This document shows positions 1 through 64,000 of a stretch of DNA of 64,000 nucleotides, one piece after another; within the stretch, counting starts at the first letter, position 1; the number at the start of each line of letters is the position of its first letter. The translations under genes were made by a program, and so were the position numbers. This DNA is from Gemmatimonas phototrophica (GTDB lineage Bacteria > Gemmatimonadota > Gemmatimonadetes > Gemmatimonadales > Gemmatimonadaceae): assembly GCF_000695095.2 (NCBI RefSeq), contig NZ_CP011454.1, positions 4,030,001 to 4,094,000 on the forward strand, read 5' to 3'. The notes below the pieces were generated by a model. It was not told the origin of the DNA. It was given only the letters and a program-made list of their open reading frames with translations, and did not search any database.

Positions 1-42
1 AGACGAGCGGGAGGCCGTGGAGCCGCTCGCCTGGCACACGGT

Positions 43-993
43 TCAGCGTCCCAGGGCAGCCAACGCGCGCTGCGACACGATTTTGCCCGCGGCTTCTGTG
101 GGATGGAAATCATCCCAGAAGAGATACGTGGCCGGTGCACTGCACAGCGCGGCGGGTGACCGGGACAGGCACGCCGCGGATACATTGGTGAATCCGAACG
201 ACGACGGATTGGCCACAACTTGCGCCGTCAGCGCCCCTTGATCCACCAGATAAATCGTGAGCCCCGGTGATGCGGTGCGCAACGCGGGCAACTGCGCCGA
301 GAGCGCCGCGTTGAACTGCAATGACAGCGCCGTGGCCGTTGAGGCGGCAAGCAGCCCCTGAGCCGCGACCAGCGGGGTGCGGCCGATGTCTGTGCTGTTG
401 AGCAGCAGAATGTGACGGGCGCCAGCCGCGTACAGCTTGCTCACCATGGTGGCCACGTTGGTCACCGCGCCCGCAATGACCGTAGCGGGCGCCTGCGGAT
501 TGGTGCGTCCCAGCAGCAGACCGTCCACGATGTCGTTCCCCACCGTGGCCGCATTGATCACGTAGAGCGTGATATCGCGGTACTTCGTGTCGCCGTTCTC
601 CGCATAGAGATCCACCTGCTGGATCATGTTGGGGGCGGCCTGTGTGGTGCCCGTAATGGGGCCGGTGCGGGCGCTGGCGAACGCGTAGTTGGTCCCACCG
701 CCGCGCGCCGGCGCTACGCGGGCGTTCAGCGCCGTGGCCATTTGCTCCACCCAGAGCGGCCCATTTGAGTAGCGGGCATTTGCGTACGGGAACGGTGGGC
801 ACGCCGTGGGCAGGGTATTGCACGCGTTGCCCGTGTCATCAAGACTCGCGCCGAACACCACCACGGTTTCAAACAGCTCGGGTGCCGGTGGTTCGGTGCT
901 GCTGTCACCACACGACACCAACAGCGCCGCCGCGGCCGCAGAGAGCAGCGTGCGGGCGAGTCGGAACGGCAACGAAGAAACAGGAGCAGGCAT
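43..993 (-). CDS. SGNH/GDSL-family esterase lipoprotein
   Basis: 316 residues. An N-terminal hydrophobic segment ends in a lipobox (LLVSC, Cys28), so the product is predicted to be exported and lipid-anchored. The GDSL block I variant FGASLDDTGN places the nucleophilic Ser at residue 50. A GND-type block III (VGNDIVDG) lies mid-protein, and the block V catalytic pair is in DDFHPTEAA near residues 294-302. All three catalytic blocks are therefore present and the length suits a full-length secreted esterase or lipase; the substrate cannot be told from sequence. It lies 22 bases downstream of the MazG-like gene on the same strand, so the two are probably co-transcribed. The ATG start is fixed by the signal peptide that follows it. 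Confidence 0.88.
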   Translation of the reverse strand: MPAPVSSLPFRLARTLLSAAAAALLVSCGDSSTEPPAPELFETVVVFGASLDDTGNACNTLPTACPPFPYANARYSNGPLWVEQMATALNARVAPARGGGTNYAFASARTGPITGTTQAAPNMIQQVDLYAENGDTKYRDITLYVINAATVGNDIVDGLLLGRTNPQAPATVIAGAVTNVATMVSKLYAAGARHILLLNSTDIGRTPLVAAQGLLAASTATALSLQFNAALSAQLPALRTASPGLTIYLVDQGALTAQVVANPSSFGFTNVSAACLSRSPAALCSAPATYLFWDDFHPTEAAGKIVSQRALAALGR

Positions 994-1015
994 TGAACAG
1001 ATCCAGCGTGGAGGG

Positions 1016-1342
1016 TCAGGGCAGCGAAGGCTTGCGGGTCCAGCGATTGGCGTCGCGCGTCTCCACCTTCGTCATCATGCGGGCAAACGCCTCGTCGAGA
1101 TTGATCCCTTCGCGATTGGCCATGCAAATCAGCACGAACATGATGTCCGCCATTTCCATGGCCAAATCGGCGTCAGGCTCATCGGCTTTCTTGGTTTTCT
1201 GGCCGAACCGATGATTCACTTCGCGCGCGAACTCACCGACCTCTTCCGTGAGTCGGGCAAGATTCGTGAGCGGATGGAAGTAACCTTCTTCGAACTGGCT
1301 GATCCAGCGGTCCACCCGCTGCTGATAATCGGTCAGAGGCAT
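1016..1342 (-). CDS. MazG-like nucleotide pyrophosphohydrolase (YpjD type)
   Basis: 108 residues, a complete all-alpha NTP pyrophosphohydrolase of the small MazG type. The acidic metal-binding helix motifs are visible as EEVGEFARE (about residue 33) and EMADIMF (about 63). The C-terminal TRDANRWTRKP resembles that of Bacillus YpjD. The family hydrolyses non-canonical or excess (d)NTPs to NMP and pyrophosphate. I chose the ATG at 1342, giving MPLTDYQQ, because the open frame further upstream encodes low-complexity Arg/Pro sequence unlike the family. First gene of a likely two-gene unit with the GDSL lipoprotein; divergent from the next gene across about 160 bases. Confidence 0.85.
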   Translation of the reverse strand: MPLTDYQQRVDRWISQFEEGYFHPLTNLARLTEEVGEFAREVNHRFGQKTKKADEPDADLAMEMADIMFVLICMANREGINLDEAFARMMTKVETRDANRWTRKPSLP

Positions 1343-1506
1343 GCGACCTATGCTAGTCAAGTCTGGCAACGGACAACAGCGTGTCAATCTGCCACCCTCC
1401 CGCCGTCGGCCCCGGCACACTGGCGAATCCTCTGTCGTCGCCGCCAATTGCGGGGGCACCACGTCACCTGATCGCTGCGCCCCACCTCTGCTGGAGCAAG
1501 TGCCTC

Positions 1507-1923
1507 ATGTCCCGTACTCCTGTGCTGCTGCTCGTACTCGTGCTCAGCGGCTGTGCCAGCGGCGGCGGTTCGGCAGGGACGTCCGCCACCGCCTCCATGA
1601 CGGCGGCGGCTGGCCCCCGCGGCAGCGCCAATGTGATTGTGGCGGCCGAGATTCCCGGCACGGGGGCGCAGAACGCGCTGGAGGTCATTCAGCAATTGCG
1701 CCCATCCATGCTACGCACCCGAAACGGTTCTACGGGCGAGGGTGCGACCGGCACCAACATCGTGATTTACGTAGACGGCGTGCGGGCCGGAGAACGAATG
1801 ACACTCACCGCCGTCCCCGCCGCCAATATCCGGGAGATCCGCTTTCTCAGCGCGTCCGATGCCACGACCCGTTTTGGCACGGGTCACCCGGTGGGCGCCA
1901 TTCTGGTGGCCACCAAGCGATAG
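1507..1923 (+). CDS. Small lipoprotein with short TonB-plug-like domain
   Basis: 138 residues. A short signal peptide ends in LVLSGCASGG, a clear lipobox with Cys at residue 16, followed by a Gly/Ala/Ser/Thr-rich linker. The C-terminal 80 residues (VIQQLRPSMLRTR, IYVDGVRAG, IREIRFLSASDATTRFGTGH, GAILVATKR) have the pattern of the plug domain of TonB-dependent receptors: the VDG turn, the I-x-E-I strand, the A-x-x-R-F/Y-G-x-x-x-x-x-G-x-I motif. There is no beta-barrel after it. Such stand-alone plug lipoproteins are, to my knowledge, frequent in Gemmatimonadota. Function unknown; an outer-membrane scaffold or receptor partner is inference. Confidence 0.72.
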   Translation: MSRTPVLLLVLVLSGCASGGGSAGTSATASMTAAAGPRGSANVIVAAEIPGTGAQNALEVIQQLRPSMLRTRNGSTGEGATGTNIVIYVDGVRAGERMTLTAVPAANIREIRFLSASDATTRFGTGHPVGAILVATKR

Positions 1924-2040
1924 CGCATGGCCACGGCACCTGCTCCTGCCGTAGTCCCGCGAGGGCGTCGTACATGGGGACAGCACTAAGCACGCCAAGG
2001 AGCAGGACAGTGCTCCGCATACACTCTTTCCGTTCTCCTC

Positions 2041-2967
2041 ATGCCTCCGTTGTCGCTGACCTGTGAGTGTCTCCTGCCCCACCCCACGTCCCGCGTGTAC
2101 CTCGCGTGGACGACCGGCTGGGGCTTGTGGTTTGCCGAGGCGGAGAGTGTCCGCCTGTCACTGCAGGTCGGAGCGCCATTCTTTTTCGAGGTGGTGGAGC
2201 CGGCAGCCGAGCCAACCGCACCCACGCGCCATCCGCATTACGGCCGCTTTCTGGCGCTCGAGTCGGAGCGACTGATGCAGTGCACCTGGGTAACCGGAAC
2301 TCTGGGCACGGAAGGAGCGGAGACGGTGCTCACGGTGCGTCTGGCGCGCGAGGATGACGGTCGTACGCGCTGTACCCTCACCCACGAAGGGTTCAGCTCC
2401 GTCGCCGCCCGCGATCGCCACGCCGTGGGGTGGCCCCTGGTGCTGGACGCACTGGGCCAGCGGCTGACGGAGCGGTTGGCGGACCAGTGGGCGGCGGTCG
2501 AACGCACCACGGCCGCACCGCTGACGCGCAACCGATCCATGCCCGACGCGACACTGATCCCGACCCGCAGCTACCCGGACGTTGAAGCGGCGGCGCACTG
2601 GCTACGCGAGGTCCTGGGGTGCGAGGAGCGGCTGCGGGTCCCCGGCGAACGGGTGCAGTTGACGGTGGGGAATGGCGCGGTGGTGGTGGCCGCGTGGGAC
2701 CCGGCAAGCGCGCCCGCCACCGGTGGTCGGCCGCCGGCCACATTGCTCATCCGTGTCGCCAACGTTGATGATGTGTACGCCCGCGCCCTCGCGTCGGGGG
2801 CCAGCGGGCTCTCAGCGCCGACCGACTACCCCTTCGGAGAGCGTCAGGCCACCGTGCGGGATCCTGCTGGTCACGCCTGGACCCTCTCGCACACGGTGGC
2901 CGATGTAGATCCGTTCACCTGGGGTGGTACGCTCGTGGACCCACGCGCAGCGGCCGTTCGCCTGTAG
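2041..2967 (+). CDS. SRPBCC (AHSA1-like) and VOC/glyoxalase-like fusion protein
   Basis: 308 residues with two domains. Residues 1-150 fit the START/SRPBCC fold of AHSA1-type proteins (VYLAWTTGWGLWF, FFFEVVEP, LTHEGFSS, then a C-terminal helix with LGQRLTERL). After a short linker starting near residue 168 (MPDATLIPTRSYPD) comes a VOC-superfamily domain: AAHWLREVLGCEE, DDVYARALASGAS, RQATVRDPAGHAWTLS. VOC proteins of this PhnB-like subtype are often metal-free or resistance/lyase-like, and the SRPBCC domain binds hydrophobic ligands, so substrate and reaction are unknown. No signal peptide; cytoplasmic. The ATG at 2041 is the first in frame and begins the domain directly. Confidence 0.75.
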   Translation: MPPLSLTCECLLPHPTSRVYLAWTTGWGLWFAEAESVRLSLQVGAPFFFEVVEPAAEPTAPTRHPHYGRFLALESERLMQCTWVTGTLGTEGAETVLTVRLAREDDGRTRCTLTHEGFSSVAARDRHAVGWPLVLDALGQRLTERLADQWAAVERTTAAPLTRNRSMPDATLIPTRSYPDVEAAAHWLREVLGCEERLRVPGERVQLTVGNGAVVVAAWDPASAPATGGRPPATLLIRVANVDDVYARALASGASGLSAPTDYPFGERQATVRDPAGHAWTLSHTVADVDPFTWGGTLVDPRAAAVRL

Positions 2968-3007
2968 ATGGTGGTGCCAGCTGTGCGGGTTGCCCATCTT
3001 TGCTGGA

Positions 3008-4876
3008 ATGTCTTCACCCTTCCGGATGATCCCGCGCGGCGACCGCAACCTGAATGCGGAAGATCTGCTCGACGCCCCGCAGCCTGGCGCCGGCACCGGG
3101 ACCATGCGTACCGTGGCGTGGGGTGAAGCGGCGGCACTCTTCCGGCAATACCGCACCGTCTTGCTGGGGGGCATTGCCCTCACGCTTGTTGGCCGGCTGG
3201 CTGGTCTGGTCCTTCCCGCGTCCTCGCGGTGGTTCATTGATCACGTGCTGGTGGAGCGTCGCACAGAACTGCTGATCCCACTCGCACTGACGGTGCTTGG
3301 CGCCACGGCGGTGCAGGCGCTCAGCGCTTTTCTGGTTGGCCAATGGCTTGGGGTCACCGCCCAACGGGTGGTGAGTGACTGGCGCCGTCGTCTGGCCGCC
3401 CATGTCTTGCGATTGCCCACCACGTATTTCGAGTCGGTGCAGACCGGCGCCCTGACATCGCGCATCCTCTCCGATCCGGACGGAATCCGGAATCTCATTG
3501 GGTCGGGTTTTGTGCAGCTGGTGGGCAACCTCATCACCAGCCTCGCGGCATTTGGTGTGCTGATGTGGCTGGATTGGCGCATGACGCTCGTGATGCTGCT
3601 GTTCATGGCGCTCATCGGGGCCGGCGTGGCGTATGCCTTTGCTCAGCTGCGTCCGGTGAACCGGGCGCGCAGTGTGGCGTTTGCCAAACTGGCCGGACGG
3701 TTGGGCGAAGCGCTGGGCGGGATTCGCGTGGTCAAGACGTACGTGGCCGAACGGCGCGAAGACGTGGTATTCACGCGCGGCGCTCACGCCATCCTGCGGC
3801 TGGTGGCACGTACCGTGACGGGGTGGTCGCTAGTGAGTTCGTTGACCACGCTGGCCGTCGGGGGGATCAGTGCCACCCTCATCGTGTTTGGGGGGCGTGC
3901 GGTGCTCGCGGGGTCACTCACCGTGGGTGAACTCGCGATGTACGCGCTGTTCACCGGACTGGCCGCCGCGCCGCTCATTCAGGTGGCCCAGATCGGCACA
4001 CAGCTGTCCGACGCCATTGCGGGGTTGGAACGGGCACGGGAGCTTCTCGATCAGCCCACGGAGGACCAGCTGGCCACCGGACAGGCAGCCGTTCCTCCGC
4101 TCACGGGGCATGTGCGAATGGAGCACGTGAGCTTCGCGTACCAGCCGGGCGTTCCGGTGTTGCGTGATATCAGCTTCGACGCGCCCGCCGGCAGCACCAC
4201 CGCGCTCGTCGGAGCCAGCGGGTCCGGCAAGAGTACACTCCTGGGGCTGCTGGCCACGTTTCATCAGCCGGCATCGGGGCGCATCGTGGTCGATGGGCTC
4301 GATCTCTCCACGCTGTCGCAGCGCGGCTTCCGATCGCAGGTGGGCATTGTGTTGCAGGACACCGTGCTTTTCGACGATACGATTCGCGAGAACATCCGCT
4401 TCGCACGTCCTGGCGCCTCGAACGATGATGTCGATCGCGTGGCCGCGCTGGCCCATTGCGATGAGTTCATCACGCGGTTGCCCAACGGCTTTGACACCGT
4501 GGTTGGTGAGCGTGGCGTGAAGCTCTCCGGTGGCCAGCGTCAACGCGTGGCCATTGCGCGCGCGCTGCTGGCGGACCCCGCCATTCTGCTGCTCGACGAA
4601 GCCACCTCCAGCCTCGACAGCGAAAGCGAAGCCCGCATTCAGGCCGGGCTGGAACGGCTCCGAGCCGGGCGTACCACCTTTGTCATTGCACACCGACTCA
4701 GCACCATCGTGGGCGCCGATCAGATTCTGGTGCTCGAACACGGCGCCATCATTGAGCGCGGCGCACACGACACCTTGTTGGCCCAACAAGGGAGATATGC
4801 GCAACTCTACGCGCAGCAGCAGCGCGTGGTGCGGGAGCGGTTCGTCAATCCTGGCGAAGAGCTGGCCGCCCTGTGA
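3008..4876 (+). CDS. ABC exporter, fused membrane and ATPase domains (ABCB/MsbA type)
   Basis: 622 residues. About 340 residues of membrane domain with six predicted helices precede a complete nucleotide-binding domain: Walker A GASGSGKST near residue 402, signature LSGGQRQR near 506, Walker B ILLLDEAT near 526 and the switch His in AHRLST near 561. It is a homodimeric type IV exporter half-transporter; in this family substrates are lipids, lipopolysaccharide precursors, peptides or drugs. The next gene, a methyltransferase, starts on GTG overlapping this stop codon by four bases, so the two are coupled. Neighbouring glycosyltransferase and UDP-xylose genes make a lipid or glycolipid substrate plausible. 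An ATG at 3008 was preferred; a longer frame upstream has no domain content. Confidence 0.9.
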   Translation: MSSPFRMIPRGDRNLNAEDLLDAPQPGAGTGTMRTVAWGEAAALFRQYRTVLLGGIALTLVGRLAGLVLPASSRWFIDHVLVERRTELLIPLALTVLGATAVQALSAFLVGQWLGVTAQRVVSDWRRRLAAHVLRLPTTYFESVQTGALTSRILSDPDGIRNLIGSGFVQLVGNLITSLAAFGVLMWLDWRMTLVMLLFMALIGAGVAYAFAQLRPVNRARSVAFAKLAGRLGEALGGIRVVKTYVAERREDVVFTRGAHAILRLVARTVTGWSLVSSLTTLAVGGISATLIVFGGRAVLAGSLTVGELAMYALFTGLAAAPLIQVAQIGTQLSDAIAGLERARELLDQPTEDQLATGQAAVPPLTGHVRMEHVSFAYQPGVPVLRDISFDAPAGSTTALVGASGSGKSTLLGLLATFHQPASGRIVVDGLDLSTLSQRGFRSQVGIVLQDTVLFDDTIRENIRFARPGASNDDVDRVAALAHCDEFITRLPNGFDTVVGERGVKLSGGQRQRVAIARALLADPAILLLDEATSSLDSESEARIQAGLERLRAGRTTFVIAHRLSTIVGADQILVLEHGAIIERGAHDTLLAQQGRYAQLYAQQQRVVRERFVNPGEELAAL

Positions 4877-5898
4877 GCATGCAGGAGCCGTCTTCGCAGC
4901 AGCAGGCGTATTGGGATGGCATTGCCGATCACTTTGGCACCGACCGGCAGTCGTCCACCTGGCGCGCGTACATGCAGCAGTGCTACACCGCACTGGCCGA
5001 CCGCTGGTTTACCGGCACACCCGAGGGGCTGACGCTCAAGACCGACCTGTTCGAAGAGGCGGTCACGCCACTGCACCTGTTCGGGGCGCTGGGGCAGAAC
5101 GCCGTCGGCATGGACCTCTCGTTGGCCGTCGTGCGGGCCGCCTCCGAGCGCCTGCGCCGCGAACGAAACACGACGCATGCCCCCCCGCTCGCCGTATCAG
5201 ACCTGCGGACGTTGCCGTTCGCGAATCACAGCGTTGCCCGCATTTTGTCCGGGTCCTCACTCGACCATTTCGAGCGGCATCACGATATCGCCGTCGCCTT
5301 GGCCGAACTGGTGCGCTGTCTGCGTCCCGGTGGTTGTCTGGTGGTCACCTTCGACAATCCGCACAACCCACTGGTGTGGCTCCGCAATGCGCTTCCGTTT
5401 TCGTGGCTCACGCGCATTGGGCTGGTGCCGTATTTCGTGGGGGCCACCTACAGCCGCGCGGATGCTCGACAGACACTCACCGCGCTGGGGCTGGAGGTCA
5501 CGCACGTGGGCAGCATGGGGCACGTGCCGCGCGCGCCGGCCATCTGGGCCAGCGATTGGTACGCGCGACGGAGCAACAGTGTGTCTCCGCTGCTGCTTCG
5601 TCTGTTCGGATGGTGGGACCGGTGGCTCAACGATACCCCGCTGCAGTTCCGCAGCGGCTACTATCTCGCGGTGCGGGCCATCAAGCCACTCGACGCAGCC
5701 ACCACTGTGCCGGTGCGTCCATCCGATCTTTCAGCAGCGCCACCGCCACCACCACCACAAGGCCAAGCAGCAGCAGGGGAAGCTTGGCCGGATGGGCGCG
5801 ATAGCGTGCCGCAATCCGGTGGGCGCCAGGTGCAACATCCACCGCCAGAAAGCCGGGAGACACCATATACGGCTGCACCGCGGCGCCATCCACCGTGA
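4873..5898 (+). CDS. Class I SAM-dependent methyltransferase with antisense-encoded tail
   Basis: 341 residues as read. The first ~270 are a Methyltransf_11-like Rossmann methyltransferase: LKTDLFEEAVTP then GMDLSLAVV (SAM-binding strands 1 and 2), DLRTLPFANHSV and ILSGSSLDHFE (motif II/III region), LVRCLRPGG (motif after strand 5). The GTG start overlaps the exporter stop (GTGA). From about residue 269 the frame runs into the 3-prime end of the convergent membrane-protein gene, giving a Pro/Gln/Arg-rich tail (APPPPPPQGQAAAGE) with no methyltransferase character. The overlap is 218 bases. The tail looks like stop-codon loss rather than a domain. The methyl acceptor is unknown, perhaps the exported molecule of the neighbouring ABC protein. 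Confidence 0.82.
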   Translation: MSMQEPSSQQQAYWDGIADHFGTDRQSSTWRAYMQQCYTALADRWFTGTPEGLTLKTDLFEEAVTPLHLFGALGQNAVGMDLSLAVVRAASERLRRERNTTHAPPLAVSDLRTLPFANHSVARILSGSSLDHFERHHDIAVALAELVRCLRPGGCLVVTFDNPHNPLVWLRNALPFSWLTRIGLVPYFVGATYSRADARQTLTALGLEVTHVGSMGHVPRAPAIWASDWYARRSNSVSPLLLRLFGWWDRWLNDTPLQFRSGYYLAVRAIKPLDAATTVPVRPSDLSAAPPPPPPQGQAAAGEAWPDGRDSVPQSGGRQVQHPPPESRETPYTAAPRRHPP

Positions 5899-7891
5899 CC
5901 TCCCACTGCGGGTGGTACGACATCTTGAGCGCGACAGCCAGCGTGTCACCGGAAGGCGCAGCACACCCGACGTCCACCATCACCGACTGACTGGTGACCT
6001 CTTCCCGCACCGTGCGGGGATTGCCGGGACAGAGTGCGCGGGGCACGTGAGGCGCCAACGGCACACGATAGTCCCAACGGGTCACCAGGTGCGACGCCGC
6101 ACCGCCGGCGCGCACCCAGGCGTCGTGTGCGAAATACAGCGTATCCTGACGATTGGTCGCTCGCCGGGCGTTCACGCCCACATACTGTGCCACTCCCGAC
6201 GTGGGCACCGCATACAGCGCGTAGTCGCCCGCCTTGAGTACCGGCTGCAGAAATGACGGCACCACGCGATCGCTGCCAATGACCACCGTGCGCACGTCAA
6301 AGAGATCGTACATCGCCGGATTGCCAGCCGGGATCTCCTTGATCAGACCAGATGACAGGGCGAGCCCCTGCATGGGATTTCCCACCGTGGACACGCCACG
6401 CGCATTGAGCAGATCCGAAACGCACAAGCCGGGGCCCACTCGCATGGGGCAGCTGCGTGTGGTCACAGGCCCGGCGTAAACACGTCCCCCCGAGGTCGCC
6501 TCCACCCGCGCCAGCACCTCGGCGAGTCCCGGTGCCGCCGCCAGTGCCGCCCGCGATTCCTCCACGACATCTCGCTGGTCGCGGTAATAGCCCCAGCGCT
6601 CCACTAATGCCGGGGTAAGCAGCAGCCCAAACGCCAACAGGCCAACCACGGCGCCCGTTGTCCCGCGCAGGGTCGGCACCCGCGCCATGAGACGCCACAG
6701 CGCATCGGCCCCGAGGCCCATGACCAGCACGGACAGCACGCCAATGGCACTCAGAAAGCGATAGCTCACAAAGCCGTTGTGCGCCGGCAGCAAACGTCCC
6801 AAAACGGTCGCGTCGGGGCGAACCAGGTACAGGGCGACACAGACCAGCAGCCCCACGGCCGCAAAACGGGAGCGCGCGTCCCGTGAGATAGCGGCCGCAA
6901 CAACGCCGGCAGCGACCAGGAACGTCAGAACTGGTAGGCGCCCCAGATCGTACATGCCCCCGCTCAATGTCTGCTCCGTGACGCGCCACGATGGCGTTCC
7001 ACTGAGCTTCACCCAGGGCATGGTGCTCAACCACGCCTTGCTGGAGAGCACAAAGGGAATGAGCATGTACGACGCGAGCACGCCGGCAACCATCCCTACG
7101 ACGGCCAGCCGCACCAGTCGCGGGCCCCATGTCCGCGGATGATCGCCGAGCAGCCAGAGCAGCACACTCAAGACGGCGATGATCACCCCGAACAGCAGAT
7201 GCGAGAGGACGAGCGCCGCCAGGGACAGCGCCGCCGCCGCGTAGCCGCGTCCCTCACGCAACGTCACGGTGAGTGTGGCGAGCGTGATGAAGGTGAGATG
7301 AATGGCCACCAACTGCGAAAACAGGCCGTAGCCACGCGAGACATAGCTGTTGTACTCAAGCCCCATGCGATTGTCGGCCACGAACAGCATGGAGGCGGCC
7401 CCGCCAATAGCACTCGCCACCAGCGAAAAGCCCATGCGGCGCATGGACCAGAGCACGGTGAGCGGCATCCCTACCAGCAGCAGGTAGCGGAAGCCATGGA
7501 ACAGGGTCTCAACAGACACAATGCCAAAGCAGGCGCGATGAACAAGCGCGAGCAACAGGTGCGGCAGGTGCTGGTAATACAGGAACTGCGGAAAGCCGAG
7601 CTCCAGCTGCGGAATCCAGAAATCCAGCGGATTGCTCCCGGCAGCCAGCGCGTCGCTGGCCCCACGCACCATCAGCAGATGAAACATGCTGTCGTTGCGG
7701 GTAGGCACATCGGTGGCCAGCTCCGGCACCAGCGCGACCGCGTGCACCAGCATGACCATCCCCACCAGCACCATGGGCCACCACGTGGCAAACCACGTGG
7801 GTGTTGCGGCAGTCGTCGTGCCGCGCCCGGTCTCGGGGCGTTCCACGGAAGCGCTCTGAGGAGCAGTTGTCTGGCGGCGCGGTCGTGCCAT
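5681..7891 (-). CDS. Large multispanning membrane protein, YfhO/PTPS-related type
   Basis: 736 residues. About a dozen hydrophobic helices begin near residue 35 (MVLVGMVMLVHAVALV). A first loop contains TRNDSMFHLLMVRGASDALAAG, the kind of acidic loop seen in GT-C-like membrane proteins. A roughly 200-residue extracytoplasmic region near the C terminus ends with WEVTVDGAAVQPYMVSPGFL and GAHRIAARYRAHP, a layout typical of YfhO-like proteins, then a last helix (LPLLLLGLVVVVAVALL). Such proteins are thought to modify polyprenyl-linked or cell-surface glycans, but the reaction is not known here. I chose the ATG at 7891 because the upstream frame overlaps the divergent glycosyltransferase leader and is non-hydrophobic. 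Its 3-prime 218 bases overlap the convergent methyltransferase frame. Confidence 0.8.
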   Translation of the reverse strand: MARPRRQTTAPQSASVERPETGRGTTTAATPTWFATWWPMVLVGMVMLVHAVALVPELATDVPTRNDSMFHLLMVRGASDALAAGSNPLDFWIPQLELGFPQFLYYQHLPHLLLALVHRACFGIVSVETLFHGFRYLLLVGMPLTVLWSMRRMGFSLVASAIGGAASMLFVADNRMGLEYNSYVSRGYGLFSQLVAIHLTFITLATLTVTLREGRGYAAAALSLAALVLSHLLFGVIIAVLSVLLWLLGDHPRTWGPRLVRLAVVGMVAGVLASYMLIPFVLSSKAWLSTMPWVKLSGTPSWRVTEQTLSGGMYDLGRLPVLTFLVAAGVVAAAISRDARSRFAAVGLLVCVALYLVRPDATVLGRLLPAHNGFVSYRFLSAIGVLSVLVMGLGADALWRLMARVPTLRGTTGAVVGLLAFGLLLTPALVERWGYYRDQRDVVEESRAALAAAPGLAEVLARVEATSGGRVYAGPVTTRSCPMRVGPGLCVSDLLNARGVSTVGNPMQGLALSSGLIKEIPAGNPAMYDLFDVRTVVIGSDRVVPSFLQPVLKAGDYALYAVPTSGVAQYVGVNARRATNRQDTLYFAHDAWVRAGGAASHLVTRWDYRVPLAPHVPRALCPGNPRTVREEVTSQSVMVDVGCAAPSGDTLAVALKMSYHPQWEVTVDGAAVQPYMVSPGFLAVDVAPGAHRIAARYRAHPAKLPLLLLGLVVVVAVALLKDRMDAPAQWWLRRVA

Positions 7892-8076
7892 ATCGGATAT
7901 CGAGGTGGCGAGACGCCGAGGAACGGGCCAATGGCGGCGACGCCAATCATGGCTGCCCCATGCACAGTGGACGCTCCCGAGGATAGCTTCCCCAAGTTCC
8001 AGTTTCCAGTCCGTTCCGTAGACGACCCCTGCTGCGTGCCCTGCCTGCGACCCCACGCCTTATCGAACCACCACCT

Positions 8077-9138
8077 GTGACGGCTGCCCTGCCGCTGGTA
8101 TCCGTCGTGATGCCGGCTTATCGGTGCGCCGGTCAGTTGCGTGAAAGCATGGCTGGATTGCTGGCCAGCCCACTGCCTCGCGAGCAGTGGGAGTTCATCG
8201 TGGCCGACGATGGCAGCCTCGACGATACCGGAGCCACCGCAGCGCTCGTGGCCGACCGGGTGGTCCGCGTAGACGACGGCCCGCGGGGACCGGCCCATGC
8301 GCGCAACATGGGGGCACGCGTGGCCCGCGGTGCCATTCTCCTGTTTGTCGATGCGGACGTGGTGGTGCATCCCGACGTCCTACCCATGGTCGTGGCCCAT
8401 TTTCAGCGCGACCCGACCCTCGGCGCCGTCTTCGGCAGCTATGACGATCAGCCGTCGGCCAGTGGCCTTGTGTCACAGTACCGCAACCTGCTGCACCGAC
8501 GGGTGCACCTCGCGCACGCGGGAGCGTCACAGACGTTCTGGGCGGGGTGTGGTGCCGTTCGTCGTGACGCGTTCATGGCGGTGAGCGGATTCGATGCCGC
8601 ACGCTTTCCCCGTCCGCAAATTGAAGACATCGACCTCGGCTATCGGCTGCATGATGCCGGCGAACGCATTCTGCTCGACCCGACGCTGCTTGGTACGCAT
8701 CTCAAGCGCTGGACGCTCCGGGGTATGTTGCGTACCGATCTCCGCGATCGGGCTATTCCGTGGATGCACCTATTGCTCGAACGGCGCACGGCCCTGCACG
8801 CCGGTCCGCTGAATACCAACCGGCGCGAACAGCTGCTGACGGTGCTCATGGCGTTATGCCTCGTGCTCTTCTCCGCTGCGATGATCTCGCACTCCGGAGC
8901 GCTGCTCACGCTCGGCCTGGCGGCGCTGGCCCTCGTGCTGCTAGGCAACGCCGCCTTGTTCCGCTGGTTCGCGCAGGTGCGCGGCGTGCCCTTTGCGCTG
9001 GCGACCGTCCCGTTGCGGTTGCTGTTCTACATGGTCAGCGCCGCCGGCGCGTCCTGGGCTATCGTGACCCAGCCGTGGCAGCCGTCGCGTCATCCGCGCA
9101 CATCACTGACGCTCGACGGATCGGTCGCGTCGCCCTGA
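8077..9138 (+). CDS. GT2-family glycosyltransferase, membrane-associated
   Basis: 353 residues. GT-A fold: VSVVMPAYRCAGQLRESM at the start, FIVADDGSLDDTG (nucleotide-sugar binding), ARNMGARVARG, a DXD equivalent in LFVDADVVVHPDVL, and the acceptor/catalytic region QIEDIDLGYRLHDAG. Two hydrophobic helices at about residues 255-310 place it at the inner membrane. It starts on GTG; the sequence MTAALPLVSVV begins the domain at once. It is divergent from the large membrane protein and convergent with the UDP-glucuronate decarboxylase, forming a surface-polysaccharide neighbourhood. Donor sugar unknown; UDP-xylose from the neighbour is a reasonable guess. Confidence 0.88.
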   Translation: MTAALPLVSVVMPAYRCAGQLRESMAGLLASPLPREQWEFIVADDGSLDDTGATAALVADRVVRVDDGPRGPAHARNMGARVARGAILLFVDADVVVHPDVLPMVVAHFQRDPTLGAVFGSYDDQPSASGLVSQYRNLLHRRVHLAHAGASQTFWAGCGAVRRDAFMAVSGFDAARFPRPQIEDIDLGYRLHDAGERILLDPTLLGTHLKRWTLRGMLRTDLRDRAIPWMHLLLERRTALHAGPLNTNRREQLLTVLMALCLVLFSAAMISHSGALLTLGLAALALVLLGNAALFRWFAQVRGVPFALATVPLRLLFYMVSAAGASWAIVTQPWQPSRHPRTSLTLDGSVASP

Positions 9139-9245
9139 TTAGTAAGGCCGCAGTCCACCGTGCCGTTAAGAGGCAGCATGGCCACGCCACGGATTGGGGG
9201 AATGGGACTGACAACACGGATTGGCTAACCGCGGGACACGCAGGA

Positions 9246-9264
9246 GCGTTCAGGACACGAACGC
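9246..9264. terminator. Hairpin between convergent genes
   Basis: Six-base perfect inverted repeat GCGTTC/GAACGC with a seven-base loop, extendable to an imperfect AGGaGCGTTC/GAACGCCT stem. It sits immediately after the stop codon of the UDP-glucuronate decarboxylase gene (minus strand) and about 110 bases after the GT2 gene. There is no U-tract, so intrinsic termination is uncertain; it may instead stabilise a 3-prime end. Confidence 0.3.
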
Positions 9265-9269
9265 CTGGG

Positions 9270-10259
9270 CTAGCGCACGTCGCGGACGGCGGGAGGCACC
9301 GGCTGCTCCAGCAACTCGGCAAAATAGCGAATGGTGTGCCGCAAACCGTCGTGCAACGACACCGTGGGCGTCCACCCCAGAAGCTGCCTGGCTTTGGTGA
9401 TATCCGGGCAGCGCTGTCGCGGGTCGTCTTCCGGGAGCGGTCGATACGTGATCGTGGAGCGTGAACCGGTGAGCTCGAGCACCAGCTCGGCCAGTTCACG
9501 AATAGTGCTCTCGGTCGGGTTGCCGATGTTGATCGGACCGGTCACGTCATCGGTGGTGTCCATGAGCCGCAGCAACCCGTCAATCAGGTCGCTCACAAAG
9601 CAGAAGGAGCGCGTCTGTGAGCCATCACCCTGAATGGTGATCGCTTCGCCACGCAGTGCCTGCACCACGAAGTTGGACACGACACGCCCATCGTTGGGGT
9701 GCATGCGCGGGCCGTACGTATTGAAGATGCGCGCGACCTTGATGGGCAGCTGATACTGGCGACGATAGTCGAAGAAGAGCGTTTCGGCGCAGCGCTTGCC
9801 CTCGTCGTAGCAGGAGCGGATCCCCACCGGATTCACATTGCCCCAGTACTCTTCAGCCTGCGGGTGCACGATGGGATCGCCGTATACTTCCGACGTGGAC
9901 GCCTGCAGAATGCGGGCGCCGCGACGTTGTGCGAGATCGAGCATGTTGATGGCCCCGTGCACACTGGTGCGCGTGGTTTGCACGGGGTCCTTCTGGTAAT
10001 GCACCGGCGACGCCGGGCAGGCCAGGTTGAAGATGCGATCGACCTCCACCACCAGCGGCATGGTGACGTCGTGCCGCATGAGCTCAAAACGCGGATTGGC
10101 GAGCAGGTGCTCGACGTTGGGGCGCGTCCCGGTGTAGAAGTTGTCCACGCACAGCACTTCGTGCCCGGCATCCAGCAGACGGTCACATAAATGTGAACCG
10201 AGGAACCCGGCGCCTCCCGTCACGAGGACACGCTGGGAGGTCAGAACGCTCTTGGGCAT
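9270..10259 (-). CDS. UDP-glucuronate decarboxylase (UDP-xylose synthase), SDR family
   Basis: 329 residues, full length for UXS. The extended-SDR Rossmann motif GGAGFLGSH lies near residues 15-23; catalytic residues are in STSEVYGDP and the YxxxK motif [11 protein letters not shown] hallmarks include [31 protein letters not shown] and [14 protein letters not shown]. It converts UDP-glucuronate to UDP-xylose with bound NAD, feeding surface glycan synthesis in the cytoplasm. I chose the ATG at 10259 ([16 protein letters not shown]); an upstream in-frame ATG adds 14 residues without homology. It is convergent with the GT2 gene, which may use its product. Confidence 0.93.
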
Positions 10260-10390
10260 GGCTTGGGGAAATGCGGGGCACACAGTGGCGGATAGTGGCA
10301 CAAGATACCCGGCCCGGAGGGCGCAGGACAGCCAATCACGCCATCAATCTCATCCTGCCAGCGAGGGGTGTCGCGCTTTACACTTCACAC

Positions 10391-10972
10391 ATGGATCCCG
10401 CCCCTCGTATTCTGGTTCTGGCAGCTACGGATCGTGAACTGGCCCCGCCTCAGGGATGGCTCGCCGCGTTGTGCGGGGTAGGTCCCGTGGAGGCCGCGGT
10501 TTCGGCTGCACTCGCCATTGCTGAGCACCGCCCCGACGTGGTAGTTCAGGTGGGTATTGCCGGTGCGCGTCGCAGTGCGAACCTCGCCCCCGGCACGCTC
10601 GTGATTGGGAGCGACGCGCTGTATTGCGACCTGGCCGATCTGCCGGCCGCCTGGGCGACCGCTTCCATTGCGACCAACCCTGTCCTCGTGGAGGCGCTGC
10701 AGCGCCAGTTCCCCGGCGCCGTTACGCACCCCATTGGCACCAGCGGACACGTCGGCGGCACCAGTGCGTGCGATGTTGAGGCCATGGAGGGATTCGGTGT
10801 GTTGCGCGCCGCCCAGCGAGCCAACATTCCGGCTATTGAGGTACGCGCCATCTCCAACGAAATCGAAGAACCGGATCGTGCGCGCTGGCACTTTCAGACG
10901 GCCTTCCACGCCATCACGTCGGCCACGCCCATGCTCGTGAAGGCGCTGCAGGAGGCGTTCCATCGTGCGTGA
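10391..10972 (+). CDS. mqnB: Futalosine hydrolase
   Basis: 193 residues of the nucleoside phosphorylase-like fold: ILVLAATDRELAPP, CGVGPVEAAVSAALAI, VQVGIAGARRSANL, GTSACDVEAMEGFGVLRAA and IEVRAISNEIEEPDR. This matches MqnB, which cleaves futalosine to dehypoxanthinyl futalosine plus hypoxanthine in the futalosine route to menaquinone. The identification is supported by the next gene, mqnD, whose GTG start overlaps this gene by eight bases. The ATG at 10391 begins the first beta strand. Divergent from the UDP-glucuronate decarboxylase. Length is slightly shorter than many family members (about 200-230). Confidence 0.88.
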   Translation: MDPAPRILVLAATDRELAPPQGWLAALCGVGPVEAAVSAALAIAEHRPDVVVQVGIAGARRSANLAPGTLVIGSDALYCDLADLPAAWATASIATNPVLVEALQRQFPGAVTHPIGTSGHVGGTSACDVEAMEGFGVLRAAQRANIPAIEVRAISNEIEEPDRARWHFQTAFHAITSATPMLVKALQEAFHRA

Positions 10973-11744
10973 GCTGACTTTCGGCTATTCGCCGTGCCCC
11001 AACGATACCTTTGCCTTTCATGCGCTCACGCATGGCCTGGTGGATACGTCACTCACCATTCGTCCGGTGCTGCTCGATATCGAAGAGCTCAATCGGCGGG
11101 CACATGATGGCGCGTTCGATCTCACGAAACTCAGTGTGGGAGCCTTCGCCGCTGTTGGCGATCGGTATTCGCTGCTGCGCAGTGGCGCCGCCCTGGGCAA
11201 CGGCGTGGGACCCTTGGTTGTTACACGCACGCCAGTGAGCTTCGACCTCGCCGTCAGCGGCCGCCTAGCCATACCGGGGCGTGAAACCACCGCCTACCGG
11301 TTGTTGCGACTGGCCGCCCCGACGCTAGGCGAGGTGGTGGAATTGCGCTACGATCGGATTCTGCGGGCGGTTGCCGATGGCGAGGTGGACGCCGGGCTCA
11401 TCATTCACGAGAGCCGTTTTACCTACGCTGAGCACGGCCTGCACAAGGCCATCGATCTGGGCGACTGGTGGGAGCAGACCACGCAGTTGCCGGTGCCGTT
11501 GGCGGGCATCTGCGCCCGCGCGGAGCTGGCCGCGCCGGTTCGTGCGGAAGCCGAGCGCGCCATCAGGGCATCGGTGCAATACGCCTTCGACCATCCGGAG
11601 GCGAGTCGCGCGTATGTCCGCGAGCATGCCCAGGAGATGTCGGCCGAGGTGTGCGCACAGCACATTGCGCTGTACGTCAACGAACACAGTCTGGACATTG
11701 GCAACGACGGGCTCGCGGCGATTCAGCGACTGGTGAACGCCTAA
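10965..11744 (+). CDS. mqnD: 1,4-dihydroxy-6-naphthoate synthase
   Basis: 259 residues. The family signature SPCPNDTFAFHALTHG is near the N terminus, followed by LLDIEELNRRAH, DLTKLSVGAFAA and GAALGNGVGPLVV, all typical of MqnD, which turns cyclic dehypoxanthinyl futalosine into 1,4-dihydroxy-6-naphthoate. It is a periplasmic-binding-protein-like fold without a signal peptide, hence cytoplasmic. It starts on GTG eight bases inside mqnB, so the pair is translationally coupled. mqnA, mqnC and mqnE are not in this window. Twelve bases separate its stop from the convergent NTF2-like gene. Confidence 0.94.
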   Translation: MRELTFGYSPCPNDTFAFHALTHGLVDTSLTIRPVLLDIEELNRRAHDGAFDLTKLSVGAFAAVGDRYSLLRSGAALGNGVGPLVVTRTPVSFDLAVSGRLAIPGRETTAYRLLRLAAPTLGEVVELRYDRILRAVADGEVDAGLIIHESRFTYAEHGLHKAIDLGDWWEQTTQLPVPLAGICARAELAAPVRAEAERAIRASVQYAFDHPEASRAYVREHAQEMSAEVCAQHIALYVNEHSLDIGNDGLAAIQRLVNA

Positions 11745-11756
11745 GCGCGAGTGGTC

Positions 11757-12155
11757 TTAGCGTCCGTGAAGCTGCCGCTCGTATTCCGCCACGTCAAAGG
11801 AACCCACGGAATCGGCAATCGTGCCCTGCGCATGCATGCGCCAGGCCTCACGCCCCGTAATGCGTACCGCGCGCCCGGTACCACCCGGTCCCGTGTTCGT
11901 GCCAATCAGCGTCCAGTCGTAGCACACGCGACCGTCGTGATCGTGCAACGCATCGAGCAGCACGACCAGGTCCGGGAAGGCCGTCATGAACGCCGCGGCT
12001 GAAGCGGTAATGGCGTCGCGTCCAATGCTTGGCGTCCCTCCATTGATGGTGAGTACACCATCGGGCGCGAAGAACTCCGCCACCTGCGACGGCTGCTGGC
12101 TGCACCAGGCGGCCGTGTAGCGTTCGGCGAAATGCTGGAGTGGGTGTGAAGTCAT
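11757..12155 (-). CDS. SnoaL/NTF2-like protein
   Basis: 132 residues, one cone-shaped alpha+beta barrel domain: HFAERYTAAWCSQQ, VAEFFAPDGVLTINGG, GRDAITASAAAFMTAFPDL, VCYDWTLIGTNTGPGGTG and ITGREAWRMH. No signal peptide. Family members include isomerases, hydratases and scavenging proteins, so the reaction cannot be assigned. It lies 18 bases downstream of another NTF2-like protein on the same strand, but the two sequences are not obvious duplicates. It ends the minus-strand chain that contains the purine permease. Confidence 0.75.
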   Translation of the reverse strand: MTSHPLQHFAERYTAAWCSQQPSQVAEFFAPDGVLTINGGTPSIGRDAITASAAAFMTAFPDLVVLLDALHDHDGRVCYDWTLIGTNTGPGGTGRAVRITGREAWRMHAQGTIADSVGSFDVAEYERQLHGR

Positions 12156-12173
12156 ACCGGCGAAACTACCCCG

Positions 12174-12695
12174 TCAGGGACGCGCGCGGCAATACGCCCC
12201 ACCTTCGCAGCGCAGCGGCACAAAGAGTTCGCCCTGAATGCGCCACAGGCCATCGATCTGGCGCCACTGCGCCTCGTAGCTGCCGCGAATGACCACCGGT
12301 CCGTCGGGTTCGGTCCACGTGCCCACCCACTGCCCTCGTTCTGACGCCACGCCCCATGCGTCAAAGACAGCGATGCGCTCCGGCGTACGCACCCACTTGG
12401 TATCGGGACGGCGCGCGAACTGCGCCGCCATGCGCGACACGTTGATCGACATCCCCATGCCCATGGAACTGGTTGAGGACACCACGGTGACATCGGGCAT
12501 CATCTCCCGCGCAATACCCACGGTGTCGTGACGGGCAATGGCCGCGTTGGAACGCGCACGGGCCGCCACAATGGCCCGCACATCGGGGGTAGAGTCGGCG
12601 CGACTGGTGCCCTGCCCTTCGAGGTGCAGGGGCGCCAGCAGCAGCACGCCTCCAAGCAGCGCCCGATACAGGCGCCCACCACGGGACGTGAGCAT
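12174..12695 (-). CDS. Exported DUF4440/NTF2-like protein
   Basis: 173 residues. The N-terminal segment LTSRGGRLYRALLGGVLLLAPLHLEGQG looks like a signal peptide with an unusual end. The rest is NTF2-like: ARARSNAAIARHD, EMMPDVTVVSSTSS, ERIAVFDAWGVASERGQW, GSYEAQWRQIDGLWRIQGEL. The ATG at 12695 is chosen because it sits just after the permease stop (12703), consistent with one transcript; a start ten codons upstream would overlap the permease. Enzymatic role unknown. Its place in the nucleosidase-permease chain hints at a periplasmic accessory, but that is inference. Confidence 0.65.
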   Translation of the reverse strand: MLTSRGGRLYRALLGGVLLLAPLHLEGQGTSRADSTPDVRAIVAARARSNAAIARHDTVGIAREMMPDVTVVSSTSSMGMGMSINVSRMAAQFARRPDTKWVRTPERIAVFDAWGVASERGQWVGTWTEPDGPVVIRGSYEAQWRQIDGLWRIQGELFVPLRCEGGAYCRARP

Positions 12696-12702
12696 TCGCT
12701 CC

Positions 12703-14004
12703 TCAGTGATAGGGATACACCGCATAAAACAGCAGCGAGAGTGCCGCCAACCACCACATGGGTACCGAGACTTCCTTCACTCGCCCCGTGAACAGCTTGA
12801 GCACGGGATAGCTCACCAATCCCGCGGTCATGCCCACCCCGATGTTGAAGGTGAAGCTCATCAGCACAATGGTGAGAAAGGCGGGAATCCACTCGGTGTG
12901 ATCCTTCACGGGAAGAGTGCTCATGCCACTGAGCATCAGCGCGCCCAACGCCACAATGGCCACCCCCGTGGCATGGGCAGGAATGGCCGTGAGCAGCGGT
13001 GCAAAGCCGAGCGCCGAGAGAAACAGCAGCGCCACGACCACGGCGGTTACCCCCGTGCGACCTCCCTCTTCAATACCCACGGCGGACTCAATGAAGGCAC
13101 CACACGTGGTGGTCCCAAGCACCGGAGCCACCATGTTCACCACGGCGTCGGCGAGCATGGGCTTCTCCATATCCGGCAAGTTGCCGTTGGCGTCGAGCAA
13201 CCCCGCCCGTGCGCCCAGGCCAATCAGTGTGCCGATGGTATCGACAAAGGCCATCACAAAGACAATGACCACCACGGGGAGCGCTTTGAGGGTGAGTGCG
13301 CCGCGAATATCCAGCTGAGCAAACAACGGCTCGAGCGACGGCGGCATGCTGACGACACCGCTGGGAAGTGGCGTTACGCCGGTCGCGAACGACAAGACCG
13401 CCGTGACGGCAATCCCGATGAGCAACGCCCCCGTCGTACGGCGCACCAGCAGCACGGCCGTCAGCGTGAATCCCGAGATGGCGAGCACCGTGCTGGGAGC
13501 GTTGAGGGCGCCAAGGGCAACGGGTGACCCCGGCACGCCCAGCTGCACCATACCAACGGCGTTGAGTCCGATGAACGTGAGAAATAGCCCAATGCCAACG
13601 GTAAAGCTGTGTTTGAGCACCACAGGAATACCGTTGGCCAACCAACTGCGCACGCCGAACACGGTGAGCACGGTAAACAACAGCCCGGCCAGAAAGATGG
13701 CTCCCAGTGCCGTCTGCCACGGGAACCCAAGGCCCTTCACTACCGTGAACACAATGAACGCGTTTTCGCCCATGTAGGGTGCAATGGCAAAGGGGCGCTT
13801 TGCGTACACGCCCATGATCAGCGTGCCAAAGGCCGCCGACAAAATGGTGGCGGTGATGGAGGCGCCGCGCGGCAGCCCGGCGGCTTCCAGGATGGCCGGG
13901 TTGACCACGATGATGTAGGCCATCGTGAAGAACGTGGCGATACCGGCGGTGACTTCCGTACGCCACGTAGCGTCGTGCCGATCAAATTCGAAGTACCGTC
14001 TCAC
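12703..14004 (-). CDS. NCS2-family purine (hypoxanthine/guanine/adenine) permease, AzgA type
   Basis: 433 residues, 12-14 predicted helices. AzgA-subfamily hallmarks: TEVTAGIATFFTMAYIIVVN near the N terminus, APYMGENAFIVFTV, MAFVDTIGTLIGLGARAGLL, and TTTCGAFIESAVGIEEGGRTG. AzgA-type carriers are proton symporters for hypoxanthine, guanine or adenine. The start is GTG at 14004, giving VRRYFEFDRHDATWRTE; it overlaps the stop codon of the upstream nucleosidase fusion gene by four bases (GTGA), so translation is coupled. This suggests import of the purine base released outside the cytoplasm by the fusion protein. Confidence 0.9.
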   Translation of the reverse strand: MRRYFEFDRHDATWRTEVTAGIATFFTMAYIIVVNPAILEAAGLPRGASITATILSAAFGTLIMGVYAKRPFAIAPYMGENAFIVFTVVKGLGFPWQTALGAIFLAGLLFTVLTVFGVRSWLANGIPVVLKHSFTVGIGLFLTFIGLNAVGMVQLGVPGSPVALGALNAPSTVLAISGFTLTAVLLVRRTTGALLIGIAVTAVLSFATGVTPLPSGVVSMPPSLEPLFAQLDIRGALTLKALPVVVIVFVMAFVDTIGTLIGLGARAGLLDANGNLPDMEKPMLADAVVNMVAPVLGTTTCGAFIESAVGIEEGGRTGVTAVVVALLFLSALGFAPLLTAIPAHATGVAIVALGALMLSGMSTLPVKDHTEWIPAFLTIVLMSFTFNIGVGMTAGLVSYPVLKLFTGRVKEVSVPMWWLAALSLLFYAVYPYH

Positions 14005-16391
14005 CGACGACGACTCGGCGGAAAGGCCGTGGGCGGCAGCGCCTTGAGAAACGCCATGACCACAGCGGCCGAATTGGCGGAGGCGAGGACACCGAACGTC
14101 CGCGCTTCGTTGCGGTCCCCATTCCCACCGGCGAGATCGGACAACGAGCGGAACGCGATATACGGAACAGCATTCTCCTGCGCAACGAGTGCGACGGCCG
14201 ATGTTTCCATGTCCAGCGCATCGGCACGGAAAGTCTTCCAGACCCACTCCCGATAGGCCGCATTATCCACGAAGGTGGGCCCACTCACTCCGTTGCCACC
14301 CACCACAATGCGCGGCGCATGCGCGAGACAAGTGCCGCCACTGGTACAGCGGGAGAGTGTCACCTGTGACGCGACTGTGCGGGCAATGGCCAGTGACGTG
14401 GAATCGGCCTGGAACCAGAACTGGCGCACCAGTGAATCGGGCGGCGCGCCTGCGACCGTGACCGATGTCCCCTGCGGGAACATCATGCCATACCCGCCAA
14501 AGTCGGTCGTCCGCCTTGCCGGCTCAAAGCCCTGCGCTGTTTCGCGGGCAAATACCTGCTCCTGATAATTGCCCCACTGCGCGGGCACCGTCACGTCTCC
14601 CACGTTGAGCCCTGGGTTCACGCCGCCGGCAATCCCGCTGAACACAATGGCTTTCACCGGAATACGATCGAGCAGGGCCTGTGTGGTCATCGCGGCGTTC
14701 ACCATGCTGAATCCACTCAGCAGCAACACCACATCATGGCCTGCCAGACGGCCGAAATAGTACGTGCGGTTGTTCACCACCCGTGAGCCGGTAATATCCG
14801 TTGCCGCCCGGAGCGCCTGCCATTCGGCGTCGAACGCCGACATGATGGCAATGCGCGGAACGTCAGGGCTCGGCGCGGTCGTGGCGTTCGGCCGCGCGCT
14901 CCGCACCACGAGCGATTTTCCGGCGTAGTCCGACGCGCGCACGTTCCGCACCCACGTGGTATCGCGTCGCCCGCCGGCCGGCCAAACGACCGCGACATCC
15001 AGCCGCCCGCCGCGCGGCAGCCCCGCCGGAATGCCGAAATGCACCGGGAGCTCACTTTGCGCATCGTATCCCGATCCACTGTCCACCAGGCGCATTCCCA
15101 GCAGCCGGCGGCTTCCCGCGACATACAGCTGCACCTCAGCCCCGGCCCGCAGCGCCCGCCCATTGGCATTCACCACGGCCACCTGCAAGGAACGGCCAGC
15201 GTCAGCCTTCTCGGGAGCATGCATCCACACCCCGTGCAGCCCTCGCTCGGCCGTTCCGGTGAGTGCCAGATCCAGCGCACCGTCAGCATTCACATCCAGC
15301 CACTGCACGCCATGATCGGCGCCGAGCGACGCCAGTGACGCCGGGGTGACATCGTCAAAGCCGGTTCCGGTATTGCGCAACAGATAGTCGCGGTAGCTCA
15401 CGCCGCCGGTCACCGTCCCGTTTACGTACAGGTCGAGCCGTCCATCGTGATCAATATCGGCAAAGGCGCAGGCATCGAACTTGGCCTCGGTATTCACTCG
15501 CCAAGCGGCCGATACGTCTTCGAAGGTGCCGTCGGCGCGTGCCAAGAGCAGGCCGTTGCGGCCGTAGTTGGCCCCGAAGAGATCGAGCCGTCCGTCACCA
15601 TTCACATCGGCGGCGCAGGGGCGAACGGTGCCATTGGTGGGTTCACGTGGGGTGCGTCCAGCCCAGGCCGCGCCAGTCTGTTCGGCGACATCGGTGAACT
15701 GGCCGTTCACGTTGCGATACAGGCCGTTGGCATCACCATCCATGTTGCCCACGTACACATCGAGGTCGCCATCCTGTTCGTAATCGAACCAGACGGCGCC
15801 TACCGAACGGCGGGGGTCGGCCAGACCGCGAGCCGCCGCCACATTGGCAAACTGCCCGTTTGCCTGCTGCTCGAAGAGCGCGTTGGGGCGGTCACGGAAC
15901 GCGACAAACAGATCGAGATCGTCGTCGCCATCAACGTCGATCATGGAGAGCTGCCGGACGGCCCCGGAGTCCTGCGCCACGCCGAACGAGCTGGTCACAT
16001 CGGCAAAGCGGCCGCCGTCGTTGCGATACACCACCAGCACCGATCCGGCACCGGGCGCGAACCCCACCACGAGATCCGGATCACCGTCGGCATCGAGGTC
16101 GCCCCACGCGGCCGCGCGGGTGGGGCGAGTACTGGCCAGACCAACGGCGGCCCCAACTTCCTCGAACTGTCCCCCGGTGTTGCGATACAGCCGGTTGGGC
16201 AGGCCGTTGAAGCCCACGAACAGGTCGGCATCGCCGTCGCTATCGTAATCGGCGGCCGCGTTGGTGAGGGTGGCCCCGGCCGTGAACAGCTCCGGCTGGA
16301 GCGGCGTGAAGATGGGGCGCCGCGGTTGCAGCAGGGGCACGCCGAGGGAGCTGACCAGCAGGGCGAGCGCAGACCAGTGGTGTCGTGACAT
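14001..16391 (-). CDS. Secreted fusion: seven FG-GAP/VCBS repeats, ASPIC/UnbV domain, purine nucleosidase
   Basis: 796 residues. A signal-like hydrophobic N terminus is followed by seven calcium-loop repeats of the D-x-D-x-D-G-x-x-D-L type between about residues 48 and 376 (DYDSDGDADLF, DLDADGDPDLV, DVDGDDDLDLF, DYEQDGDLDVY, DVNGDGRLDLF, DIDHDGRLDLY, DVNADGALDLA), enough for one seven-bladed propeller. Residues ~395-480 fit the ASPIC/UnbV domain. Residues ~512-790 are a nucleoside phosphorylase/MTAN-like domain with IAIMSAFDAEW, SGIAGGVNPGL, ALDMETSAVA and FRSLSDLAGG; the acidic and Asp catalytic positions appear intact. Inferred role: extracytoplasmic cleavage of purine nucleosides. The coupled permease gene follows directly. 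The fusion is unusual; individual domains are well supported. Confidence 0.86.
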   Translation of the reverse strand: MSRHHWSALALLVSSLGVPLLQPRRPIFTPLQPELFTAGATLTNAAADYDSDGDADLFVGFNGLPNRLYRNTGGQFEEVGAAVGLASTRPTRAAAWGDLDADGDPDLVVGFAPGAGSVLVVYRNDGGRFADVTSSFGVAQDSGAVRQLSMIDVDGDDDLDLFVAFRDRPNALFEQQANGQFANVAAARGLADPRRSVGAVWFDYEQDGDLDVYVGNMDGDANGLYRNVNGQFTDVAEQTGAAWAGRTPREPTNGTVRPCAADVNGDGRLDLFGANYGRNGLLLARADGTFEDVSAAWRVNTEAKFDACAFADIDHDGRLDLYVNGTVTGGVSYRDYLLRNTGTGFDDVTPASLASLGADHGVQWLDVNADGALDLALTGTAERGLHGVWMHAPEKADAGRSLQVAVVNANGRALRAGAEVQLYVAGSRRLLGMRLVDSGSGYDAQSELPVHFGIPAGLPRGGRLDVAVVWPAGGRRDTTWVRNVRASDYAGKSLVVRSARPNATTAPSPDVPRIAIMSAFDAEWQALRAATDITGSRVVNNRTYYFGRLAGHDVVLLLSGFSMVNAAMTTQALLDRIPVKAIVFSGIAGGVNPGLNVGDVTVPAQWGNYQEQVFARETAQGFEPARRTTDFGGYGMMFPQGTSVTVAGAPPDSLVRQFWFQADSTSLAIARTVASQVTLSRCTSGGTCLAHAPRIVVGGNGVSGPTFVDNAAYREWVWKTFRADALDMETSAVALVAQENAVPYIAFRSLSDLAGGNGDRNEARTFGVLASANSAAVVMAFLKALPPTAFPPSRRR

Positions 16392-16424
16392 GCCCGAATG
16401 TACCGTGCGGGCGGCACGAGCGTA

Positions 16425-18983
16425 TCACCGGCCCAGCCAGTAGCTCGCCTTGATCAGGAACACGTTTTCGGGACGACGGGAGAACACATCACTGTACCCG
16501 CGCGTGACGTCGAAGCGCTCGGCGTTTCCGTCGTAGGCGTCTCGTCCTTGTGCCCACACGAAGAACAGGACGGAGCCGGGGCGGTACTCCCAGCGTACCA
16601 CATTGTTGGTGCGCAACTGCCCAAAACGGAAACCGGCGGGCGTACCGCGTGCGGTATAGGGGCGGAAGCGTTCGTCGCGATCCTCGGCGGCGCCGTTGTC
16701 GATGGCGCGCCAGTCGGTGTACCGTCCGGTGCTCACGAACGGCTGCACATAACTCTCCACACTCAAGGTGGGAGTCACCGTGTAGTTGAGCCGCATGGTG
16801 ACGGAGCTGGTGGATTGGTAGAGACGGGCAAAGGTGTACGCCGGCACGCCGGCATCAACGAAGTTGCCGTACCACTGCTGGTCATCGATGTTGCGGCTGT
16901 AGGAGAGGTTCACGCTGCCGTTGAACTGCGACCCCACTCGCAGCTGCGCGCCGCCACCCACCTGCCAGTTGCTCCCCAGACCATCAAAGCGACGCCCAGC
17001 GAACGCATTGATCTGCGGCGACACGCTGCGACGGCGATCGCCACTTATCCCGGCCCACGTATTGAGGCGTTGCGGCACGAACAGCGCCGGCCCTCCGCGG
17101 GCGTCACGGTCGGAGAACGAACGCACCACGTTGTTCACGCCCACGCCGGCGTTGACACTCCAGAAGCTCTTGAGTTCACCCCAGCCGTTCACATTGCCGC
17201 CGTTCCCCAGCAGCATGCCCGAGGTGTTGGCAAAGCCCCAGCCGTTCAGGTTGAGCTGCCCCTGACGGAAGATGCCAATGGGCTTAACCGGACGAATCCC
17301 CATCCAGGCGGAGGCGCCCATTTCATCGCTGCGGGTCCGGAACCCCACATCGTTGATCTCAAAACCCGGCGCGATATACCAGGTACTGACGTTCATGCGC
17401 GTGATTCCGCCGCCCTGCTTGTTGAGCGACCCCTGCGCCATCCATCCGGACATCGTGGTGCGCGTGCTGTCGTACGATAGATGCTCCGCGTCGCCACGTT
17501 GGTACAGGTGCACCAGCGACCGTTGCGTTGCGGCAATGGCGGCCGCTGTGCCCCCAACGCGAGATCCGGCCAACTGTCCACTCAGCTGCCAGCGATTGCC
17601 GGCAAAGCGGTGTCGGGCATCGAGCCCACCGGTCCACGCAGTATTGCGCAGCACATCGCGCGTCCATTGGTCAGTCTGTCGCGCCGTGTTGGTGAGCATG
17701 AAACCCACGCCGCTGTTGCCGCCGGCCAGATCCTGCTGCAGGCGCACCACAGCATAGTTGGTTTGCGGCTCAATCGTGCGCTGCAGCGTGCCCTGCTCGC
17801 GATTGGTCACCGCATCAATGACCCCGATGGACAGACCGTTCTTGAGACGCCCCGTGACCTTGGCTGCCCCGACGATCTGCGACTGTAGCGGAGAGGCTGC
17901 GTCGCCGTAGCGCCCCCGCAGTTGCGGCGTCCGACCAATACGACGTGAATAGAACAACCCGGTGCAGCTGCCATCGTTGCAGTCGATATCGTAGCGAAAG
18001 ATGCCGCTCCCCTCGAGAAAGAACGGACGCCGTTCGGCGAAGAACTGCTCAAAGGCACTCAAGTTGAGCACGCCGGGATCGGCCTCCACCTGCCCGAAGT
18101 CCGGATTGACTGCCGCATCGAGCGTGACGTTGGACGTGAGCCCCAGTTTGACATCGGCCCCCGCCTGTGCCTTGGCGGCATTGCGTGGCGTACCGTCGCC
18201 ACGCGGACTCGCGCCGTAGCGCCCCACCGTGTACGGCATGATTTCCATGCGGCGTGGCGCGGGCAGCGCACTGAAGCCGGAGGTGGCAGCCCACTGACTC
18301 ACATGCCCGGTGCGCGAACGCCGAAAGAGCGGGTAAGCCGTGCGTTCCCCGGTGCGTGCCACGCGGCGCATGACCAGAATGCCGAAGGTGTTGTCACCGC
18401 GTGGGACATAGCGCAACTGACTGAGCGGCACGCGAAATTCGGCAATCCATCCCAGCGAATCAACGCGTGACGAACCCTCCCAGACCGCGTTCCACCCCCA
18501 GTCTTCCTCACCGTCGTTGAAGACATAGCCATCGGCCATGGTCCCGGCGGCCGAGAGGCGAAACATGTACCCGGTGCGCTTGTCGTTGTAGGAATCGATG
18601 CCGATCACCACGTCATCGGAGAGCGACATGCCGTCACGCCGCTGCAACACCGCCAGAATGCTGTCCGGGCGCGGGTCGTAGTTGCGCACCAGGACGTAGA
18701 GGTTGCGCGTGTCATAGGCAATGCGCGCTTCGGTCCGAAAGGTAGGCTCGCCATCCTCAGTCGGGTCGAACTGCCGAAAGCGCGTAATGGGGTCTACCGT
18801 CTGCCAGATCTCGTCATCATCACGCCCGTCAATTTTTGGCGCGCGCGGCGCAAACACGGGGCCGGGGGCCGCCTTACCAGTGACGACCGACGGCGCACTT
18901 GTGGGATAGCCGTGGGGCTCACCCGTGAGTGACTGCGGCAGCGGCGCAGCGGCGATCTGAAGAAGCAGCGGGACCAGCAACAT
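16425..18983 (-). CDS. DUF5916 protein: CBM9-like domain plus outer-membrane beta-barrel
   Basis: 852 residues. Short N-terminal signal (MLLVPLLLQIAAAPLPQ). Residues ~45-220 form a CBM9-like sandwich (APKIDGRDDDEIWQTVDPIT, RIAYDTRNLYVLVRNYDP, GWIAEFRVPLSQLRY). The remainder contains DFGQVEADPGVLNLSAFEQF, RRPFFLEG and long runs of alternating strands ending in VFLIKASYWLGR, as expected for a DUF5916 barrel. These proteins are common in Gemmatimonadota and Bacteroidota and are assigned to the outer membrane; ligand unknown. Lies 33 bases upstream of the nucleosidase fusion on the same strand, so an operon is possible. The signal is short, and a start upstream cannot be excluded. Confidence 0.83.
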   Translation of the reverse strand: MLLVPLLLQIAAAPLPQSLTGEPHGYPTSAPSVVTGKAAPGPVFAPRAPKIDGRDDDEIWQTVDPITRFRQFDPTEDGEPTFRTEARIAYDTRNLYVLVRNYDPRPDSILAVLQRRDGMSLSDDVVIGIDSYNDKRTGYMFRLSAAGTMADGYVFNDGEEDWGWNAVWEGSSRVDSLGWIAEFRVPLSQLRYVPRGDNTFGILVMRRVARTGERTAYPLFRRSRTGHVSQWAATSGFSALPAPRRMEIMPYTVGRYGASPRGDGTPRNAAKAQAGADVKLGLTSNVTLDAAVNPDFGQVEADPGVLNLSAFEQFFAERRPFFLEGSGIFRYDIDCNDGSCTGLFYSRRIGRTPQLRGRYGDAASPLQSQIVGAAKVTGRLKNGLSIGVIDAVTNREQGTLQRTIEPQTNYAVVRLQQDLAGGNSGVGFMLTNTARQTDQWTRDVLRNTAWTGGLDARHRFAGNRWQLSGQLAGSRVGGTAAAIAATQRSLVHLYQRGDAEHLSYDSTRTTMSGWMAQGSLNKQGGGITRMNVSTWYIAPGFEINDVGFRTRSDEMGASAWMGIRPVKPIGIFRQGQLNLNGWGFANTSGMLLGNGGNVNGWGELKSFWSVNAGVGVNNVVRSFSDRDARGGPALFVPQRLNTWAGISGDRRRSVSPQINAFAGRRFDGLGSNWQVGGGAQLRVGSQFNGSVNLSYSRNIDDQQWYGNFVDAGVPAYTFARLYQSTSSVTMRLNYTVTPTLSVESYVQPFVSTGRYTDWRAIDNGAAEDRDERFRPYTARGTPAGFRFGQLRTNNVVRWEYRPGSVLFFVWAQGRDAYDGNAERFDVTRGYSDVFSRRPENVFLIKASYWLGR

Positions 18984-19099
18984 CGGCGAGCTCGCGAAGA
19001 AAGTGACGAGATGCGAGGGAACGCCGGTTGGACATCAGGTTGTCGGGAATGGTTGGAAGTCGCGGGCGCCGAGTCGAAACGACACGCCGCAACGCGCGC

Positions 19100-19612
19100 T
19101 TACGCCGCCGAAGTATCGATGACGAAGTACGCACAATCGCGTCCACCTCGCGCTGCATCCTGCAGCGTGGTGTGGCTGTAGTGGGCTCCGATTTTCCTGA
19201 GCGCACGTTGCGAGCGGATGTTTTCTGTGCCGACGTGAAACCAGATGCGCTGGGCATACTGGAACGCGTGCTGCAGCATGAGCTGCTTGAGCTCGCCGTT
19301 CACGCTGCCGCCCCAATGGGATCGGGCGAGGAACGTGTAGCCAATGGCCACCTCACGCGCGGCCGGGTTCCATTCGTACCAGCGCGAACTGCCGATCACA
19401 TGTCCCGTGTGCGCATCACTCACCAGCAGAGCGCCCTCACTGGCGAGGGCGCCATCAAAGAAGCGGGTAAAGACGTCACGCTGCCAACGCGTAGACTCCG
19501 GATGTTGCGCCCAGATGAGCGGATCGCTGGCCGTCGCATAGAGCGTCTCGAAATCGTCGGGGCGCAACGGGCGCAGCGCGACGTGGGTGCCGAGGAGGGT
19601 AGGTTGCCACAT
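19100..19612 (-). CDS. GNAT N-acetyltransferase, RimJ/RimL type
   Basis: 170 residues, one Acetyltransf_3 domain: LLGTHVALRPLRPDDFETLY, then VIGSSRWYEWNPAAREVAIG, YTFLARSHWGGSVNGELKQL (the acetyl-CoA pyrophosphate loop is the atypical RSHWGGSVN), VGTENIRSQRALRKIGA (motif B with the usual N-x-R-S-x-x-A-L-x-K-x-G) and a final strand CAYFVIDTSA. It transfers acetyl from acetyl-CoA to an amine, perhaps a protein N terminus or small molecule. Eight bases after the DUF6544 gene and upstream of the DUF5916 gene, all on the minus strand. Confidence 0.88.
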   Translation of the reverse strand: MWQPTLLGTHVALRPLRPDDFETLYATASDPLIWAQHPESTRWQRDVFTRFFDGALASEGALLVSDAHTGHVIGSSRWYEWNPAAREVAIGYTFLARSHWGGSVNGELKQLMLQHAFQYAQRIWFHVGTENIRSQRALRKIGAHYSHTTLQDAARGGRDCAYFVIDTSAA

Positions 19613-19620
19613 GCCCTACC

Positions 19621-20460
19621 CTACGACGTGGCGTGCCCCTCCGCCAGCGCCTTGGCGTGCGGCAACTCCGGCGCCGGCACGTTGTAGCGTACGGAACGGA
19701 TGTGGAACTTGCCGTACGTCCACGCCGGCCTGTCGGTGTAGTGCCACACCGCGTCGCCTTCGCTGGCCAGGCGGGCGACGCCGAACTCGTGATAGGCGCG
19801 CAGCGGCGTGGTCCAGACATCGCCGTCCCCCGGCAACGCGTGACGATCATCTGACGAGAAGTCGATCAGATCCCCGTCGTCGTTGAAGCGGAGGCTCGCC
19901 GAGACCACTCGCGCACCATTGTGGAACGTCACCCGCGCTTCGTGGGCATTGATGGGATGCCATACGAACCGTTCATCGATCAGTACGGCCGGCGCCAGAA
20001 CGCAGAAATCGTTGAGCACCGTGACGGTTTCGGCGCGGGCAAACGCATCCCCGTCCGCATCAACCAGGTGCAGCAGACTCAGGAGCCGGATATGCATACT
20101 GGCCCCTTCGTCGGAATAGCTGTGCAGTCCGCTTACCGGCAACCCATGCATGGTGGTCCGCAGCAGGAACAGTCGCGCGGGGTGGTCCACGAAGCTCACC
20201 TGCAGCACCGGCGTGTGCATCCATGGCTGCCCGGGTCCGCGACTCAGCTCGGCGTCCATCTCCACCACGAAGTTGTGCACCCGGGGGCGCCCCACGACTC
20301 CGGCGCGTCGGAGGTATCGGGCCACCGGGGCCGGCAAATGGGCCAAATCACGTTCGGTGACCGGGACAACGTGGGGGAGTGGCTGGTGTTGCGCCTCCGC
20401 GTCCACTGCGCGGTCGAACTGGGTGGTGACGGGGGTGAGATCGGGGAGCAGACGAGGCAT
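19621..20460 (-). CDS. DUF6544-family protein
   Basis: 279 residues, no signal peptide. The diagnostic stretch is HLPAPVARYLRRAGVVGRPR near residue 40, followed by beta-rich sequence (VVEMDAELSRGPGQPW, GLPVSGLHSYSDEGASM, IRLLSLLHLVDADG, LNDFCVLAPAVLIDE, DDRHALPGDGDVWTTPL, YGKFHIRSVRYNVP). The family has no established function; it is sometimes called hydroxylase-like without proof. The gene starts on ATG at 20460, about 80 bases downstream of the Rrf2 remnant, and is followed by the GNAT gene with an eight-base gap. Confidence 0.7.
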   Translation of the reverse strand: MPRLLPDLTPVTTQFDRAVDAEAQHQPLPHVVPVTERDLAHLPAPVARYLRRAGVVGRPRVHNFVVEMDAELSRGPGQPWMHTPVLQVSFVDHPARLFLLRTTMHGLPVSGLHSYSDEGASMHIRLLSLLHLVDADGDAFARAETVTVLNDFCVLAPAVLIDERFVWHPINAHEARVTFHNGARVVSASLRFNDDGDLIDFSSDDRHALPGDGDVWTTPLRAYHEFGVARLASEGDAVWHYTDRPAWTYGKFHIRSVRYNVPAPELPHAKALAEGHATS

Positions 20461-20543
20461 GGTGATTCCTGCGAAGCGGTGAGGGGTTACCTCACGCTAG
20501 GGCGTGTTTCATGCCACGATATCAGGTCGTCCCCGACAGGGCG

Positions 20544-20825
20544 TCAGCGTCGTTGCGCCCGCCATACCTTGGCGGCCACTTCGGCCACCGTGGTCTGCAT
20601 CAACGATTCCCGCATCGCCGCCTCCGCCATCTGCAATGGCGAATACAGGGCCAGAAACATCTCGCGACCAATGGGACAGGCCGCATTGCCGGTATGCATG
20701 GGCAGCGCGGGCAGGTCGTCGTACACCGCCTGGTACACCTCGCCGAGGGTGACCTCGGTGAGACGGCGCTGAAGGCAGGTCCCACCATGAATACCCGCTG
20801 GCCCCGGTGTGAACGACGACCGCAC
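20544..20825 (-). pseudogene. Rrf2-family regulator remnant lacking its DNA-binding domain
   Basis: 93 residues from a GTG. The sequence GPAGIHGGTCLQRRLTEVTL followed by GEVYQAVYDDLPALPM and NAACPIGREMFLALYSPLQM corresponds to the second half of Rrf2-family regulators (the G-x-G-G-x-x-L wing, the I-T-L-x-x-V helix and the C-P-V/I-G-R motif). The frame is open only to about 20885 upstream and encodes no winged-helix N terminus; that place is occupied by the 3-prime end of the ankyrin gene, 24 bases away. Rrf2 proteins are normally 130-165 residues. I interpret it as a truncated relic, possibly still translated; a short bona fide protein is the alternative. Confidence 0.55.
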
Positions 20826-20848
20826 TGGCAGCGCTCCCGGGCGCCCGG

Positions 20849-22525
20849 TCAGGGAGCAAAAGCCGCCATACGCTGCGCCATCAGATCAGCGGCCTCATCC
20901 AGGCCCCGCCGGCGTGCCGCCTGCTCCGCCGTCTGCCCGGCGGCGTTCTTCGTGGCCGGATTGGCACCGTGGAACAGCAGCACCGTGGCGACCGCAGCGG
21001 CGTCATGTTCGTCGTCGGGCAGGCAGAACAGCGGCGTGGGTTGGTCCACCGTGGGGATCTGGTGGTTGGCCAGCGCCGGCGACTCCTGCAGCACCTCCTG
21101 CAGCCGCGCCAGCCGCGCAGTGCGTGCCAGCGCACGCACGTCGCGAGTGAGCGGAGCCAGGCGTTCGGCTACGGCATGTCGCCCGAGCACGCACGCCCAG
21201 CTCATGGGCGTCCCCTGCCACTTGCGCTCACGCACGTCCACCTCAGCGCCGGCGCCCAGCAGGACGTCCACCACGGCGAGCGAGCCAGCGTGGGCGGCCT
21301 GATGCAGCGCTGTGGCCCCTTCGAAATCGGTGGCGTTGACCGCGGCCCCCAACTCGAGCGCCAACGACACCGCAGTGGCGTTGCCCTTGCTGGCCGCTGC
21401 GTGCAGTACGGCAGGGCTGCGCAGCGCCGACGGCTGCGTGGCCACGAGTGCACGCACGGCGGCCTCCTCGCCCGCCATCAGCGCCGCCATGAGCGCCCGC
21501 TCGCCCTGCAGTGGCTCCACCGTGGCGCCATGCGCTTCCAGCAGCGCGGCCATGGCCGTGTTGCCAGCCAGGCGCGCCATGGTGTGCACCCGATGCCCCG
21601 AATACGAGTGCACGGTGTTCGCACTGGCGCCGTGCTGCAGCAGCCACTGCGCGCGCAGCAGATGCCCGCTGCTGACAGCATTCCCGAGCAGGTAGTTGAG
21701 GGTACCGACCTTGATCTTGCCGCCCAGGGCCGGCCCATCCACCCGCGACCAGACGGCCATGCGCGTCGACGGGTCGCACTGCTCCCAAAGCAGCGCCGTC
21801 CACGTGACGTCATCATTCACGATGGACGTGTTGTACAGGGCCTGCGTATCAAACGGATCGGCGCCGCGCTCGAGCAGCAGTGCCGTAAGCGCAGCGGCCT
21901 GCGGATGCGTGGGTTTGACCCCTTCCCCCTGTCCAATCACGCCGGTCACCGCCGTAAACGGATTCCCCCAACCGTCGTCGAAGCGGGCGTTGGGGTCCGC
22001 TCCGGCATCAAGCAGTAGCTGCGCGATGGCCACGGCCTGTTCCGCGTCCAGCCGACCATAGGCCACGTGCAGCAAAGCGGTCCAGCCGCGCGCCGGGTCC
22101 GTGGCGTGAGCAAGCGCCGCGTCGTTCGCGAGCAGTCGGCGCACCTCGTCTACCTCACCACACGCCGCGGCCACAAACAGATTGTCGCGCCGCACCGCGG
22201 GGTACCGGGCCACGATGCGCCGCGCGAGCGCGGCATCGCCATCCCAACCGTGACGCAACAGGACGGCTACCCGTTCCGCGTGCGACTGGCGGTCGAGCGC
22301 CAGGGCGTCAAGCGCCACGAGCAGCGCCTTCCAATCCGCCATCCCATACTCGCGGGCGAGGGCCTGCTGCACATCGCGGAGGGTGGGGGCGGCCGGGGCG
22401 GTAGGCCACACGGCCATCAGACGGGCGCGGGCATCGGGTTCGGCACGACGGAGTGCCGCCAACCAGCGCTTGGCGTCCTGTTTGAGGACGTCCACGGAGC
22501 TCTTCGGCGAGAGCGATCGGGTCAT
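20849..22525 (-). CDS. Ankyrin-repeat protein
   Basis: 558 residues. An N-terminal helical region (SSVDVLKQDAKRWLAALRR, DVQQALAREYGMADWKALL) resembles the short helical domain that often precedes bacterial ankyrin repeats. Many ankyrin units follow: GWTALLHVAYGRLD, DAGADPNARFDDGWGNP, LLERGADPFDTQA, LELGAAVNATDFEGATAL, HQAAHAGSLAVVDVLLGAGA, LFHGANPATKNAAGQTAEQA. No signal peptide. The repeats imply protein binding; partner unknown. The ATG at 22525 is preceded by a purine-rich GGAAGGAAGG that can serve as ribosome binding site, which decides against the longer frame. Divergent from the next plus-strand gene. Confidence 0.85.
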   Translation of the reverse strand: MTRSLSPKSSVDVLKQDAKRWLAALRRAEPDARARLMAVWPTAPAAPTLRDVQQALAREYGMADWKALLVALDALALDRQSHAERVAVLLRHGWDGDAALARRIVARYPAVRRDNLFVAAACGEVDEVRRLLANDAALAHATDPARGWTALLHVAYGRLDAEQAVAIAQLLLDAGADPNARFDDGWGNPFTAVTGVIGQGEGVKPTHPQAAALTALLLERGADPFDTQALYNTSIVNDDVTWTALLWEQCDPSTRMAVWSRVDGPALGGKIKVGTLNYLLGNAVSSGHLLRAQWLLQHGASANTVHSYSGHRVHTMARLAGNTAMAALLEAHGATVEPLQGERALMAALMAGEEAAVRALVATQPSALRSPAVLHAAASKGNATAVSLALELGAAVNATDFEGATALHQAAHAGSLAVVDVLLGAGAEVDVRERKWQGTPMSWACVLGRHAVAERLAPLTRDVRALARTARLARLQEVLQESPALANHQIPTVDQPTPLFCLPDDEHDAAAVATVLLFHGANPATKNAAGQTAEQAARRRGLDEAADLMAQRMAAFAP

Positions 22526-22799
22526 GGTACACCTTCCTTCCGTTACGGCCAGCGTCCGCTTACGAATGGCCAGGAAGAAGGGCTCGTAAGGACTGCAACA
22601 GCGCTGGGTGGGAGCTGGCTCCCTTGCCGCGGACAGGAGGCGCCCCAGTGGCGCGCTGATCCAAAACTGTCGCGCCGGGCGGTGATGTGTCAACTCGACG
22701 CCAGCTCAGGAGGCCGGTACGCCAGTTGACGTATGGCCACGACATCCTGTGCCATGCATTCTCAAGTCAGATCCCCTCCCCCTCTGCCTCCGGTGCTGC

Positions 22800-23363
22800 A
22801 TGCGTGTTCCTTCCGTCATCCTGTTGCTGGGCGGTCTGTCGCTCCTGCCGGCCCAAACGCTTTCGGCCTCCTGCCCGCGCACCGGGGGCGAAAAGACCCG
22901 TCGCGTCGTGGCGTCGCTGGCGTTCTATCCGGCGGCCCCGTTCATCTACTTCCGCGGACAACGCGCGGTGCCCATGCCTGTGGCAGGCACGAGCGTGCGG
23001 GTGAGCCACGAGGTAGAGGGAAAGGTGCACTTCGCCGAGGGGCTGTTCGTGTCCGCCGCCGATTCGGTGCTGCGCATTGCGACAGCGACCGGAGACACCG
23101 CCACCTTTCCCTATCAGACGGCGCGGTGCCTGCAGGTGCGCCGCCAGAGCGGCGCCCTCGGGGCCGCCTTCGGGCTGGCCACCGGGTTTCTGATTGGTAC
23201 CGTGGGGGGTACGGCCATCGGAATGGTCGCCGCCGGCAGCGAGCCCTCGGCACCGATCGGCGGCATGTTTCTCGGGGCCGCCGCCGGCATCGTTTTGGGG
23301 CCCATTGTGGGCTACCGGAAGGGCGCGACCGTCTGGGATGTGGCATGGGAGCGCAAGCGATAG
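22800..23363 (+). CDS. Secreted or membrane hypothetical protein with glycine-rich helices
   Basis: 187 residues, not recognised. A signal peptide (MRVPSVILLLGGLSLLPAQTLSA) is followed by a beta-rich segment (VAGTSVRVSHEVEGKVHF, DSVLRIATATGDTATFPY) and then two glycine-rich hydrophobic stretches, GALGAAFGLATGFLIGTVGG and GGMFLGAAAGIVLGPIVGY, resembling glycine-zipper membrane segments. Architecture suggests an envelope protein. The ATG at 22800 is chosen because it opens the signal peptide. The next gene begins about 110 bases downstream. Confidence 0.65.
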   Translation: MRVPSVILLLGGLSLLPAQTLSASCPRTGGEKTRRVVASLAFYPAAPFIYFRGQRAVPMPVAGTSVRVSHEVEGKVHFAEGLFVSAADSVLRIATATGDTATFPYQTARCLQVRRQSGALGAAFGLATGFLIGTVGGTAIGMVAAGSEPSAPIGGMFLGAAAGIVLGPIVGYRKGATVWDVAWERKR

Positions 23364-23476
23364 CGCGTGCCGAAACACACTGCCCTCGGCAGCCTGTCAC
23401 CTCTCGTGACCTATTCGTGATGGACAGCGCACGCACGACGCGCAGATTACCCGCACACCCCTACCGGAGACCAGAA

Positions 23477-23833
23477 TTGGACACCAAGGACATTGCCAAT
23501 CAGCTCGTCGCTCTGTGCCGCGAAGGACGCAACATCGAAGCGATCGAGACGCTGTACGCGGATGATGTGATCAGTCTCGAAGTGATGGAACCCATGCGCG
23601 AAGTTCACGGACGGGAAGGGGTGCTTGGCAAGGCGCATTGGTGGCAAGGCGCCCACGAGGTGCACGGCGCCAGTGTAGACGGCCCGTGGCCGAACGGCGA
23701 TCAGTTCATTGTGCGCTTCCAGTTCGACATTACCCAGAAGGAAACAGGGAAGCGGGTGCAGATGGACGAGGTCGGGCTCTACACCGTGCGCGACGGCAAG
23801 ATCACGGAAGAAAAGTTCTTCTACGCCACATGA
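23477..23833 (+). CDS. SnoaL/NTF2-like protein, TTG start
   Basis: 118 residues. One NTF2-like domain: DTKDIANQLVALCREGRNIE, AIETLYADDVISLEVMEP, GREGVLGKAHWWQGAHEVHG, DQFIVRFQFDITQKETGKR, VQMDEVGLYTVRDGKI. The open frame extends upstream to an ATG at 23420, but a TTG at 23477 has a GGAGA about eight bases before it and begins exactly where family members begin, so I prefer it. Its stop overlaps the start of the metallo-beta-lactamase gene (ATGA at 23830), so the two are translationally coupled. Ligand unknown. Confidence 0.75.
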   Translation: MDTKDIANQLVALCREGRNIEAIETLYADDVISLEVMEPMREVHGREGVLGKAHWWQGAHEVHGASVDGPWPNGDQFIVRFQFDITQKETGKRVQMDEVGLYTVRDGKITEEKFFYAT

Positions 23834-24684
23834 GCATGCCGCGCCTTCTCTCACACACCACCGCGATCATTCCCGCGATTGCCACGGTGTGGCTCGCTGC
23901 GCTGTCCACGGCAACTGTGGTCCACGCGCAACCGGCAACTACGGCGCCCGCCGTGTCCCTCTCCCGTCTTGAGTGCGGCACCAATGCCGCGCCCACCGAT
24001 GTGGGGCTGCGCTTTTCCGACACGTACGCCTACAACGGGCTCAAGGTGCAGCTGGTGTACAGCTGCTACGTCATACGCCACGGCGACGACGTGCTCATCT
24101 GGGACACGGGGTTTGCCAAAGGCAACGCCCCGACGGCCCCCAAGGCGAGCATTCCAGAGCTGTTGCCGCAGCTCGGTGTCACGCCGGCGCAGATCAAGTT
24201 CGTGGGGCTCAGCCACTCACATGGCGACCACATTGGCCAGACGAGCCTCTTTCCTCAGGCCACGCTGCTCGTGGGCAAAGGCGACTGGGAAGTACTCTCC
24301 GACGCCAAGCTGACGCCCAACCAATCGTCCATTGCGCCCTGGCTCACCGGGGGCAGCAAGGTGGAACCGCTGACTGGCGATCGTGACGTATTCGGCGACG
24401 GCTCGGTCGTCATTCTGAACATGCCGGGGCACACGCCTGGCCACCGCAGCTTGCTCGTGCGCCTGAAAGAGACCGGCAACGTGCTGCTCACCGGTGACCT
24501 CGCGCACTTCCACGAGAACTACAACAACAACGGCGTGCCGAGCTTCAATACCGATCGCGCGGCCACGCTCGCGTCGCTCGATCGCTTCAAGCAGATCGCC
24601 CGGAACCTCAAGGCGACGGTCATCATCCAGCACGACCAGCGCGACATAGCCAAGCTGCCGGCGTTCCCGGCTTCAGCGAAGTAG
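23830..24684 (+). CDS. Exported MBL-fold metallohydrolase, AHL-lactonase-like
   Basis: 284 residues with a signal peptide ending near VVHAQP. The dinuclear zinc motif HSHGDHIG (H-x-H-x-D-H) is intact, followed by the second-shell histidine in MPGHTPGHRSLLV, the bridging Asp in TGDLAHF and the last His in IIQHDQRD. The layout, including the early DTGFAKGN strand-loop, resembles N-acyl-homoserine-lactonase-family proteins, but those are usually cytoplasmic, so another periplasmic ester or lactone is equally possible. The ATG at 23830 overlaps the NTF2-like stop. A strong bidirectional hairpin follows at 24695. Confidence 0.85.
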   Translation: MSMPRLLSHTTAIIPAIATVWLAALSTATVVHAQPATTAPAVSLSRLECGTNAAPTDVGLRFSDTYAYNGLKVQLVYSCYVIRHGDDVLIWDTGFAKGNAPTAPKASIPELLPQLGVTPAQIKFVGLSHSHGDHIGQTSLFPQATLLVGKGDWEVLSDAKLTPNQSSIAPWLTGGSKVEPLTGDRDVFGDGSVVILNMPGHTPGHRSLLVRLKETGNVLLTGDLAHFHENYNNNGVPSFNTDRAATLASLDRFKQIARNLKATVIIQHDQRDIAKLPAFPASAK

Positions 24685-24694
24685 CTGCGTCAAT

Positions 24695-24739
24695 GCAAAA
24701 CGGCCGGCACCGCGAAACTTCGCGGGCCGGCCGTTTTGC
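24695..24739. terminator. Strong bidirectional intrinsic terminator
   Basis: Perfect 14-base inverted repeat GCAAAACGGCCGGC/GCCGGCCGTTTTGC with a 17-base interior that itself contains a CGCGAA/TTCGCG mini-hairpin. The A-tract on the left and T-tract on the right let it work in both directions, between the convergent metallohydrolase and ettA genes. It is the clearest terminator in the window. Confidence 0.85.
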
Positions 24740-24751
24740 GTGGCACGTACG

Positions 24752-26419
24752 TTATCGCACCAACTTCCGATACTTGATGCGGTGCGGCTGGTCGGCATCG
24801 GGGCCTTTCCTCTTTTTCAAGTCCTCGATGTACGCGCCGTAGTTCCCCTCAAACCACACCACTTCCGAGTCACCCTCGAACGCCAGAATGTGCGTGGCCA
24901 CACGATCCAGGAACCAGCGATCGTGAGAAATGATCACCGCGCAGCCGGAGAAGTCGATCACCGCTTCTTCGAGCGCGCGCAGCGTATCGACATCAAGATC
25001 GTTCGTCGGTTCGTCAAGCAACAGCAAGTTGCCGCCCTGCATCACGGTCTTGGCCAGATGCAACCGGTTGCGCTCACCACCCGACAGGTTGGCGACCAGC
25101 TTCTGCTGGTCGGCCCCCTTGAAGTTGAAGCTCGCGGCGTACGCGCGGGAATTGAGTTCGCGCTTCCCCACCGGAATGGTTTCGCGTCCACCGGAAATCT
25201 CTTCCCACACTGTGCGCTTCCCTTCCAGCGTGCGCTGCTGATCCTGATACGAGATCTGCACCGTTTCGCCCACCGTCAGCTCGCCGCCGTCCGGCTGCTC
25301 CAGCCCGTTGATCATGCGGAACAGCGTCGTCTTACCGGCACCGTTGGGGCCAATGATCCCCACGATGCCCGCGCGCGGCAGATCGAAGTTGAGATTCTCG
25401 AAGAGCAGCTTGTCACCGAACGCCTTCTTCAAACCCTTCGCGCGCACCACATCGTTGCCCAGGCGCGGTGCCGGTGGGATGATGATTTCGTTGCTCATCA
25501 CGCGATCGTTCTGCGCTTCACTGGCCAGATCCTCATACGCCTGCAGACGCGCCTTGTTCTTGGCCTGCCGTGCACGCGGCGACATGCGCACCCACTCGAG
25601 TTCCTTCGTGAGCGTCTTCTGACGCGCACTGGCCTGCTTTTCTTCCAGCGCCATACGCGCCTGCTTCTGCTCCAGCCAGCCGCTGTAGTTCCCCTCGTAC
25701 GGCACACCCTTGCCGCGATCGAGCTCGAGAATCCACTTGGCCACATTGTCCAGGAAGTAGCGATCGTGGGTAATGGCCACCACGGTGCCCGCGAACTTCT
25801 CGAGGAAGTGCTCGAGCCACGCCACCGACTCGGCGTCCAAATGGTTGGTGGGTTCGTCCAGCAGCAGCATGTCCGGCTCTTCGAGCAACAGGCGGCACAG
25901 CGCCACGCGACGCTTTTCACCACCCGACAACACCGTCACGTCGGCATCGCCCGGCGGCAAGCGCAGAGCGTCCATCGCGACATCGATCTTGTTGTCGAGA
26001 TTCCAGAGGTCGTGCTGATCGATGTACTCCTGCAACTTGCCCTGACGCGTCATCAGCACATCAAAGTCCGCATCGGGTTCGGCGAACTTGAGCGAGATCT
26101 CGTTGTACTCGTTCAGCGCGTCACGATGGGTCTTCACGGCGAGCTCCACGTTGCCACGCACATCCAACGACGCGTCCAGCTCCGGCTCCTGACTCAGGTA
26201 GCCGATGCGCGTGCCCTTGTGCGCCCACGCTTCGCCCTGAAACTCCGTATCCACGCCCGCCATGATGCGCAGCAACGACGACTTACCGGCCCCGTTGGGA
26301 CCGAGGACGCCGATCTTTGCGCCGGGGTAGAAAGACAGCCAGATGTCGTCGAGGATGATGCGCGAAGGTGGAACCACCTTGCGCAACGCCTTCATCACAT
26401 AGATGAACTGCGGAGCCAT
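24752..26419 (-). CDS. ettA: Energy-dependent translational throttle protein EttA (ABC-F ATPase)
   Basis: 555 residues, the usual EttA length. Two ABC domains without membrane helices: Walker [10 protein letters not shown] and GPNGAGKTT; signatures [11 protein letters not shown] and [11 protein letters not shown]; Walker [12 protein letters not shown] and [12 protein letters not shown]. The inter-domain P-site tRNA interaction motif region follows the first domain ([30 protein letters not shown]). The start [20 protein letters not shown] is the EttA N terminus, fixing ATG 26419. EttA binds the ribosomal E site and gates the first peptide bond according to ATP/ADP ratio. Monocistronic and bounded by the strong terminator. 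Confidence 0.95.
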
Positions 26420-26604
26420 GGAAACGGAGACGGAGAAGGAACGCCGGAGCCGGAATGGCAATGGCATATACGGGGCGTAATCTACCCGGGTCCGGAAGCC
26501 TGCCCGCCGCAACCGACCCGCCTGGCCTTCCCCATTCCGAAATTTTTAACCTCCCCAGCCATCCAGTTCTCCTCGCCGGCGGTCGATATTATGAAGCAAC
26601 CGCC

Positions 26605-28653
26605 ATGTCCACTTCCGTCGCCGCGTCCCCCGATGCCACCACGTTGGTCCAGTCGCTGCTGTCTCGACTGGCCATTGCGATTGCGCGTCGGCGAGCGTAT
26701 GCCGACGCGCACCCCATGGCGGTGCAGGCCGATCAGGCGCTGACCGACGCCCTGACCCAGTACCTGACCGGCGAGCCGACCCTCGCACTCGCGGTGGCCA
26801 ATCGTGAGCTCCTGGTAAACGGCACCCTGCTGCAGGCCGGCGGCAACGTGGTCCGCGAGCTGGCGTCCCGTCTGCACAGCATGGGCATTGGTACCGTCCG
26901 GCTCCAGCGCGGTGTCACCCTTGAGGCGGTAAGTCACCTGGTGCGGCTGCTTTCGCGTCGCCTCAACGACCCCTCATTGCAGGAGCCACTGCCGGTCATC
27001 GCGGGGATCGCGCTTGGCCGCATTGACTACGAGCAGCTGGGGCTCGCCGACGAGGAAGCCATTCGGGTGGAGATCACCCAGCTCTGGCGGGCGCTGGCGG
27101 AACGCATGCTCGACACCGCCGCCAACCCGGGCGCCAACCCGTCCGACACCCCCGACAGCGCGTCGGCCTCCACCCTCGCCACAGCGCTCTCCGCCGCGTC
27201 CACCAGCGACACATCGGCCCAACGGGCCTTCGACGCCCTCAGCACCCTGGCCGATGGGGTCTCCATGGCCCCGCGCGCCGTGCGCGATACCATCGGCGAA
27301 CGGCTGCAGGAGCTACTGTCGGCCACCGACCAGGGCGCCATTGTCGCCACCCTGCGCGTCGCCGGCCGGGCCGATCGCTCACGCCTCGTACGGAACGTGG
27401 TCAACGTGCTCCCCGCCGCTGCGGTCGTACGCTGGCTCCACTCGGCCGCCGGTGCCACCGGACAGGACCTGTCGCCACACCTGTTGCGGCTGCTGTCGAA
27501 AATGTCGGTGCACTTTCGCGGCCGACGCCCGGAAGCGGTTGATGATGCGCTGCGCGAAACCGCCGCCGAACTGGTGGGCGGATGGGACATGCAGCACGCC
27601 AACCCGGCCGAACACGCCGCCCTGCTGGATACCCTCGCCGAGTGGAGTGCCCGCGACGGTAAGCCAGCCAAGGACGCTGCCGTCCAGTTCGATTCGGCCT
27701 CGCAGGAAGCGGCCCGGCTGGTGCAGATGGCGTGTGAGATGGACCTGGTCTCGGAGGACGCGGCGCTGGCCGTGAAGCGACTGGCCGACACCGGACACTC
27801 CAGCACCGTGCTGGCGTGGGCCGACCGCGCCCAAAGCGAACCCACCAGACGCCAGCTGCGCGACCTGACCCTGACCCCCAGTGCCATCTCGCGTACGCTG
27901 CTGGCCAATCCGCTGGATAGTGCGGCGGCCAAACAGCTGCTGGACGCCACACACGAAGATGTGGCGCCCGTGCTCATTGACGCCCTCGAACAGTGCGACA
28001 CCCGCGCCGGCCGACGGTTGATCTTTGATCGCATGCGGACGATGGACAGCAGCATCATCGACGCCGTGTTGCAGCGGTTGGCAGCGCCCATGCCCTGGTT
28101 TCTGGCGCGGAATCTGTTGTCGCTGCTGCGCGACCTGCTGGTGGCCACCCCAGAGGCATCGGCCCGGCTCATGGTAGGCCCGCTGCTGCTCTTTCAACGG
28201 CATGAGCATGTGGCCGTGCGGCGTGAAGCAATTCGACTGCTCGCCTCGGTGCCGTCTGTCCGCGCCTCGGCGCTGCGCCGCGCCCTCGACGACAGCACGG
28301 CGGAGGTACAGCACGCCGCCGTTGACGTGGCCTATGTGCAACGCAAGGACGAGTTGCCCACTGACGTCGCGCTCCGGCTGCTGACGCTGGCCGACCAGGA
28401 AAATCTCCCCCTCGAACTTCGCGACAAGGCCGTGCGCGCCGTGGCCGGCACACGTCAGGCCGAGGTGCGCAGCTGGCTCATTGCCCACACCACCCGTCGC
28501 GCCCGTCTCACCGGGTCCACAAAGCTGGCGACCCTCACCGACACGGTGCGCGCCGCACTGCATGTGCTGTCCACCACCTTCGCAGCCGACCCTGAGGCCG
28601 CACCGGTGCTGACACTGGCGCGCAAAGCCGGTGCCCTGGGAGCCGCCGCATGA
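26605..28653 (+). CDS. HEAT-like repeat protein sharing an N-terminal domain with the HD-GYP neighbour
   Basis: 682 residues, soluble. Residues ~10-125 form a domain (LSRLAIAIARRRAYADAHPM, LALAVANRELLVNGTLLQ, VVRELASRLHSMGIGTVRLQ, EAVSHLVRLLSRRL) whose pattern recurs in the downstream protein. A low-complexity Ala/Ser/Thr linker is followed by alpha-helical repeats, clearest at the C terminus: HEHVAVRREAIRLLASVPSV, DDSTAEVQHAAVDVAY, LPLELRDKAVRAVAGTRQAE, typical HEAT. No catalytic motif is seen. It probably acts as a scaffold for the HD-GYP protein, whose ATG overlaps this stop (ATGA). ATG 26605 has no obvious Shine-Dalgarno sequence. Confidence 0.72.
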   Translation: MSTSVAASPDATTLVQSLLSRLAIAIARRRAYADAHPMAVQADQALTDALTQYLTGEPTLALAVANRELLVNGTLLQAGGNVVRELASRLHSMGIGTVRLQRGVTLEAVSHLVRLLSRRLNDPSLQEPLPVIAGIALGRIDYEQLGLADEEAIRVEITQLWRALAERMLDTAANPGANPSDTPDSASASTLATALSAASTSDTSAQRAFDALSTLADGVSMAPRAVRDTIGERLQELLSATDQGAIVATLRVAGRADRSRLVRNVVNVLPAAAVVRWLHSAAGATGQDLSPHLLRLLSKMSVHFRGRRPEAVDDALRETAAELVGGWDMQHANPAEHAALLDTLAEWSARDGKPAKDAAVQFDSASQEAARLVQMACEMDLVSEDAALAVKRLADTGHSSTVLAWADRAQSEPTRRQLRDLTLTPSAISRTLLANPLDSAAAKQLLDATHEDVAPVLIDALEQCDTRAGRRLIFDRMRTMDSSIIDAVLQRLAAPMPWFLARNLLSLLRDLLVATPEASARLMVGPLLLFQRHEHVAVRREAIRLLASVPSVRASALRRALDDSTAEVQHAAVDVAYVQRKDELPTDVALRLLTLADQENLPLELRDKAVRAVAGTRQAEVRSWLIAHTTRRARLTGSTKLATLTDTVRAALHVLSTTFAADPEAAPVLTLARKAGALGAAA

Positions 28654-29873
28654 GTACCGAACTCGCCACCTCGCCGGCGGCCACGGCGATCGTCTCTGAG
28701 TGGCTCACCACGCTGGGCCAGGCCTTGGCGGCGATGGCCCTGTATGGTCCGGGACACCCGTCCCGCGCCGCCAGTCGGGCGCGGGTACACGAGCGCCTCT
28801 GGGCCGCTTTACAGGCCGTACACCCCCTTCGACTGACGTTCCTGGACGGTGATGTCATTCTCGGCGTTCACCCGCTGCACGATGTTCGCGCGGGAGAACT
28901 CGCGCAGCGCCTTGGCGCGGCCGGCATCCAGCGGTTGGAGTTCGACGGGGAACTCCCGGACGACGAGACCATTGGAGAGCTGCTCGAGACATTGCATGCC
29001 GCCGCCGGGCCACACGGCACCCCAATCAGTCATGTGCACACGTTTCCCGGCATCCGCCTGGGGCCGGTGGGGTTGCTGAGTGATGGCCCCGGTGAGTCCT
29101 CAGGCCAAGCGCCCCGCGCCGCTGGCGCGCGCGCGGACGATGGCGGAGAATTGATGGACGCCCTCATCGCCGACGGGCTTCAGGAAGAGCTGGAGACACT
29201 CACCTGGATTACCGCCAAGGCCACCAGCGATTCCCGGGTGCCCATGGCGGAAGTCGAAGCGGTTATCCGCGGGCTATCGCTGGCCATGCAGGCCGAACAC
29301 GGTTCGTTGCTGCCGCTGGTGTCGCTCAAGTCGGTGGACCAGTACACCACGGTACACGCCTGCAACGTGTCGATGCTGTCCATGGGGCTGGCCGAGCAGC
29401 TGGGCTTCGGATCGCGGGATGTGCGGGCTGTTGGCACGGCGGCTCTGCTGCACGACATCGGCAAGGTGCGGCTCCCGGAAGCGCTGCTGCGCAAGAACGG
29501 TGGGCTGTCCGACGCCGAGCGCGAGTTGATGCGTACACACCCGGTGGAAGGTGCCCGCCTGCTGAGCGACCGTGGGGCCGGCAACTCGCTGTCTGCGATC
29601 GTGGCGTATGAGCACCATGTCTGGGCGGACGGCACAGGAGGCTATCCCGCCTTCCAGTTCCCGCGGCGGACGCACTACGTGAGCCGGCTGGTGCAGGTGT
29701 GCGACGTGTACGACGCCCTCAGCACGGAACGCCCGTACCGTGCGGCGTGGCCGCGCGCCCGTACGCTGCATCACATGCGGCTGCAGGCTGGCCGGGAGCT
29801 CGACTACGATTTGCTGCTGGCGTTCTTCGACCTACTGGACAAGGCCGAACGACGGCAGAGCAGCCTCAAGTAG
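28650..29873 (+). CDS. HD-GYP domain phosphodiesterase-like protein
   Basis: 407 residues. Residues ~15-125 repeat the N-terminal domain of the preceding protein (LTTLGQALAAMALYGPGHPS, HPLRLTFLDGDVILGVHPLH, ELAQRLGAAGIQRLEFDGEL). The C-terminal half is an HD-GYP domain: VSLKSVDQYTTVHACNVSML, HDIGKVRLPE (HD at 268-269), LMRTHPVEGARLL, and EHHVWADGTGGYP, where the canonical D-G-x-G-Y-P carries one extra Gly. The family degrades cyclic di-GMP or related cyclic dinucleotides; metal ligands look present, activity is not proven. Translationally coupled to the HEAT-like protein by ATGA. Confidence 0.86.
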   Translation: MSTELATSPAATAIVSEWLTTLGQALAAMALYGPGHPSRAASRARVHERLWAALQAVHPLRLTFLDGDVILGVHPLHDVRAGELAQRLGAAGIQRLEFDGELPDDETIGELLETLHAAAGPHGTPISHVHTFPGIRLGPVGLLSDGPGESSGQAPRAAGARADDGGELMDALIADGLQEELETLTWITAKATSDSRVPMAEVEAVIRGLSLAMQAEHGSLLPLVSLKSVDQYTTVHACNVSMLSMGLAEQLGFGSRDVRAVGTAALLHDIGKVRLPEALLRKNGGLSDAERELMRTHPVEGARLLSDRGAGNSLSAIVAYEHHVWADGTGGYPAFQFPRRTHYVSRLVQVCDVYDALSTERPYRAAWPRARTLHHMRLQAGRELDYDLLLAFFDLLDKAERRQSSLK

Positions 29874-29938
29874 CCCAGGACGCCCTCCCGCACTGCCGAA
29901 GCGGGAACGCTGGCGCCCCCGGGGCCGTATTGTCGGCA

Positions 29939-30679
29939 ATGCCTGCACTGCTTCAGATCTCCGACCTCACCGCGCAGCTCTCCGGCAACCCGGCGGCCGC
30001 GCTCCCGTTCCTGTTCGGTGCGGGGGTGCTCACCAGCCTCACGCCGTGCGTCTATCCGATGATCCCGATCACGGCCGCGATCGTTGGAGGACAGTCATCA
30101 TCGGAGCAGTTGGGCGCCACCAAAGTGTCACGATGGCGCCCTCTTGGCCTTTCCATGCTGTATGTGGCGGGATTGGCGAGTGTCTATGCCGGGCTGGGGT
30201 TGCTGGCCGGGCTCACCGGAACCATGTTCGGGACCGTGTCCGCGAACCCGTGGGCGTACTTCACCATGGCCAACCTGCTCATGGTGGCCGGACTGTCCAT
30301 GCTGGACGTGATTCCGGTGCGGGTGCCATCGGCCATCATGCAGCGCGCCGCCAATGCAGGGACCGGCGGGCGGGCCGCTGGCGCACTCATCATGGGCGCC
30401 GCCTCCGGGCTTGTGGCCGCCCCCTGTTCGGCGCCGGTCATGGCGGCCGTGCTCACTTGGGTTTCCACCACCAAGTCGGCGCTGCTGGGCTTCACCTACC
30501 TCTTCACCTTCTCCCTCGGCATGTGCACCCTTCTGGTGCTGGTCGGGGTATCAGCCGGGACACTGTCGCGATTACCGCGCGCTGGTGCGTGGATGCTGAC
30601 GGTTAAAAAAGGCTTTGCGTTTGTGATGATCGCAATGGCCGAGTATTACCTGGTGAAAATGGGGCAGGTCTACTTTTAA
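29939..30679 (+). CDS. CcdA/DsbD-type transmembrane thiol-electron carrier
   Basis: 246 residues, seven to eight hydrophobic helices. The two redox Cys motifs of the DsbD gamma domain are present: SLTPCVYPMIPI (Cys37) and AAPCSAPVMAA (Cys163). It moves electrons from cytoplasmic thioredoxin across the inner membrane to periplasmic thiol proteins, as in cytochrome c maturation or periplasmic reduction. The TlpA-like gene follows after about 97 bases and is the likely partner. The protein stops without the soluble DsbD domains. ATG 29939 begins the natural N terminus; a longer frame upstream lies within the HD-GYP gene. Confidence 0.88.
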   Translation: MPALLQISDLTAQLSGNPAAALPFLFGAGVLTSLTPCVYPMIPITAAIVGGQSSSEQLGATKVSRWRPLGLSMLYVAGLASVYAGLGLLAGLTGTMFGTVSANPWAYFTMANLLMVAGLSMLDVIPVRVPSAIMQRAANAGTGGRAAGALIMGAASGLVAAPCSAPVMAAVLTWVSTTKSALLGFTYLFTFSLGMCTLLVLVGVSAGTLSRLPRAGAWMLTVKKGFAFVMIAMAEYYLVKMGQVYF

Positions 30680-30703
30680 CCGCCCGTGTGGTTCAACTGA
30701 TCA

Positions 30704-30761
30704 GTTTCGGGTAATGGGTTCGGGTCCGGAGTACCGGGTCGAACCACCCACGACCCGAAAC
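30704..30761 (+). promoter_or_regulatory. Nested inverted repeat in the CcdA-TlpA intergenic leader
   Basis: An outer perfect nine-base repeat, GTTTCGGGT (30704-30712) with ACCCGAAAC (30753-30761), encloses an inner GGTTCG (30717-30722) with CGAACC (30740-30745). The RNA can therefore fold into a two-tier stem ending 15 bases before the TlpA-like ATG. No U-tract follows. It could control read-through, 5-prime stability or ribosome access; the function is not determinable here. Confidence 0.45.
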
Positions 30762-30776
30762 CCCAACCCGGAACTC

Positions 30777-31277
30777 ATGACTGATCTGTTCAAGCGTTTG
30801 CGGGTCGCCGCAATCGCCATCGCCCTCACCGCCGCCCCCGCTTTTGCCCAGGACCTCGGCATCGCCGTTGGCGAGCAGGCCCCCGGCGGGCCCCTCGAAA
30901 CACTGACCGGACAGACCGTGGACCTCTCGACGCTGGTGGGCAAACAGCCCGCCGTGATCGAGTTCTGGGCCACGTGGTGCGGCAACTGTAAGCAGCTGGA
31001 GCCTGCCATGCGGGCGGCGCACACGAAGTACGGCAAGAGCGTCCGGTTCGTCACGGTGGCCGTGTCGGTCAATCAGTCCATCGAGCGCGTTAAGGCGTGG
31101 CAGGCGGCCAACAAGCTCCCGGGCGACCTGCTCTACGATCGCAAAGGCACCGTTAGCGGCGCCTACGATGTGCCGGCCACGAGCTATGTCGTGGTGGTGG
31201 ACAAGTCTGGGAAAATCGTCTACACCGGCGTTGGCGGCACCCAAAATCTGGATGTCGCAATCAAAAAGGCGATGTAA
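30777..31277 (+). CDS. TlpA-like periplasmic thioredoxin-fold protein
   Basis: 166 residues. Signal peptide VAAIAIALTAAPAFAQ, then a thioredoxin fold: GEQAPGGPLETLTG, VIEFWATWCGNCKQLEP with the redox pair Cys68-Cys71 (W-C-G-N-C), FVTVAVSVNQSIERVKAW, and the cis-Pro loop in YDVPATSYVVVVDKSGK. TlpA/ResA-type proteins reduce apocytochrome or other periplasmic disulfides, receiving electrons from a CcdA/DsbD carrier, which is exactly the upstream gene. The ATG at 30777 begins the signal peptide. Confidence 0.9.
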   Translation: MTDLFKRLRVAAIAIALTAAPAFAQDLGIAVGEQAPGGPLETLTGQTVDLSTLVGKQPAVIEFWATWCGNCKQLEPAMRAAHTKYGKSVRFVTVAVSVNQSIERVKAWQAANKLPGDLLYDRKGTVSGAYDVPATSYVVVVDKSGKIVYTGVGGTQNLDVAIKKAM

Positions 31278-31302
31278 CGACCTGAAAACAGTTGAAATTT
31301 TC

Positions 31303-31316
31303 TGAAACGCGTTACA
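31303..31316. promoter_or_regulatory. Candidate operator upstream of lacI-type gene
   Basis: TGAAACGCGTTACA is a near-perfect 14-base palindrome (one mismatched pair) about 94 bases before the LacI-family start. The half-site TGTAACG also occurs at 31273-31279 over the stop codon of the TlpA-like gene, so GATGTAACG and CGTTACATC form a perfect nine-base inverted repeat (31271-31279 with 31310-31318). LacI-family operators are A/T-flanked palindromes of similar size, though the usual centre is CG and here it is GC. Autoregulation is a hypothesis. Confidence 0.35.
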
Positions 31317-31409
31317 TCATTTAAAAATAGGAACGCCAGTCCGAACCCCGCGTCACGCAGCCCTGCGCGACGCGGTTCTCGTTTCCCGCCTCCCTCGGTC
31401 GAGATTCGC

Positions 31410-32444
31410 GTGAGCAGTCGCCCCACTCCCACCATTCGCGACGTCGCCAAAGCCGCCGGCGTGTCCATTGCCACGGTGTCCCGCGTGCTCAACGATGCGG
31501 CCCGCGTGACCGAAGACACCCGCGATCGAGTGCGCTCGGTGGTGGACAAGATGGGCTACGCCCCCCACGGCGGAACGCGGGCGGTGGTGGTGCGACGCAC
31601 CAGAACGCTGGGCGTGCTGCTGCCTGAGCTGTACGGCGAGTTCTTTTCCGAGTTCATTCGCGGCATTGATGAAACCGCCAAGAAGCATGGCTTTCTCACG
31701 CTGGTCACCAGCGCGCGGCGCGAGGCCAACGAGATTGCCGCGGCGGTGAGCAACATGCGGGGGCGCGTGGATGGCTTTCTGGCGGTGTCTCCGTCCGTAG
31801 CCGCCCGTGCAACATTGGCTGAGGTCGCCGAGCGCTACCCAACGGTTCTGGTGGGCGCCGGCAGCGATGTGGGGGCGTTTGCCGCCTTGTCGGTGAACAA
31901 CTTCCAGGGTGCGGCCGCCATGATGAAACATCTGCTGTCGCTGGGGCATCGCAAGATTGTGTTCTTGCGCGGACCCGCCGGGCAGGTGGACGCCAGCGAG
32001 CGACTGCACGCGGTGCGTGAAGTGGCCAACTGGTACGACGACTGCGAGCTCACGGAACTCTCTGGTGAGTTCCGCATGGACACCGCGTACGAGGTGGTTA
32101 CTCAGCTGCTGCAGAGCGGTGCCCGTCCCGATGCCATTTTTGCCGCCAACGATACCATGGCGGTGGGTGTCATTTCGGCGATCAAGGACGCCGACCTGCG
32201 GGTGCCGGACGACATTGCCGTGACGGGCTTCGACGACACGCCCATGACACGCTATCTGTCGCCGCCACTGACCACCGTCCGCATGCCCATTTTTTCGCTG
32301 GGCGAGCGGGCGGCACTGCGCCTCATTGAGACGCTGCGTGGCGGGGGCACGGCGGTACCGGCGAATCATGAGATTCTGCCGGCACAGCTGGTCATCCGCT
32401 CAAGCTGCGGCGCCGCTCACAAGATGATGGAAGCCGCCGGCTGA
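31410..32444 (+). CDS. LacI-family transcriptional regulator
   Basis: 344 residues. The N-terminal helix-turn-helix TIRDVAKAAGVSIATVSRVL (residues 8-27) and hinge helix region are canonical. The periplasmic-binding-protein-like sensor follows: RTRTLGVLLPELYGEFFSEF, MMKHLLSLGHRKIVFLRGPA, AIFAANDTMAVGVISAIKDA, IAVTGFDDTPMTRYLSPPLT. It should bind a sugar or nucleoside effector and repress nearby or distant genes; no sugar catabolic operon adjoins it, so the target is unclear. GTG start at 31410. A palindrome upstream (31303-31316) may be its own operator. Confidence 0.93.
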   Translation: MSSRPTPTIRDVAKAAGVSIATVSRVLNDAARVTEDTRDRVRSVVDKMGYAPHGGTRAVVVRRTRTLGVLLPELYGEFFSEFIRGIDETAKKHGFLTLVTSARREANEIAAAVSNMRGRVDGFLAVSPSVAARATLAEVAERYPTVLVGAGSDVGAFAALSVNNFQGAAAMMKHLLSLGHRKIVFLRGPAGQVDASERLHAVREVANWYDDCELTELSGEFRMDTAYEVVTQLLQSGARPDAIFAANDTMAVGVISAIKDADLRVPDDIAVTGFDDTPMTRYLSPPLTTVRMPIFSLGERAALRLIETLRGGGTAVPANHEILPAQLVIRSSCGAAHKMMEAAG

Positions 32445-32459
32445 CCCGCCGGCGTTCGG

Positions 32460-35400
32460 TCAGCGCTGCCGCGCTGGCCCCGCCGTGCTCACATCAAAGC
32501 GACAGGTGGAGGCGTCACGGGTAAACTCCCGCGACGCCTCGTTGAACAGCGACGCAAAATCTACGCAGCGGCTCTGCCACTGGTCGGCCTGCTGCCGCAC
32601 GAGATTGGCGTCAAGATCCCAGGACATACGGCGCGAGGGCTGCCCGGGCAGGTGCATCACGGAGTGCAGCCGCTTCCCGTCGCGCGAGAAGACGGTGGCA
32701 GCCATCTGCACCGGCGCGGTGCGTGGGACGCGGGGAGTATGTGTCCGCTGCAGGAGCGGGCGGGCCTCCATGCGGCTCGCGGCGGCGTCCCACCACAATT
32801 CCCACACATACACGCCGCCAAAAGCGGTCGTGGCCACCAATCGCAGGCCGGTGGAATCGAACGCCACGTGACGCACGGCGTCGTTGTTGCTCAACCGCAT
32901 GGTGAGGGGCACCTGCCGCAGTGAGGTGGGCAACACTTCCAGCAGATACAGCCCGCCTTTATCGGTGACGTACGCAAACACGTATTCATCGGCACGCGCC
33001 GCGAGCGTTTCAATACGCGTGCCCGGCGCGCCGGTAAATGGCGCCCGCGGCACGCTGTCAGCCGCCCGCGCGAGTTCGCGCAGCTGCAACCGACCGTCCG
33101 CCTGCATCCACAACAACCGTTTGCCCGACGGAAAGAGCAGCTGCGACACCATGGGGGCGGCCCCACTGCGCGAAAACTGACGCACCAGCTGGGCGCTGTT
33201 CACCGCACGCACCTGCACGCCACGCGCGTCCGTGTACGCCACCAGCGCCCCCGTGCTATCAAGACTGGGCGCGGACCACACCGGCACCGCGCCCCACGCC
33301 GCCAAGGGACGCTCGATCATGGTGGCGGCGTTCAGCACCGACACGGACGAGTCGGCATGCACGGCAAACAACACCGCCCCATTGGTGCTGTAGCGCATGC
33401 CATTGGCGCCAAAACCGGCACGCAGCGGCACCAGCGGCTTCGCGGCAACATCCGCACGATCACTCCACGACCAGCGCTGCGCGCTGCTGTCTCCCAGCAC
33501 AGCCGACGTACCGCCGGGAGAGGCGGCCAGCAGCTGCACGCTACTCGCGGGCAACGTCGCGGCCGTGCGCACCCGTTGCGAATCCTCCACCACCAGCGAG
33601 CCGGCCAAAGTCGTCAGCACCCGCTCGCCAAAACGGCTGAGCAGCAGAGGGGCCACCGAACTGCGCGCACCGTTCAGGAGATATCGCTGGTACCAGTCGG
33701 CAGGCCGCCAACTGCGCAGTCGGCCGTCGTCGTCGAGAGTGATGAGCAAGCCGTGACTGCTCTGCGCACGGGCCGCCTGCACCGGAGCGCGATGGCCCAA
33801 CAGCGCATACCGGCGTGAGGGCTCATCGCGCGATGTCCACCACAGCGTGTTGTCGGCCGCCGCGGAGAGCACGTAGCGCCCCCCTTCCAGGTAGACGGCA
33901 GAGGAAGCGTCGGCGTGTTGGGTGAACGGCACCGGAGTGGTGAGCCGCCCGGGGAAAAGCACATCCACCCGTCCCTCCACCGAACCGACCAGCACTTGCG
34001 CCAAGCTGTCCGGGCTCACCGCCAGTCCGGTGGGATGGTAGTTCGCCAGCGTGGAGCGTTCGCCGTTGGCCCGCACTTCCAGCACATCCGTGTTCACAAT
34101 GGCGAGCACTCGGCCGTCGGCGGGCAACGCCACCGCCCGCACGCTGTCGGGCAGGTCGGTGGCAATCGGTGTGAACACCGGCACCTCGCGCAGCCCCGAC
34201 ACGGCCACGAGTCGGCCGCTGCGCCGCGCGGCCGAATCCGTCCGCAGCGAGGCATACACCAGTCGATCGCCATCGACCGCGGCAAAGGCCACGGCCGTGA
34301 CCCGCTGTGAGTCGGCCACCAGCACCGGTCGGGCGTTGGCCTCTGATGACCACAGCCGCAGACGCCCATCCGCCGTGCGCATGGCCATGGCGCTGCTGTC
34401 GGCCGACACGCGCAGCTCCACGACGGCAGCGCCGAGCGAATCACGCCTCGCCAGCGCCGTAGGCGCCCGCAAATTGTCCAGCCGGAACGATTCCACCACG
34501 CCAGCGGCGTCCACGGTCACCACGGTGCGATTGGGGCGCAGCGCCAGCCACGTGACCGGCATGGCCGTGCTGCGACGGGGCAGCGCGCCAATGCGCTGCT
34601 GCGGCACGGTCGTCGTCACAATGGCCACATCCCCGTTGGTCAGCGCCGTGATCAGATGCGTGCTGTCGAGAATCGCCGCCGCCGTTACCCGTGGCAACTC
34701 CAGAAGCGCGCGCGGGTGGTCCTGCAGGCGGGACACAGACTCACGCAGCGAATCTTCCGAGAGCTCCACGCCCACGAAGCCCGCCAGCACGGCGCCGTAC
34801 GTGGGATCGGTGTCGGCAAAGCGCTGCAGACTCGTGTACAGCGATGTCTTCAGCTGTTCCTTCTTGATGTGCGCCTGCGCCTGCGTGATCTGGAACTGCA
34901 CGAGGGCCACAACGGCAATCAGCAGCGCGGCCACGCCCCCGCGTGTCACCGTGCGTCGCAAGCGGGCGCCTCGACTTACCTCGACGAACGACTGAATCAA
35001 CCGCAGCGGCGCGTCCGCATCGTCGTATCGACCGGCAATCCACGCCTCGGAGATGACGCTGTGCAATCGCTGGCGGGCCAGCTGCCACGACGGGCGCGGC
35101 AACAGTTCCACCTCCGCGCCGCGCGCATACCGCGCCGCACGATCGGCGATCGCGTAGAACCACTCCGCCAGGGCACGCTCTTCGTCCATCCACGTCTGGA
35201 GCGTGAGCCACTGCCGCAGGAGACAGTCGCTCGTGAGCTCATAGCGCGGATTGCTTGCCGTCTGGTCAGGCACGCAGGTGAGGATATTGCTGCCGTCCTG
35301 CGTCAGCGCCGCCAGCAACTCGTCGAGTCGCGCCGATGCGGCGCCGCGCCGCCCCGTCACGTCAGGGAGTCCTGCAGGTGATGTGCCGGTGTCGTCCGGT

Positions 35401-36581
35401 GGCAACAGCAGGGCACGCAATTCCTGCCGCCGCACACTTCGGCGGCGGCGCCGTCCACTGACATCGGTGTCGGTGAGGCGCTTGAACAGCCGCGACACCA
35501 ACTCGCGATCGTAGCCGGTGAGGAGCTGCTCCACGTGCGCCGGTAACGCCAGCGCCAGCCCACCCACGCCATCCAGGTGCGCGGATTCAAGCACGGTGGC
35601 GGACGGATCGGCGGCGCGTAGGGCGTCCCAGCTGCGATACAACGCGTGTTGCACCGCCGGCAGCAGATCGGGATACCCTCCACCATGCGCGAGCAAGTGC
35701 TGCGTCAGCTCCGGCGCCACCTGCCCACCCGCCAGGAGCGCAGGCTGCTCAATAGCCGCCGTGAGCTGCGCGTCGCTGAGTGGGGGGACCAGATATCCGT
35801 CCCGATTGATGCGATCAGGCAGCCCCTCGAACTGGTCACAGGCACCAATCACGTCGGAGCGGATGGCGCACAGCACATACACCGGCACGTCAGACGCACT
35901 GGTGAGGGCCAGCAGAAGCGCCACAAACCGCTGCGCATCGGCAAGACGCTGCGCCCGGTCGGTGGCCCGTTGCTGCTGGACGGCCAGGTCGATGGCGCTG
36001 CCGTCGCCCGTTCGCCCCAGCGGCGGCGTGGCGGTCAGCAGCTCCTCGAACTGATCGACGATCAACAGCAGCGGTCCGTGCCCCTCGCGGCTGTCGTTGC
36101 CGTTGGCAGACGCCCGGAGCAGGGGCCAGAGGGCGTCCACCCCGTCGGTACGCAGGCGCTGGGCCAACGCCTCCGCCGCCTCGTCTGTCGAGGCGCCGGG
36201 TGGCTCCCCGCCGACGGTGAGAAGGGCGCGAGCCAGCTGGAACAGCGGCGCGGCGCCAGGGCGGCACAGCGCGGTGATCCATCGATCGCGCGCGGCGGTA
36301 GCGGGGGTGGTTGGCAGCGCGGGGACCACACCGGCCAGCATCAACGATGTCTTGCCGCACCCCGGGGCTCCCAACAGGGGAACAAAGCGTGCGCGCGGCA
36401 GTCGCTCCATCAGCTCGGTGATCTGCGGGCGTCGTCCAAAAAAATACGGCGCATCGTCCGTGCGGAACGGACGGAGACCAACGTATGGATTGGCGCGCGG
36501 AAGTTTCACAAACTGGGGACGCGTGACCTGGGATCGCTCTGACGCCGGAGCGTGGCCATCTGCCAATGGCCGCGGCCTCAT
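32460..36581 (-). CDS. Membrane-anchored nSTAND1 NTPase with WD40-like propeller
   Basis: 1373 residues. Residues ~30-330 match the novel STAND NTPase 1 type: NPYVGLRPFRTDDAPYFFGR, Walker A GAPGCGKT (71-78), Walker B LLLIVDQFEELL (~173-184), then IRSDVIGACDQFEGLPDRI and GGGYPDLLPAVQHALYRSW. A helical region follows to residue ~545, then one transmembrane segment (~547-566, GGVAALLIAVVALVQFQ) and a short charged helix (QAHIKKEQLKTSLYTSLQ). From ~620 onward about 700 residues are beta-repeats of WD40/YVTN type (VTAVAFAAVDG, GRLRLWSSEA, GRLRSWRPADWY, GGVYVWELWW). This is a sensor-plus-ATPase layout with the propeller probably outside the cytoplasm. Output unknown. No toxin-like effector domain is visible. 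Confidence 0.83.
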   Translation of the reverse strand: MRPRPLADGHAPASERSQVTRPQFVKLPRANPYVGLRPFRTDDAPYFFGRRPQITELMERLPRARFVPLLGAPGCGKTSLMLAGVVPALPTTPATAARDRWITALCRPGAAPLFQLARALLTVGGEPPGASTDEAAEALAQRLRTDGVDALWPLLRASANGNDSREGHGPLLLIVDQFEELLTATPPLGRTGDGSAIDLAVQQQRATDRAQRLADAQRFVALLLALTSASDVPVYVLCAIRSDVIGACDQFEGLPDRINRDGYLVPPLSDAQLTAAIEQPALLAGGQVAPELTQHLLAHGGGYPDLLPAVQHALYRSWDALRAADPSATVLESAHLDGVGGLALALPAHVEQLLTGYDRELVSRLFKRLTDTDVSGRRRRRSVRRQELRALLLPPDDTGTSPAGLPDVTGRRGAASARLDELLAALTQDGSNILTCVPDQTASNPRYELTSDCLLRQWLTLQTWMDEERALAEWFYAIADRAARYARGAEVELLPRPSWQLARQRLHSVISEAWIAGRYDDADAPLRLIQSFVEVSRGARLRRTVTRGGVAALLIAVVALVQFQITQAQAHIKKEQLKTSLYTSLQRFADTDPTYGAVLAGFVGVELSEDSLRESVSRLQDHPRALLELPRVTAAAILDSTHLITALTNGDVAIVTTTVPQQRIGALPRRSTAMPVTWLALRPNRTVVTVDAAGVVESFRLDNLRAPTALARRDSLGAAVVELRVSADSSAMAMRTADGRLRLWSSEANARPVLVADSQRVTAVAFAAVDGDRLVYASLRTDSAARRSGRLVAVSGLREVPVFTPIATDLPDSVRAVALPADGRVLAIVNTDVLEVRANGERSTLANYHPTGLAVSPDSLAQVLVGSVEGRVDVLFPGRLTTPVPFTQHADASSAVYLEGGRYVLSAAADNTLWWTSRDEPSRRYALLGHRAPVQAARAQSSHGLLITLDDDGRLRSWRPADWYQRYLLNGARSSVAPLLLSRFGERVLTTLAGSLVVEDSQRVRTAATLPASSVQLLAASPGGTSAVLGDSSAQRWSWSDRADVAAKPLVPLRAGFGANGMRYSTNGAVLFAVHADSSVSVLNAATMIERPLAAWGAVPVWSAPSLDSTGALVAYTDARGVQVRAVNSAQLVRQFSRSGAAPMVSQLLFPSGKRLLWMQADGRLQLRELARAADSVPRAPFTGAPGTRIETLAARADEYVFAYVTDKGGLYLLEVLPTSLRQVPLTMRLSNNDAVRHVAFDSTGLRLVATTAFGGVYVWELWWDAAASRMEARPLLQRTHTPRVPRTAPVQMAATVFSRDGKRLHSVMHLPGQPSRRMSWDLDANLVRQQADQWQSRCVDFASLFNEASREFTRDASTCRFDVSTAGPARQR

Positions 36582-36762
36582 CGGGAGGCCGCCGAATACT
36601 CGCGGGCTATTCCAGACCGGGCAAGGCGGCGAGCCTCACCGGTCCGTTCTCCCCCTCGTGCTTATCCCTGGAAAGATGCACTGGTCCAACGCCCGGGCGG
36701 ATGAGGCGGAATACACGATCCTCCCTCGGCCCGCCAACGCCCTACCCCACTGGGCCACCGGG

Positions 36763-37176
36763 TCAGCGCACCACGGAGGGGAACCCCATTCCCAAGGCTC
36801 CCGGGGCCACGTAATGGGCCGCGTAATCGACAATGCGGCCGCGAAACCCCACCACGACCCCTTCGGCGGCCAGACATTCGGCCTGCGAACGGCCATCCGC
36901 GTCGAAGAGCGGGCGGCCGAGGGCGCCGCGATGCGCCAGAACCCGGTACCACGGTGCGGGGCCGTCGCCACACGCAAAACGCCGTGCCAGCAGGAAGGAC
37001 ACGTGGTGCGCGGGCACACCGAGGTACTGACTGATGGCGTCCACCGTGGTGACGCGACCAGCAGGAATGGCCCGCACGACACGCAGGATGTCGTTGTGCA
37101 TGCGGGTGTAGTTGGCCTTCAACGCGAGCGCATTACCAACCAGCGTCTCGCGTGCGACGGGCATCATCGTGGTCAT
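36763..37176 (-). CDS. Alkyltransferase-like protein (MGMT fold without active-site Cys)
   Basis: 137 residues. DNA-binding winged helix of O6-alkylguanine alkyltransferase: YTRMHNDILRVVRAIPAGRV, TTVDAISQYLGVPAHHVSFL, then APWYRVLAHRGALGRP in place of the active-site P-C-H-R-V. Both the acceptor Cys (to Trp) and the neighbouring His (to Tyr) are replaced. Known alkyltransferase-like proteins have P-W-H-R and recruit nucleotide excision repair to O6-alkylguanine lesions, so that role is the best guess. I chose ATG 37176; the frame runs further upstream without homology. About 180 bases upstream of the nSTAND1 gene on the same strand. Confidence 0.82.
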   Translation of the reverse strand: MTTMMPVARETLVGNALALKANYTRMHNDILRVVRAIPAGRVTTVDAISQYLGVPAHHVSFLLARRFACGDGPAPWYRVLAHRGALGRPLFDADGRSQAECLAAEGVVVGFRGRIVDYAAHYVAPGALGMGFPSVVR

Positions 37177-37435
37177 CGGACCTGTACCAGCTTCAGGCGG
37201 ATGGAGAACCAGACGGAGGGGCGGGACCCAGATTCGGGCGCGGATATCGTAGGGGTCACCCCGGCGGGCACGCAACCGTTCGTCGGGGGCGTGCCCTGAA
37301 AACGAGGCGGATTTTGGGTCGCGGAGCGCGTTTGTTACAGTGAGAGCACGCAGACCGGAACAGCAGTCGAAGCCGACGGGTTTATCTGAAATCCGCTCCC
37401 CGGCATCGGCCGTGCACGAGTCGCCAGCAGCCGGG

Positions 37436-38023
37436 TTAGCGATGGCGGGGCGCATCCCCAACCGGCCTGCGGAGCTCCCGGAGGATGGCGGCGGTCAGGT
37501 CGATTGCCGGGGCCGCATCGCGCAACGGACTGTCGTCGGCAATGTCGAGCAGCAGATCGTAGCCCTCACGGTCGCGCACCACGCGCATGGCGTGCCGCAG
37601 CCGATCAATCATCGGCTGGCGCAGACCGGTGAAGGTGCGCTGTACCTCCTGATCGAGACGTGCCACGGTCTCCTCCACCAGAAGTTCCCGCGCGCGCAGA
37701 TGCAGAGTCATGGCCTCGCGTTCGCGCGTGGACATCGTCTGCTCAAATCGCGCAAGGTCATCCACGGCGGCGCGCAACGAGTCCTTGGCAGACTCCAGCG
37801 TCACGCGCGCCTGGGCCTGAGCCAGCGCCAGCTCCGACTCGGCCCGACTCCGCTCCGGCATCGAATCGAACACCACCCGCGAATTGAAGACGGCGACGCG
37901 CGTGCCCCGGGCGTCGGGGCGCGCGCTTCCGTTCGTCGTGGATGGCCGCTGCGCATTGGCCGTGGAGGCCAATGTCACCCCCGCCAGCAGCAGCGCCGCG
38001 AGAATGTTGCGCACGAGCGTCAT
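37436..38023 (-). CDS. OmpH/Skp-like periplasmic chaperone
   Basis: 195 residues. Signal peptide ILAALLLAGVTLASTANAQ, then a strand GTRVAVFNSRVVFDSMPERS and a long coiled-coil helix (ESELALAQAQARVTLESAKD, FEQTMSTREREAMTLHLRAR, VARLDQEVQRTFTGLRQPMI) ending with the returning segment AMRVVRDREGYDLLLDI. This is the arrangement of Skp/OmpH trimers, which hold unfolded outer-membrane proteins in the periplasm. ATG 38023 overlaps the stop of the upstream PH-like gene (ATGA). Not next to bamA or lpxD, the usual partners. Confidence 0.85.
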   Translation of the reverse strand: MTLVRNILAALLLAGVTLASTANAQRPSTTNGSARPDARGTRVAVFNSRVVFDSMPERSRAESELALAQAQARVTLESAKDSLRAAVDDLARFEQTMSTREREAMTLHLRARELLVEETVARLDQEVQRTFTGLRQPMIDRLRHAMRVVRDREGYDLLLDIADDSPLRDAAPAIDLTAAILRELRRPVGDAPRHR

Positions 38024-38415
38024 GCCACCCCCGCCAGCGTGCGCCCACGGACCGGCGCGCGCGACGTGCGCTGAATCAGGGCCCGCACTTCGGTGGCAAA
38101 CAGACGGGCGTCGGCGGTGCACTCCGCCATCAGCACATGGCGTCGATGGTGCGTGACCATGCGCAGCAGGGCGTGCGGCGCGTCATCGATGAGGTCGAGC
38201 CGATAGAGACTGTACGGTGGCGTCCATTGGACCTGTGCGCGGATCCGTCCACTGGAGATGGCGGTGAACATCACGACCATCAGACCATTGCTCGTCAGAA
38301 GCCACGCCAGTTGTCCGTCGGCCGTGGAGCGCCCGCGTACAACCGCCAGCAGCTGCGCATCGCGGGGGACCCATCCGTCCAGCGCGTCGCGTTCCATTTC
38401 GGTCAGGGACTGCAT
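38020..38415 (-). CDS. Hypothetical protein, possibly PH-like domain
   Basis: 131 residues, cytoplasmic. After MQSLTEMERDALDGWVPRDA come beta strands QLLAVVRGRS, LAWLLTSNGLMVVMFTA, RIRAQVQWTPPYSLYRLDLI and RRHVLMAECTADARLFATEV followed by a final helix. The order of strands and the phrase W-L-L-T-S-N-G recall bacterial PH domains of YokE type, but I cannot confirm it. ATG 38415 is preceded by GAGGG about nine bases upstream. Translationally coupled by ATGA to the OmpH-like gene, an unexpected pairing. Confidence 0.6.
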   Translation of the reverse strand: MQSLTEMERDALDGWVPRDAQLLAVVRGRSTADGQLAWLLTSNGLMVVMFTAISSGRIRAQVQWTPPYSLYRLDLIDDAPHALLRMVTHHRRHVLMAECTADARLFATEVRALIQRTSRAPVRGRTLAGVA

Positions 38416-38771
38416 AGGTGCGCCCTCATGGTGGGCCACGGATAACATTGGCAACAGCACCACGCTATCCACGGCACAGATGTGCAATGGTCTCGCGCAG
38501 TGCCTTGACGGCGACCGTGTCCATTGCCAGGACACGATGCCGTCATGGCATGCTGGCAACCGGAGGCAAGGCCTCGTGCTGACGGTCGCCAACCCCACAC
38601 CGGACGGTGCGAGCGGCTACTCCCCACTCGACAACGCCCCCGCGCCAACCCGGGACACGTGTCGTCTTTCAGAGTAGGGGATGCCGGTCTCTCTTCACAA
38701 TCGTCCAACGCATCGAATGTTTCGATGACCCCAGGCAGCGCACTGAATGAGCCGCCAGCTCAGACGAGGCG
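38416..38771. other. Gene-free stretch with a short palindrome
   Basis: 356 bases between the lipoprotein gene and the PH-like gene, both on the minus strand. I find no convincing coding frame or RNA gene. It should hold the promoter of the PH-like/OmpH pair. A perfect seven-base inverted repeat with a three-base loop, CATCGAA-TGT-TTCGATG, lies at 38711-38727, about 45 bases past the stop of the lipoprotein gene; without a T-tract it is a hairpin of unknown role or an operator. Confidence 0.5.
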
Positions 38772-39314
38772 CTATTTCGCCACCAGCACGAGGACCCGCT
38801 CGAGAAAGCGCTGCTCTACGTTGCCACTGCTGCCGCAGGGCAACCGATCGCCGCTGGCGCCGCCCGCCACGTCACGGGCGGAGGCGGTGAAGGTCATGCT
38901 GACCACCGCCTGGCCCTGTGCATTGGCTTTGACCGTGGCCAGCATGGACATGAAAATCCGGTAGGTGGCGGCGTTGGGACCGGTAATCCCCGACCCGCAC
39001 GAGACCAGTTCCACCATGGGGCGCCCCATGAAACGCGCGGACCGATAAAAATCGGGATTGCCGATTTGTCCGGAGGTGGGATTGTTGAGCGTCACCGGAA
39101 TGCTGTAGTCGGTGAAGGCCTGTTGCACCGCCGTGCGTGCAGCCGCGACCGGAACGGTAAGGGTCCGCGTAACCGCCAGCGGCACATCGGCGTACATCGT
39201 GGGCGCTTCCGGTCCGGAGAAGATGGTGGCCGCACGCTCGGGCGCCGTGTTCACGGTGGCGCCACTGCCAGCACAACCCATAACGCTAGCAAGAAGCGCC
39301 AGCCGGGCGGCCAT
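38772..39314 (-). CDS. Putative lipoprotein of unknown function
   Basis: 180 residues. MAARLALLASVMGCAGSG gives a short signal with a lipobox-like S-V-M-G-C. The body contains beta-rich segments YADVPLAVTRTLTVPVAAAR, TAVQQAFTDYSIPVTLNNPT, IGNPDFYRSARFMGRPMVEL and a C-terminal half with FMSMLATVKANAQGQAVVSM and RFLERVLVLVAK. Two Cys residues (VSCGSG, LPCGSS) may form a disulfide. I do not recognise a family. The short distance (14 bases) from the DinB gene stop upstream suggests co-transcription. Confidence 0.65.
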   Translation of the reverse strand: MAARLALLASVMGCAGSGATVNTAPERAATIFSGPEAPTMYADVPLAVTRTLTVPVAAARTAVQQAFTDYSIPVTLNNPTSGQIGNPDFYRSARFMGRPMVELVSCGSGITGPNAATYRIFMSMLATVKANAQGQAVVSMTFTASARDVAGGASGDRLPCGSSGNVEQRFLERVLVLVAK

Positions 39315-39328
39315 TGATCCTGTTGGGA

Positions 39329-39865
39329 TCACGGCCCCTCCGGCACGACAGCACGTGAATCCTGCGCGGCCACCACGCGCGCCGTCACCACCAACTGTCC
39401 CAGATGCCGCATCCCATGTTCTGCGGCGTGCACAATGCACCCCAAGACGGTACTGGGCAGCTGCGCCCGCCCAATGGTACGCACATCTCCCAGGATGGCC
39501 GGATCAATGGTGCGCACTTCGTCGAGCCGCGATTCAAGCTGCGCGATCAGCGCGTCAAGCAGTCGATCCCGCGTGTCCTCGGTCAGCGGTGCCGCCTCCG
39601 CTTTGAGGGCGACCACCTGCGCCTCGGTGAGCGTAGCGCCACGGGCATAGGTAAACAGTCGATCCAGCACGCCGGCCACGTGACGCACATGGAACGCCAC
39701 GGACGCAACACCGGCCGGTCGGTCGTTCCACTGTGCCCACGACAGCGGCGCCACCACCGTGGGCACCTCATCGCGCAGCTGCAGCAGCATATGCGCCACC
39801 GGCTGCAGGGCATCAGGCACGCCGGTCACCGGTCCGCGCTGCCACCATTCTGGAGTTGGAGTCAT
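39329..39865 (-). CDS. DinB-family protein
   Basis: 178 residues, four-helix DinB fold. Metal-ligand histidines of the family are seen in VAFHVRHVAGVLDRLF and in CIVHAAEHGMRHLGQLVVTA. DinB-like proteins include thiol-dependent S-transferases and damage-induced proteins of unknown reaction. The start at 39865 begins MTPTPEWWQRGPVTGV; the open frame upstream overlaps trmL. Followed closely by the lipoprotein gene. A second, not closely similar DinB protein is at 59916. Confidence 0.8.
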   Translation of the reverse strand: MTPTPEWWQRGPVTGVPDALQPVAHMLLQLRDEVPTVVAPLSWAQWNDRPAGVASVAFHVRHVAGVLDRLFTYARGATLTEAQVVALKAEAAPLTEDTRDRLLDALIAQLESRLDEVRTIDPAILGDVRTIGRAQLPSTVLGCIVHAAEHGMRHLGQLVVTARVVAAQDSRAVVPEGP

Positions 39866-39941
39866 CTCCAACGCTGCGCGTCGGGCCGGGTTTGTGCAAC
39901 AGGGCTCGGGTGAAGCGCTGAGTGCGTGGCCTCCCCGGCCT

Positions 39942-40415
39942 CTACCGCCCCAATGCCCGACGTTGACGCAACACCTCGTAGACCCCCACCGCCACACTGG
40001 TGGACAGATTCAGTGATCTGATGTGCGCCGAGTGCATGGGCATGGTGACAAAGCGATCGGCGTAGCGCGCGTGCAGCTCCGCGGGGAGTCCCGCCGTCTC
40101 GCGACCGAACACCAGCACGGCGCCGTCGGCATCGCCCAGCGGCGCGTCCCAAAACGAGGTCGTACCCTTCGTGGAAAAGAACCACGGTTCACCCAGCCTG
40201 GGCATCTCGGCCTCGAACAGGTCCCAGTGTTTCCAGACACGCACGTCCACGTGTTCCCAATAGTCGAGCCCGGCCCGCTTGACCTCCCGTTCTGACAACG
40301 AGAATCCCAGCGGCTCGATGAGATGCAAGGTCGCGCCGGTGGCCAGGCACGTGCGCCCGGCGTTGCCGGTGTTCCAGTGAATCTCGGGATGAACAAGGAC
40401 AACGTGCAGCGACAT
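39942..40415 (-). CDS. trmL: tRNA (cytidine/uridine-34 2'-O)-methyltransferase TrmL (SPOUT)
   Basis: 157 residues, the usual TrmL length. SPOUT-knot motifs: LHVVLVHPEIHWNTGNAGRT at the N terminus (motif 1), VLVFGRETAGLPAELH (motif 2) and MPMHSAHIRSLNLSTSVAVG (motif 3, SAM-binding knot). It methylates the 2'-O of the wobble nucleotide in tRNA-Leu isoacceptors. ATG 40415 begins MSLHVVLVHPE; an upstream in-frame ATG adds seven residues. Divergent from the xanthine dehydrogenase operon across about 90 bases that must hold both promoters. Confidence 0.95.
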   Translation of the reverse strand: MSLHVVLVHPEIHWNTGNAGRTCLATGATLHLIEPLGFSLSEREVKRAGLDYWEHVDVRVWKHWDLFEAEMPRLGEPWFFSTKGTTSFWDAPLGDADGAVLVFGRETAGLPAELHARYADRFVTMPMHSAHIRSLNLSTSVAVGVYEVLRQRRALGR

Positions 40416-40505
40416 GGCCGGAGTGATATAGATCATGAAGGTGAGACAAGAAAAGCCGTTATCAACGCTTAGCTTTCCCGAATGTGGCCAATAGATTCCC
40501 CAAAT

Positions 40506-42002
40506 ATGTCGAACGCTCAGGTCATGGTCTGGCTCAACGGGGAATCACGGGTGGTCGAGGGGCCGGAGGCCCTGCTTCCCGTGTCGTCATGGCTCCGCAC
40601 CGTCCTTCACCTGAATGGGACCAAGGTAGCGTGCGGCACCGGCGATTGCGGCGCCTGCACGGTGCTCGTAGCCACACCGGCCAGTGAGGTTGACGCCACC
40701 GTTCGGTGGCATCCGCTCAACAGCTGCGTGCGATTTGTGTTCCAGTTGCATGGGTGCCACGTGGTCACCATTGAAGGCATGTCCTCCGCCGAGGCACTGG
40801 CCCCCGCGCAGCGCTGCCTCATGGCGTGTCATGCGTCGCAGTGTGGGTTCTGCACGCCGGGGTTCGCGCTGACCATGACCGCCGCACTCGAACACAGTGG
40901 GAAACCGGTGGACTGGCGAGCGGCGCTCGCGGGGAACGTGTGTCGGTGTACCGGCTACAGCGCCATTCTTGAGGCGGCCGAACAGGCCGAATCCCTGGTC
41001 CAGTCGGAAGGCAGTGACCACTGGCTCAACACACGCTTCCCGCCGGAACGCTGGCAGTCGAAAGCCCGGGAGTTGTACCACCAGACGCTCAGCGTTCCCG
41101 GCCACGACGGAGGCAGTGCACGCACACCAGCGCTCTATCGCCCGTCGTCGGTTGACGAGGCGCTGGCCTGGCTGGCGCACGAACCGCACGCGCAAATTGT
41201 GGCTGGCGCCACGGACCTTGGCGTCGAGGGGCTTGATGCCACTCGGCCAGTGTTGTGCATTGAGCACCTCACCGGGCTGGCCGAATGGTCGGTGACGTCG
41301 CACCCCGACGTGTCCAATCACGAGACGGTGCGGCAGACGCTGATGCTGGGCGCACTCGTCCGGTGGCAGGAGTTGCCAGCAATTTTTTCGCGGACCGCGG
41401 GCGTTCACGCCGCGTCGCTGTCGGCACTGGTCGCGCGCGTTGGCGGACCACAGATACGGGCTGCCGGAACCGTGGGAGGGAACATCATGACCGCCTCCCC
41501 CATTGGCGACCTCTTGCCGTTGCTCCTGGTGCTGGAGGCACGCGTGGAGCTGCGCAGCGCACGCGAAACGCGAGTCGTGCCGTTGCGTGAGTTTGGCCGT
41601 GGCTACCGCGCCACCATGCGCCGGTCGGATGAGTTGCTTACGCGGGTGTTCGTGACGCTCCCGCAAGCCGACGAGCAGGTGCGTCTCGAAAAGGTCTCGC
41701 GGCGCTACGAGGTGGATATCGCCACGGTCTCTCTCGCCGCGCGGTGGCGCGACGATCACGGCATCCTGCGCGATGTGCAGCTTGCGGCAGGTGGTATGGG
41801 ACCAGCCGCCGGGCGACTGGTTCACACGGAAGCGGTCCTGAACGGGGCCACCAACGTGGCCGACAGCTGGGCCACCGCAGCCGCCACCTGTGCGCAGGAT
41901 GTCACGCCGCGCAACGACGTGCGAGGCTCTGCGTCGTATCGCTCGCTGGTGCTGCAAACGCTCATCGCCCACCTGTCGCGTTCACCAGGGGGCGCCGCAT
42001 GA
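40506..42002 (+). CDS. xdhA: Xanthine dehydrogenase small subunit (2Fe-2S and FAD domains)
   Basis: 498 residues. N-terminal ferredoxin-like 2Fe-2S domain with C-G-T-G-D-C-G-A-C and a later Cys, then the helical 2Fe-2S domain with CGFCTPG and CRCTGY. The FAD domain spans about residues 220-395 (QIVAGATDLGVE, RAAGTVGGNIMTASPIGDLL) followed by the CO-dehydrogenase flavoprotein C-terminal domain. It passes electrons from the molybdenum site via iron-sulfur clusters to FAD and NAD. Its stop overlaps the xdhB start (ATGA at 41999). First gene of a six-gene overlapping operon reaching 48501. Confidence 0.95.
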   Translation: MSNAQVMVWLNGESRVVEGPEALLPVSSWLRTVLHLNGTKVACGTGDCGACTVLVATPASEVDATVRWHPLNSCVRFVFQLHGCHVVTIEGMSSAEALAPAQRCLMACHASQCGFCTPGFALTMTAALEHSGKPVDWRAALAGNVCRCTGYSAILEAAEQAESLVQSEGSDHWLNTRFPPERWQSKARELYHQTLSVPGHDGGSARTPALYRPSSVDEALAWLAHEPHAQIVAGATDLGVEGLDATRPVLCIEHLTGLAEWSVTSHPDVSNHETVRQTLMLGALVRWQELPAIFSRTAGVHAASLSALVARVGGPQIRAAGTVGGNIMTASPIGDLLPLLLVLEARVELRSARETRVVPLREFGRGYRATMRRSDELLTRVFVTLPQADEQVRLEKVSRRYEVDIATVSLAARWRDDHGILRDVQLAAGGMGPAAGRLVHTEAVLNGATNVADSWATAAATCAQDVTPRNDVRGSASYRSLVLQTLIAHLSRSPGGAA

Positions 42003-44386
42003 GTGGCGTTGGGCAGTCGCTCCCCCACGAATCGGCGGAAGGGCACGCCACCGGACGCGCGTCGTTCATTGATGACATTCCGCGTCGCCAGGACGAGCTC
42101 CTGGTGGGGCTGGTGACGAGTCCCGTGGCCTGTGCGCGGCTGGTGCGCGTTGAGAGCACCGCAGCGCGTGCCATTCCTGGGGTGATCGCCATTCTCACCG
42201 CACAGGATATTCCCGGGGCCACGCATTTTGGTCCGCTCGTGCAGGATGAGCCGATTCTGGCGTTGGACACCGTACGCTACATCGGGCAGCCCGTCGCCAT
42301 CATTGCGGCCGAATCGGCAACGGCACTCCAGGCGGCCCGCGCCATGGTGCAGTTGGAGTTCGACACCATCGCCCCACCGGTCCTCAGCATCGAGGAGGCC
42401 ATTGCGGCCAACCGGTTTCTCACCGAACCGCACGTCATTGCCCGCGGCAATGTCGAAGCGGCGCTGGCGAAGGCCCCCATCGTACGTCGCGGGGTGTTTC
42501 AGTGTCTGGGGCAGGAACACCTGTATTTTGAAACACAGGCGGCGGTGGCGATGCCCGGTGATGACGGCCAGATCCAGCTGCACGTCTCCACGCAGGGCCC
42601 CTCGGAAACACAGCACGTGGTGGCCGAGACGCTGGGCAAGCCGCTCAATCACGTCATTTGTACCACGCGCCGACTGGGTGGTGGATTTGGCGGCAAGGAG
42701 ACACAGGCCAATCTCACCGCCGCCTGCGCGGCGCTGGTCACGCAGCATACCGGCCGGGCGGCACGGTTGGTGTACGAGCGCGGCGAAGACATGCGGAATA
42801 CCGGGAAGCGGCATCCGTTCCGGGTGGAGTGGGAAGCCGGTGTGGACGCGTCGGGACGCATTCAGGGGTTGCGCGTGTTGCTGTTCTCCGACGGCGGGGC
42901 CTACACCGATCTCTCACCTTCGGTGATGGACCGGGCCATGCTGCACATCGACAATGCATACTTCCTCGAGCACGTGTATATCGAGGGACGCGTGTGCGAA
43001 ACGCACCACGCGCCGGCGACCGCGTTCCGTGGCTTTGGTGGTCCCCAGGGCATCGCCACCATGGAAACCATTGTGCAGGAACTGACGCTGGCCTTGCGTG
43101 AGATTCCCAATGCGCCGCGTCATGCGCTGGCCCTGCAGCAACAGAACCTGTACGGCCGCGGAGAGCGCAACAGCACCCCTTACGGACAGATCGTGGCGGA
43201 GAATCATCTGCCGGAGATCATGTCCATGCTGGTGCAGGAGAGCGACTTCGACACCCGGTTCGACGCCATTGAGGCGCACAATCGTACGGACTCCCGGTGG
43301 CTGCGGGGAATGGCCGTCTCTCCGGTGAAGTTCGGGATTTCGTTTGTGGCCACGTTCATGAATCAGGCCAATGCGCAGGTCCTGGTGTATCCCGATGGTT
43401 CCGTGCAGGTGTCTACCGGCGGCACCGAAATGGGACAGGGGCTCAACACCAAGATCCGCCAACTCGTGTCGGGAGTGTTTGGTATTGATCCGGCGGCGAT
43501 TGCCATGATGGCGACCTCTACCGACAAGAACCACAACACGTCCCCCACTGCCGCATCGGCCAGTACCGACTTGAACGGCGCGGCGGCAGTGCAGGCGGCA
43601 ACGACCGTGCGCGACCGGCTGGCCCGCTGGGCGCTGCAGCAGTGGGCACCCGGCACTGACGCGCCAACCTCGCGCGTGAGCTTTGCCCACGGCTTGCTCT
43701 TTGATCACGAGTATCCTGAGCGCCGGATCCCGTTTGCCGACGCGTGTGCAGCCGCGCGCTTTGCCCGGGTGGATCTTGGCGCCCGTGGCTTCTACGCCAC
43801 GCCGGGCTTGCACTTTGACCGCAGCACCGGGCGTGGCGCGCCCTTCCTGTACTACACGCAGGGGGCGGCCGTCGCCGAAGTATGCATTGATCGTTTCACC
43901 GGTATGGTGCGCGTGCCGCGCGTGGATCTGCGCATCGACATTGGGCAATCCATCAATCCCGGCATTGACCGTGGCCAGATCATTGGTGGCTTCGTGCAAG
44001 GACTGGGTTGGGTGACCACAGAGTGCCTGATGTACGACCCGAACGGCGCGGTGCTCACCGATTCCTTCTGCACGTACAAGGTGCCCCTGGCGAGTGATGT
44101 GCCGCCCCATTTTTCCTGCCACTTCCACGAGACGGACGGTCCCGCCCACACCGTGGCGCGCAGCAAGGCCGTTGGCGAACCACCGCTCATGCTGGCCGTG
44201 AGTGTCTTCAGTGCGGTACGCCATGCGCTCGGCTGCGTCTCGCCGGCGGCGGCCCAGCGCCTCTGTTTGCCGGCGACTCCGGAAGAAGTGCTCCGGGCGC
44301 TATCGCTCGCTCACGTGCCCTTCTCGCACGATGATGCCATGCGGTGGCAGCACAGCGCCAGCATATGGCAGGGCACATCGGCGTGA
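41999..44386 (+). CDS. xdhB: Xanthine dehydrogenase molybdopterin-binding large subunit
   Basis: 795 residues, full length. Contains the molybdenum-cofactor and purine-site residues known from xanthine oxidase: Glu234 in RLGGGFGGKETQ (the substrate Glu of the bovine enzyme), Arg344 in ATAFRGFGGPQG (the substrate Arg), Q-G loop STGGTEMGQGLNTK, and catalytic base Glu727 in SKAVGEPPLML. The two purine-specific residues support xanthine/hypoxanthine oxidation rather than aldehyde or nicotinate. Coupled to xdhA by ATGA; xdhC starts 22 bases before its end. Confidence 0.94.
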   Translation: MSGVGQSLPHESAEGHATGRASFIDDIPRRQDELLVGLVTSPVACARLVRVESTAARAIPGVIAILTAQDIPGATHFGPLVQDEPILALDTVRYIGQPVAIIAAESATALQAARAMVQLEFDTIAPPVLSIEEAIAANRFLTEPHVIARGNVEAALAKAPIVRRGVFQCLGQEHLYFETQAAVAMPGDDGQIQLHVSTQGPSETQHVVAETLGKPLNHVICTTRRLGGGFGGKETQANLTAACAALVTQHTGRAARLVYERGEDMRNTGKRHPFRVEWEAGVDASGRIQGLRVLLFSDGGAYTDLSPSVMDRAMLHIDNAYFLEHVYIEGRVCETHHAPATAFRGFGGPQGIATMETIVQELTLALREIPNAPRHALALQQQNLYGRGERNSTPYGQIVAENHLPEIMSMLVQESDFDTRFDAIEAHNRTDSRWLRGMAVSPVKFGISFVATFMNQANAQVLVYPDGSVQVSTGGTEMGQGLNTKIRQLVSGVFGIDPAAIAMMATSTDKNHNTSPTAASASTDLNGAAAVQAATTVRDRLARWALQQWAPGTDAPTSRVSFAHGLLFDHEYPERRIPFADACAAARFARVDLGARGFYATPGLHFDRSTGRGAPFLYYTQGAAVAEVCIDRFTGMVRVPRVDLRIDIGQSINPGIDRGQIIGGFVQGLGWVTTECLMYDPNGAVLTDSFCTYKVPLASDVPPHFSCHFHETDGPAHTVARSKAVGEPPLMLAVSVFSAVRHALGCVSPAAAQRLCLPATPEEVLRALSLAHVPFSHDDAMRWQHSASIWQGTSA

Positions 44387-45192
44387 CCGCCATCCCGGCG
44401 CACGCCCGCGCGTGTCTGACCACGCTGGCCACGCTACAACAGCCGGTGGTGCTCGTGACGCTGGTCTCGCGCGTGGGCAGCACTCCACAGGACGTTGGCG
44501 CCAAGATGCTGGTAGATGCCAGCGGTCGCCTTGAGGGCACGGTTGGTGGTGGGCGCATTGAAGAGCGCGCGATTGCCGAGGCGAAAACGTGGCTGGCCAC
44601 TGCGCAGGGCGACGCGACCACCCCGCCCTGCCTGCTGCGGGAGTGGAATCTGCAGCGGGACATCGGCATGACCTGCGGGGGCGTGGTGACGCTGCTCTTT
44701 GAAGCGTTCAACGTGGCCCCGTGGCGTGTGGTGCTCTTCGGAGCCGGCCATGTGGCGCAATCGCTGGTGCGCAGCCTGCTGCTACTCGACTGTCACGTGG
44801 TGTGTGTCGACAGTCGCGCCGAATGGCTGCAAAAGCTCCCCGCCACACCACAGCTCTCCACCGTGCAGTTGGACGATCTGCGCCTATATGTGCCCCACGT
44901 ACGAGCGCAGGATGCCGTCATCTGCATGACCATGGGACACGCCACCGATCAACCGATTCTGCAGGCGTTGTACGCGCAGGATCTGACCCCGGCCTACCTC
45001 GGCGTGATTGGCAGTGATGCCAAACGAAAGGCGCTGGAGAAAGGGTTGCGGGCACTGGGGGTGAGTGAGCCCTGGTTGGCCCAGTTGCGCTGTCCCGTGG
45101 GATTGCCTATTGGAGGGAATCAGCCGGGAGAAATTGCCATCAGCGTGGCGGCGGAGTTGGTTGCCCTGCGTCATGCGGTGGCGGCCGAGTGA
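44365..45192 (+). CDS. xdhC: XdhC, molybdenum cofactor sulfuration/insertion factor
   Basis: 275 residues with both XdhC/CoxI halves: LVTLVSRVGSTPQDVGAKML, EGTVGGGRIEERAIAEA, then a Rossmann domain VVLFGAGHVAQSLVRSLLLL, CVDSRAEWLQKLP and AYLGVIGSDAKRKALEKGLR. XdhC binds Moco, helps its sulfuration and inserts it into XdhB. ATG 44365 lies within the end of xdhB. Its stop overlaps the GTG of a sulfotransferase gene (45189), so a sulfotransferase is wired into the same transcript, which is not usual for xdh operons. Confidence 0.93.
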   Translation: MAGHIGVTAIPAHARACLTTLATLQQPVVLVTLVSRVGSTPQDVGAKMLVDASGRLEGTVGGGRIEERAIAEAKTWLATAQGDATTPPCLLREWNLQRDIGMTCGGVVTLLFEAFNVAPWRVVLFGAGHVAQSLVRSLLLLDCHVVCVDSRAEWLQKLPATPQLSTVQLDDLRLYVPHVRAQDAVICMTMGHATDQPILQALYAQDLTPAYLGVIGSDAKRKALEKGLRALGVSEPWLAQLRCPVGLPIGGNQPGEIAISVAAELVALRHAVAAE

Positions 45193-46109
45193 CCATGACG
45201 TGGCAGCATCCCCCACACTTTCTCGTGATTGGGGCAGGTCGCGCCGGCACAACGTCGCTGCACCACTATCTGTCGCAACATCCGCAGATCTTCCTGCCAC
45301 GCGTGAAGGCGCCCAGCTATTGGTACGCTGTCGGCGTCCCGGACGCGATGGCCTCTACTCTGCCGGCGTCCTTTGTACGCGACGCCGCGGAGTATGATGC
45401 CCTCTTTGCGAACAGTTCACCGGGCCATGTGCGAGGAGAGGTGTCGCCGGTGTATCTGGCGTCCACGGCGGTCGCACAGCGCGTGGCTGCGACGCTGCCG
45501 GCCATCCGGATCGTGGTCATGCTGCGCCATCCGGTAGACCGGGTGTATGCACGTTGGGTGGCGCGTCGTCGCGATGGGCTGGAGCCGACGGCAACCTTTG
45601 AAGCGCTCATTGCCCAGGAACGCGACCAGCCCCTCATTCGCCCCGATGCACACGCCACGTATCTGGCAGGCGGCATGGTCAGCCACGTGCTTCGTAGCTG
45701 GTACGACGCCATTCCAGCGGACCAGCGTCTGGTGCTGTGGTTTGATGATTTTGCGCGTGACAGTGCCGCGAGTATGCGCACCGTGTGCCGCTTTCTCGGC
45801 GTGGACGACACGGTACCTCTGGATACGTCCCGCTCACACAACCGGAGCGGCGGGCGCATCCGGAACCCGATGGTACGCGCCGTGTGGTCGGCCAGCTATC
45901 CACTGCGCCGGAGTGTGCGCCCCCTTGTACCACAGGCACTCCGTGACCGTGTCTTTCAGTTGGCCACCAGCCAGGTGGATCGCCTGCCGTTGGCCGACGA
46001 AACCCGCGCGCAGCTCACGGATCTGTATCGCGACGAGATTCTCGCCCTGGCGAACCTCACGGGGCGAGACTTGTCCTCATGGTTGGCGCTGCCCGCCAGA
46101 GCGGTATGA
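45189..46109 (+). CDS. PAPS-dependent sulfotransferase (first of three)
   Basis: 306 residues. The 5'-phosphosulfate-binding loop is IGAGRAGTTSLHHYL (residues 14-28) and the 3'-phosphate-binding motif is MLRHPVDRVYARW. The region GHVRGEVSPVYL (about residue 80) and LWFDDFARD with CRFLGVDD are family features of bacterial heparan/carbohydrate-type sulfotransferases. It transfers sulfate from PAPS to a hydroxyl of a glycan, lipid or small molecule. GTG start overlaps the xdhC stop; an internal ATG at 45195 is possible. The P450 gene overlaps its end (ATGA). Confidence 0.9.
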   Translation: MTMTWQHPPHFLVIGAGRAGTTSLHHYLSQHPQIFLPRVKAPSYWYAVGVPDAMASTLPASFVRDAAEYDALFANSSPGHVRGEVSPVYLASTAVAQRVAATLPAIRIVVMLRHPVDRVYARWVARRRDGLEPTATFEALIAQERDQPLIRPDAHATYLAGGMVSHVLRSWYDAIPADQRLVLWFDDFARDSAASMRTVCRFLGVDDTVPLDTSRSHNRSGGRIRNPMVRAVWSASYPLRRSVRPLVPQALRDRVFQLATSQVDRLPLADETRAQLTDLYRDEILALANLTGRDLSSWLALPARAV

Positions 46110-47599
46110 GTCTCGAGCTGCGATTGCTGCTGGCGCTGATGGCCGCGGCGGCCCCCGCCACGCTGGCAGCGACCGTGCTGCGCGGCGCGTATCGCCAGGC
46201 TGTTCTGGGACCACTCGCCCGGCTCGGCCTGGCGGCTGCAGGGTGGTGCGTGGTGACCGTGCTGGTCGCGGTGTGGGCACCGACGGTGTTGATCGTAATG
46301 GCCGCGCCCGGGCTGGCGCTTGGACTCTTCATGCTGCGTGGGCGAATGGCCGGATGGCGGGTGCGTGGTCCGATGGCGCCCGGCACGTTGTCGTTCACCG
46401 CTGGCGTACGCGCCCTCGGTGACCGGCACTACTACCTGTCGCAGTTCGCGCAACATGGTCCAGTCTTTCGCATGAGCCAGTTTGGCGCGCCAACGCTGTG
46501 TGTGCTGGGGCTCGACCGGCGGCAACAGCTGATGCGTGACCATGGCAGCAAACTGGGCCCCACGCCGCTGCCGTTTGCCACCAGTGTGTTGCGCGGGTTC
46601 CTGCGGTACATGGACGAGCCGACGCACAACCGCTATGGCACGGTCATGCGCCGAGCCATGATTGGCGAATCGCCCGCGCTGCTCCAGGGCGATGTGCGCG
46701 AGCTGTTCCGGCGCATGCTGCACACGCAGGTGACCCAAGGATCGTCTGTGCCAACCGAGGCGCTCACCCGCGTCACGCGGCACGCGCTGGACGCGTTGCT
46801 TTTTGGACTGCCTACCGGGTCGCTGGCCCCCGATGCCAACACGCAGCACTACTCGAAAACGGCCACCGCGTTCTACGGCGTGGGCACCGGCAAACGCCTT
46901 GGCGCTCAGGAAGAGGCGATGTTGGACACGTTGGTGGAGCAGCTGGCCCGTCAGGAAGCGCGATTGCAAGGCACCGAATTGGCGCCGCTGGTGCCGTTGG
47001 GACGATTGCGTGCGCTCGACGCCTCGCTCCCCGACCTGACATGTCTGCAGAATTTCGTCTTCATGCACCGCATTGCCACCAACAACGTGTCGTCGTTGCT
47101 GGCGTGGTTGCTGGTATATTGGGCATCGCAACCCGGCGAGGTGCAGCGCATTCGCACCGCGCCACCGGAAGAACGCCCCCTGCTGCAGCAGCGTTTTCTG
47201 GCCGAAACGCTCCGCCTTTCGCAAAGCGAGTATACGTATCGCTCCATTCGCGAAACCTTTGAAGATCAGGGCGTCACCTACCCGGCCGGGTGGCTGGTGC
47301 GCTTCTGCGTGTGGGAAAGCCACCGCACCACGACCGCACTCGATGCGCCAACCACGTTTCTGCTGCGCACGGGAGTGACGGATTACGAGAAGGCGCATTT
47401 TGCCCCCTTTGGTACCGGCCGGCACGCCTGCACGGGCGCCGACCTCAATGAAACCATTTGCCTGGCGCTGCTGGAGCTGCTGACCACCGAATTCGAGATT
47501 GCGGTGGACAAGGTCGAGCCCGTGCAACGCGCCGGCCGACACTGGGGACATTGGCAACCCAACCGGGCCATGACGCTGACCGTCCGTGCGCGTTCATGA
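46106..47599 (+). CDS. Cytochrome P450 with hydrophobic N-terminal extension
   Basis: 497 residues. The heme-binding loop APFGTGRHACTGADL has the proximal Cys at about 442; the K-helix E-x-x-R is in FLAETLRLSQ (Glu367, Arg370). The first ~85 residues are strongly hydrophobic with two or three predicted helices (LLLALMAAAAPATLAATVLR, LARLGLAAAGWCVVTVLVAV, VLIVMAAPGLALGLFMLRG), so the enzyme is probably membrane-bound, whereas most bacterial P450s are soluble. It lies between two sulfotransferase genes, overlapping both by ATGA. Likely role: hydroxylate a lipophilic substrate, creating the group that is sulfated. Redox partner not in the operon. Confidence 0.9.
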   Translation: MSLELRLLLALMAAAAPATLAATVLRGAYRQAVLGPLARLGLAAAGWCVVTVLVAVWAPTVLIVMAAPGLALGLFMLRGRMAGWRVRGPMAPGTLSFTAGVRALGDRHYYLSQFAQHGPVFRMSQFGAPTLCVLGLDRRQQLMRDHGSKLGPTPLPFATSVLRGFLRYMDEPTHNRYGTVMRRAMIGESPALLQGDVRELFRRMLHTQVTQGSSVPTEALTRVTRHALDALLFGLPTGSLAPDANTQHYSKTATAFYGVGTGKRLGAQEEAMLDTLVEQLARQEARLQGTELAPLVPLGRLRALDASLPDLTCLQNFVFMHRIATNNVSSLLAWLLVYWASQPGEVQRIRTAPPEERPLLQQRFLAETLRLSQSEYTYRSIRETFEDQGVTYPAGWLVRFCVWESHRTTTALDAPTTFLLRTGVTDYEKAHFAPFGTGRHACTGADLNETICLALLELLTTEFEIAVDKVEPVQRAGRHWGHWQPNRAMTLTVRARS

Positions 47600-48501
47600 G
47601 CGCGAGACGTCCTGACTTCGTGGTGGTGGGTGGGAGCCGCTGTGGCACTACCAGTCTGCATGCCGCGCTCGTACGTCACCCGTCGCTCTTTGTACCGGCG
47701 GACAAGTCGCCGAATTACTTCACCGCTCCGGATGTTGCCGCGCTTCCCGACTCCACGGCGCTGCGGGCCATGAAAGGGCACAGCGTGACCACCGAGCGCG
47801 AGTACCTGCAGCTGTTTGCGCAGGCACCGGCGTCGTTGCTGGCCGGCGAAGTATCGCCTGTCTATCTGCAGAGCATCCACACCGCCGCTCGACTGGCCTC
47901 GCTCGCTCCCGAGTCTCGCATCATCGCGATGTTGCGCCATCCGGTGCACCGCGCCTATGCGCACTGGCTGGGCCGCCGTCGCGATGGGCTCGATCCGCAC
48001 GACCAGTTTGCCGCCGCCATTGCCGACGACCTCGCCAATCCGGCGCCTCGCGACGTGGCCTTCAATCACTATCTCGCCATTGGTCGTTACGCCCACTACC
48101 TCGCGCCGTTCTACGCGGCGTTTCCGCGTGAGCGGATCAAGGTGGTGTTCTTTGACGATTTCGCTTCGTCACCACGGGCGGTCATCGACGACGTGTGTCA
48201 GTTTCTGGGGGTCCCGCCCCTCGGTGAGGAGATCCCCATGGAGCAGCGCAACAAAGGCGGCATTATTCGCAATCCGCTGCTGCGCGCCATGTGGACGCGC
48301 ACCGCCCTGCAACGGGCGCGCCTGCGTGGCATTCTCCCGGCGTCCGTACGCGACGCTGTTGGACACATCGTACTGCGCGATCTGGAGCGGCCGCGGCTTG
48401 AGCCGGAGCTGGCGTCCGCGCTGGTCGCGTACTTTCTGCAGGACATCAGCGCGCTGGAGCAACTGGTCGCGCGCGAGTTGCCGGCATGGCGCCGTGCCTG
48501 A
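47596..48501 (+). CDS. PAPS-dependent sulfotransferase (second of three)
   Basis: 301 residues. 5'-PSB loop VVGGSRCGTTSLHAALVRHP at residues 10-29, 3'-PB motif MLRHPVHRAYAHWLGRRRDG, plus SPNYF and LLAGEVSPVYLQ. It is related to the first sulfotransferase: both share GEVSPVYL, the MLRHPVxRxYAxW motif, a FFDDFA/FDDFA strand and IRNPxxRAxW near the C terminus, so the pair likely arose by duplication. Its ATG overlaps the P450 stop. Last gene of the operon, convergent with cysNC 26 bases away. Acceptor unknown. Confidence 0.9.
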   Translation: MSARRPDFVVVGGSRCGTTSLHAALVRHPSLFVPADKSPNYFTAPDVAALPDSTALRAMKGHSVTTEREYLQLFAQAPASLLAGEVSPVYLQSIHTAARLASLAPESRIIAMLRHPVHRAYAHWLGRRRDGLDPHDQFAAAIADDLANPAPRDVAFNHYLAIGRYAHYLAPFYAAFPRERIKVVFFDDFASSPRAVIDDVCQFLGVPPLGEEIPMEQRNKGGIIRNPLLRAMWTRTALQRARLRGILPASVRDAVGHIVLRDLERPRLEPELASALVAYFLQDISALEQLVARELPAWRRA

Positions 48502-48527
48502 TGTGGCATCGTGGCTGGTGCCGCGCG

Positions 48528-50420
48528 CTACTCCTGTTGCAGTCGGCGCCTGATCATGGCCAGCACCACATCCACTGCCGTGTCCACACTCATCGCGTCC
48601 GTGTCGATGTGCAACTCGGGAGCCACGGGGGCCTCGTAGGGCGTCGAGATGCCGGAGAGCCCAATCGTTCCGTTAGCAGCCTCGCGTGCGTAGAGTCCTT
48701 TGGGATCGCGCTGCCGCAACGTGTCTTCGCTGGCGGAGACGTGCACCTCCACAAACCGGGCGTCGGGATGCAGGGCCCGCACCGCATCGCGATCACGCGC
48801 GTACGGCGAGACAAACGCGCACAGGACGACATGCCCCGCCTCGAAAAAGAGGCGCGCCACTTCGCCGGCCCGCCGGATGTTCTCGGCGCGGTCGGCAGGA
48901 CTGAACCCCAGATGCTTGTTCAGCCCGTGTCGCAGCTGATCGCCATCCAGCAACATGGTGCGCCGTCCCTCGGTGAACAGGGCGCGCTCGACGGCCATGG
49001 CAATGGTGCTCTTCCCCGCACCGGAGAGACCGGTAAACCACACCACCAACGCGCCGTGCCCCTGCTGCGTTTCACGCTCGTGCCGTGGAATGTTCCAGTC
49101 GCTCCACGTCACATTGGGCGACGCCGACGCGCCGGCCCGTTCGGCAACGTTCACGGGCCCACGAATCATGCCCGCCCCCACGGTAGCGTTCGTGGCCGGG
49201 TCAATCAGGACGAAGCTGCCGGTGGCCCCGTTCACCCGGTAACTGTCAAAGCAGAGAGGCTTGGCCGTCACCACTTCCACACGACCGATTTCGTTGAGCC
49301 CCAACTGCGTGGTTGGCTCTCGATGCATTGAGTCCACGTCCACCCGATACTCGATGCGCTCCACAAACGCGGTCAGTTCACGCGTGGTGTGCATAAGCAC
49401 ATACGAGCGTCCAGGCTGCAGCGGCTCTTCGTGCATCCAGCAGAGATAGGCATCAAAGCGGTCGGCCACCACCGGGCGATTCCGGCGACGGACGAGCATG
49501 TCGCCGCGAGCGAGATCAATCTCCCGATCCAGTGTGACGACTACGGCATCACCAGCGATCGCTTCGTCACGGGCCCCATCAGCGGTCCCGATGGACTGCA
49601 CCACTGCTTCCGTGCCGGATGGCAGGGCCACCACTTCGTCGCCCGGGCGCATGGTGCCGGAACTCACCGTGCCGGCATAGCCGCGAAACTGCTGGTTGGG
49701 GCGGATGACATACTGCACCGGGAAACGCAGGTCGATGGTGTTGCGACGACGGCCGGCCGTGACACTCTCCAGGATATTGAGCAGCGGCCCCCCCTGATAC
49801 CACGGCATCCGTGGGGAAGCCGTGACCACGTTGTCCCCTTCCAACGCCGACATGGGCACGAAGCGAATGTCGTTGGTGGTCAGACGGGCCGCAAACTGCG
49901 TATAGTCGTCCACGATGCCGCGATAGACGTCTTCCGACCATGCCACCAGGTCCATCTTGTTGATGGCCACGAAGATGTGTGGAATCCCCAGCAGCGAGGC
50001 AATGAACGAGTGGCGCTTGCTCTGCGTGAGTACGCCGTGGCGGGCGTCAACGAGAATGATGGCCACGTCGGCGGTACTGGCGCCGGTCACCATGTTGCGG
50101 GTGTACTGCACGTGGCCGGGCGTATCGGCCAGAATGAACTTGCGGCGCGGCGTGGCAAAGTACCGATACGCCACATCGATGGTGATTTTCTGCTCGCGCT
50201 CCGCCCGTAAGCCATCGGTGAGCAGAGCGAGATTCACCCCGGACTCCCCCAGACGACGGCTCGCGCCCTCGATTTGGGCCAGCTGGTCCTCAAAGATGCT
50301 CTTGGTGTCGTAAAGCAACCGACCAATAAGGGTACTTTTGCCGTCGTCCACACTGCCGGCCGTGGCAATGCGCAACAGATCCATATCGGCGTAGTGCACC
50401 GAGGCGGAGGTGGTCGGCAT
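48528..50420 (-). CDS. cysNC: Bifunctional sulfate adenylyltransferase large subunit / APS kinase
   Basis: 630 residues. CysN part: GTPase G1 loop GSVDDGKST (22-30), G3 DTPGHVQYTRNMVTGAS, G4 NKMDL, then two beta-barrel domains. CysC part from about residue 455: Walker A FTGLSGAGKST, then LDGDQLRHGLNKHLGFSPAD and GLYAREAANG. Together with CysD it makes APS from sulfate and ATP driven by GTP hydrolysis, and the C-terminal kinase makes PAPS. The start overlaps the cysD stop by one base. This supplies PAPS for the sulfotransferases on either side. Confidence 0.96.
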   Translation of the reverse strand: MPTTSASVHYADMDLLRIATAGSVDDGKSTLIGRLLYDTKSIFEDQLAQIEGASRRLGESGVNLALLTDGLRAEREQKITIDVAYRYFATPRRKFILADTPGHVQYTRNMVTGASTADVAIILVDARHGVLTQSKRHSFIASLLGIPHIFVAINKMDLVAWSEDVYRGIVDDYTQFAARLTTNDIRFVPMSALEGDNVVTASPRMPWYQGGPLLNILESVTAGRRRNTIDLRFPVQYVIRPNQQFRGYAGTVSSGTMRPGDEVVALPSGTEAVVQSIGTADGARDEAIAGDAVVVTLDREIDLARGDMLVRRRNRPVVADRFDAYLCWMHEEPLQPGRSYVLMHTTRELTAFVERIEYRVDVDSMHREPTTQLGLNEIGRVEVVTAKPLCFDSYRVNGATGSFVLIDPATNATVGAGMIRGPVNVAERAGASASPNVTWSDWNIPRHERETQQGHGALVVWFTGLSGAGKSTIAMAVERALFTEGRRTMLLDGDQLRHGLNKHLGFSPADRAENIRRAGEVARLFFEAGHVVLCAFVSPYARDRDAVRALHPDARFVEVHVSASEDTLRQRDPKGLYAREAANGTIGLSGISTPYEAPVAPELHIDTDAMSVDTAVDVVLAMIRRRLQQE

Positions 50421-51340
50421 CAGAAGTACCCCACGCGCTTGCGGTCTTCCATCGCCGCGTCCGACCGTTTGTCATCGGCGCGCGTCCCGCGCTCCGTCAC
50501 CCGGGCCGCCGCCGTTTCCTGAATGATCTCGTCTACGCTGGCGGCCGTGGAGCGCACCGCGCCGGTGCAGGTGGCATCGCCAATCGTGCGAAAGCGCACC
50601 ACGCCGCGCTCAACGGGTTCGTGGGCCAGCGGCGGCAGAAAGTCCGTGACGGCATAGAGGACGCCATCGCGCACAAACACCTCGCGTTCATGCGAGAAGT
50701 AGAGCGACGGCATGGGAATGCGTTCGTGGGCGATGTACTGCCAGATATCCATCTCCGTCCAGTTGGAGATGGGGAATACGCGAAAGTGCTCACCGGGGAG
50801 CTTGCGCCCGTTGTAGAGCGACCAGAGCTCCGGCCGCTGGTTGCGTGGGTCCCATTGGCCAAAGCGATCACGGTGCGAGAAGAGACGTTCCTTGGCCCGC
50901 GCTTTTTCCTCGTCACGGCGCGCCCCACCCATGGCACAGTCGGCCTTGAGCGCCTGCAGGGCATCCAGCAGCGTCACGGTCTGCAGCGCATTGCGGCTCG
51001 CGCCTGGCCCCTGCTCTTCCTGCACCCGCCCGCGGTCAATGGAGTCCTGCACCTGCGCAATGTGCAACGTGTACCCCAGTTGCTGCGCGTAGGCATCACG
51101 GAAAGCGAGCGTTTCGGGGAAATTGTGCCCCGTATCGACGTGCAGCAGCGGGAACGGCGGTGGGGCCGGATGGAACGCCTTCCGGGCCAGCCACGACACG
51201 ACAATGGAGTCCTTGCCCCCTGAGAAGAGCAACACGGGGCGCTCGAACTGCGCCGCCACTTCCCGCAGCACGTGAATGGATTCGTTCTCCAGCGCCAGCA
51301 GATGACCGCGGCGAAGGGGACTGGGCGTCACGAAGGTCAT
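50420..51340 (-). CDS. cysD: Sulfate adenylyltransferase small subunit
   Basis: 306 residues, standard CysD length. PP-loop LLFSGGKDSIVVSW (SGGKDS at 40-45), LLHVDTGHNFPETLAFRD, DCAMGGARRDEEKARAKERL, FRVFPISNWTEMDIWQYIA and the C-terminal SVDEIIQETAAARVTERGTR are all typical. It forms APS and pyrophosphate in complex with CysN. It starts seven bases after the cysQ stop and touches cysNC, so cysQ-cysD-cysNC is one operon. No PAPS reductase or sulfite reductase gene is present nearby, which favours a role in sulfation over cysteine synthesis. Confidence 0.97.
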   Translation of the reverse strand: MTFVTPSPLRRGHLLALENESIHVLREVAAQFERPVLLFSGGKDSIVVSWLARKAFHPAPPPFPLLHVDTGHNFPETLAFRDAYAQQLGYTLHIAQVQDSIDRGRVQEEQGPGASRNALQTVTLLDALQALKADCAMGGARRDEEKARAKERLFSHRDRFGQWDPRNQRPELWSLYNGRKLPGEHFRVFPISNWTEMDIWQYIAHERIPMPSLYFSHEREVFVRDGVLYAVTDFLPPLAHEPVERGVVRFRTIGDATCTGAVRSTAASVDEIIQETAAARVTERGTRADDKRSDAAMEDRKRVGYF

Positions 51341-51347
51341 GGCATGC

Positions 51348-52181
51348 CTACGGAATAATGGACGAGTCGGTCACCACCGCCTGCCATGGGAAGGTCGGGT
51401 CGCCAACGGCCACGAACATGGGATTCAGCGTACGCAACGAGGGGTAGCGCAACGGCGCACCCGTCAGCGCAAACACCTCCCCACCCGCCGCGCGCAGCAC
51501 GGCGTGCGCCGCTGCCGTGTCCCACGGCATGGTTGGCCCGTCGCGGAAGTACAGGTCGGCCCGCCCCTCGGCCACCAGACAGAACTTGAGCGAACTCCCC
51601 ACCGACAGGGTCTGCGCATTGGGCAGCCGCTGCAGCATGGCCTGCACCAGTGGACCGGCATGGTCACGACTGGCCACCACACGCAGGGCGGCAGTGGGCG
51701 CCGGCGTCCGGGTCGCGAGCTTTGTGGTCCCCGTGGGCCCAATGACCCATGCGCCATTGGACGCGGTGTACCAGGTGTGCCCACTCACCGGAGCATGGAC
51801 CACGCCCAGCACCGGCTCGCCACGGTGCACCAGCGCGATGTTTACCGTGAACTCGCCGGTGCGTTTCACGAACTCCTTGGTGCCATCGAGCGGGTCTACC
51901 ACCCAGCAGACGGTCTCATCCAGTGCGGTTGCCGGGGCTCCTTCTTCAGAAACGACCGGGACCCCGGGAAACCGGTGCGCGAGCGCCGTCGCAATGACCT
52001 CGTGGCTGCGAACATCCGCCTCGGTGAGTGGCGAATAGTCCGCCTTGTACGACACACCGTTCAGGTCGTGGCGCTGGTACACCTCCAGCACGGCCGCCCC
52101 CGCGTCGTGGGCAATGGCCACGACTTCGCCTACGCGTTCTCCCAGCGCTTGGAGTATCTCGGCAGACGGCGACTGTGTCAT
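51348..52181 (-). CDS. cysQ: 3'(2'),5'-bisphosphate nucleotidase
   Basis: 277 residues, inositol-monophosphatase fold. Metal-binding motifs: VSEEG (Glu), VVDPLDGTKEFVKRTGEFTV (D-P-L-D-G-T-K-E-F of CysQ) and GPTMPWDTAAAHAVLRAAGG (W-D-x-A-A). It hydrolyses 3'-phosphoadenosine-5'-phosphate, the inhibitory by-product of sulfotransferases, to AMP. ATG 52181 was preferred over a GTG two codons earlier. First gene of the PAPS operon and divergent from the glycosyltransferase chain across about 97 bases. Its presence beside three sulfotransferases fits PAP clearance. Confidence 0.95.
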   Translation of the reverse strand: MTQSPSAEILQALGERVGEVVAIAHDAGAAVLEVYQRHDLNGVSYKADYSPLTEADVRSHEVIATALAHRFPGVPVVSEEGAPATALDETVCWVVDPLDGTKEFVKRTGEFTVNIALVHRGEPVLGVVHAPVSGHTWYTASNGAWVIGPTGTTKLATRTPAPTAALRVVASRDHAGPLVQAMLQRLPNAQTLSVGSSLKFCLVAEGRADLYFRDGPTMPWDTAAAHAVLRAAGGEVFALTGAPLRYPSLRTLNPMFVAVGDPTFPWQAVVTDSSIIP

Positions 52182-52278
52182 GTACACAAGCTAGAGAGAT
52201 TGCGAAGCCGCGGCCACGGCGAGTCACAAACGACGGTGGCCGGTGTCCACAATCGGTCTCGGTGGGCATATTCCCGCA

Positions 52279-53193
52279 GTGACCACTGCCCGGCCTCTTC
52301 CCCCTGTGCTGCTCCTGGTATTCAACCGGCCCGCCGTGGTTCGTGAGCTGGTGGCCGCACTGCGCGTGAATAAGCCTCCCGTCGTGTACGTGGCGGGCGA
52401 CGGCCCACGCACGACGCACCCTGCAGATACCGCGCGCTGCGCCGAGGTGCGCGAGGTGATCGCCCGCGATATTGACTGGCCATGCTCGGTGCGCACGTGG
52501 TTCCGGGAGACCAATGTCGGCCTGCAGCGGGCGGTGGTCTCCGGCATTGATTGGCTGTTCAGTCACGAAACCGCCGGCGTGATTCTCGAGGATGATTGTC
52601 TGCCGGCCCCCGACTTTCTGCCATTTGCCGGCGCGATGCTGGAACGCTACGCGGACACCCCCTCCGTGATGCAGATCTCGGGAGTGTCCATGCGGTCCGC
52701 CTCGACGCGCAGCCGCGAGAGTTATCACTACGCGCAGGTCGGACATATCTGGGGGTGGGCGACCTGGCGCCGCGCCTGGGCGCAGTATGACCCCACGCTG
52801 TCGACGTGGCCGGCCGTGCGCGACAGCTATCGGCGGGACCCGAGTTCTCTTCGCCGCGCCCTCGCCGCAAAGTTTGCCTCGGCCCACGCGGGACGGAAAT
52901 GGACGTGGTCACGCGCGTGGTACTGGAGCACCGTGCAGCAACGGGGATTGTCGGTCATTCCGTCGCTAAATCTCATTCACAACGTAGGCGACGGAGAGGA
53001 TGCCACCCACCAGCACGGCGCACGCCACCCGCTGCGCCGTGTGCATGAGGAAGGCTTGACGTGGCCGCTCGTGCATCCGCCGCGACTGGTCACCGACGAC
53101 GCGTACGACCAGCTCTTGACACGGTATCATCGAGGTTCGTTCAAACAGCAGCTGACGGAACGCTGGTGGGCACTGCGGGAGCAGCTGGCATGA
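52279..53193 (+). CDS. GT-A type glycosyltransferase (HlpA/GNT-I-like)
   Basis: 304 residues. VLLLVFNRPAVVRELVAALR at the N terminus, the DGPR loop, RETNVGLQRAVVSGIDWLF, the metal-binding ILEDDCLPAPDFL (E-D-D) and GWATWRRAWAQYD with a C-terminal RGLSVIPSLNLIHNVGDGED. This is the arrangement of a family of bacterial glycosyltransferases related to GlcNAc-transferase I-like enzymes. GTG start at 52279; a GTG 12 codons earlier is possible. First gene of a seven-gene overlapping chain; its stop overlaps the next start (ATGA). Confidence 0.82.
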   Translation: MTTARPLPPVLLLVFNRPAVVRELVAALRVNKPPVVYVAGDGPRTTHPADTARCAEVREVIARDIDWPCSVRTWFRETNVGLQRAVVSGIDWLFSHETAGVILEDDCLPAPDFLPFAGAMLERYADTPSVMQISGVSMRSASTRSRESYHYAQVGHIWGWATWRRAWAQYDPTLSTWPAVRDSYRRDPSSLRRALAAKFASAHAGRKWTWSRAWYWSTVQQRGLSVIPSLNLIHNVGDGEDATHQHGARHPLRRVHEEGLTWPLVHPPRLVTDDAYDQLLTRYHRGSFKQQLTERWWALREQLA

Positions 53194-54290
53194 CAGTGGT
53201 CCCGCCCGGCTCACGCATCATGCTGTTGATTCACCGCGCCGACATTGGCGGGGTGGAGCGCCGTCTCTCCATTCTGGCGGACCAGTTCGAGGCCGCGGGT
53301 ATTACGTGCACCTTCGTCGCCGTCAGTGGCGCCTCGACGGATCCTGGACCGCTCGCCCATCGGACCGTGTTGGCGCTCGATCCGACTCGATCGCGCACCC
53401 TCTGGCGCAACCTGCGCCGCTGGTGGCGGCTCCGGCGGCTGCTGGCCCAGACTCCTCACACTGCACTACTGACCTTCGGACACCACGCCAACGCACTGGG
53501 GGCACTGGCCGCCGCTGGCACCGGTATCCAGGTCATCCTCAGTGAAGTCCTGTCGCCCTTTGTCCGTCATCGCCGGTGGTGGAACCGCACCACCATGTGG
53601 AGCTACCGACTTGCCGATGTCCTCGTGGTGCAGACACAGCGACTTGCCGACGACTTCCGTCAACGGTTGCCGCAACCGAGACGGGTCGTGGTGATTCCCA
53701 ATCCGCTGCACCCTTCAACGATTGTCCCCACGGCAGATGGCGCACGGCAACCGGTCATCCTCGGCCTCGGGCGCCTCGTTCCCCAAAAACGCTATCAGGA
53801 CCTGATCACCGCGTTTGCCCGTGTGGCGCCCGATTTTCCGGACTGGCGCGTGCGGATCATCGGGAGCGGCCCGGAACTGTCCGGATTGCGCGCCCTTGCA
53901 GAACAGCTGGACGTGGCGGCGCGCGTTGAATTGCCCGGCGCTACGACCAATCCCTGGCCGGACCTTCGGAGCGCATCGGTGTTGGCGCATTGCGCCGCGT
54001 ATGAGGGGTTCTGCAACACAATCATTGAGGGACTCGCCAACGGTTGCGCGGTCGTTGCCAGTGATTGCCCGTATGGGCCCCGCGAAATCCTCGCCAATGG
54101 TGAGGGCTTGCTGTATCCCGTTGGCGATATCGACGCCCTGAGCAGTCACCTGCGGCTCTTGATGGGTAACGAACCCTCGCGCGTTGCAGTGGCGCGCGTT
54201 GGCCATGCCTCAGTTGGTCGATTCCGCCTGGACGCCAACGTGCGTATGTGGCAGGCCCTCTTCATCCCGACGCCGCCGGTCCGCTCGTGA
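53190..54290 (+). CDS. GT4-family glycosyltransferase
   Basis: 366 residues, GT-B fold. IHRADIGGVERRLSILADQF at the start (acceptor domain), HHANALGALAAAGTG, then the donor domain VILGLGRLVPQKRYQDLITA, WRVRIIGSGPELSGLRALAE, LPGATTNPWPDLRSASVLAH and the E-x7-E motif in EGFCNTIIEGLANGCAVVAS with DCPYGPREIL. Resembles GalNAc/Gal transferases using UDP-sugars. ATG overlaps the preceding stop; its own stop overlaps the GTG of the third sulfotransferase gene. Confidence 0.92.
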   Translation: MTVVPPGSRIMLLIHRADIGGVERRLSILADQFEAAGITCTFVAVSGASTDPGPLAHRTVLALDPTRSRTLWRNLRRWWRLRRLLAQTPHTALLTFGHHANALGALAAAGTGIQVILSEVLSPFVRHRRWWNRTTMWSYRLADVLVVQTQRLADDFRQRLPQPRRVVVIPNPLHPSTIVPTADGARQPVILGLGRLVPQKRYQDLITAFARVAPDFPDWRVRIIGSGPELSGLRALAEQLDVAARVELPGATTNPWPDLRSASVLAHCAAYEGFCNTIIEGLANGCAVVASDCPYGPREILANGEGLLYPVGDIDALSSHLRLLMGNEPSRVAVARVGHASVGRFRLDANVRMWQALFIPTPPVRS

Positions 54291-54976
54291 GACGCGCCTC
54301 CCCACGCTTCGTGATCTACGCGCAAGGGCGCACGGGGAGCCACCTGCTCATGAGTCTCCTCGGGTCACATTCGCAAGTGGAGTGCGCCGGTGAACTGCTC
54401 AACCGGCAGGATTGGACAGGATGGCGGCAGTATGCGCGGCGCGCAGTCTTGCGCGCACCGGATCTGTATTTGCCGCTGCGCTCTCGAGCGGCGACGCGCC
54501 TGTGCTGGGGCGGGAAGGTGCCCATTGCCACGTCCGCGCGGGGATTGGCCCGCCTGCAGGCGCAGGGCTGGTGCGTGCTCTTTCTGGAGCGCACATCGAT
54601 ATTTGACCGAGCCATCTCGTGGTGCGTAGCCACGCTGGCTGGACGCTTCCAATCCACCGGCCGGGAGCAGGCGCCGCGACTCCTCGTTCCCGAACCGCTA
54701 TTCCTTGAGCAGCTCGCATTTCGCGCCTACTGGGATCGGGAATCACAACGTGTCATGCAGGACATCCCACATCTGCGGCTGAACTACGAAGCCGATCTGG
54801 CGCAACCGGCGCTGTGGCAGCAGACCGCCAGCCGGGTCTGTGCCACGCTCGGCGTGACCAGTGAGCCACTTGCAGGCCAGACCGCACGAAGCTGGGATCG
54901 TCGCTATGACGAGATCGTCGAGAACTACGACCGGTTGCTGCGTCTCTACGAAGCCACGGTGACCACGGCGCCATGA
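54287..54976 (+). CDS. Sulfotransferase, Stf0-like (third of three)
   Basis: 229 residues. 5'-PSB loop FVIYAQGRTGSHLLMSLLGS right at the N terminus, followed by SQVECAGELLNRQ, VLFLERTSIFDRAISWCVA (the 3'-PB R-x7-S motif) and LRLNYEADL near the C terminus with a final ENYDRLLRLYE helix. This is the shape of Stf0-type carbohydrate sulfotransferases; Stf0 itself sulfates trehalose. Very different from the two other sulfotransferases. Embedded between two GT4 genes with 4-base overlaps on both sides (GTGA, ATGA), so its acceptor is probably the glycan or glycolipid they build. Confidence 0.85.
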   Translation: MRRASPRFVIYAQGRTGSHLLMSLLGSHSQVECAGELLNRQDWTGWRQYARRAVLRAPDLYLPLRSRAATRLCWGGKVPIATSARGLARLQAQGWCVLFLERTSIFDRAISWCVATLAGRFQSTGREQAPRLLVPEPLFLEQLAFRAYWDRESQRVMQDIPHLRLNYEADLAQPALWQQTASRVCATLGVTSEPLAGQTARSWDRRYDEIVENYDRLLRLYEATVTTAP

Positions 54977-56229
54977 GCACCCGCACGTTGCACGTCGTTG
55001 CCGCCGTTCAAAGCTACGCTCCCGCCGTTGGCGGCGCGCAGCATCTTCTGGCGTCGATATTGGAGTCTTGGGTGGCCCAGGGTCATCGCGCCACGGTCAT
55101 CACGTACAACGCAACATCCACCCGTGAGCTGAAAGGGCGCGGCGCCGGATTGCCGCCCAGCGAGACGTTGAATGGCGTCGACATCATCCGCGTGTCACCA
55201 GCGGGGGGATGGCCGTCGCAGCTTCTCTATCAAGTGAGCCGCCGCCGAGTGCTCGGCGGCATCACCCGCGCACTCACGGGGCTCGACGCGCCCTACTGGG
55301 GCGACCGCCCCAACGCGTTCGCTCTCAGCCACGCACTTCGTCGTTGTGATCCCGATGTACTGCTTTCCGTGGGGTGGTTCTCTCGGCACGTGCCACTGAC
55401 ACACGCCGTGGCGCGCGCGCGCGGAATCCCCATCGTCGGACTGCCTCTCTTTCACCTGGAACGTCCGTCCGCGTCGTGGCCGCGCCATCGCTGGCTATGC
55501 CGATCGACTTCGGCACTGGTTGCGTTAACCCCACCCGAAGCGGTACACGCGCAGACATTGGGAGCACGCGACGTACAGGTGATTGCACCCGGAATCGCGG
55601 CAAACTGGGCTGCCCATGCAAATGGACCATCGTGGAGAGCCGCCCGGGGCATTTCCGCCGATCGACCTGTCGTGCTGTTTGTGGGTCGTCAGGTGCGCCA
55701 CAAAGGCGCGCCACTGCTGATTGCCGCGATGCAGCAGGTGTGGCACGAATGCCCGGAAGCGCTCCTCGTTTTTGCCGGCCGATCACACAATCGTGACGCG
55801 GAAACCACCGCCGCCATGGATCAGCTGCAACCGGCTGAGCGTGACCGCGTCCTGCTCGCCGATGATTTCTCCAACGAAGAGGCACCGTCTCTTCTGCAAA
55901 GCTGCTCCGTTTTGGCCATGCCGAGCGTTCAGGACTCCTTTGGATTGGTGTACCTCCAGGCGTGGTCCGCCGGGCGACCGGTCATTGGTGCCGACGTTGC
56001 CAGTACACGATCCATCGTGAGGCACGGCGAAAACGGATTGCTGGTACCTCCAAACGACAAATCCGCGTTGGCCCAGGCCATACTGTCGTGTGTTCGCAAT
56101 CCCGCCTACGCCGACCAGCTGGGACGGGCCGGACAGGAACGCGCCAACTCGGCCTATCCCCTCCGGGCGCAGCACGAAGAGTGGCGACTGTTGTTGGAAC
56201 GTATTTCTCACTCTCGGAGCAAGACGTGA
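54973..56229 (+). CDS. GT4-family glycosyltransferase
   Basis: 418 residues, GT-B fold. Acceptor domain HVVAAVQSYAPAVGGAQHLL, ESWVAQGHRATVITYN; donor domain VVLFVGRQVRHKGAPLLIAA, ALLVFAGRSHNRDAETTAAM, LADDFSNEEAPSLLQSCSVL and the signature DSFGLVYLQAWSAGRPVIGA with STRSIVRHGENGLLVPPND. It adds a hexose or related sugar to a lipid or glycan from a nucleotide donor. Begins with ATGA overlap on the sulfotransferase; its stop overlaps the amidase GTG. Confidence 0.92.
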   Translation: MSTRTLHVVAAVQSYAPAVGGAQHLLASILESWVAQGHRATVITYNATSTRELKGRGAGLPPSETLNGVDIIRVSPAGGWPSQLLYQVSRRRVLGGITRALTGLDAPYWGDRPNAFALSHALRRCDPDVLLSVGWFSRHVPLTHAVARARGIPIVGLPLFHLERPSASWPRHRWLCRSTSALVALTPPEAVHAQTLGARDVQVIAPGIAANWAAHANGPSWRAARGISADRPVVLFVGRQVRHKGAPLLIAAMQQVWHECPEALLVFAGRSHNRDAETTAAMDQLQPAERDRVLLADDFSNEEAPSLLQSCSVLAMPSVQDSFGLVYLQAWSAGRPVIGADVASTRSIVRHGENGLLVPPNDKSALAQAILSCVRNPAYADQLGRAGQERANSAYPLRAQHEEWRLLLERISHSRSKT

Positions 56230-57839
56230 AGCGTCTCGTGATGTCGGTATTGGCGTTTGTATCGATGCAGCTGTGGCCGGGTGTGGTGGACGGACAAACC
56301 GTCTCCGAACCACAACCACTGGACGCGGCCTCCATTGCGCAGGTGAACGCCGCCATGGATGCGGGACAGCTCACATCGGAGCAATTGGTCCAGCGCTATC
56401 TTGCACGCATTGCGGCATACGATCGCAAGGGCCCGGCGATTCATGCCGTCATCAGTCTCAACGCCAACGCCCTGAGCGAAGCGCGGGCGCTCGATGCGGA
56501 GCGGAAGTCCAAAGGGCGACGTTCGCCACTGCACGGCATCCCACTGGTCCTCAAGGACAACTTCGATACGCGGGACCTCCCCACGACGGCAGGTTCCGTC
56601 CTGCTCGAGGGGCATCAGCCATCGCGCGATGCCGCCGTTGTGCAACAGCTGCGAAATGCCGGCGCCATCATTCTGGCCAAGGTCAATCTGTCAGAGTTCG
56701 CCTCCGGCGGTACGTTCAGTTCACTGGGCGGGCAGACGCTCAACCCGCACGCGCTCGCCTATTCGCCCGGCGGCAGCTCCGGGGGCACTGGCGCAGCCGT
56801 CGCCGCCGCCTTTGCCCAATTTGGACTGGGAACGGATACAGGCGGCAGCATCCGGGGCCCTGCCACGGTCAATGGGATTGTAGCGCTGAAGCCCACCCTC
56901 GGACTGATCAGCCGAACCGGCATCGTCCCGCTGGCGCTCTCATTCGATACCGGTGGCCCCATGACCCGGTCGGTGAGTGACCTCGCCCTGGTGCTCGGCA
57001 TCATGACCGCAGCAGATCCCACCGATAGCAGCACCCTGGTGTCGTCCCGTCGTGTCCTCACCGACTACACGCCTCACCTGAAAGCAGATGCACTGCGCGG
57101 CGCGCGCATCGGAGTCCTGCGTGATTTCGTGGGATACGACACCGACGTGGACTGGGTGGTGGAGGCGTCGCTCGATGTGATGCGCCGTCAGGGCGCCACG
57201 GTGGTTGACGTTCGCCTACCAGCGTGGGTGCTCACCGCCAAAGACGCGTGGTACACGGCCGTGCGCTTTCCCGAATTTCCGGTGCAGTTGGCCGAGTACC
57301 TGCGCACCACGGGAGACACGTTTCCCAAATCCCTCGATGAGCTGGTGACCCGGGCACGCGAACACACTTCGCTTGGTACCAACGGGACTGGGCCCAATCC
57401 GTCGCGATGGTCCCGCTTCCTGGCCGAACAGCGTAGTGGTTCGCTGAGCGATGTCCGTTATCGGTCGGTGAAGGAGCACGCGCTCCCCCTGCTGCGGCAG
57501 CTGCTCACCGGCCTCATGGACGAACAACAGCTGGATGCGTTTGTGTATCCCACCCAACCGGTAAAACCGGAGCGACTGGACGCTGCATCCACGGGTGCTG
57601 CGCCTGATCCCATGAATCTGGCCAACCTTTCGGGATTCCCGGATCTGATCGTGCCGGCCGGATTCAGTGGCAACCACCTCCCCATTGGCCTGTCGTTCAT
57701 GGGTCGGGCTTGGAGTGAACCGCGACTGATTGAACTGGCGTTTGCCTTTGAACAGGCCACGCAGGCGCGACGTCTACCGGTGCATACCCCACTCCTTGGC
57801 CACATGTCAGGCACTCGCCGTGTGCCCAACACGCCGTGA
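56226..57839 (+). CDS. Exported amidase (amidase-signature family)
   Basis: 537 residues with a signal peptide (VLAFVSMQLWPGVVDGQ). The Ser-cisSer-Lys triad of amidase-signature enzymes is present: Lys110 in LVLKDNFDT, cis-Ser184 in SPGGSSGGTGAAVAAAF and nucleophile Ser208 in GTDTGGSIRGPA. The N-terminal segment LDAASIAQVNAAMDAGQLT and IAAYDRKGPAIHAVISLN resemble peptide amidases and secreted amidases. GTG start at 56226 overlaps the GT4 stop; an internal ATG at 56241 is possible. Extracytoplasmic amidase within a glycosyltransferase chain may trim an N-acyl or peptide group of the exported product. Confidence 0.9.
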   Translation: MKRLVMSVLAFVSMQLWPGVVDGQTVSEPQPLDAASIAQVNAAMDAGQLTSEQLVQRYLARIAAYDRKGPAIHAVISLNANALSEARALDAERKSKGRRSPLHGIPLVLKDNFDTRDLPTTAGSVLLEGHQPSRDAAVVQQLRNAGAIILAKVNLSEFASGGTFSSLGGQTLNPHALAYSPGGSSGGTGAAVAAAFAQFGLGTDTGGSIRGPATVNGIVALKPTLGLISRTGIVPLALSFDTGGPMTRSVSDLALVLGIMTAADPTDSSTLVSSRRVLTDYTPHLKADALRGARIGVLRDFVGYDTDVDWVVEASLDVMRRQGATVVDVRLPAWVLTAKDAWYTAVRFPEFPVQLAEYLRTTGDTFPKSLDELVTRAREHTSLGTNGTGPNPSRWSRFLAEQRSGSLSDVRYRSVKEHALPLLRQLLTGLMDEQQLDAFVYPTQPVKPERLDAASTGAAPDPMNLANLSGFPDLIVPAGFSGNHLPIGLSFMGRAWSEPRLIELAFAFEQATQARRLPVHTPLLGHMSGTRRVPNTP

Positions 57840-58450
57840 TGCGACTCACTGCATTCTTCGTGGTAGTAAGCCTGGCCGCGCTGCTTGGGCTGTCCACCTG
57901 GGTCGAATCGCTGATCGAGGCCATCCTGATCTTTGCGGTGTTCTCGCTGCTCCTTGTGCACCGCCCCCTGCTGACCGTCCTTGGGCGCGCGCCCCGTGCT
58001 CTTCGCCTTGCGGCGCTGACAATGGCCGGGCTCTGGAGTTGGTCTCAGCTGCACGAAGTCGTCATTGACTCGTACCCGTTCATTTCGTGGCGCATGTACG
58101 GGGAGGCACCCAAGTACCAGGACTATTCAGGCTATCGACTCGTCGGCGAGCGCTGCACGGGTGAAACCATCGTGCTTCCTCCATCAAGCCGGGCAACCGG
58201 ACGCCGCCCCGTACTCTCCCTCGCCGTGCGGCGTGCCTACGAAGAATCCCAGAATGCGTCGGGCAATCCGGCGCGGGCCCGGCAGAGGATGGACAAACTG
58301 CTGTCGGCCATCCTGACACAGTGGAACAGCAATCGCCCAACCCTTGAGCTCTGCGCCCTGCTGCTGCAGCAGACGAGCATCAACGTAGGTGAGAGGGCCG
58401 GGACCACCCCGGAACGCTACACGACGGTACGACGATATGATGCGCGATAA
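57839..58450 (+). CDS. Small membrane protein of unknown function
   Basis: 203 residues. Two or three N-terminal helices (LTAFFVVVSLAALLGLSTWV, EAILIFAVFSLLLVHRPLLT, LRLAALTMAGLWSWSQLHEV), then an extracytoplasmic part with FISWRMYGEAPKYQDYSGYR, a single Cys in VGERCTGETIVL and a helical C terminus (PARARQRMDKLLSAILTQWN). A phrase such as F-I-S-W-R-M-Y recalls loops of HTTM-associated proteins, and the next gene encodes an HTTM protein overlapping by 14 bases, so they probably work together. TGATG overlap with the amidase; a GTG three bases earlier is an alternative start. Confidence 0.7.
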   Translation: MRLTAFFVVVSLAALLGLSTWVESLIEAILIFAVFSLLLVHRPLLTVLGRAPRALRLAALTMAGLWSWSQLHEVVIDSYPFISWRMYGEAPKYQDYSGYRLVGERCTGETIVLPPSSRATGRRPVLSLAVRRAYEESQNASGNPARARQRMDKLLSAILTQWNSNRPTLELCALLLQQTSINVGERAGTTPERYTTVRRYDAR

Positions 58451-59714
58451 GTCGCTCATCCTTCACGCCGAGGCGTCGGCACAGTCGGTGGCAATGTTTC
58501 GCGTGGGTGTCTTTTTGCTGTGCGCCGCCGAAGCCCTCTTTCTCAGTCGGCAAGTACTCACGCTTCCACCTGATACGCTGTCTCTCTTCGGATTTCTGGC
58601 GTATCTCCCCAGCGCAGTCATCGACTGGGTACACACCGCCAATGGGCAGTACGCCAGCCTTGGCATGGCGTTTGCCTCGGCGGTTGCGGCGGCGCTCGGG
58701 ATCGCGCCGCGTCTTTCAATGCCGCTGGCCACAGTGTTTTTCATCTTTACGCAAGCGCTGCCACGGGCCCTGATGGGCTCTTCCAATCATTCCCAGTTGC
58801 CCGTCATGATGGCCGCGATCCTGTTGTCGATCGGCCCGTCGACCGATGCACTGGTGCTATGGCCCAGGAAGGGTCGCCCTGCTCAGGCGCATCCTCCCGA
58901 CTACCAATCCACACTGCTGCTCATCGCCCTCATTGTATGCACCAGCTACACCTTCATTGCCGCGCACCGGATTGCGTATGGAGGCTGGGCGCTTTTTGCA
59001 AGCGAAAGCATGTCGCAATGGATGGTACTCTGGAATATCGGGGAACCGAACCCTGAAGCGACACTGGGCATGCACGTGGTGCGCTCGCCGTGGCTTGCCA
59101 AGGCGGCCCAGATCAGTTTCCCGATACTGACCGTCGTGGAGTTGCTGGCTCCATTCAGTCTGATCTCCCGGCGCTTTCGCTACGTCTTTCTGCCCACGAT
59201 GCTGGCCATGCACACCAGCATCTATCTCCTCATGAACGTCAGCTTTTCGCAGCTCGCGTGCCTGTATGTACTGTTCATCGACTCGGCGCGCTGGTCGCCG
59301 CGCCGCCCGGCCGTCGATGCGCAAGGACATCCGCAACCGCTGCTGGTCCTCTTTGATGGTGTGTGCGGTCTCTGCAATCGCTTCGTAGACTTTCTCGTCG
59401 CACGCGACCCTGGCAACGCGCTGCGCTTTGCCTCGCTGCAGGGCGCCACGGCCGCATCCATCCCGAACCTGCCCAATGTGGACTCGGTGGTCGTGGCCGA
59501 CGGCGAGGCGTTGCACATTCGCAGTGACGGGGCCATTGCGGCGCTCAGTCGCCTCGGCGGCCTCTGGTCATTCTTCGCGGTGTTCGGGCTGGTGCCCAGA
59601 CCCATTCGTGATGCGGTGTATGTGTTTATCGCCAACAATCGCTACCGCTGGTTTGGCAAGTACGACGCCTGTCGACTTCCCACCGCAGCCGAGCAGCACT
59701 GGTTTCTGCCGTAG
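58437..59714 (+). CDS. HTTM membrane domain fused to DCC1-like thiol oxidoreductase
   Basis: 425 residues. Residues 1-295 carry about eight helices in the HTTM arrangement (MFRVGVFLLCAAEALFLSRQ, SNHSQLPVMMAAILLSIGPS, YTFIAAHRIAYGGWALFASE, FSQLACLYVLFIDSARW). HTTM is related to vitamin K-dependent gamma-carboxylase. From about residue 300 a DUF393/DCC domain begins: LLVLFDGVCGLCNRFVDFLV with the D-x-x-C-x-x-C motif (Cys310, Cys313), then ALRFASLQG and a final YRWFGKYDACRLP. Together these suggest a membrane thiol redox or carboxylation-like activity with unknown substrate. Last gene of the overlapping chain. Confidence 0.85.
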   Translation: MMRDKSLILHAEASAQSVAMFRVGVFLLCAAEALFLSRQVLTLPPDTLSLFGFLAYLPSAVIDWVHTANGQYASLGMAFASAVAAALGIAPRLSMPLATVFFIFTQALPRALMGSSNHSQLPVMMAAILLSIGPSTDALVLWPRKGRPAQAHPPDYQSTLLLIALIVCTSYTFIAAHRIAYGGWALFASESMSQWMVLWNIGEPNPEATLGMHVVRSPWLAKAAQISFPILTVVELLAPFSLISRRFRYVFLPTMLAMHTSIYLLMNVSFSQLACLYVLFIDSARWSPRRPAVDAQGHPQPLLVLFDGVCGLCNRFVDFLVARDPGNALRFASLQGATAASIPNLPNVDSVVVADGEALHIRSDGAIAALSRLGGLWSFFAVFGLVPRPIRDAVYVFIANNRYRWFGKYDACRLPTAAEQHWFLP

Positions 59715-59831
59715 CAGAACCCCTCTATGCATGAACTTTCGACCCCGTCATTTCAGCACCCCCGTTCCTGATCGAAAGAGGTGATGAGGGATGGAAGTGG
59801 ACGTTGTCGATGACCCTCCCCAACTCTGCGG

Positions 59832-59893
59832 CTCCCCACCTCCCTCGGTCAGGCCCGTACCAGACCGGAGGAGGTTACGAGTACAGGAGGTGG
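59832..59893. repeat. Interspersed repeat, copy 1
   Basis: The first 44 bases match the copy at 61994 with six mismatches, both beginning CTCCCCACCTCC and containing GTCAGGC and ACCAGA, then AGGAGGT; beyond that both end with another GGAGGTG. Because CCACCTCC near the left and GGAGGTGG at the right are complementary, each copy can fold on itself. It lies between the convergent HTTM-DCC and DinB genes, outside any gene. Confidence 0.7.
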
Positions 59894-59915
59894 CAAGGCC
59901 TGCGAATTCCAACAC

Positions 59916-60443
59916 TCACGGCCGATCAAGAATGGGCAGATACGCCCGCCACGGCCCTACCTCGACGCGATACTGCTTGGCCAGAACGCGAGCAATCTGA
60001 GCGGTATGCCCGAGATCATGCACGGCCCACGTGGCCAGCAGTTGCTGCAGCGTCACACGCCCGAAGGCCGGATGCTCACCGGTCAGGGCCAGCTGGGAAG
60101 CTGAAAGGTCCCAACTGCGCAGTTCGGCGAGGTTGGCCACCCGCAGCATCGAAAATTCATCGAGCAACTGCGCCAGCGTTTTGCCGGCGCTCTCGTGCAC
60201 CTGCGCAAAGCGATCGTACGGCGCAAACCGTTGCTCCGGACCCTGGGCCAGAATGATTCGCGCCCGCGGTATCCAGTCGGCACGCTCGCCGTGCACGAGG
60301 TGCCCAACATTGTCGAATGCGCTGAACGTCTCCGGCCCTTCGTTCGGATCTGTCCAGCGGTGCGACAATCCGGCGAGCATTCCGTGCAACGCATGCGGTG
60401 TGCGCTCGAGGATGTCGAGGGTGTCAGGCAATGAGAATTGCAT
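59916..60443 (-). CDS. DinB-family protein
   Basis: 175 residues. DinB_2-like four-helix bundle: LDILERTPHALHGMLAGLSH, AFDNVGHLVHGERADWIPRA, FAQVHESAGKTLAQLLDEF, PAFGRVTLQQLLATWAVHDL and GHTAQIARVLAKQYR; conserved His positions H-L-V-H-G-E and V-H-D-L-G-H match the metal site of the family. Function unknown. Downstream of the formamidase-like gene on the same strand and, with it, flanked by the two repeat copies. ATG 60443 begins the domain. Confidence 0.85.
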   Translation of the reverse strand: MQFSLPDTLDILERTPHALHGMLAGLSHRWTDPNEGPETFSAFDNVGHLVHGERADWIPRARIILAQGPEQRFAPYDRFAQVHESAGKTLAQLLDEFSMLRVANLAELRSWDLSASQLALTGEHPAFGRVTLQQLLATWAVHDLGHTAQIARVLAKQYRVEVGPWRAYLPILDRP

Positions 60444-60524
60444 ACTGCCGGAGGCGTCGTTCGAGAGTGGTACCGAGTACCCGGGAGAGCCGACGGAACG
60501 TACTCCCCGGCCAACCAGACGCAG

Positions 60525-61850
60525 CTATTTCCTTGTGGGCCGCACCAGCGTGCGCAAAGCCGCCTTGGGAATGCGGGCCGTCACGCCAAATCCGGGCGGC
60601 ACGACGTCGGGAATGTCGAACTGCAGGGCAAACCCCATCACCAGCGCGACATCGCTGGCGGTCAGTCCGTAGTCCGTCGTCAGCCAGCGGGCCATGTCGC
60701 TGGAGGCCCGTCGCATGGCCGCATCGAGCGACCCGGCAACCCCAATGCTCATGATGTCGGTGGCATCTTCTGCTCGCGTGAGCTCCGCGAACCCCCATCG
60801 CTTGATGGCCACGGTAAACGACACATCGAGACTGGTCTCCATCGCGTCTCCGGTAAGCTCACCGCTCCCCTGTGCGGCATGCCCGTCGCCCAGATACAGC
60901 TGCGCGCCCATGGTGCTTACTGGCAGATGGATGGTGGTACCTTCGCGCAGACGCGCGCTCTCCATGTTGCCGCCGTAGCTCCCCGACTCGCGTGAACTGG
61001 GCGCGTATTCCGTGCTGGCGGCCGTTGCCACGACCCCCAGAAATGGCGACAACGGCACGGTAAAGTCACGTAGCGCCGGCGATGGCGCCGTGAGACGACC
61101 CTGCAGCGCGACGGTATCCAGCGTCCACTTATTGTCGGGCGGTGTCGCCGGTGTTTGGCGCTCGGTGGCATACGACGGATCGATGGCCGTTTCCACCAGC
61201 GACGTACCACTGAAGGCCCAATCGCGATTGAGGCGCACGCGGTGCAACGTGACCACCAGTACATCGCCCGGCACGGCCCCCTCCACGTAGAAGGGACCAG
61301 TGAGGGGATTGCCCCCCGGCGACCGTTTGTTCCCGCGCGCACCGAAGGCGCCACGCCCCCAGCCGCCGGCATCGAGCGTGGTCGTGTGCACGGTGTCACC
61401 GGCAGCAATGCGCAGCACAGGTGCCGTGGTTCCGCTGTACGCCCGTGGGAATGTGGACGGATCGACCTTGAAGGCGCGCGGTGCTGCCGGAGGTCGGAAT
61501 CGCACCCCCGTCCAACGAGAGGAGTCGGGAGCAATACCAAGCCAGCCGACCAACGAATCGCCGCGCACCGTGCCACGCCAGCGGAAATCGCCCACGCTGA
61601 ACTGCACACGGTTGGCCGCTAGGGACACCACAAACGACTGACCATAGACCGCACCACGCAGTGTATCGCCATTGAATGCCAGCACGACTCGCTGCGGCTG
61701 CGCATCGCCGTCCATTTCGAAGATCCACTCACCTGCAAGGTTCAGCGCGGCAACTTTTGACGACTGTTGCGCCGGTATCGGCATGGGGGACAAAAGCGTC
61801 ACCGATGACAAACCGGCCACAAGCATTCGTCGGCAAAAGCAAACGGGCAT
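60525..61850 (-). CDS. Exported acetamidase/formamidase-family protein with extra N-terminal domain
   Basis: 441 residues. A signal peptide (LVAGLSSVTLLSPMPIPAQQ) follows a basic n-region MPVCFCRR. Residues ~30-125 are an additional beta-rich domain (LAGEWIFEMDGDAQPQRVVL, DTLRGAVYGQSFVV). From ~140 the FmdA_AmdA fold appears: APVLRIAAGDTVHTTTLDAG, VEGAVPGDVLVVTL, SPFLGVVATA, and the hallmark YLGDGHAAQGSGELTG near the active site. Family members hydrolyse formamide or acetamide in the cytoplasm; export and the extra domain here imply a different setting. Start chosen at 61850; 61826 is an alternative within the signal. Confidence 0.84.
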   Translation of the reverse strand: MPVCFCRRMLVAGLSSVTLLSPMPIPAQQSSKVAALNLAGEWIFEMDGDAQPQRVVLAFNGDTLRGAVYGQSFVVSLAANRVQFSVGDFRWRGTVRGDSLVGWLGIAPDSSRWTGVRFRPPAAPRAFKVDPSTFPRAYSGTTAPVLRIAAGDTVHTTTLDAGGWGRGAFGARGNKRSPGGNPLTGPFYVEGAVPGDVLVVTLHRVRLNRDWAFSGTSLVETAIDPSYATERQTPATPPDNKWTLDTVALQGRLTAPSPALRDFTVPLSPFLGVVATAASTEYAPSSRESGSYGGNMESARLREGTTIHLPVSTMGAQLYLGDGHAAQGSGELTGDAMETSLDVSFTVAIKRWGFAELTRAEDATDIMSIGVAGSLDAAMRRASSDMARWLTTDYGLTASDVALVMGFALQFDIPDVVPPGFGVTARIPKAALRTLVRPTRK

Positions 61851-61993
61851 TCGAGGCACCTGTTGCGAAGATGATGGGAGCTGTGCGTGCAAGACCCTTA
61901 GAAATGACGGCATTTCTGACATGTTCGCACGCCACTGCGACTTGGATGCAAGGCGGCGATTTCGCCGCTCCACGTCCCTTCCCACCTCCTCAG

Positions 61994-62054
61994 CTCCCCA
62001 CCTCCTTCCGTCAGGCACGGACCAGATCGAAGGAGGTGCAGAGGAGAGGAGGTG
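61994..62054. repeat. Interspersed repeat, copy 2
   Basis: Second copy of the ~60-base element seen at 59832, in the same orientation, upstream of the formamidase-like gene and just after the PLP decarboxylase stop. It is preceded by another CCCACCTCCT and contains two tandem AGGAGGTGCAGAG units, so this copy seems expanded. The 2.1 kb between the copies holds the DinB and formamidase-like genes. Confidence 0.7.
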
Positions 62055-62087
62055 CAGAGCAGACCCTGATGGCGCTGCAGAGCGGGC

Positions 62088-63566
62088 TCAGCGATGATGT
62101 TTGAGCACGTAGGCCGCTTCCGCCTCAAGCCCTGCCACCAGTGCCTCGATGTGCGCCACATCAGTCCGTGCATTCATCACGGTCACGCGCAGCACCCGTC
62201 GCCCATCGAGCGTCGTGGCGGTAATCCAGCCACGCCCGCTGCGGTTGTACCGCTCCCGCAGCGCATCGGTGAGCGCATCGCGATCGGTCACATCGGCCTC
62301 CGGCGGGTTCCACGCAAAGCACAGAATGTTGCTCTCGGGGACATGCAGCGGCACAAACTGCGCATGCCCCGTCAGCAACGTGTGCAACGTGGTGGCCATA
62401 CGGCACAACCGGTCGTATAACGCGGCCAGCGCATCCGCCCCGTAACGCTCGAAGGCCACCCACAACTTCACCACATCGGCCCGGCGGGAACACTGAAACG
62501 AGCGTGGCCCAATGTCCCAGGCGCGCGCGTCGTCATTGGGATTGAACAGATAGGGCGCCTTCTGCGAGAAGGCGGCTTCGAGGTCGTGCTCTTCACGCAT
62601 GAGCAGGAGCCCTGCGGCCAATGGCAGCAGCAACGTTTTGTGCGGGTCCCACGCAACCGATCGCGCGCGGGCGATACCGGCAATGCGTGCGGCATGCGTT
62701 GGCGACAACATCGCCGCACCACCGTGCGCGGCATCCACGTGCAACCACAGCGGACCATTCGCGTCGGCAAACTCCTCACAGGCATCGGCCACGGCATTGA
62801 GGTCGTCAAACGTACCCGTGGCCGTGCATCCCGCCGTGGCCACCACCGCCATGACCCGTGTCCCCGCCGTGCGCAGCTCCGCCAGGGTCTTCCGCAGCAG
62901 TGGAACGCTGAGGCGATGATCCGCGCTGGGCACGGTCACCACGTGACGCACGCCCAATCCCATCTCGCCAGCCGCACGCATGACGGCGTAGTGGGCATGC
63001 TCCCCGCACACCAGCACCGGCGGTTGCACGCCGACACCCGTGCGCCACACATCGGGAATGGCCCGGCTGCGTGCCGCCAGCAGCGCCGTAAAGGTGGCTT
63101 CGGTGCCGCCACTGGTCATGGTGCCACCTGCCCGCGAGTCCCACCCCACGAGATCGGTCATCCACTCCACCACCTGCTGCTCCAGTGGCGTGAATGACGG
63201 CGACATTTCGCGCACCGCCATGCTCTGGTTGTAGGCGCTGATCAGCGCATCAGTCCACACCGCCGCCGGCAACGGCGCCGACACCTGGTGGCCGATGTAC
63301 ATGGGGTGCGCCAGGCGGTTCACATCGTCGAGCAGCAGCTTGGACAACCGCCGGGCCACGTCCACCAACGGACGCGAGCGGCGCGGCAGCGTTTCGCTGA
63401 GGCGATCGGCAATGACTTCGGCGCTGTGCCACGTGGAGACCGGTCCTTCACCGGCGCGCGTGCTGGACAGGTACTGCGCCGCGAGTTCGAGAATCGGCCG
63501 GGCCGCCTCGAGGGACGTATCCGCCTCGAGGAGCGCCAGCGGATCGACAACGTCGTCTTCAGTCAT
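62088..63566 (-). CDS. PLP-dependent group II (aromatic-L-amino-acid/glutamate-type) decarboxylase
   Basis: 492 residues, full length. Fold type I motifs: MYIGHQVSAPLPAAVWTDAL, GTMTSGGTEATFTALLAARS, ATAGCTATGTFDDLNAVADA, LWLHVDAAHGGAAMLSP (PLP-ring Asp) and VAWDPHKTLLLPLAAG with the PLP Lys at about residue 310. A C-terminal domain contains RVLRVTVMNARTDVAHIEAL. It decarboxylates an amino acid, most likely aromatic or acidic, or acts on a related amine. ATG 63566 is preferred; the upstream frame has no homology. Substrate not inferable. Confidence 0.92.
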   Translation of the reverse strand: MTEDDVVDPLALLEADTSLEAARPILELAAQYLSSTRAGEGPVSTWHSAEVIADRLSETLPRRSRPLVDVARRLSKLLLDDVNRLAHPMYIGHQVSAPLPAAVWTDALISAYNQSMAVREMSPSFTPLEQQVVEWMTDLVGWDSRAGGTMTSGGTEATFTALLAARSRAIPDVWRTGVGVQPPVLVCGEHAHYAVMRAAGEMGLGVRHVVTVPSADHRLSVPLLRKTLAELRTAGTRVMAVVATAGCTATGTFDDLNAVADACEEFADANGPLWLHVDAAHGGAAMLSPTHAARIAGIARARSVAWDPHKTLLLPLAAGLLLMREEHDLEAAFSQKAPYLFNPNDDARAWDIGPRSFQCSRRADVVKLWVAFERYGADALAALYDRLCRMATTLHTLLTGHAQFVPLHVPESNILCFAWNPPEADVTDRDALTDALRERYNRSGRGWITATTLDGRRVLRVTVMNARTDVAHIEALVAGLEAEAAYVLKHHR

Positions 63567-63648
63567 GGCAGGGTCAGGGCCGGTCGGGGAAGGCGCTCCG
63601 CGCACGCAACGCAACAGGCACGGCCACAACGGCCTGCCCCGCTGCAAC

Positions 63649-64000
63649 CTAACGTTTGACTTCGTGCAGAATGAGCTGGTAGTGGTGCGGATCCCAACGC
63701 CAATGGCGCGAGGTCGTGTTGTACACACCGCCAATCCAGCGATCGATCCCGTTCCGCTTCACAAAGTCCGCCCGGTCGCGCACGATGTCCTGACCGAGTG
63801 GCGTGAGTTGCACCTGACGCTCCCAGAACGACTTGCCGTCGGAATCGCGCAACGGCGCAATGACCCGCGACCCGTTGGCATGCACGACCAGCGGATGCGC
63901 ACAGTCGCTGAGCCGTTGCACGTACCAGGCAAAGCTCCAATCGCCGAGCCACACCCACGACTCCGCGCTTTGATGAGCGGTAAACAGCTTGGCCAGCGTG
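63649..64000 (-). CDS. Partial gene, DUF1835/DUF3658-like C-terminal portion
   Basis: At least 116 residues; the 5-prime end is cut by the window edge, as the frame stays open (TLAKLFTAHQSAESW) to the last base. Visible features: WLGDWSFAWYVQRLSDCAHP, RVIAPLRDSDGKSFWERQVQ, LTPLGQDIVRDRADFVKRNG and IDRWIGGVYNTTSRHWRWDP. The L-T-P-L-G and G-I-D-R-W-I-G-G-V phrases resemble the C terminus of DUF1835/DUF3658 proteins, whose function is unknown. Identification is tentative. About 80 bases upstream of the decarboxylase start and possibly in its operon. Confidence 0.6.
   Translation of the reverse strand, partial: TLAKLFTAHQSAESWVWLGDWSFAWYVQRLSDCAHPLVVHANGSRVIAPLRDSDGKSFWERQVQLTPLGQDIVRDRADFVKRNGIDRWIGGVYNTTSRHWRWDPHHYQLILHEVKR

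Follow-up and report, generated by a model that had tools for sequence, protein, structure and literature searches.

In this study, we analysed a 64,000-nucleotide stretch (hereafter the window) of the genome of Gemmatimonas phototrophica, a single contig of 4.717 Mb. Within it, xdhABC is followed on the same strand by a cytochrome P450 gene lying between two sulfotransferase genes (the ST1-P450-ST2 cassette), and beyond these by PAPS genes and a glycosyltransferase block, as listed below.

40482-42002, + strand, xdhA
41999-44386, + strand, xdhB
44365-45192, + strand, xdhC
45189-46109, + strand, ST1, predicted PAPS-dependent sulfotransferase of 306 aa (Sulfotransfer_3, PF13469, 2.3e-16)
46106-47599, + strand, cytochrome P450 of 497 aa (PF00067, 4.8e-9)
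47596-48501, + strand, ST2, predicted PAPS-dependent sulfotransferase of 301 aa (Sulfotransfer_3, PF13469, 8.2e-15)
48528-50420, - strand, cysNC, sulfate adenylyltransferase large subunit-APS kinase fusion (NCBIfam NF004035, 900 bits, cut-off 715)
50420-51340, - strand, cysD, sulfate adenylyltransferase small subunit (TIGR02039, 415.8 bits, cut-off 396.6)
51348-52187, - strand, cysQ, 3'(2'),5'-bisphosphate nucleotidase (TIGR01331, 260 bits, cut-off 228.8)
52243-53193, + strand, weakly glycosyltransferase-2-like protein (PF00535, E 0.083, below cut-off)
53061-54290, + strand, GT4 glycosyltransferase, true start probably further downstream (PF00534, 5.3e-29)
54248-54976, + strand, probable third sulfotransferase (PF13469, 2.5e-5, 25.1 bits, cut-off 27)
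54973-56229, + strand, GT4 glycosyltransferase (PF00534, 4.7e-29)

A first, sequence-only reading of this DNA had left out cysNC, cysD, cysQ and the glycosyltransferase/sulfotransferase block at 52243-56229 (+ strand). Its description of five successive overlaps from xdhA to ST2 was accurate, as the junctions, read directly, are ATGA, 22 bases, GTGA, ATGA and ATGA. With the alternative in-frame GTG start of xdhC at 44383, the 22-base overlap shrinks to a 4-base GTGA, and with the alternative ATG start of ST1 at 45195 a 2-base gap to xdhC appears. Further 4-base overlaps were found at other junctions of the window (e.g., 28653/28650, 54976/54973 and 57839/57836); the overlaps from xdhA to ST2 are thus normal operon packing for this genome, and the chain is an operon-like layout, not proof of a shared pathway. 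GC content was 64.8-65.5% throughout the region, giving no compositional sign of recent transfer.

Pfam models and motifs place ST1 and ST2 among the predicted PAPS-dependent sulfotransferases. Specifically, ST1 reached 61.2 and 39.4 bits and ST2 56.1 and 37.8 bits, above both Pfam cut-offs of 27 and 22 (Sulfotransfer_1/3), and both proteins carry the N-terminal PAPS-binding loop RxGTTSL and the downstream LRHPV.R, which are kept across the cassette relatives described below. The two are about 40% identical to each other. The AlphaFold model of ST1 is good (pLDDT 90), and its closest solved folds are 3rnl and then the heparan sulfate 3-O-/N-sulfotransferases (TM about 0.65 to the heparan sulfate enzymes vs about 0.4 to small-molecule SULTs), the likeness lying in the fold and the PAPS-binding P-loop region at an identity of about 16-25%. 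The ST1 proteins of cassette relatives are 47-49% identical to that of the window, and in the tree ST1 sequences form a clade apart from ST2 (support 100/99), so the two types predate the spread of the cassette. Where the window ST2 falls in the tree is uncertain; among its best matches, at 39-42%, are the second sulfotransferases from the five cassette relatives.

The P450 scored 35.9 bits against a PF00067 cut-off of 22.8, and this membership is backed by the fold match of its model. The heme loop FAPFGTGRHACTG with its cysteine and the ExxR motif, as ETLR, are present according to family alignments and a motif check. By profile and fold, the closest solved P450s are CYP120A1, the retinoic acid hydroxylase of Synechocystis (about 17% identity), followed by sterol P450s; the single sequence as query gave no match in the PDB at E <= 0.001. 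In contrast to CYP120A1, the window P450 lacks the I-helix motif threonine and has hydrophobic N-terminal helices. Hydropathy predicted two to three likely membrane helices, the model (moderate, pLDDT 76) places helices at residues 3-25, 36-57 and 59-84, and a hydrophobic N-terminus is common to the family. The I-helix acid-alcohol pair [AG]GxDT is not present, a hydrophobic residue replacing Thr in the entire P450 family; the pair reads NV or DV in cassette-type P450s and DL, DI, DV or NV in other members. Most P450 monooxygenases use this pair, though not all do, so its absence leaves P450 membership standing while the usual oxygen activation is not assured.

The cysNC, cysD and cysQ genes adjoin ST2 and are convergent with the cassette. 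Curated models assign CysNC to PAPS synthesis and CysQ to the removal of PAP, the by-product of sulfation. CysNC is the sole match to PF01583 in the genome and CysD the sole match to PF01507, a family that covers CysD and the PAPS/APS reductase CysH alike. CysH of assimilatory sulfate reduction was not detected in the genome as judged by this one Pfam family, and since no PF01507 protein besides CysD is present, PAPS made at the locus probably serves sulfation, with no detectable reductive use. Assimilatory sulfate reduction is patchy in the Gemmatimonadota, where the full pathway was reported in at most three fresh-water genomes (PMC10581226). In cassette relatives, APS kinase genes lie on contigs other than that of the cassette. 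In addition, the candidate third sulfotransferase of the window (54248-54976) sits within a GT4-ST-GT4 block and gave no PF00685 match. Neither a flippase nor an exporter gene was found in the window. Elsewhere in the window, positions 32460-36581 encode an nSTAND1 NTPase of 1373 residues that carries WD40-type repeats.

A P450 alignment profile scanned against 84,980 species genomes returned 24 P450 loci; on the same contigs, the P450 as a single-sequence query gave no match. The same sulfotransferases stand beside the P450 in five of these loci (L077 to L081). Four of them (L077-L080) hold the full ST1-P450-ST2 set with ST1 upstream of the P450, and L081 shows ST2-P450 at a contig end. Some cassette genes overlap in L077 and L081, and ST2 is convergent in L078-L080. 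The relatives come from at least three lineages beyond that of the window: L077 is labelled Actinomycetes, L081 is labelled Acidobacteriota, and L078, L079 and L080 belong to one small phylum. Several are contigs of metagenome-assembled genomes, and of these L077 (11.6 kb) and L081 (4.3 kb) are short; their labels may therefore be wrong. L078 is labelled Gemmatimonadetes, yet its genome groups in the small phylum of the Eisenbacteria-labelled L079. This recurrence, together with the sulfotransferase tree, bears out the idea that ST-P450-ST is a conserved unit and not a chance line-up. Gene content and order, conservation of ST1-P450-ST2 across phyla and the local PAPS genes are all seen in the sequence itself.

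The unit is also rare. Counting the query genome, the cassette P450 subfamily occurred in 2 of the 396 genomes sampled from the phylum of L081 and in 1 of 396 from that of L077. Among 298 genomes of the window's own phylum, P450 relatives were at most about 34% identical and the seven closest loci had no cassette. The cassette P450, ST2 and a close XdhC were absent from every other sampled genome of the genus, one member of which has a 27% identical P450 with an internal stop. Plasmid searches returned distant P450s, XDHs and sulfotransferases only. The P450 closest to that of the window (42%; L076:3922-6606) is preceded by an ABC exporter gene and followed by a Rieske oxygenase, and its contig, 7.2 kb long, carries no sulfotransferase.

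We examined 102 genes flanking the P450 family at about 25 loci. In raw counts, not set against random genes, sulfotransferases, glycosyltransferases, methyltransferases, Polysacc_synt flippases, ABC exporters and molybdenum hydroxylases were among the commonest. The L078-L080 group carries two GT-like proteins, a Wzx flippase and an ST-GT2 fusion, with an FkbM methyltransferase in L080; a Wzm/Wzt-type ABC exporter overlaps the P450 in L081, a methyltransferase lies near the cassette in L077, and in L033 the P450 overlaps a glycosyltransferase, a weak GT2 match, by 4 bases. The Sulfotransfer_3-GT2 fusion protein (L078:14956-16644 and L080:15014-16642) is downstream of cassette and flippase. 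On a Mesorhizobium plasmid (NZ_CP033508.1; L129:7911-10201), a distant family P450 overlaps a family A glycosyltransferase by 4 bases, and this P450 is present on five Mesorhizobium plasmids. These neighbours bear on a further explanation, that the genes make a sulfated secondary metabolite and the envelope genes are mere neighbours. Specialised metabolism would be expected to show the very rare, patchy distribution that the cassette has, and P450 plus sulfotransferase is known from antibiotic clusters, of which notonesomycin is a possible case (PMC7081687); against this, the annotated neighbours in the window and at the cassette loci included no identified polyketide, peptide or terpene synthase, and we regard such an origin as quite improbable.

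The xdh genes look like ordinary purine-breakdown genes in front of the cassette, judging by their sequences. XdhB (849.7 against a cut-off of 849.5, TIGR02965) and XdhC (166.4 against 161.6, TIGR02964) scored above their models, and XdhA below its own (351.6 against 467, TIGR02963). XdhB aligns over almost its full length with xanthine dehydrogenase of Rhodobacter capsulatus (1jro/2w55 chain B). By alignment and motif check, it retains E232, R310, F344, F459 and E730 in R. capsulatus numbering, E730 being catalytic, E232 and R310 purine-binding, and E232 the residue altered in 2w55. With the purine-specific E232 and R310 and with E730 retained, XdhB would be expected to act on purines. Just three other sampled Gemmatimonadota genomes have an XdhB this close, and none of the three loci has a sulfotransferase or P450.

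The sequence-only reading had placed all six genes in a single pathway: the molybdenum hydroxylase and the P450 would carry out the oxidation, and ST1 and ST2 would then sulfate the oxidised substrate. It had named the gene neighbourhood in relatives as one check. The five cassette relatives all lack xdh near the cassette, an outcome that by this check counts against the link between cassette and xdh; together with the purine residues kept in XdhB, it leaves a part for the molybdenum hydroxylase in the proposed chemistry unsupported. The remainder stood: with a P450, PAPS enzymes and a local source of PAPS, oxidation and sulfation can reasonably be expected. Apart from the continuous overlaps, a single pathway finds partial backing in two Nitrospirota loci with the operon-like order xdhA-xdhB-xdhC-GT4-P450 (L125, and L097, where the gaps are 6 and 3 bases), whose P450s are 65% identical mutually and about 25% identical to that of the window. 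An adenosine deaminase gene near one of these operons (L097:2295-10171 and L125:9212-18869; the gene is in L125) represents a purine context and speaks against it. At a measured density of 0.84 molybdenum hydroxylases per Mb, chance would place such an enzyme near the P450 in two lineages other than that of the window with P of about 0.005-0.06, according to how much distance is allowed; as a post hoc figure this is suggestive of proximity somewhat beyond chance. The close XdhB loci that lack sulfotransferase and P450 also speak against a joint pathway, which all told we consider improbable. A CO-dehydrogenase-like molybdenum hydroxylase is convergent with a P450 of the same family at L086:5257-12006 and L032:728-4038; the two were dropped as independent cases because their same convergent arrangement suggests one lineage.

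We propose, with a probability of roughly 0.55, that the locus is devoted to sulfating an exported glycan or glycolipid of the cell envelope, and that a purine xdh operon is joined to it. CysDNC would make PAPS. ST1 and ST2, as old paralogues probably directed at different acceptor positions, would sulfate the exported molecule, whose backbone the neighbouring glycosyltransferases would assemble. The predicted membrane-anchored P450, encoded between them, would oxidise that same molecule in its lipid-linked or hydrophobic portion, and thereby create or shape an acceptor site. CysQ would clear PAP, an inhibitory product, and xdhABC would be an ordinary purine xanthine dehydrogenase that shares the transcript by happenstance. 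The glycosyltransferase, flippase and exporter neighbours of the relatives point to an exported glycan or glycolipid as the target of sulfation; this substrate class, the order of the reactions and the membrane topology of the P450 are what we infer. The recurrence of the cassette in other lineages without xdh, the ST1 model, nearer to heparan sulfate sulfotransferases, the cysNC, cysD and cysQ genes beside ST2 and the glycan-gene neighbours count for the proposal. Counted against it are the closest P450 folds, which act on retinoids and sterols and would also fit a free lipid or isoprenoid, the window without an identified flippase or exporter, and the APS kinases of the relatives off the cassette contig.

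A sulfomenaquinone-like sulfation of lipids would account for part of the same evidence: the P450 would hydroxylate a menaquinone, carotenoid, hopanoid or polyprenol, the sulfotransferases would sulfate it, and no glycan would be involved. The closest described chemistry, set beside the cassette by description, is that of CYP128A1-Stf3 in Mycobacterium tuberculosis, where a P450 gene adjoins a PAPS sulfotransferase gene in sulfomenaquinone biosynthesis with the same hydroxylate-then-sulfate logic (PMC7404182). Both this enzyme pair and the cassette P450, with its hydrophobic N-terminal helices and with CYP120A1 and sterol P450s as nearest solved relatives, are in keeping with a lipid substrate. 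However, the mycobacterial system has one sulfotransferase where the cassette has two, kept as a distinct pair, and glycan genes are unreported there. In addition, ST1 resembles carbohydrate sulfotransferases, and the relatives are set among glycosyltransferases and polysaccharide exporters; we therefore consider a purely lipid product rather unlikely.

Other known systems resemble the proposed sulfation of an envelope glycan in part. In Sinorhizobium, the sulfotransferase NodH works with a dedicated CysD/CysNC-type PAPS supply, NodPQ, and acts on an exported lipo-oligosaccharide, the Nod factor. The dedicated PAPS supply is alike when functional logic alone is compared, whereas the Nod unit has no P450 and differs in gene order and acceptor. 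The sulfated capsule clusters of Vibrio sp. KMM 8419 and Cobetia marina KMM 1449 hold sulfotransferases among glycosyltransferases and a flippase, and neither paper contains the term P450 (PMC11641403, PMC11766843). In openly licensed papers on P450s with sulfotransferase and polysaccharide genes, no such ST-P450-ST cassette was described. The main text of the calcium-response transcriptome paper on G. phototrophica does not mention the genes of the locus.

To our knowledge, P450s have seldom been tied to bacterial surface polysaccharides, and we know of few bacterial sulfated glycans beyond marine, rhizobial and mycobacterial examples. More tentatively, these genes may represent an undescribed family of membrane-anchored P450s that help to assemble envelope glycans across several phyla, where they would oxidise lipid-linked or glycosylated intermediates; with the fixed sulfotransferase pair, they might define a new class of oxidised, doubly sulfated surface glycoconjugates, tied in some lineages to an xdh operon. 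The three-gene cassette, conserved across phyla, is a compact unit open to testing, and G. phototrophica, with no detectable PAPS reductase, offers a clean genetic background in which PAPS should go to sulfation alone.
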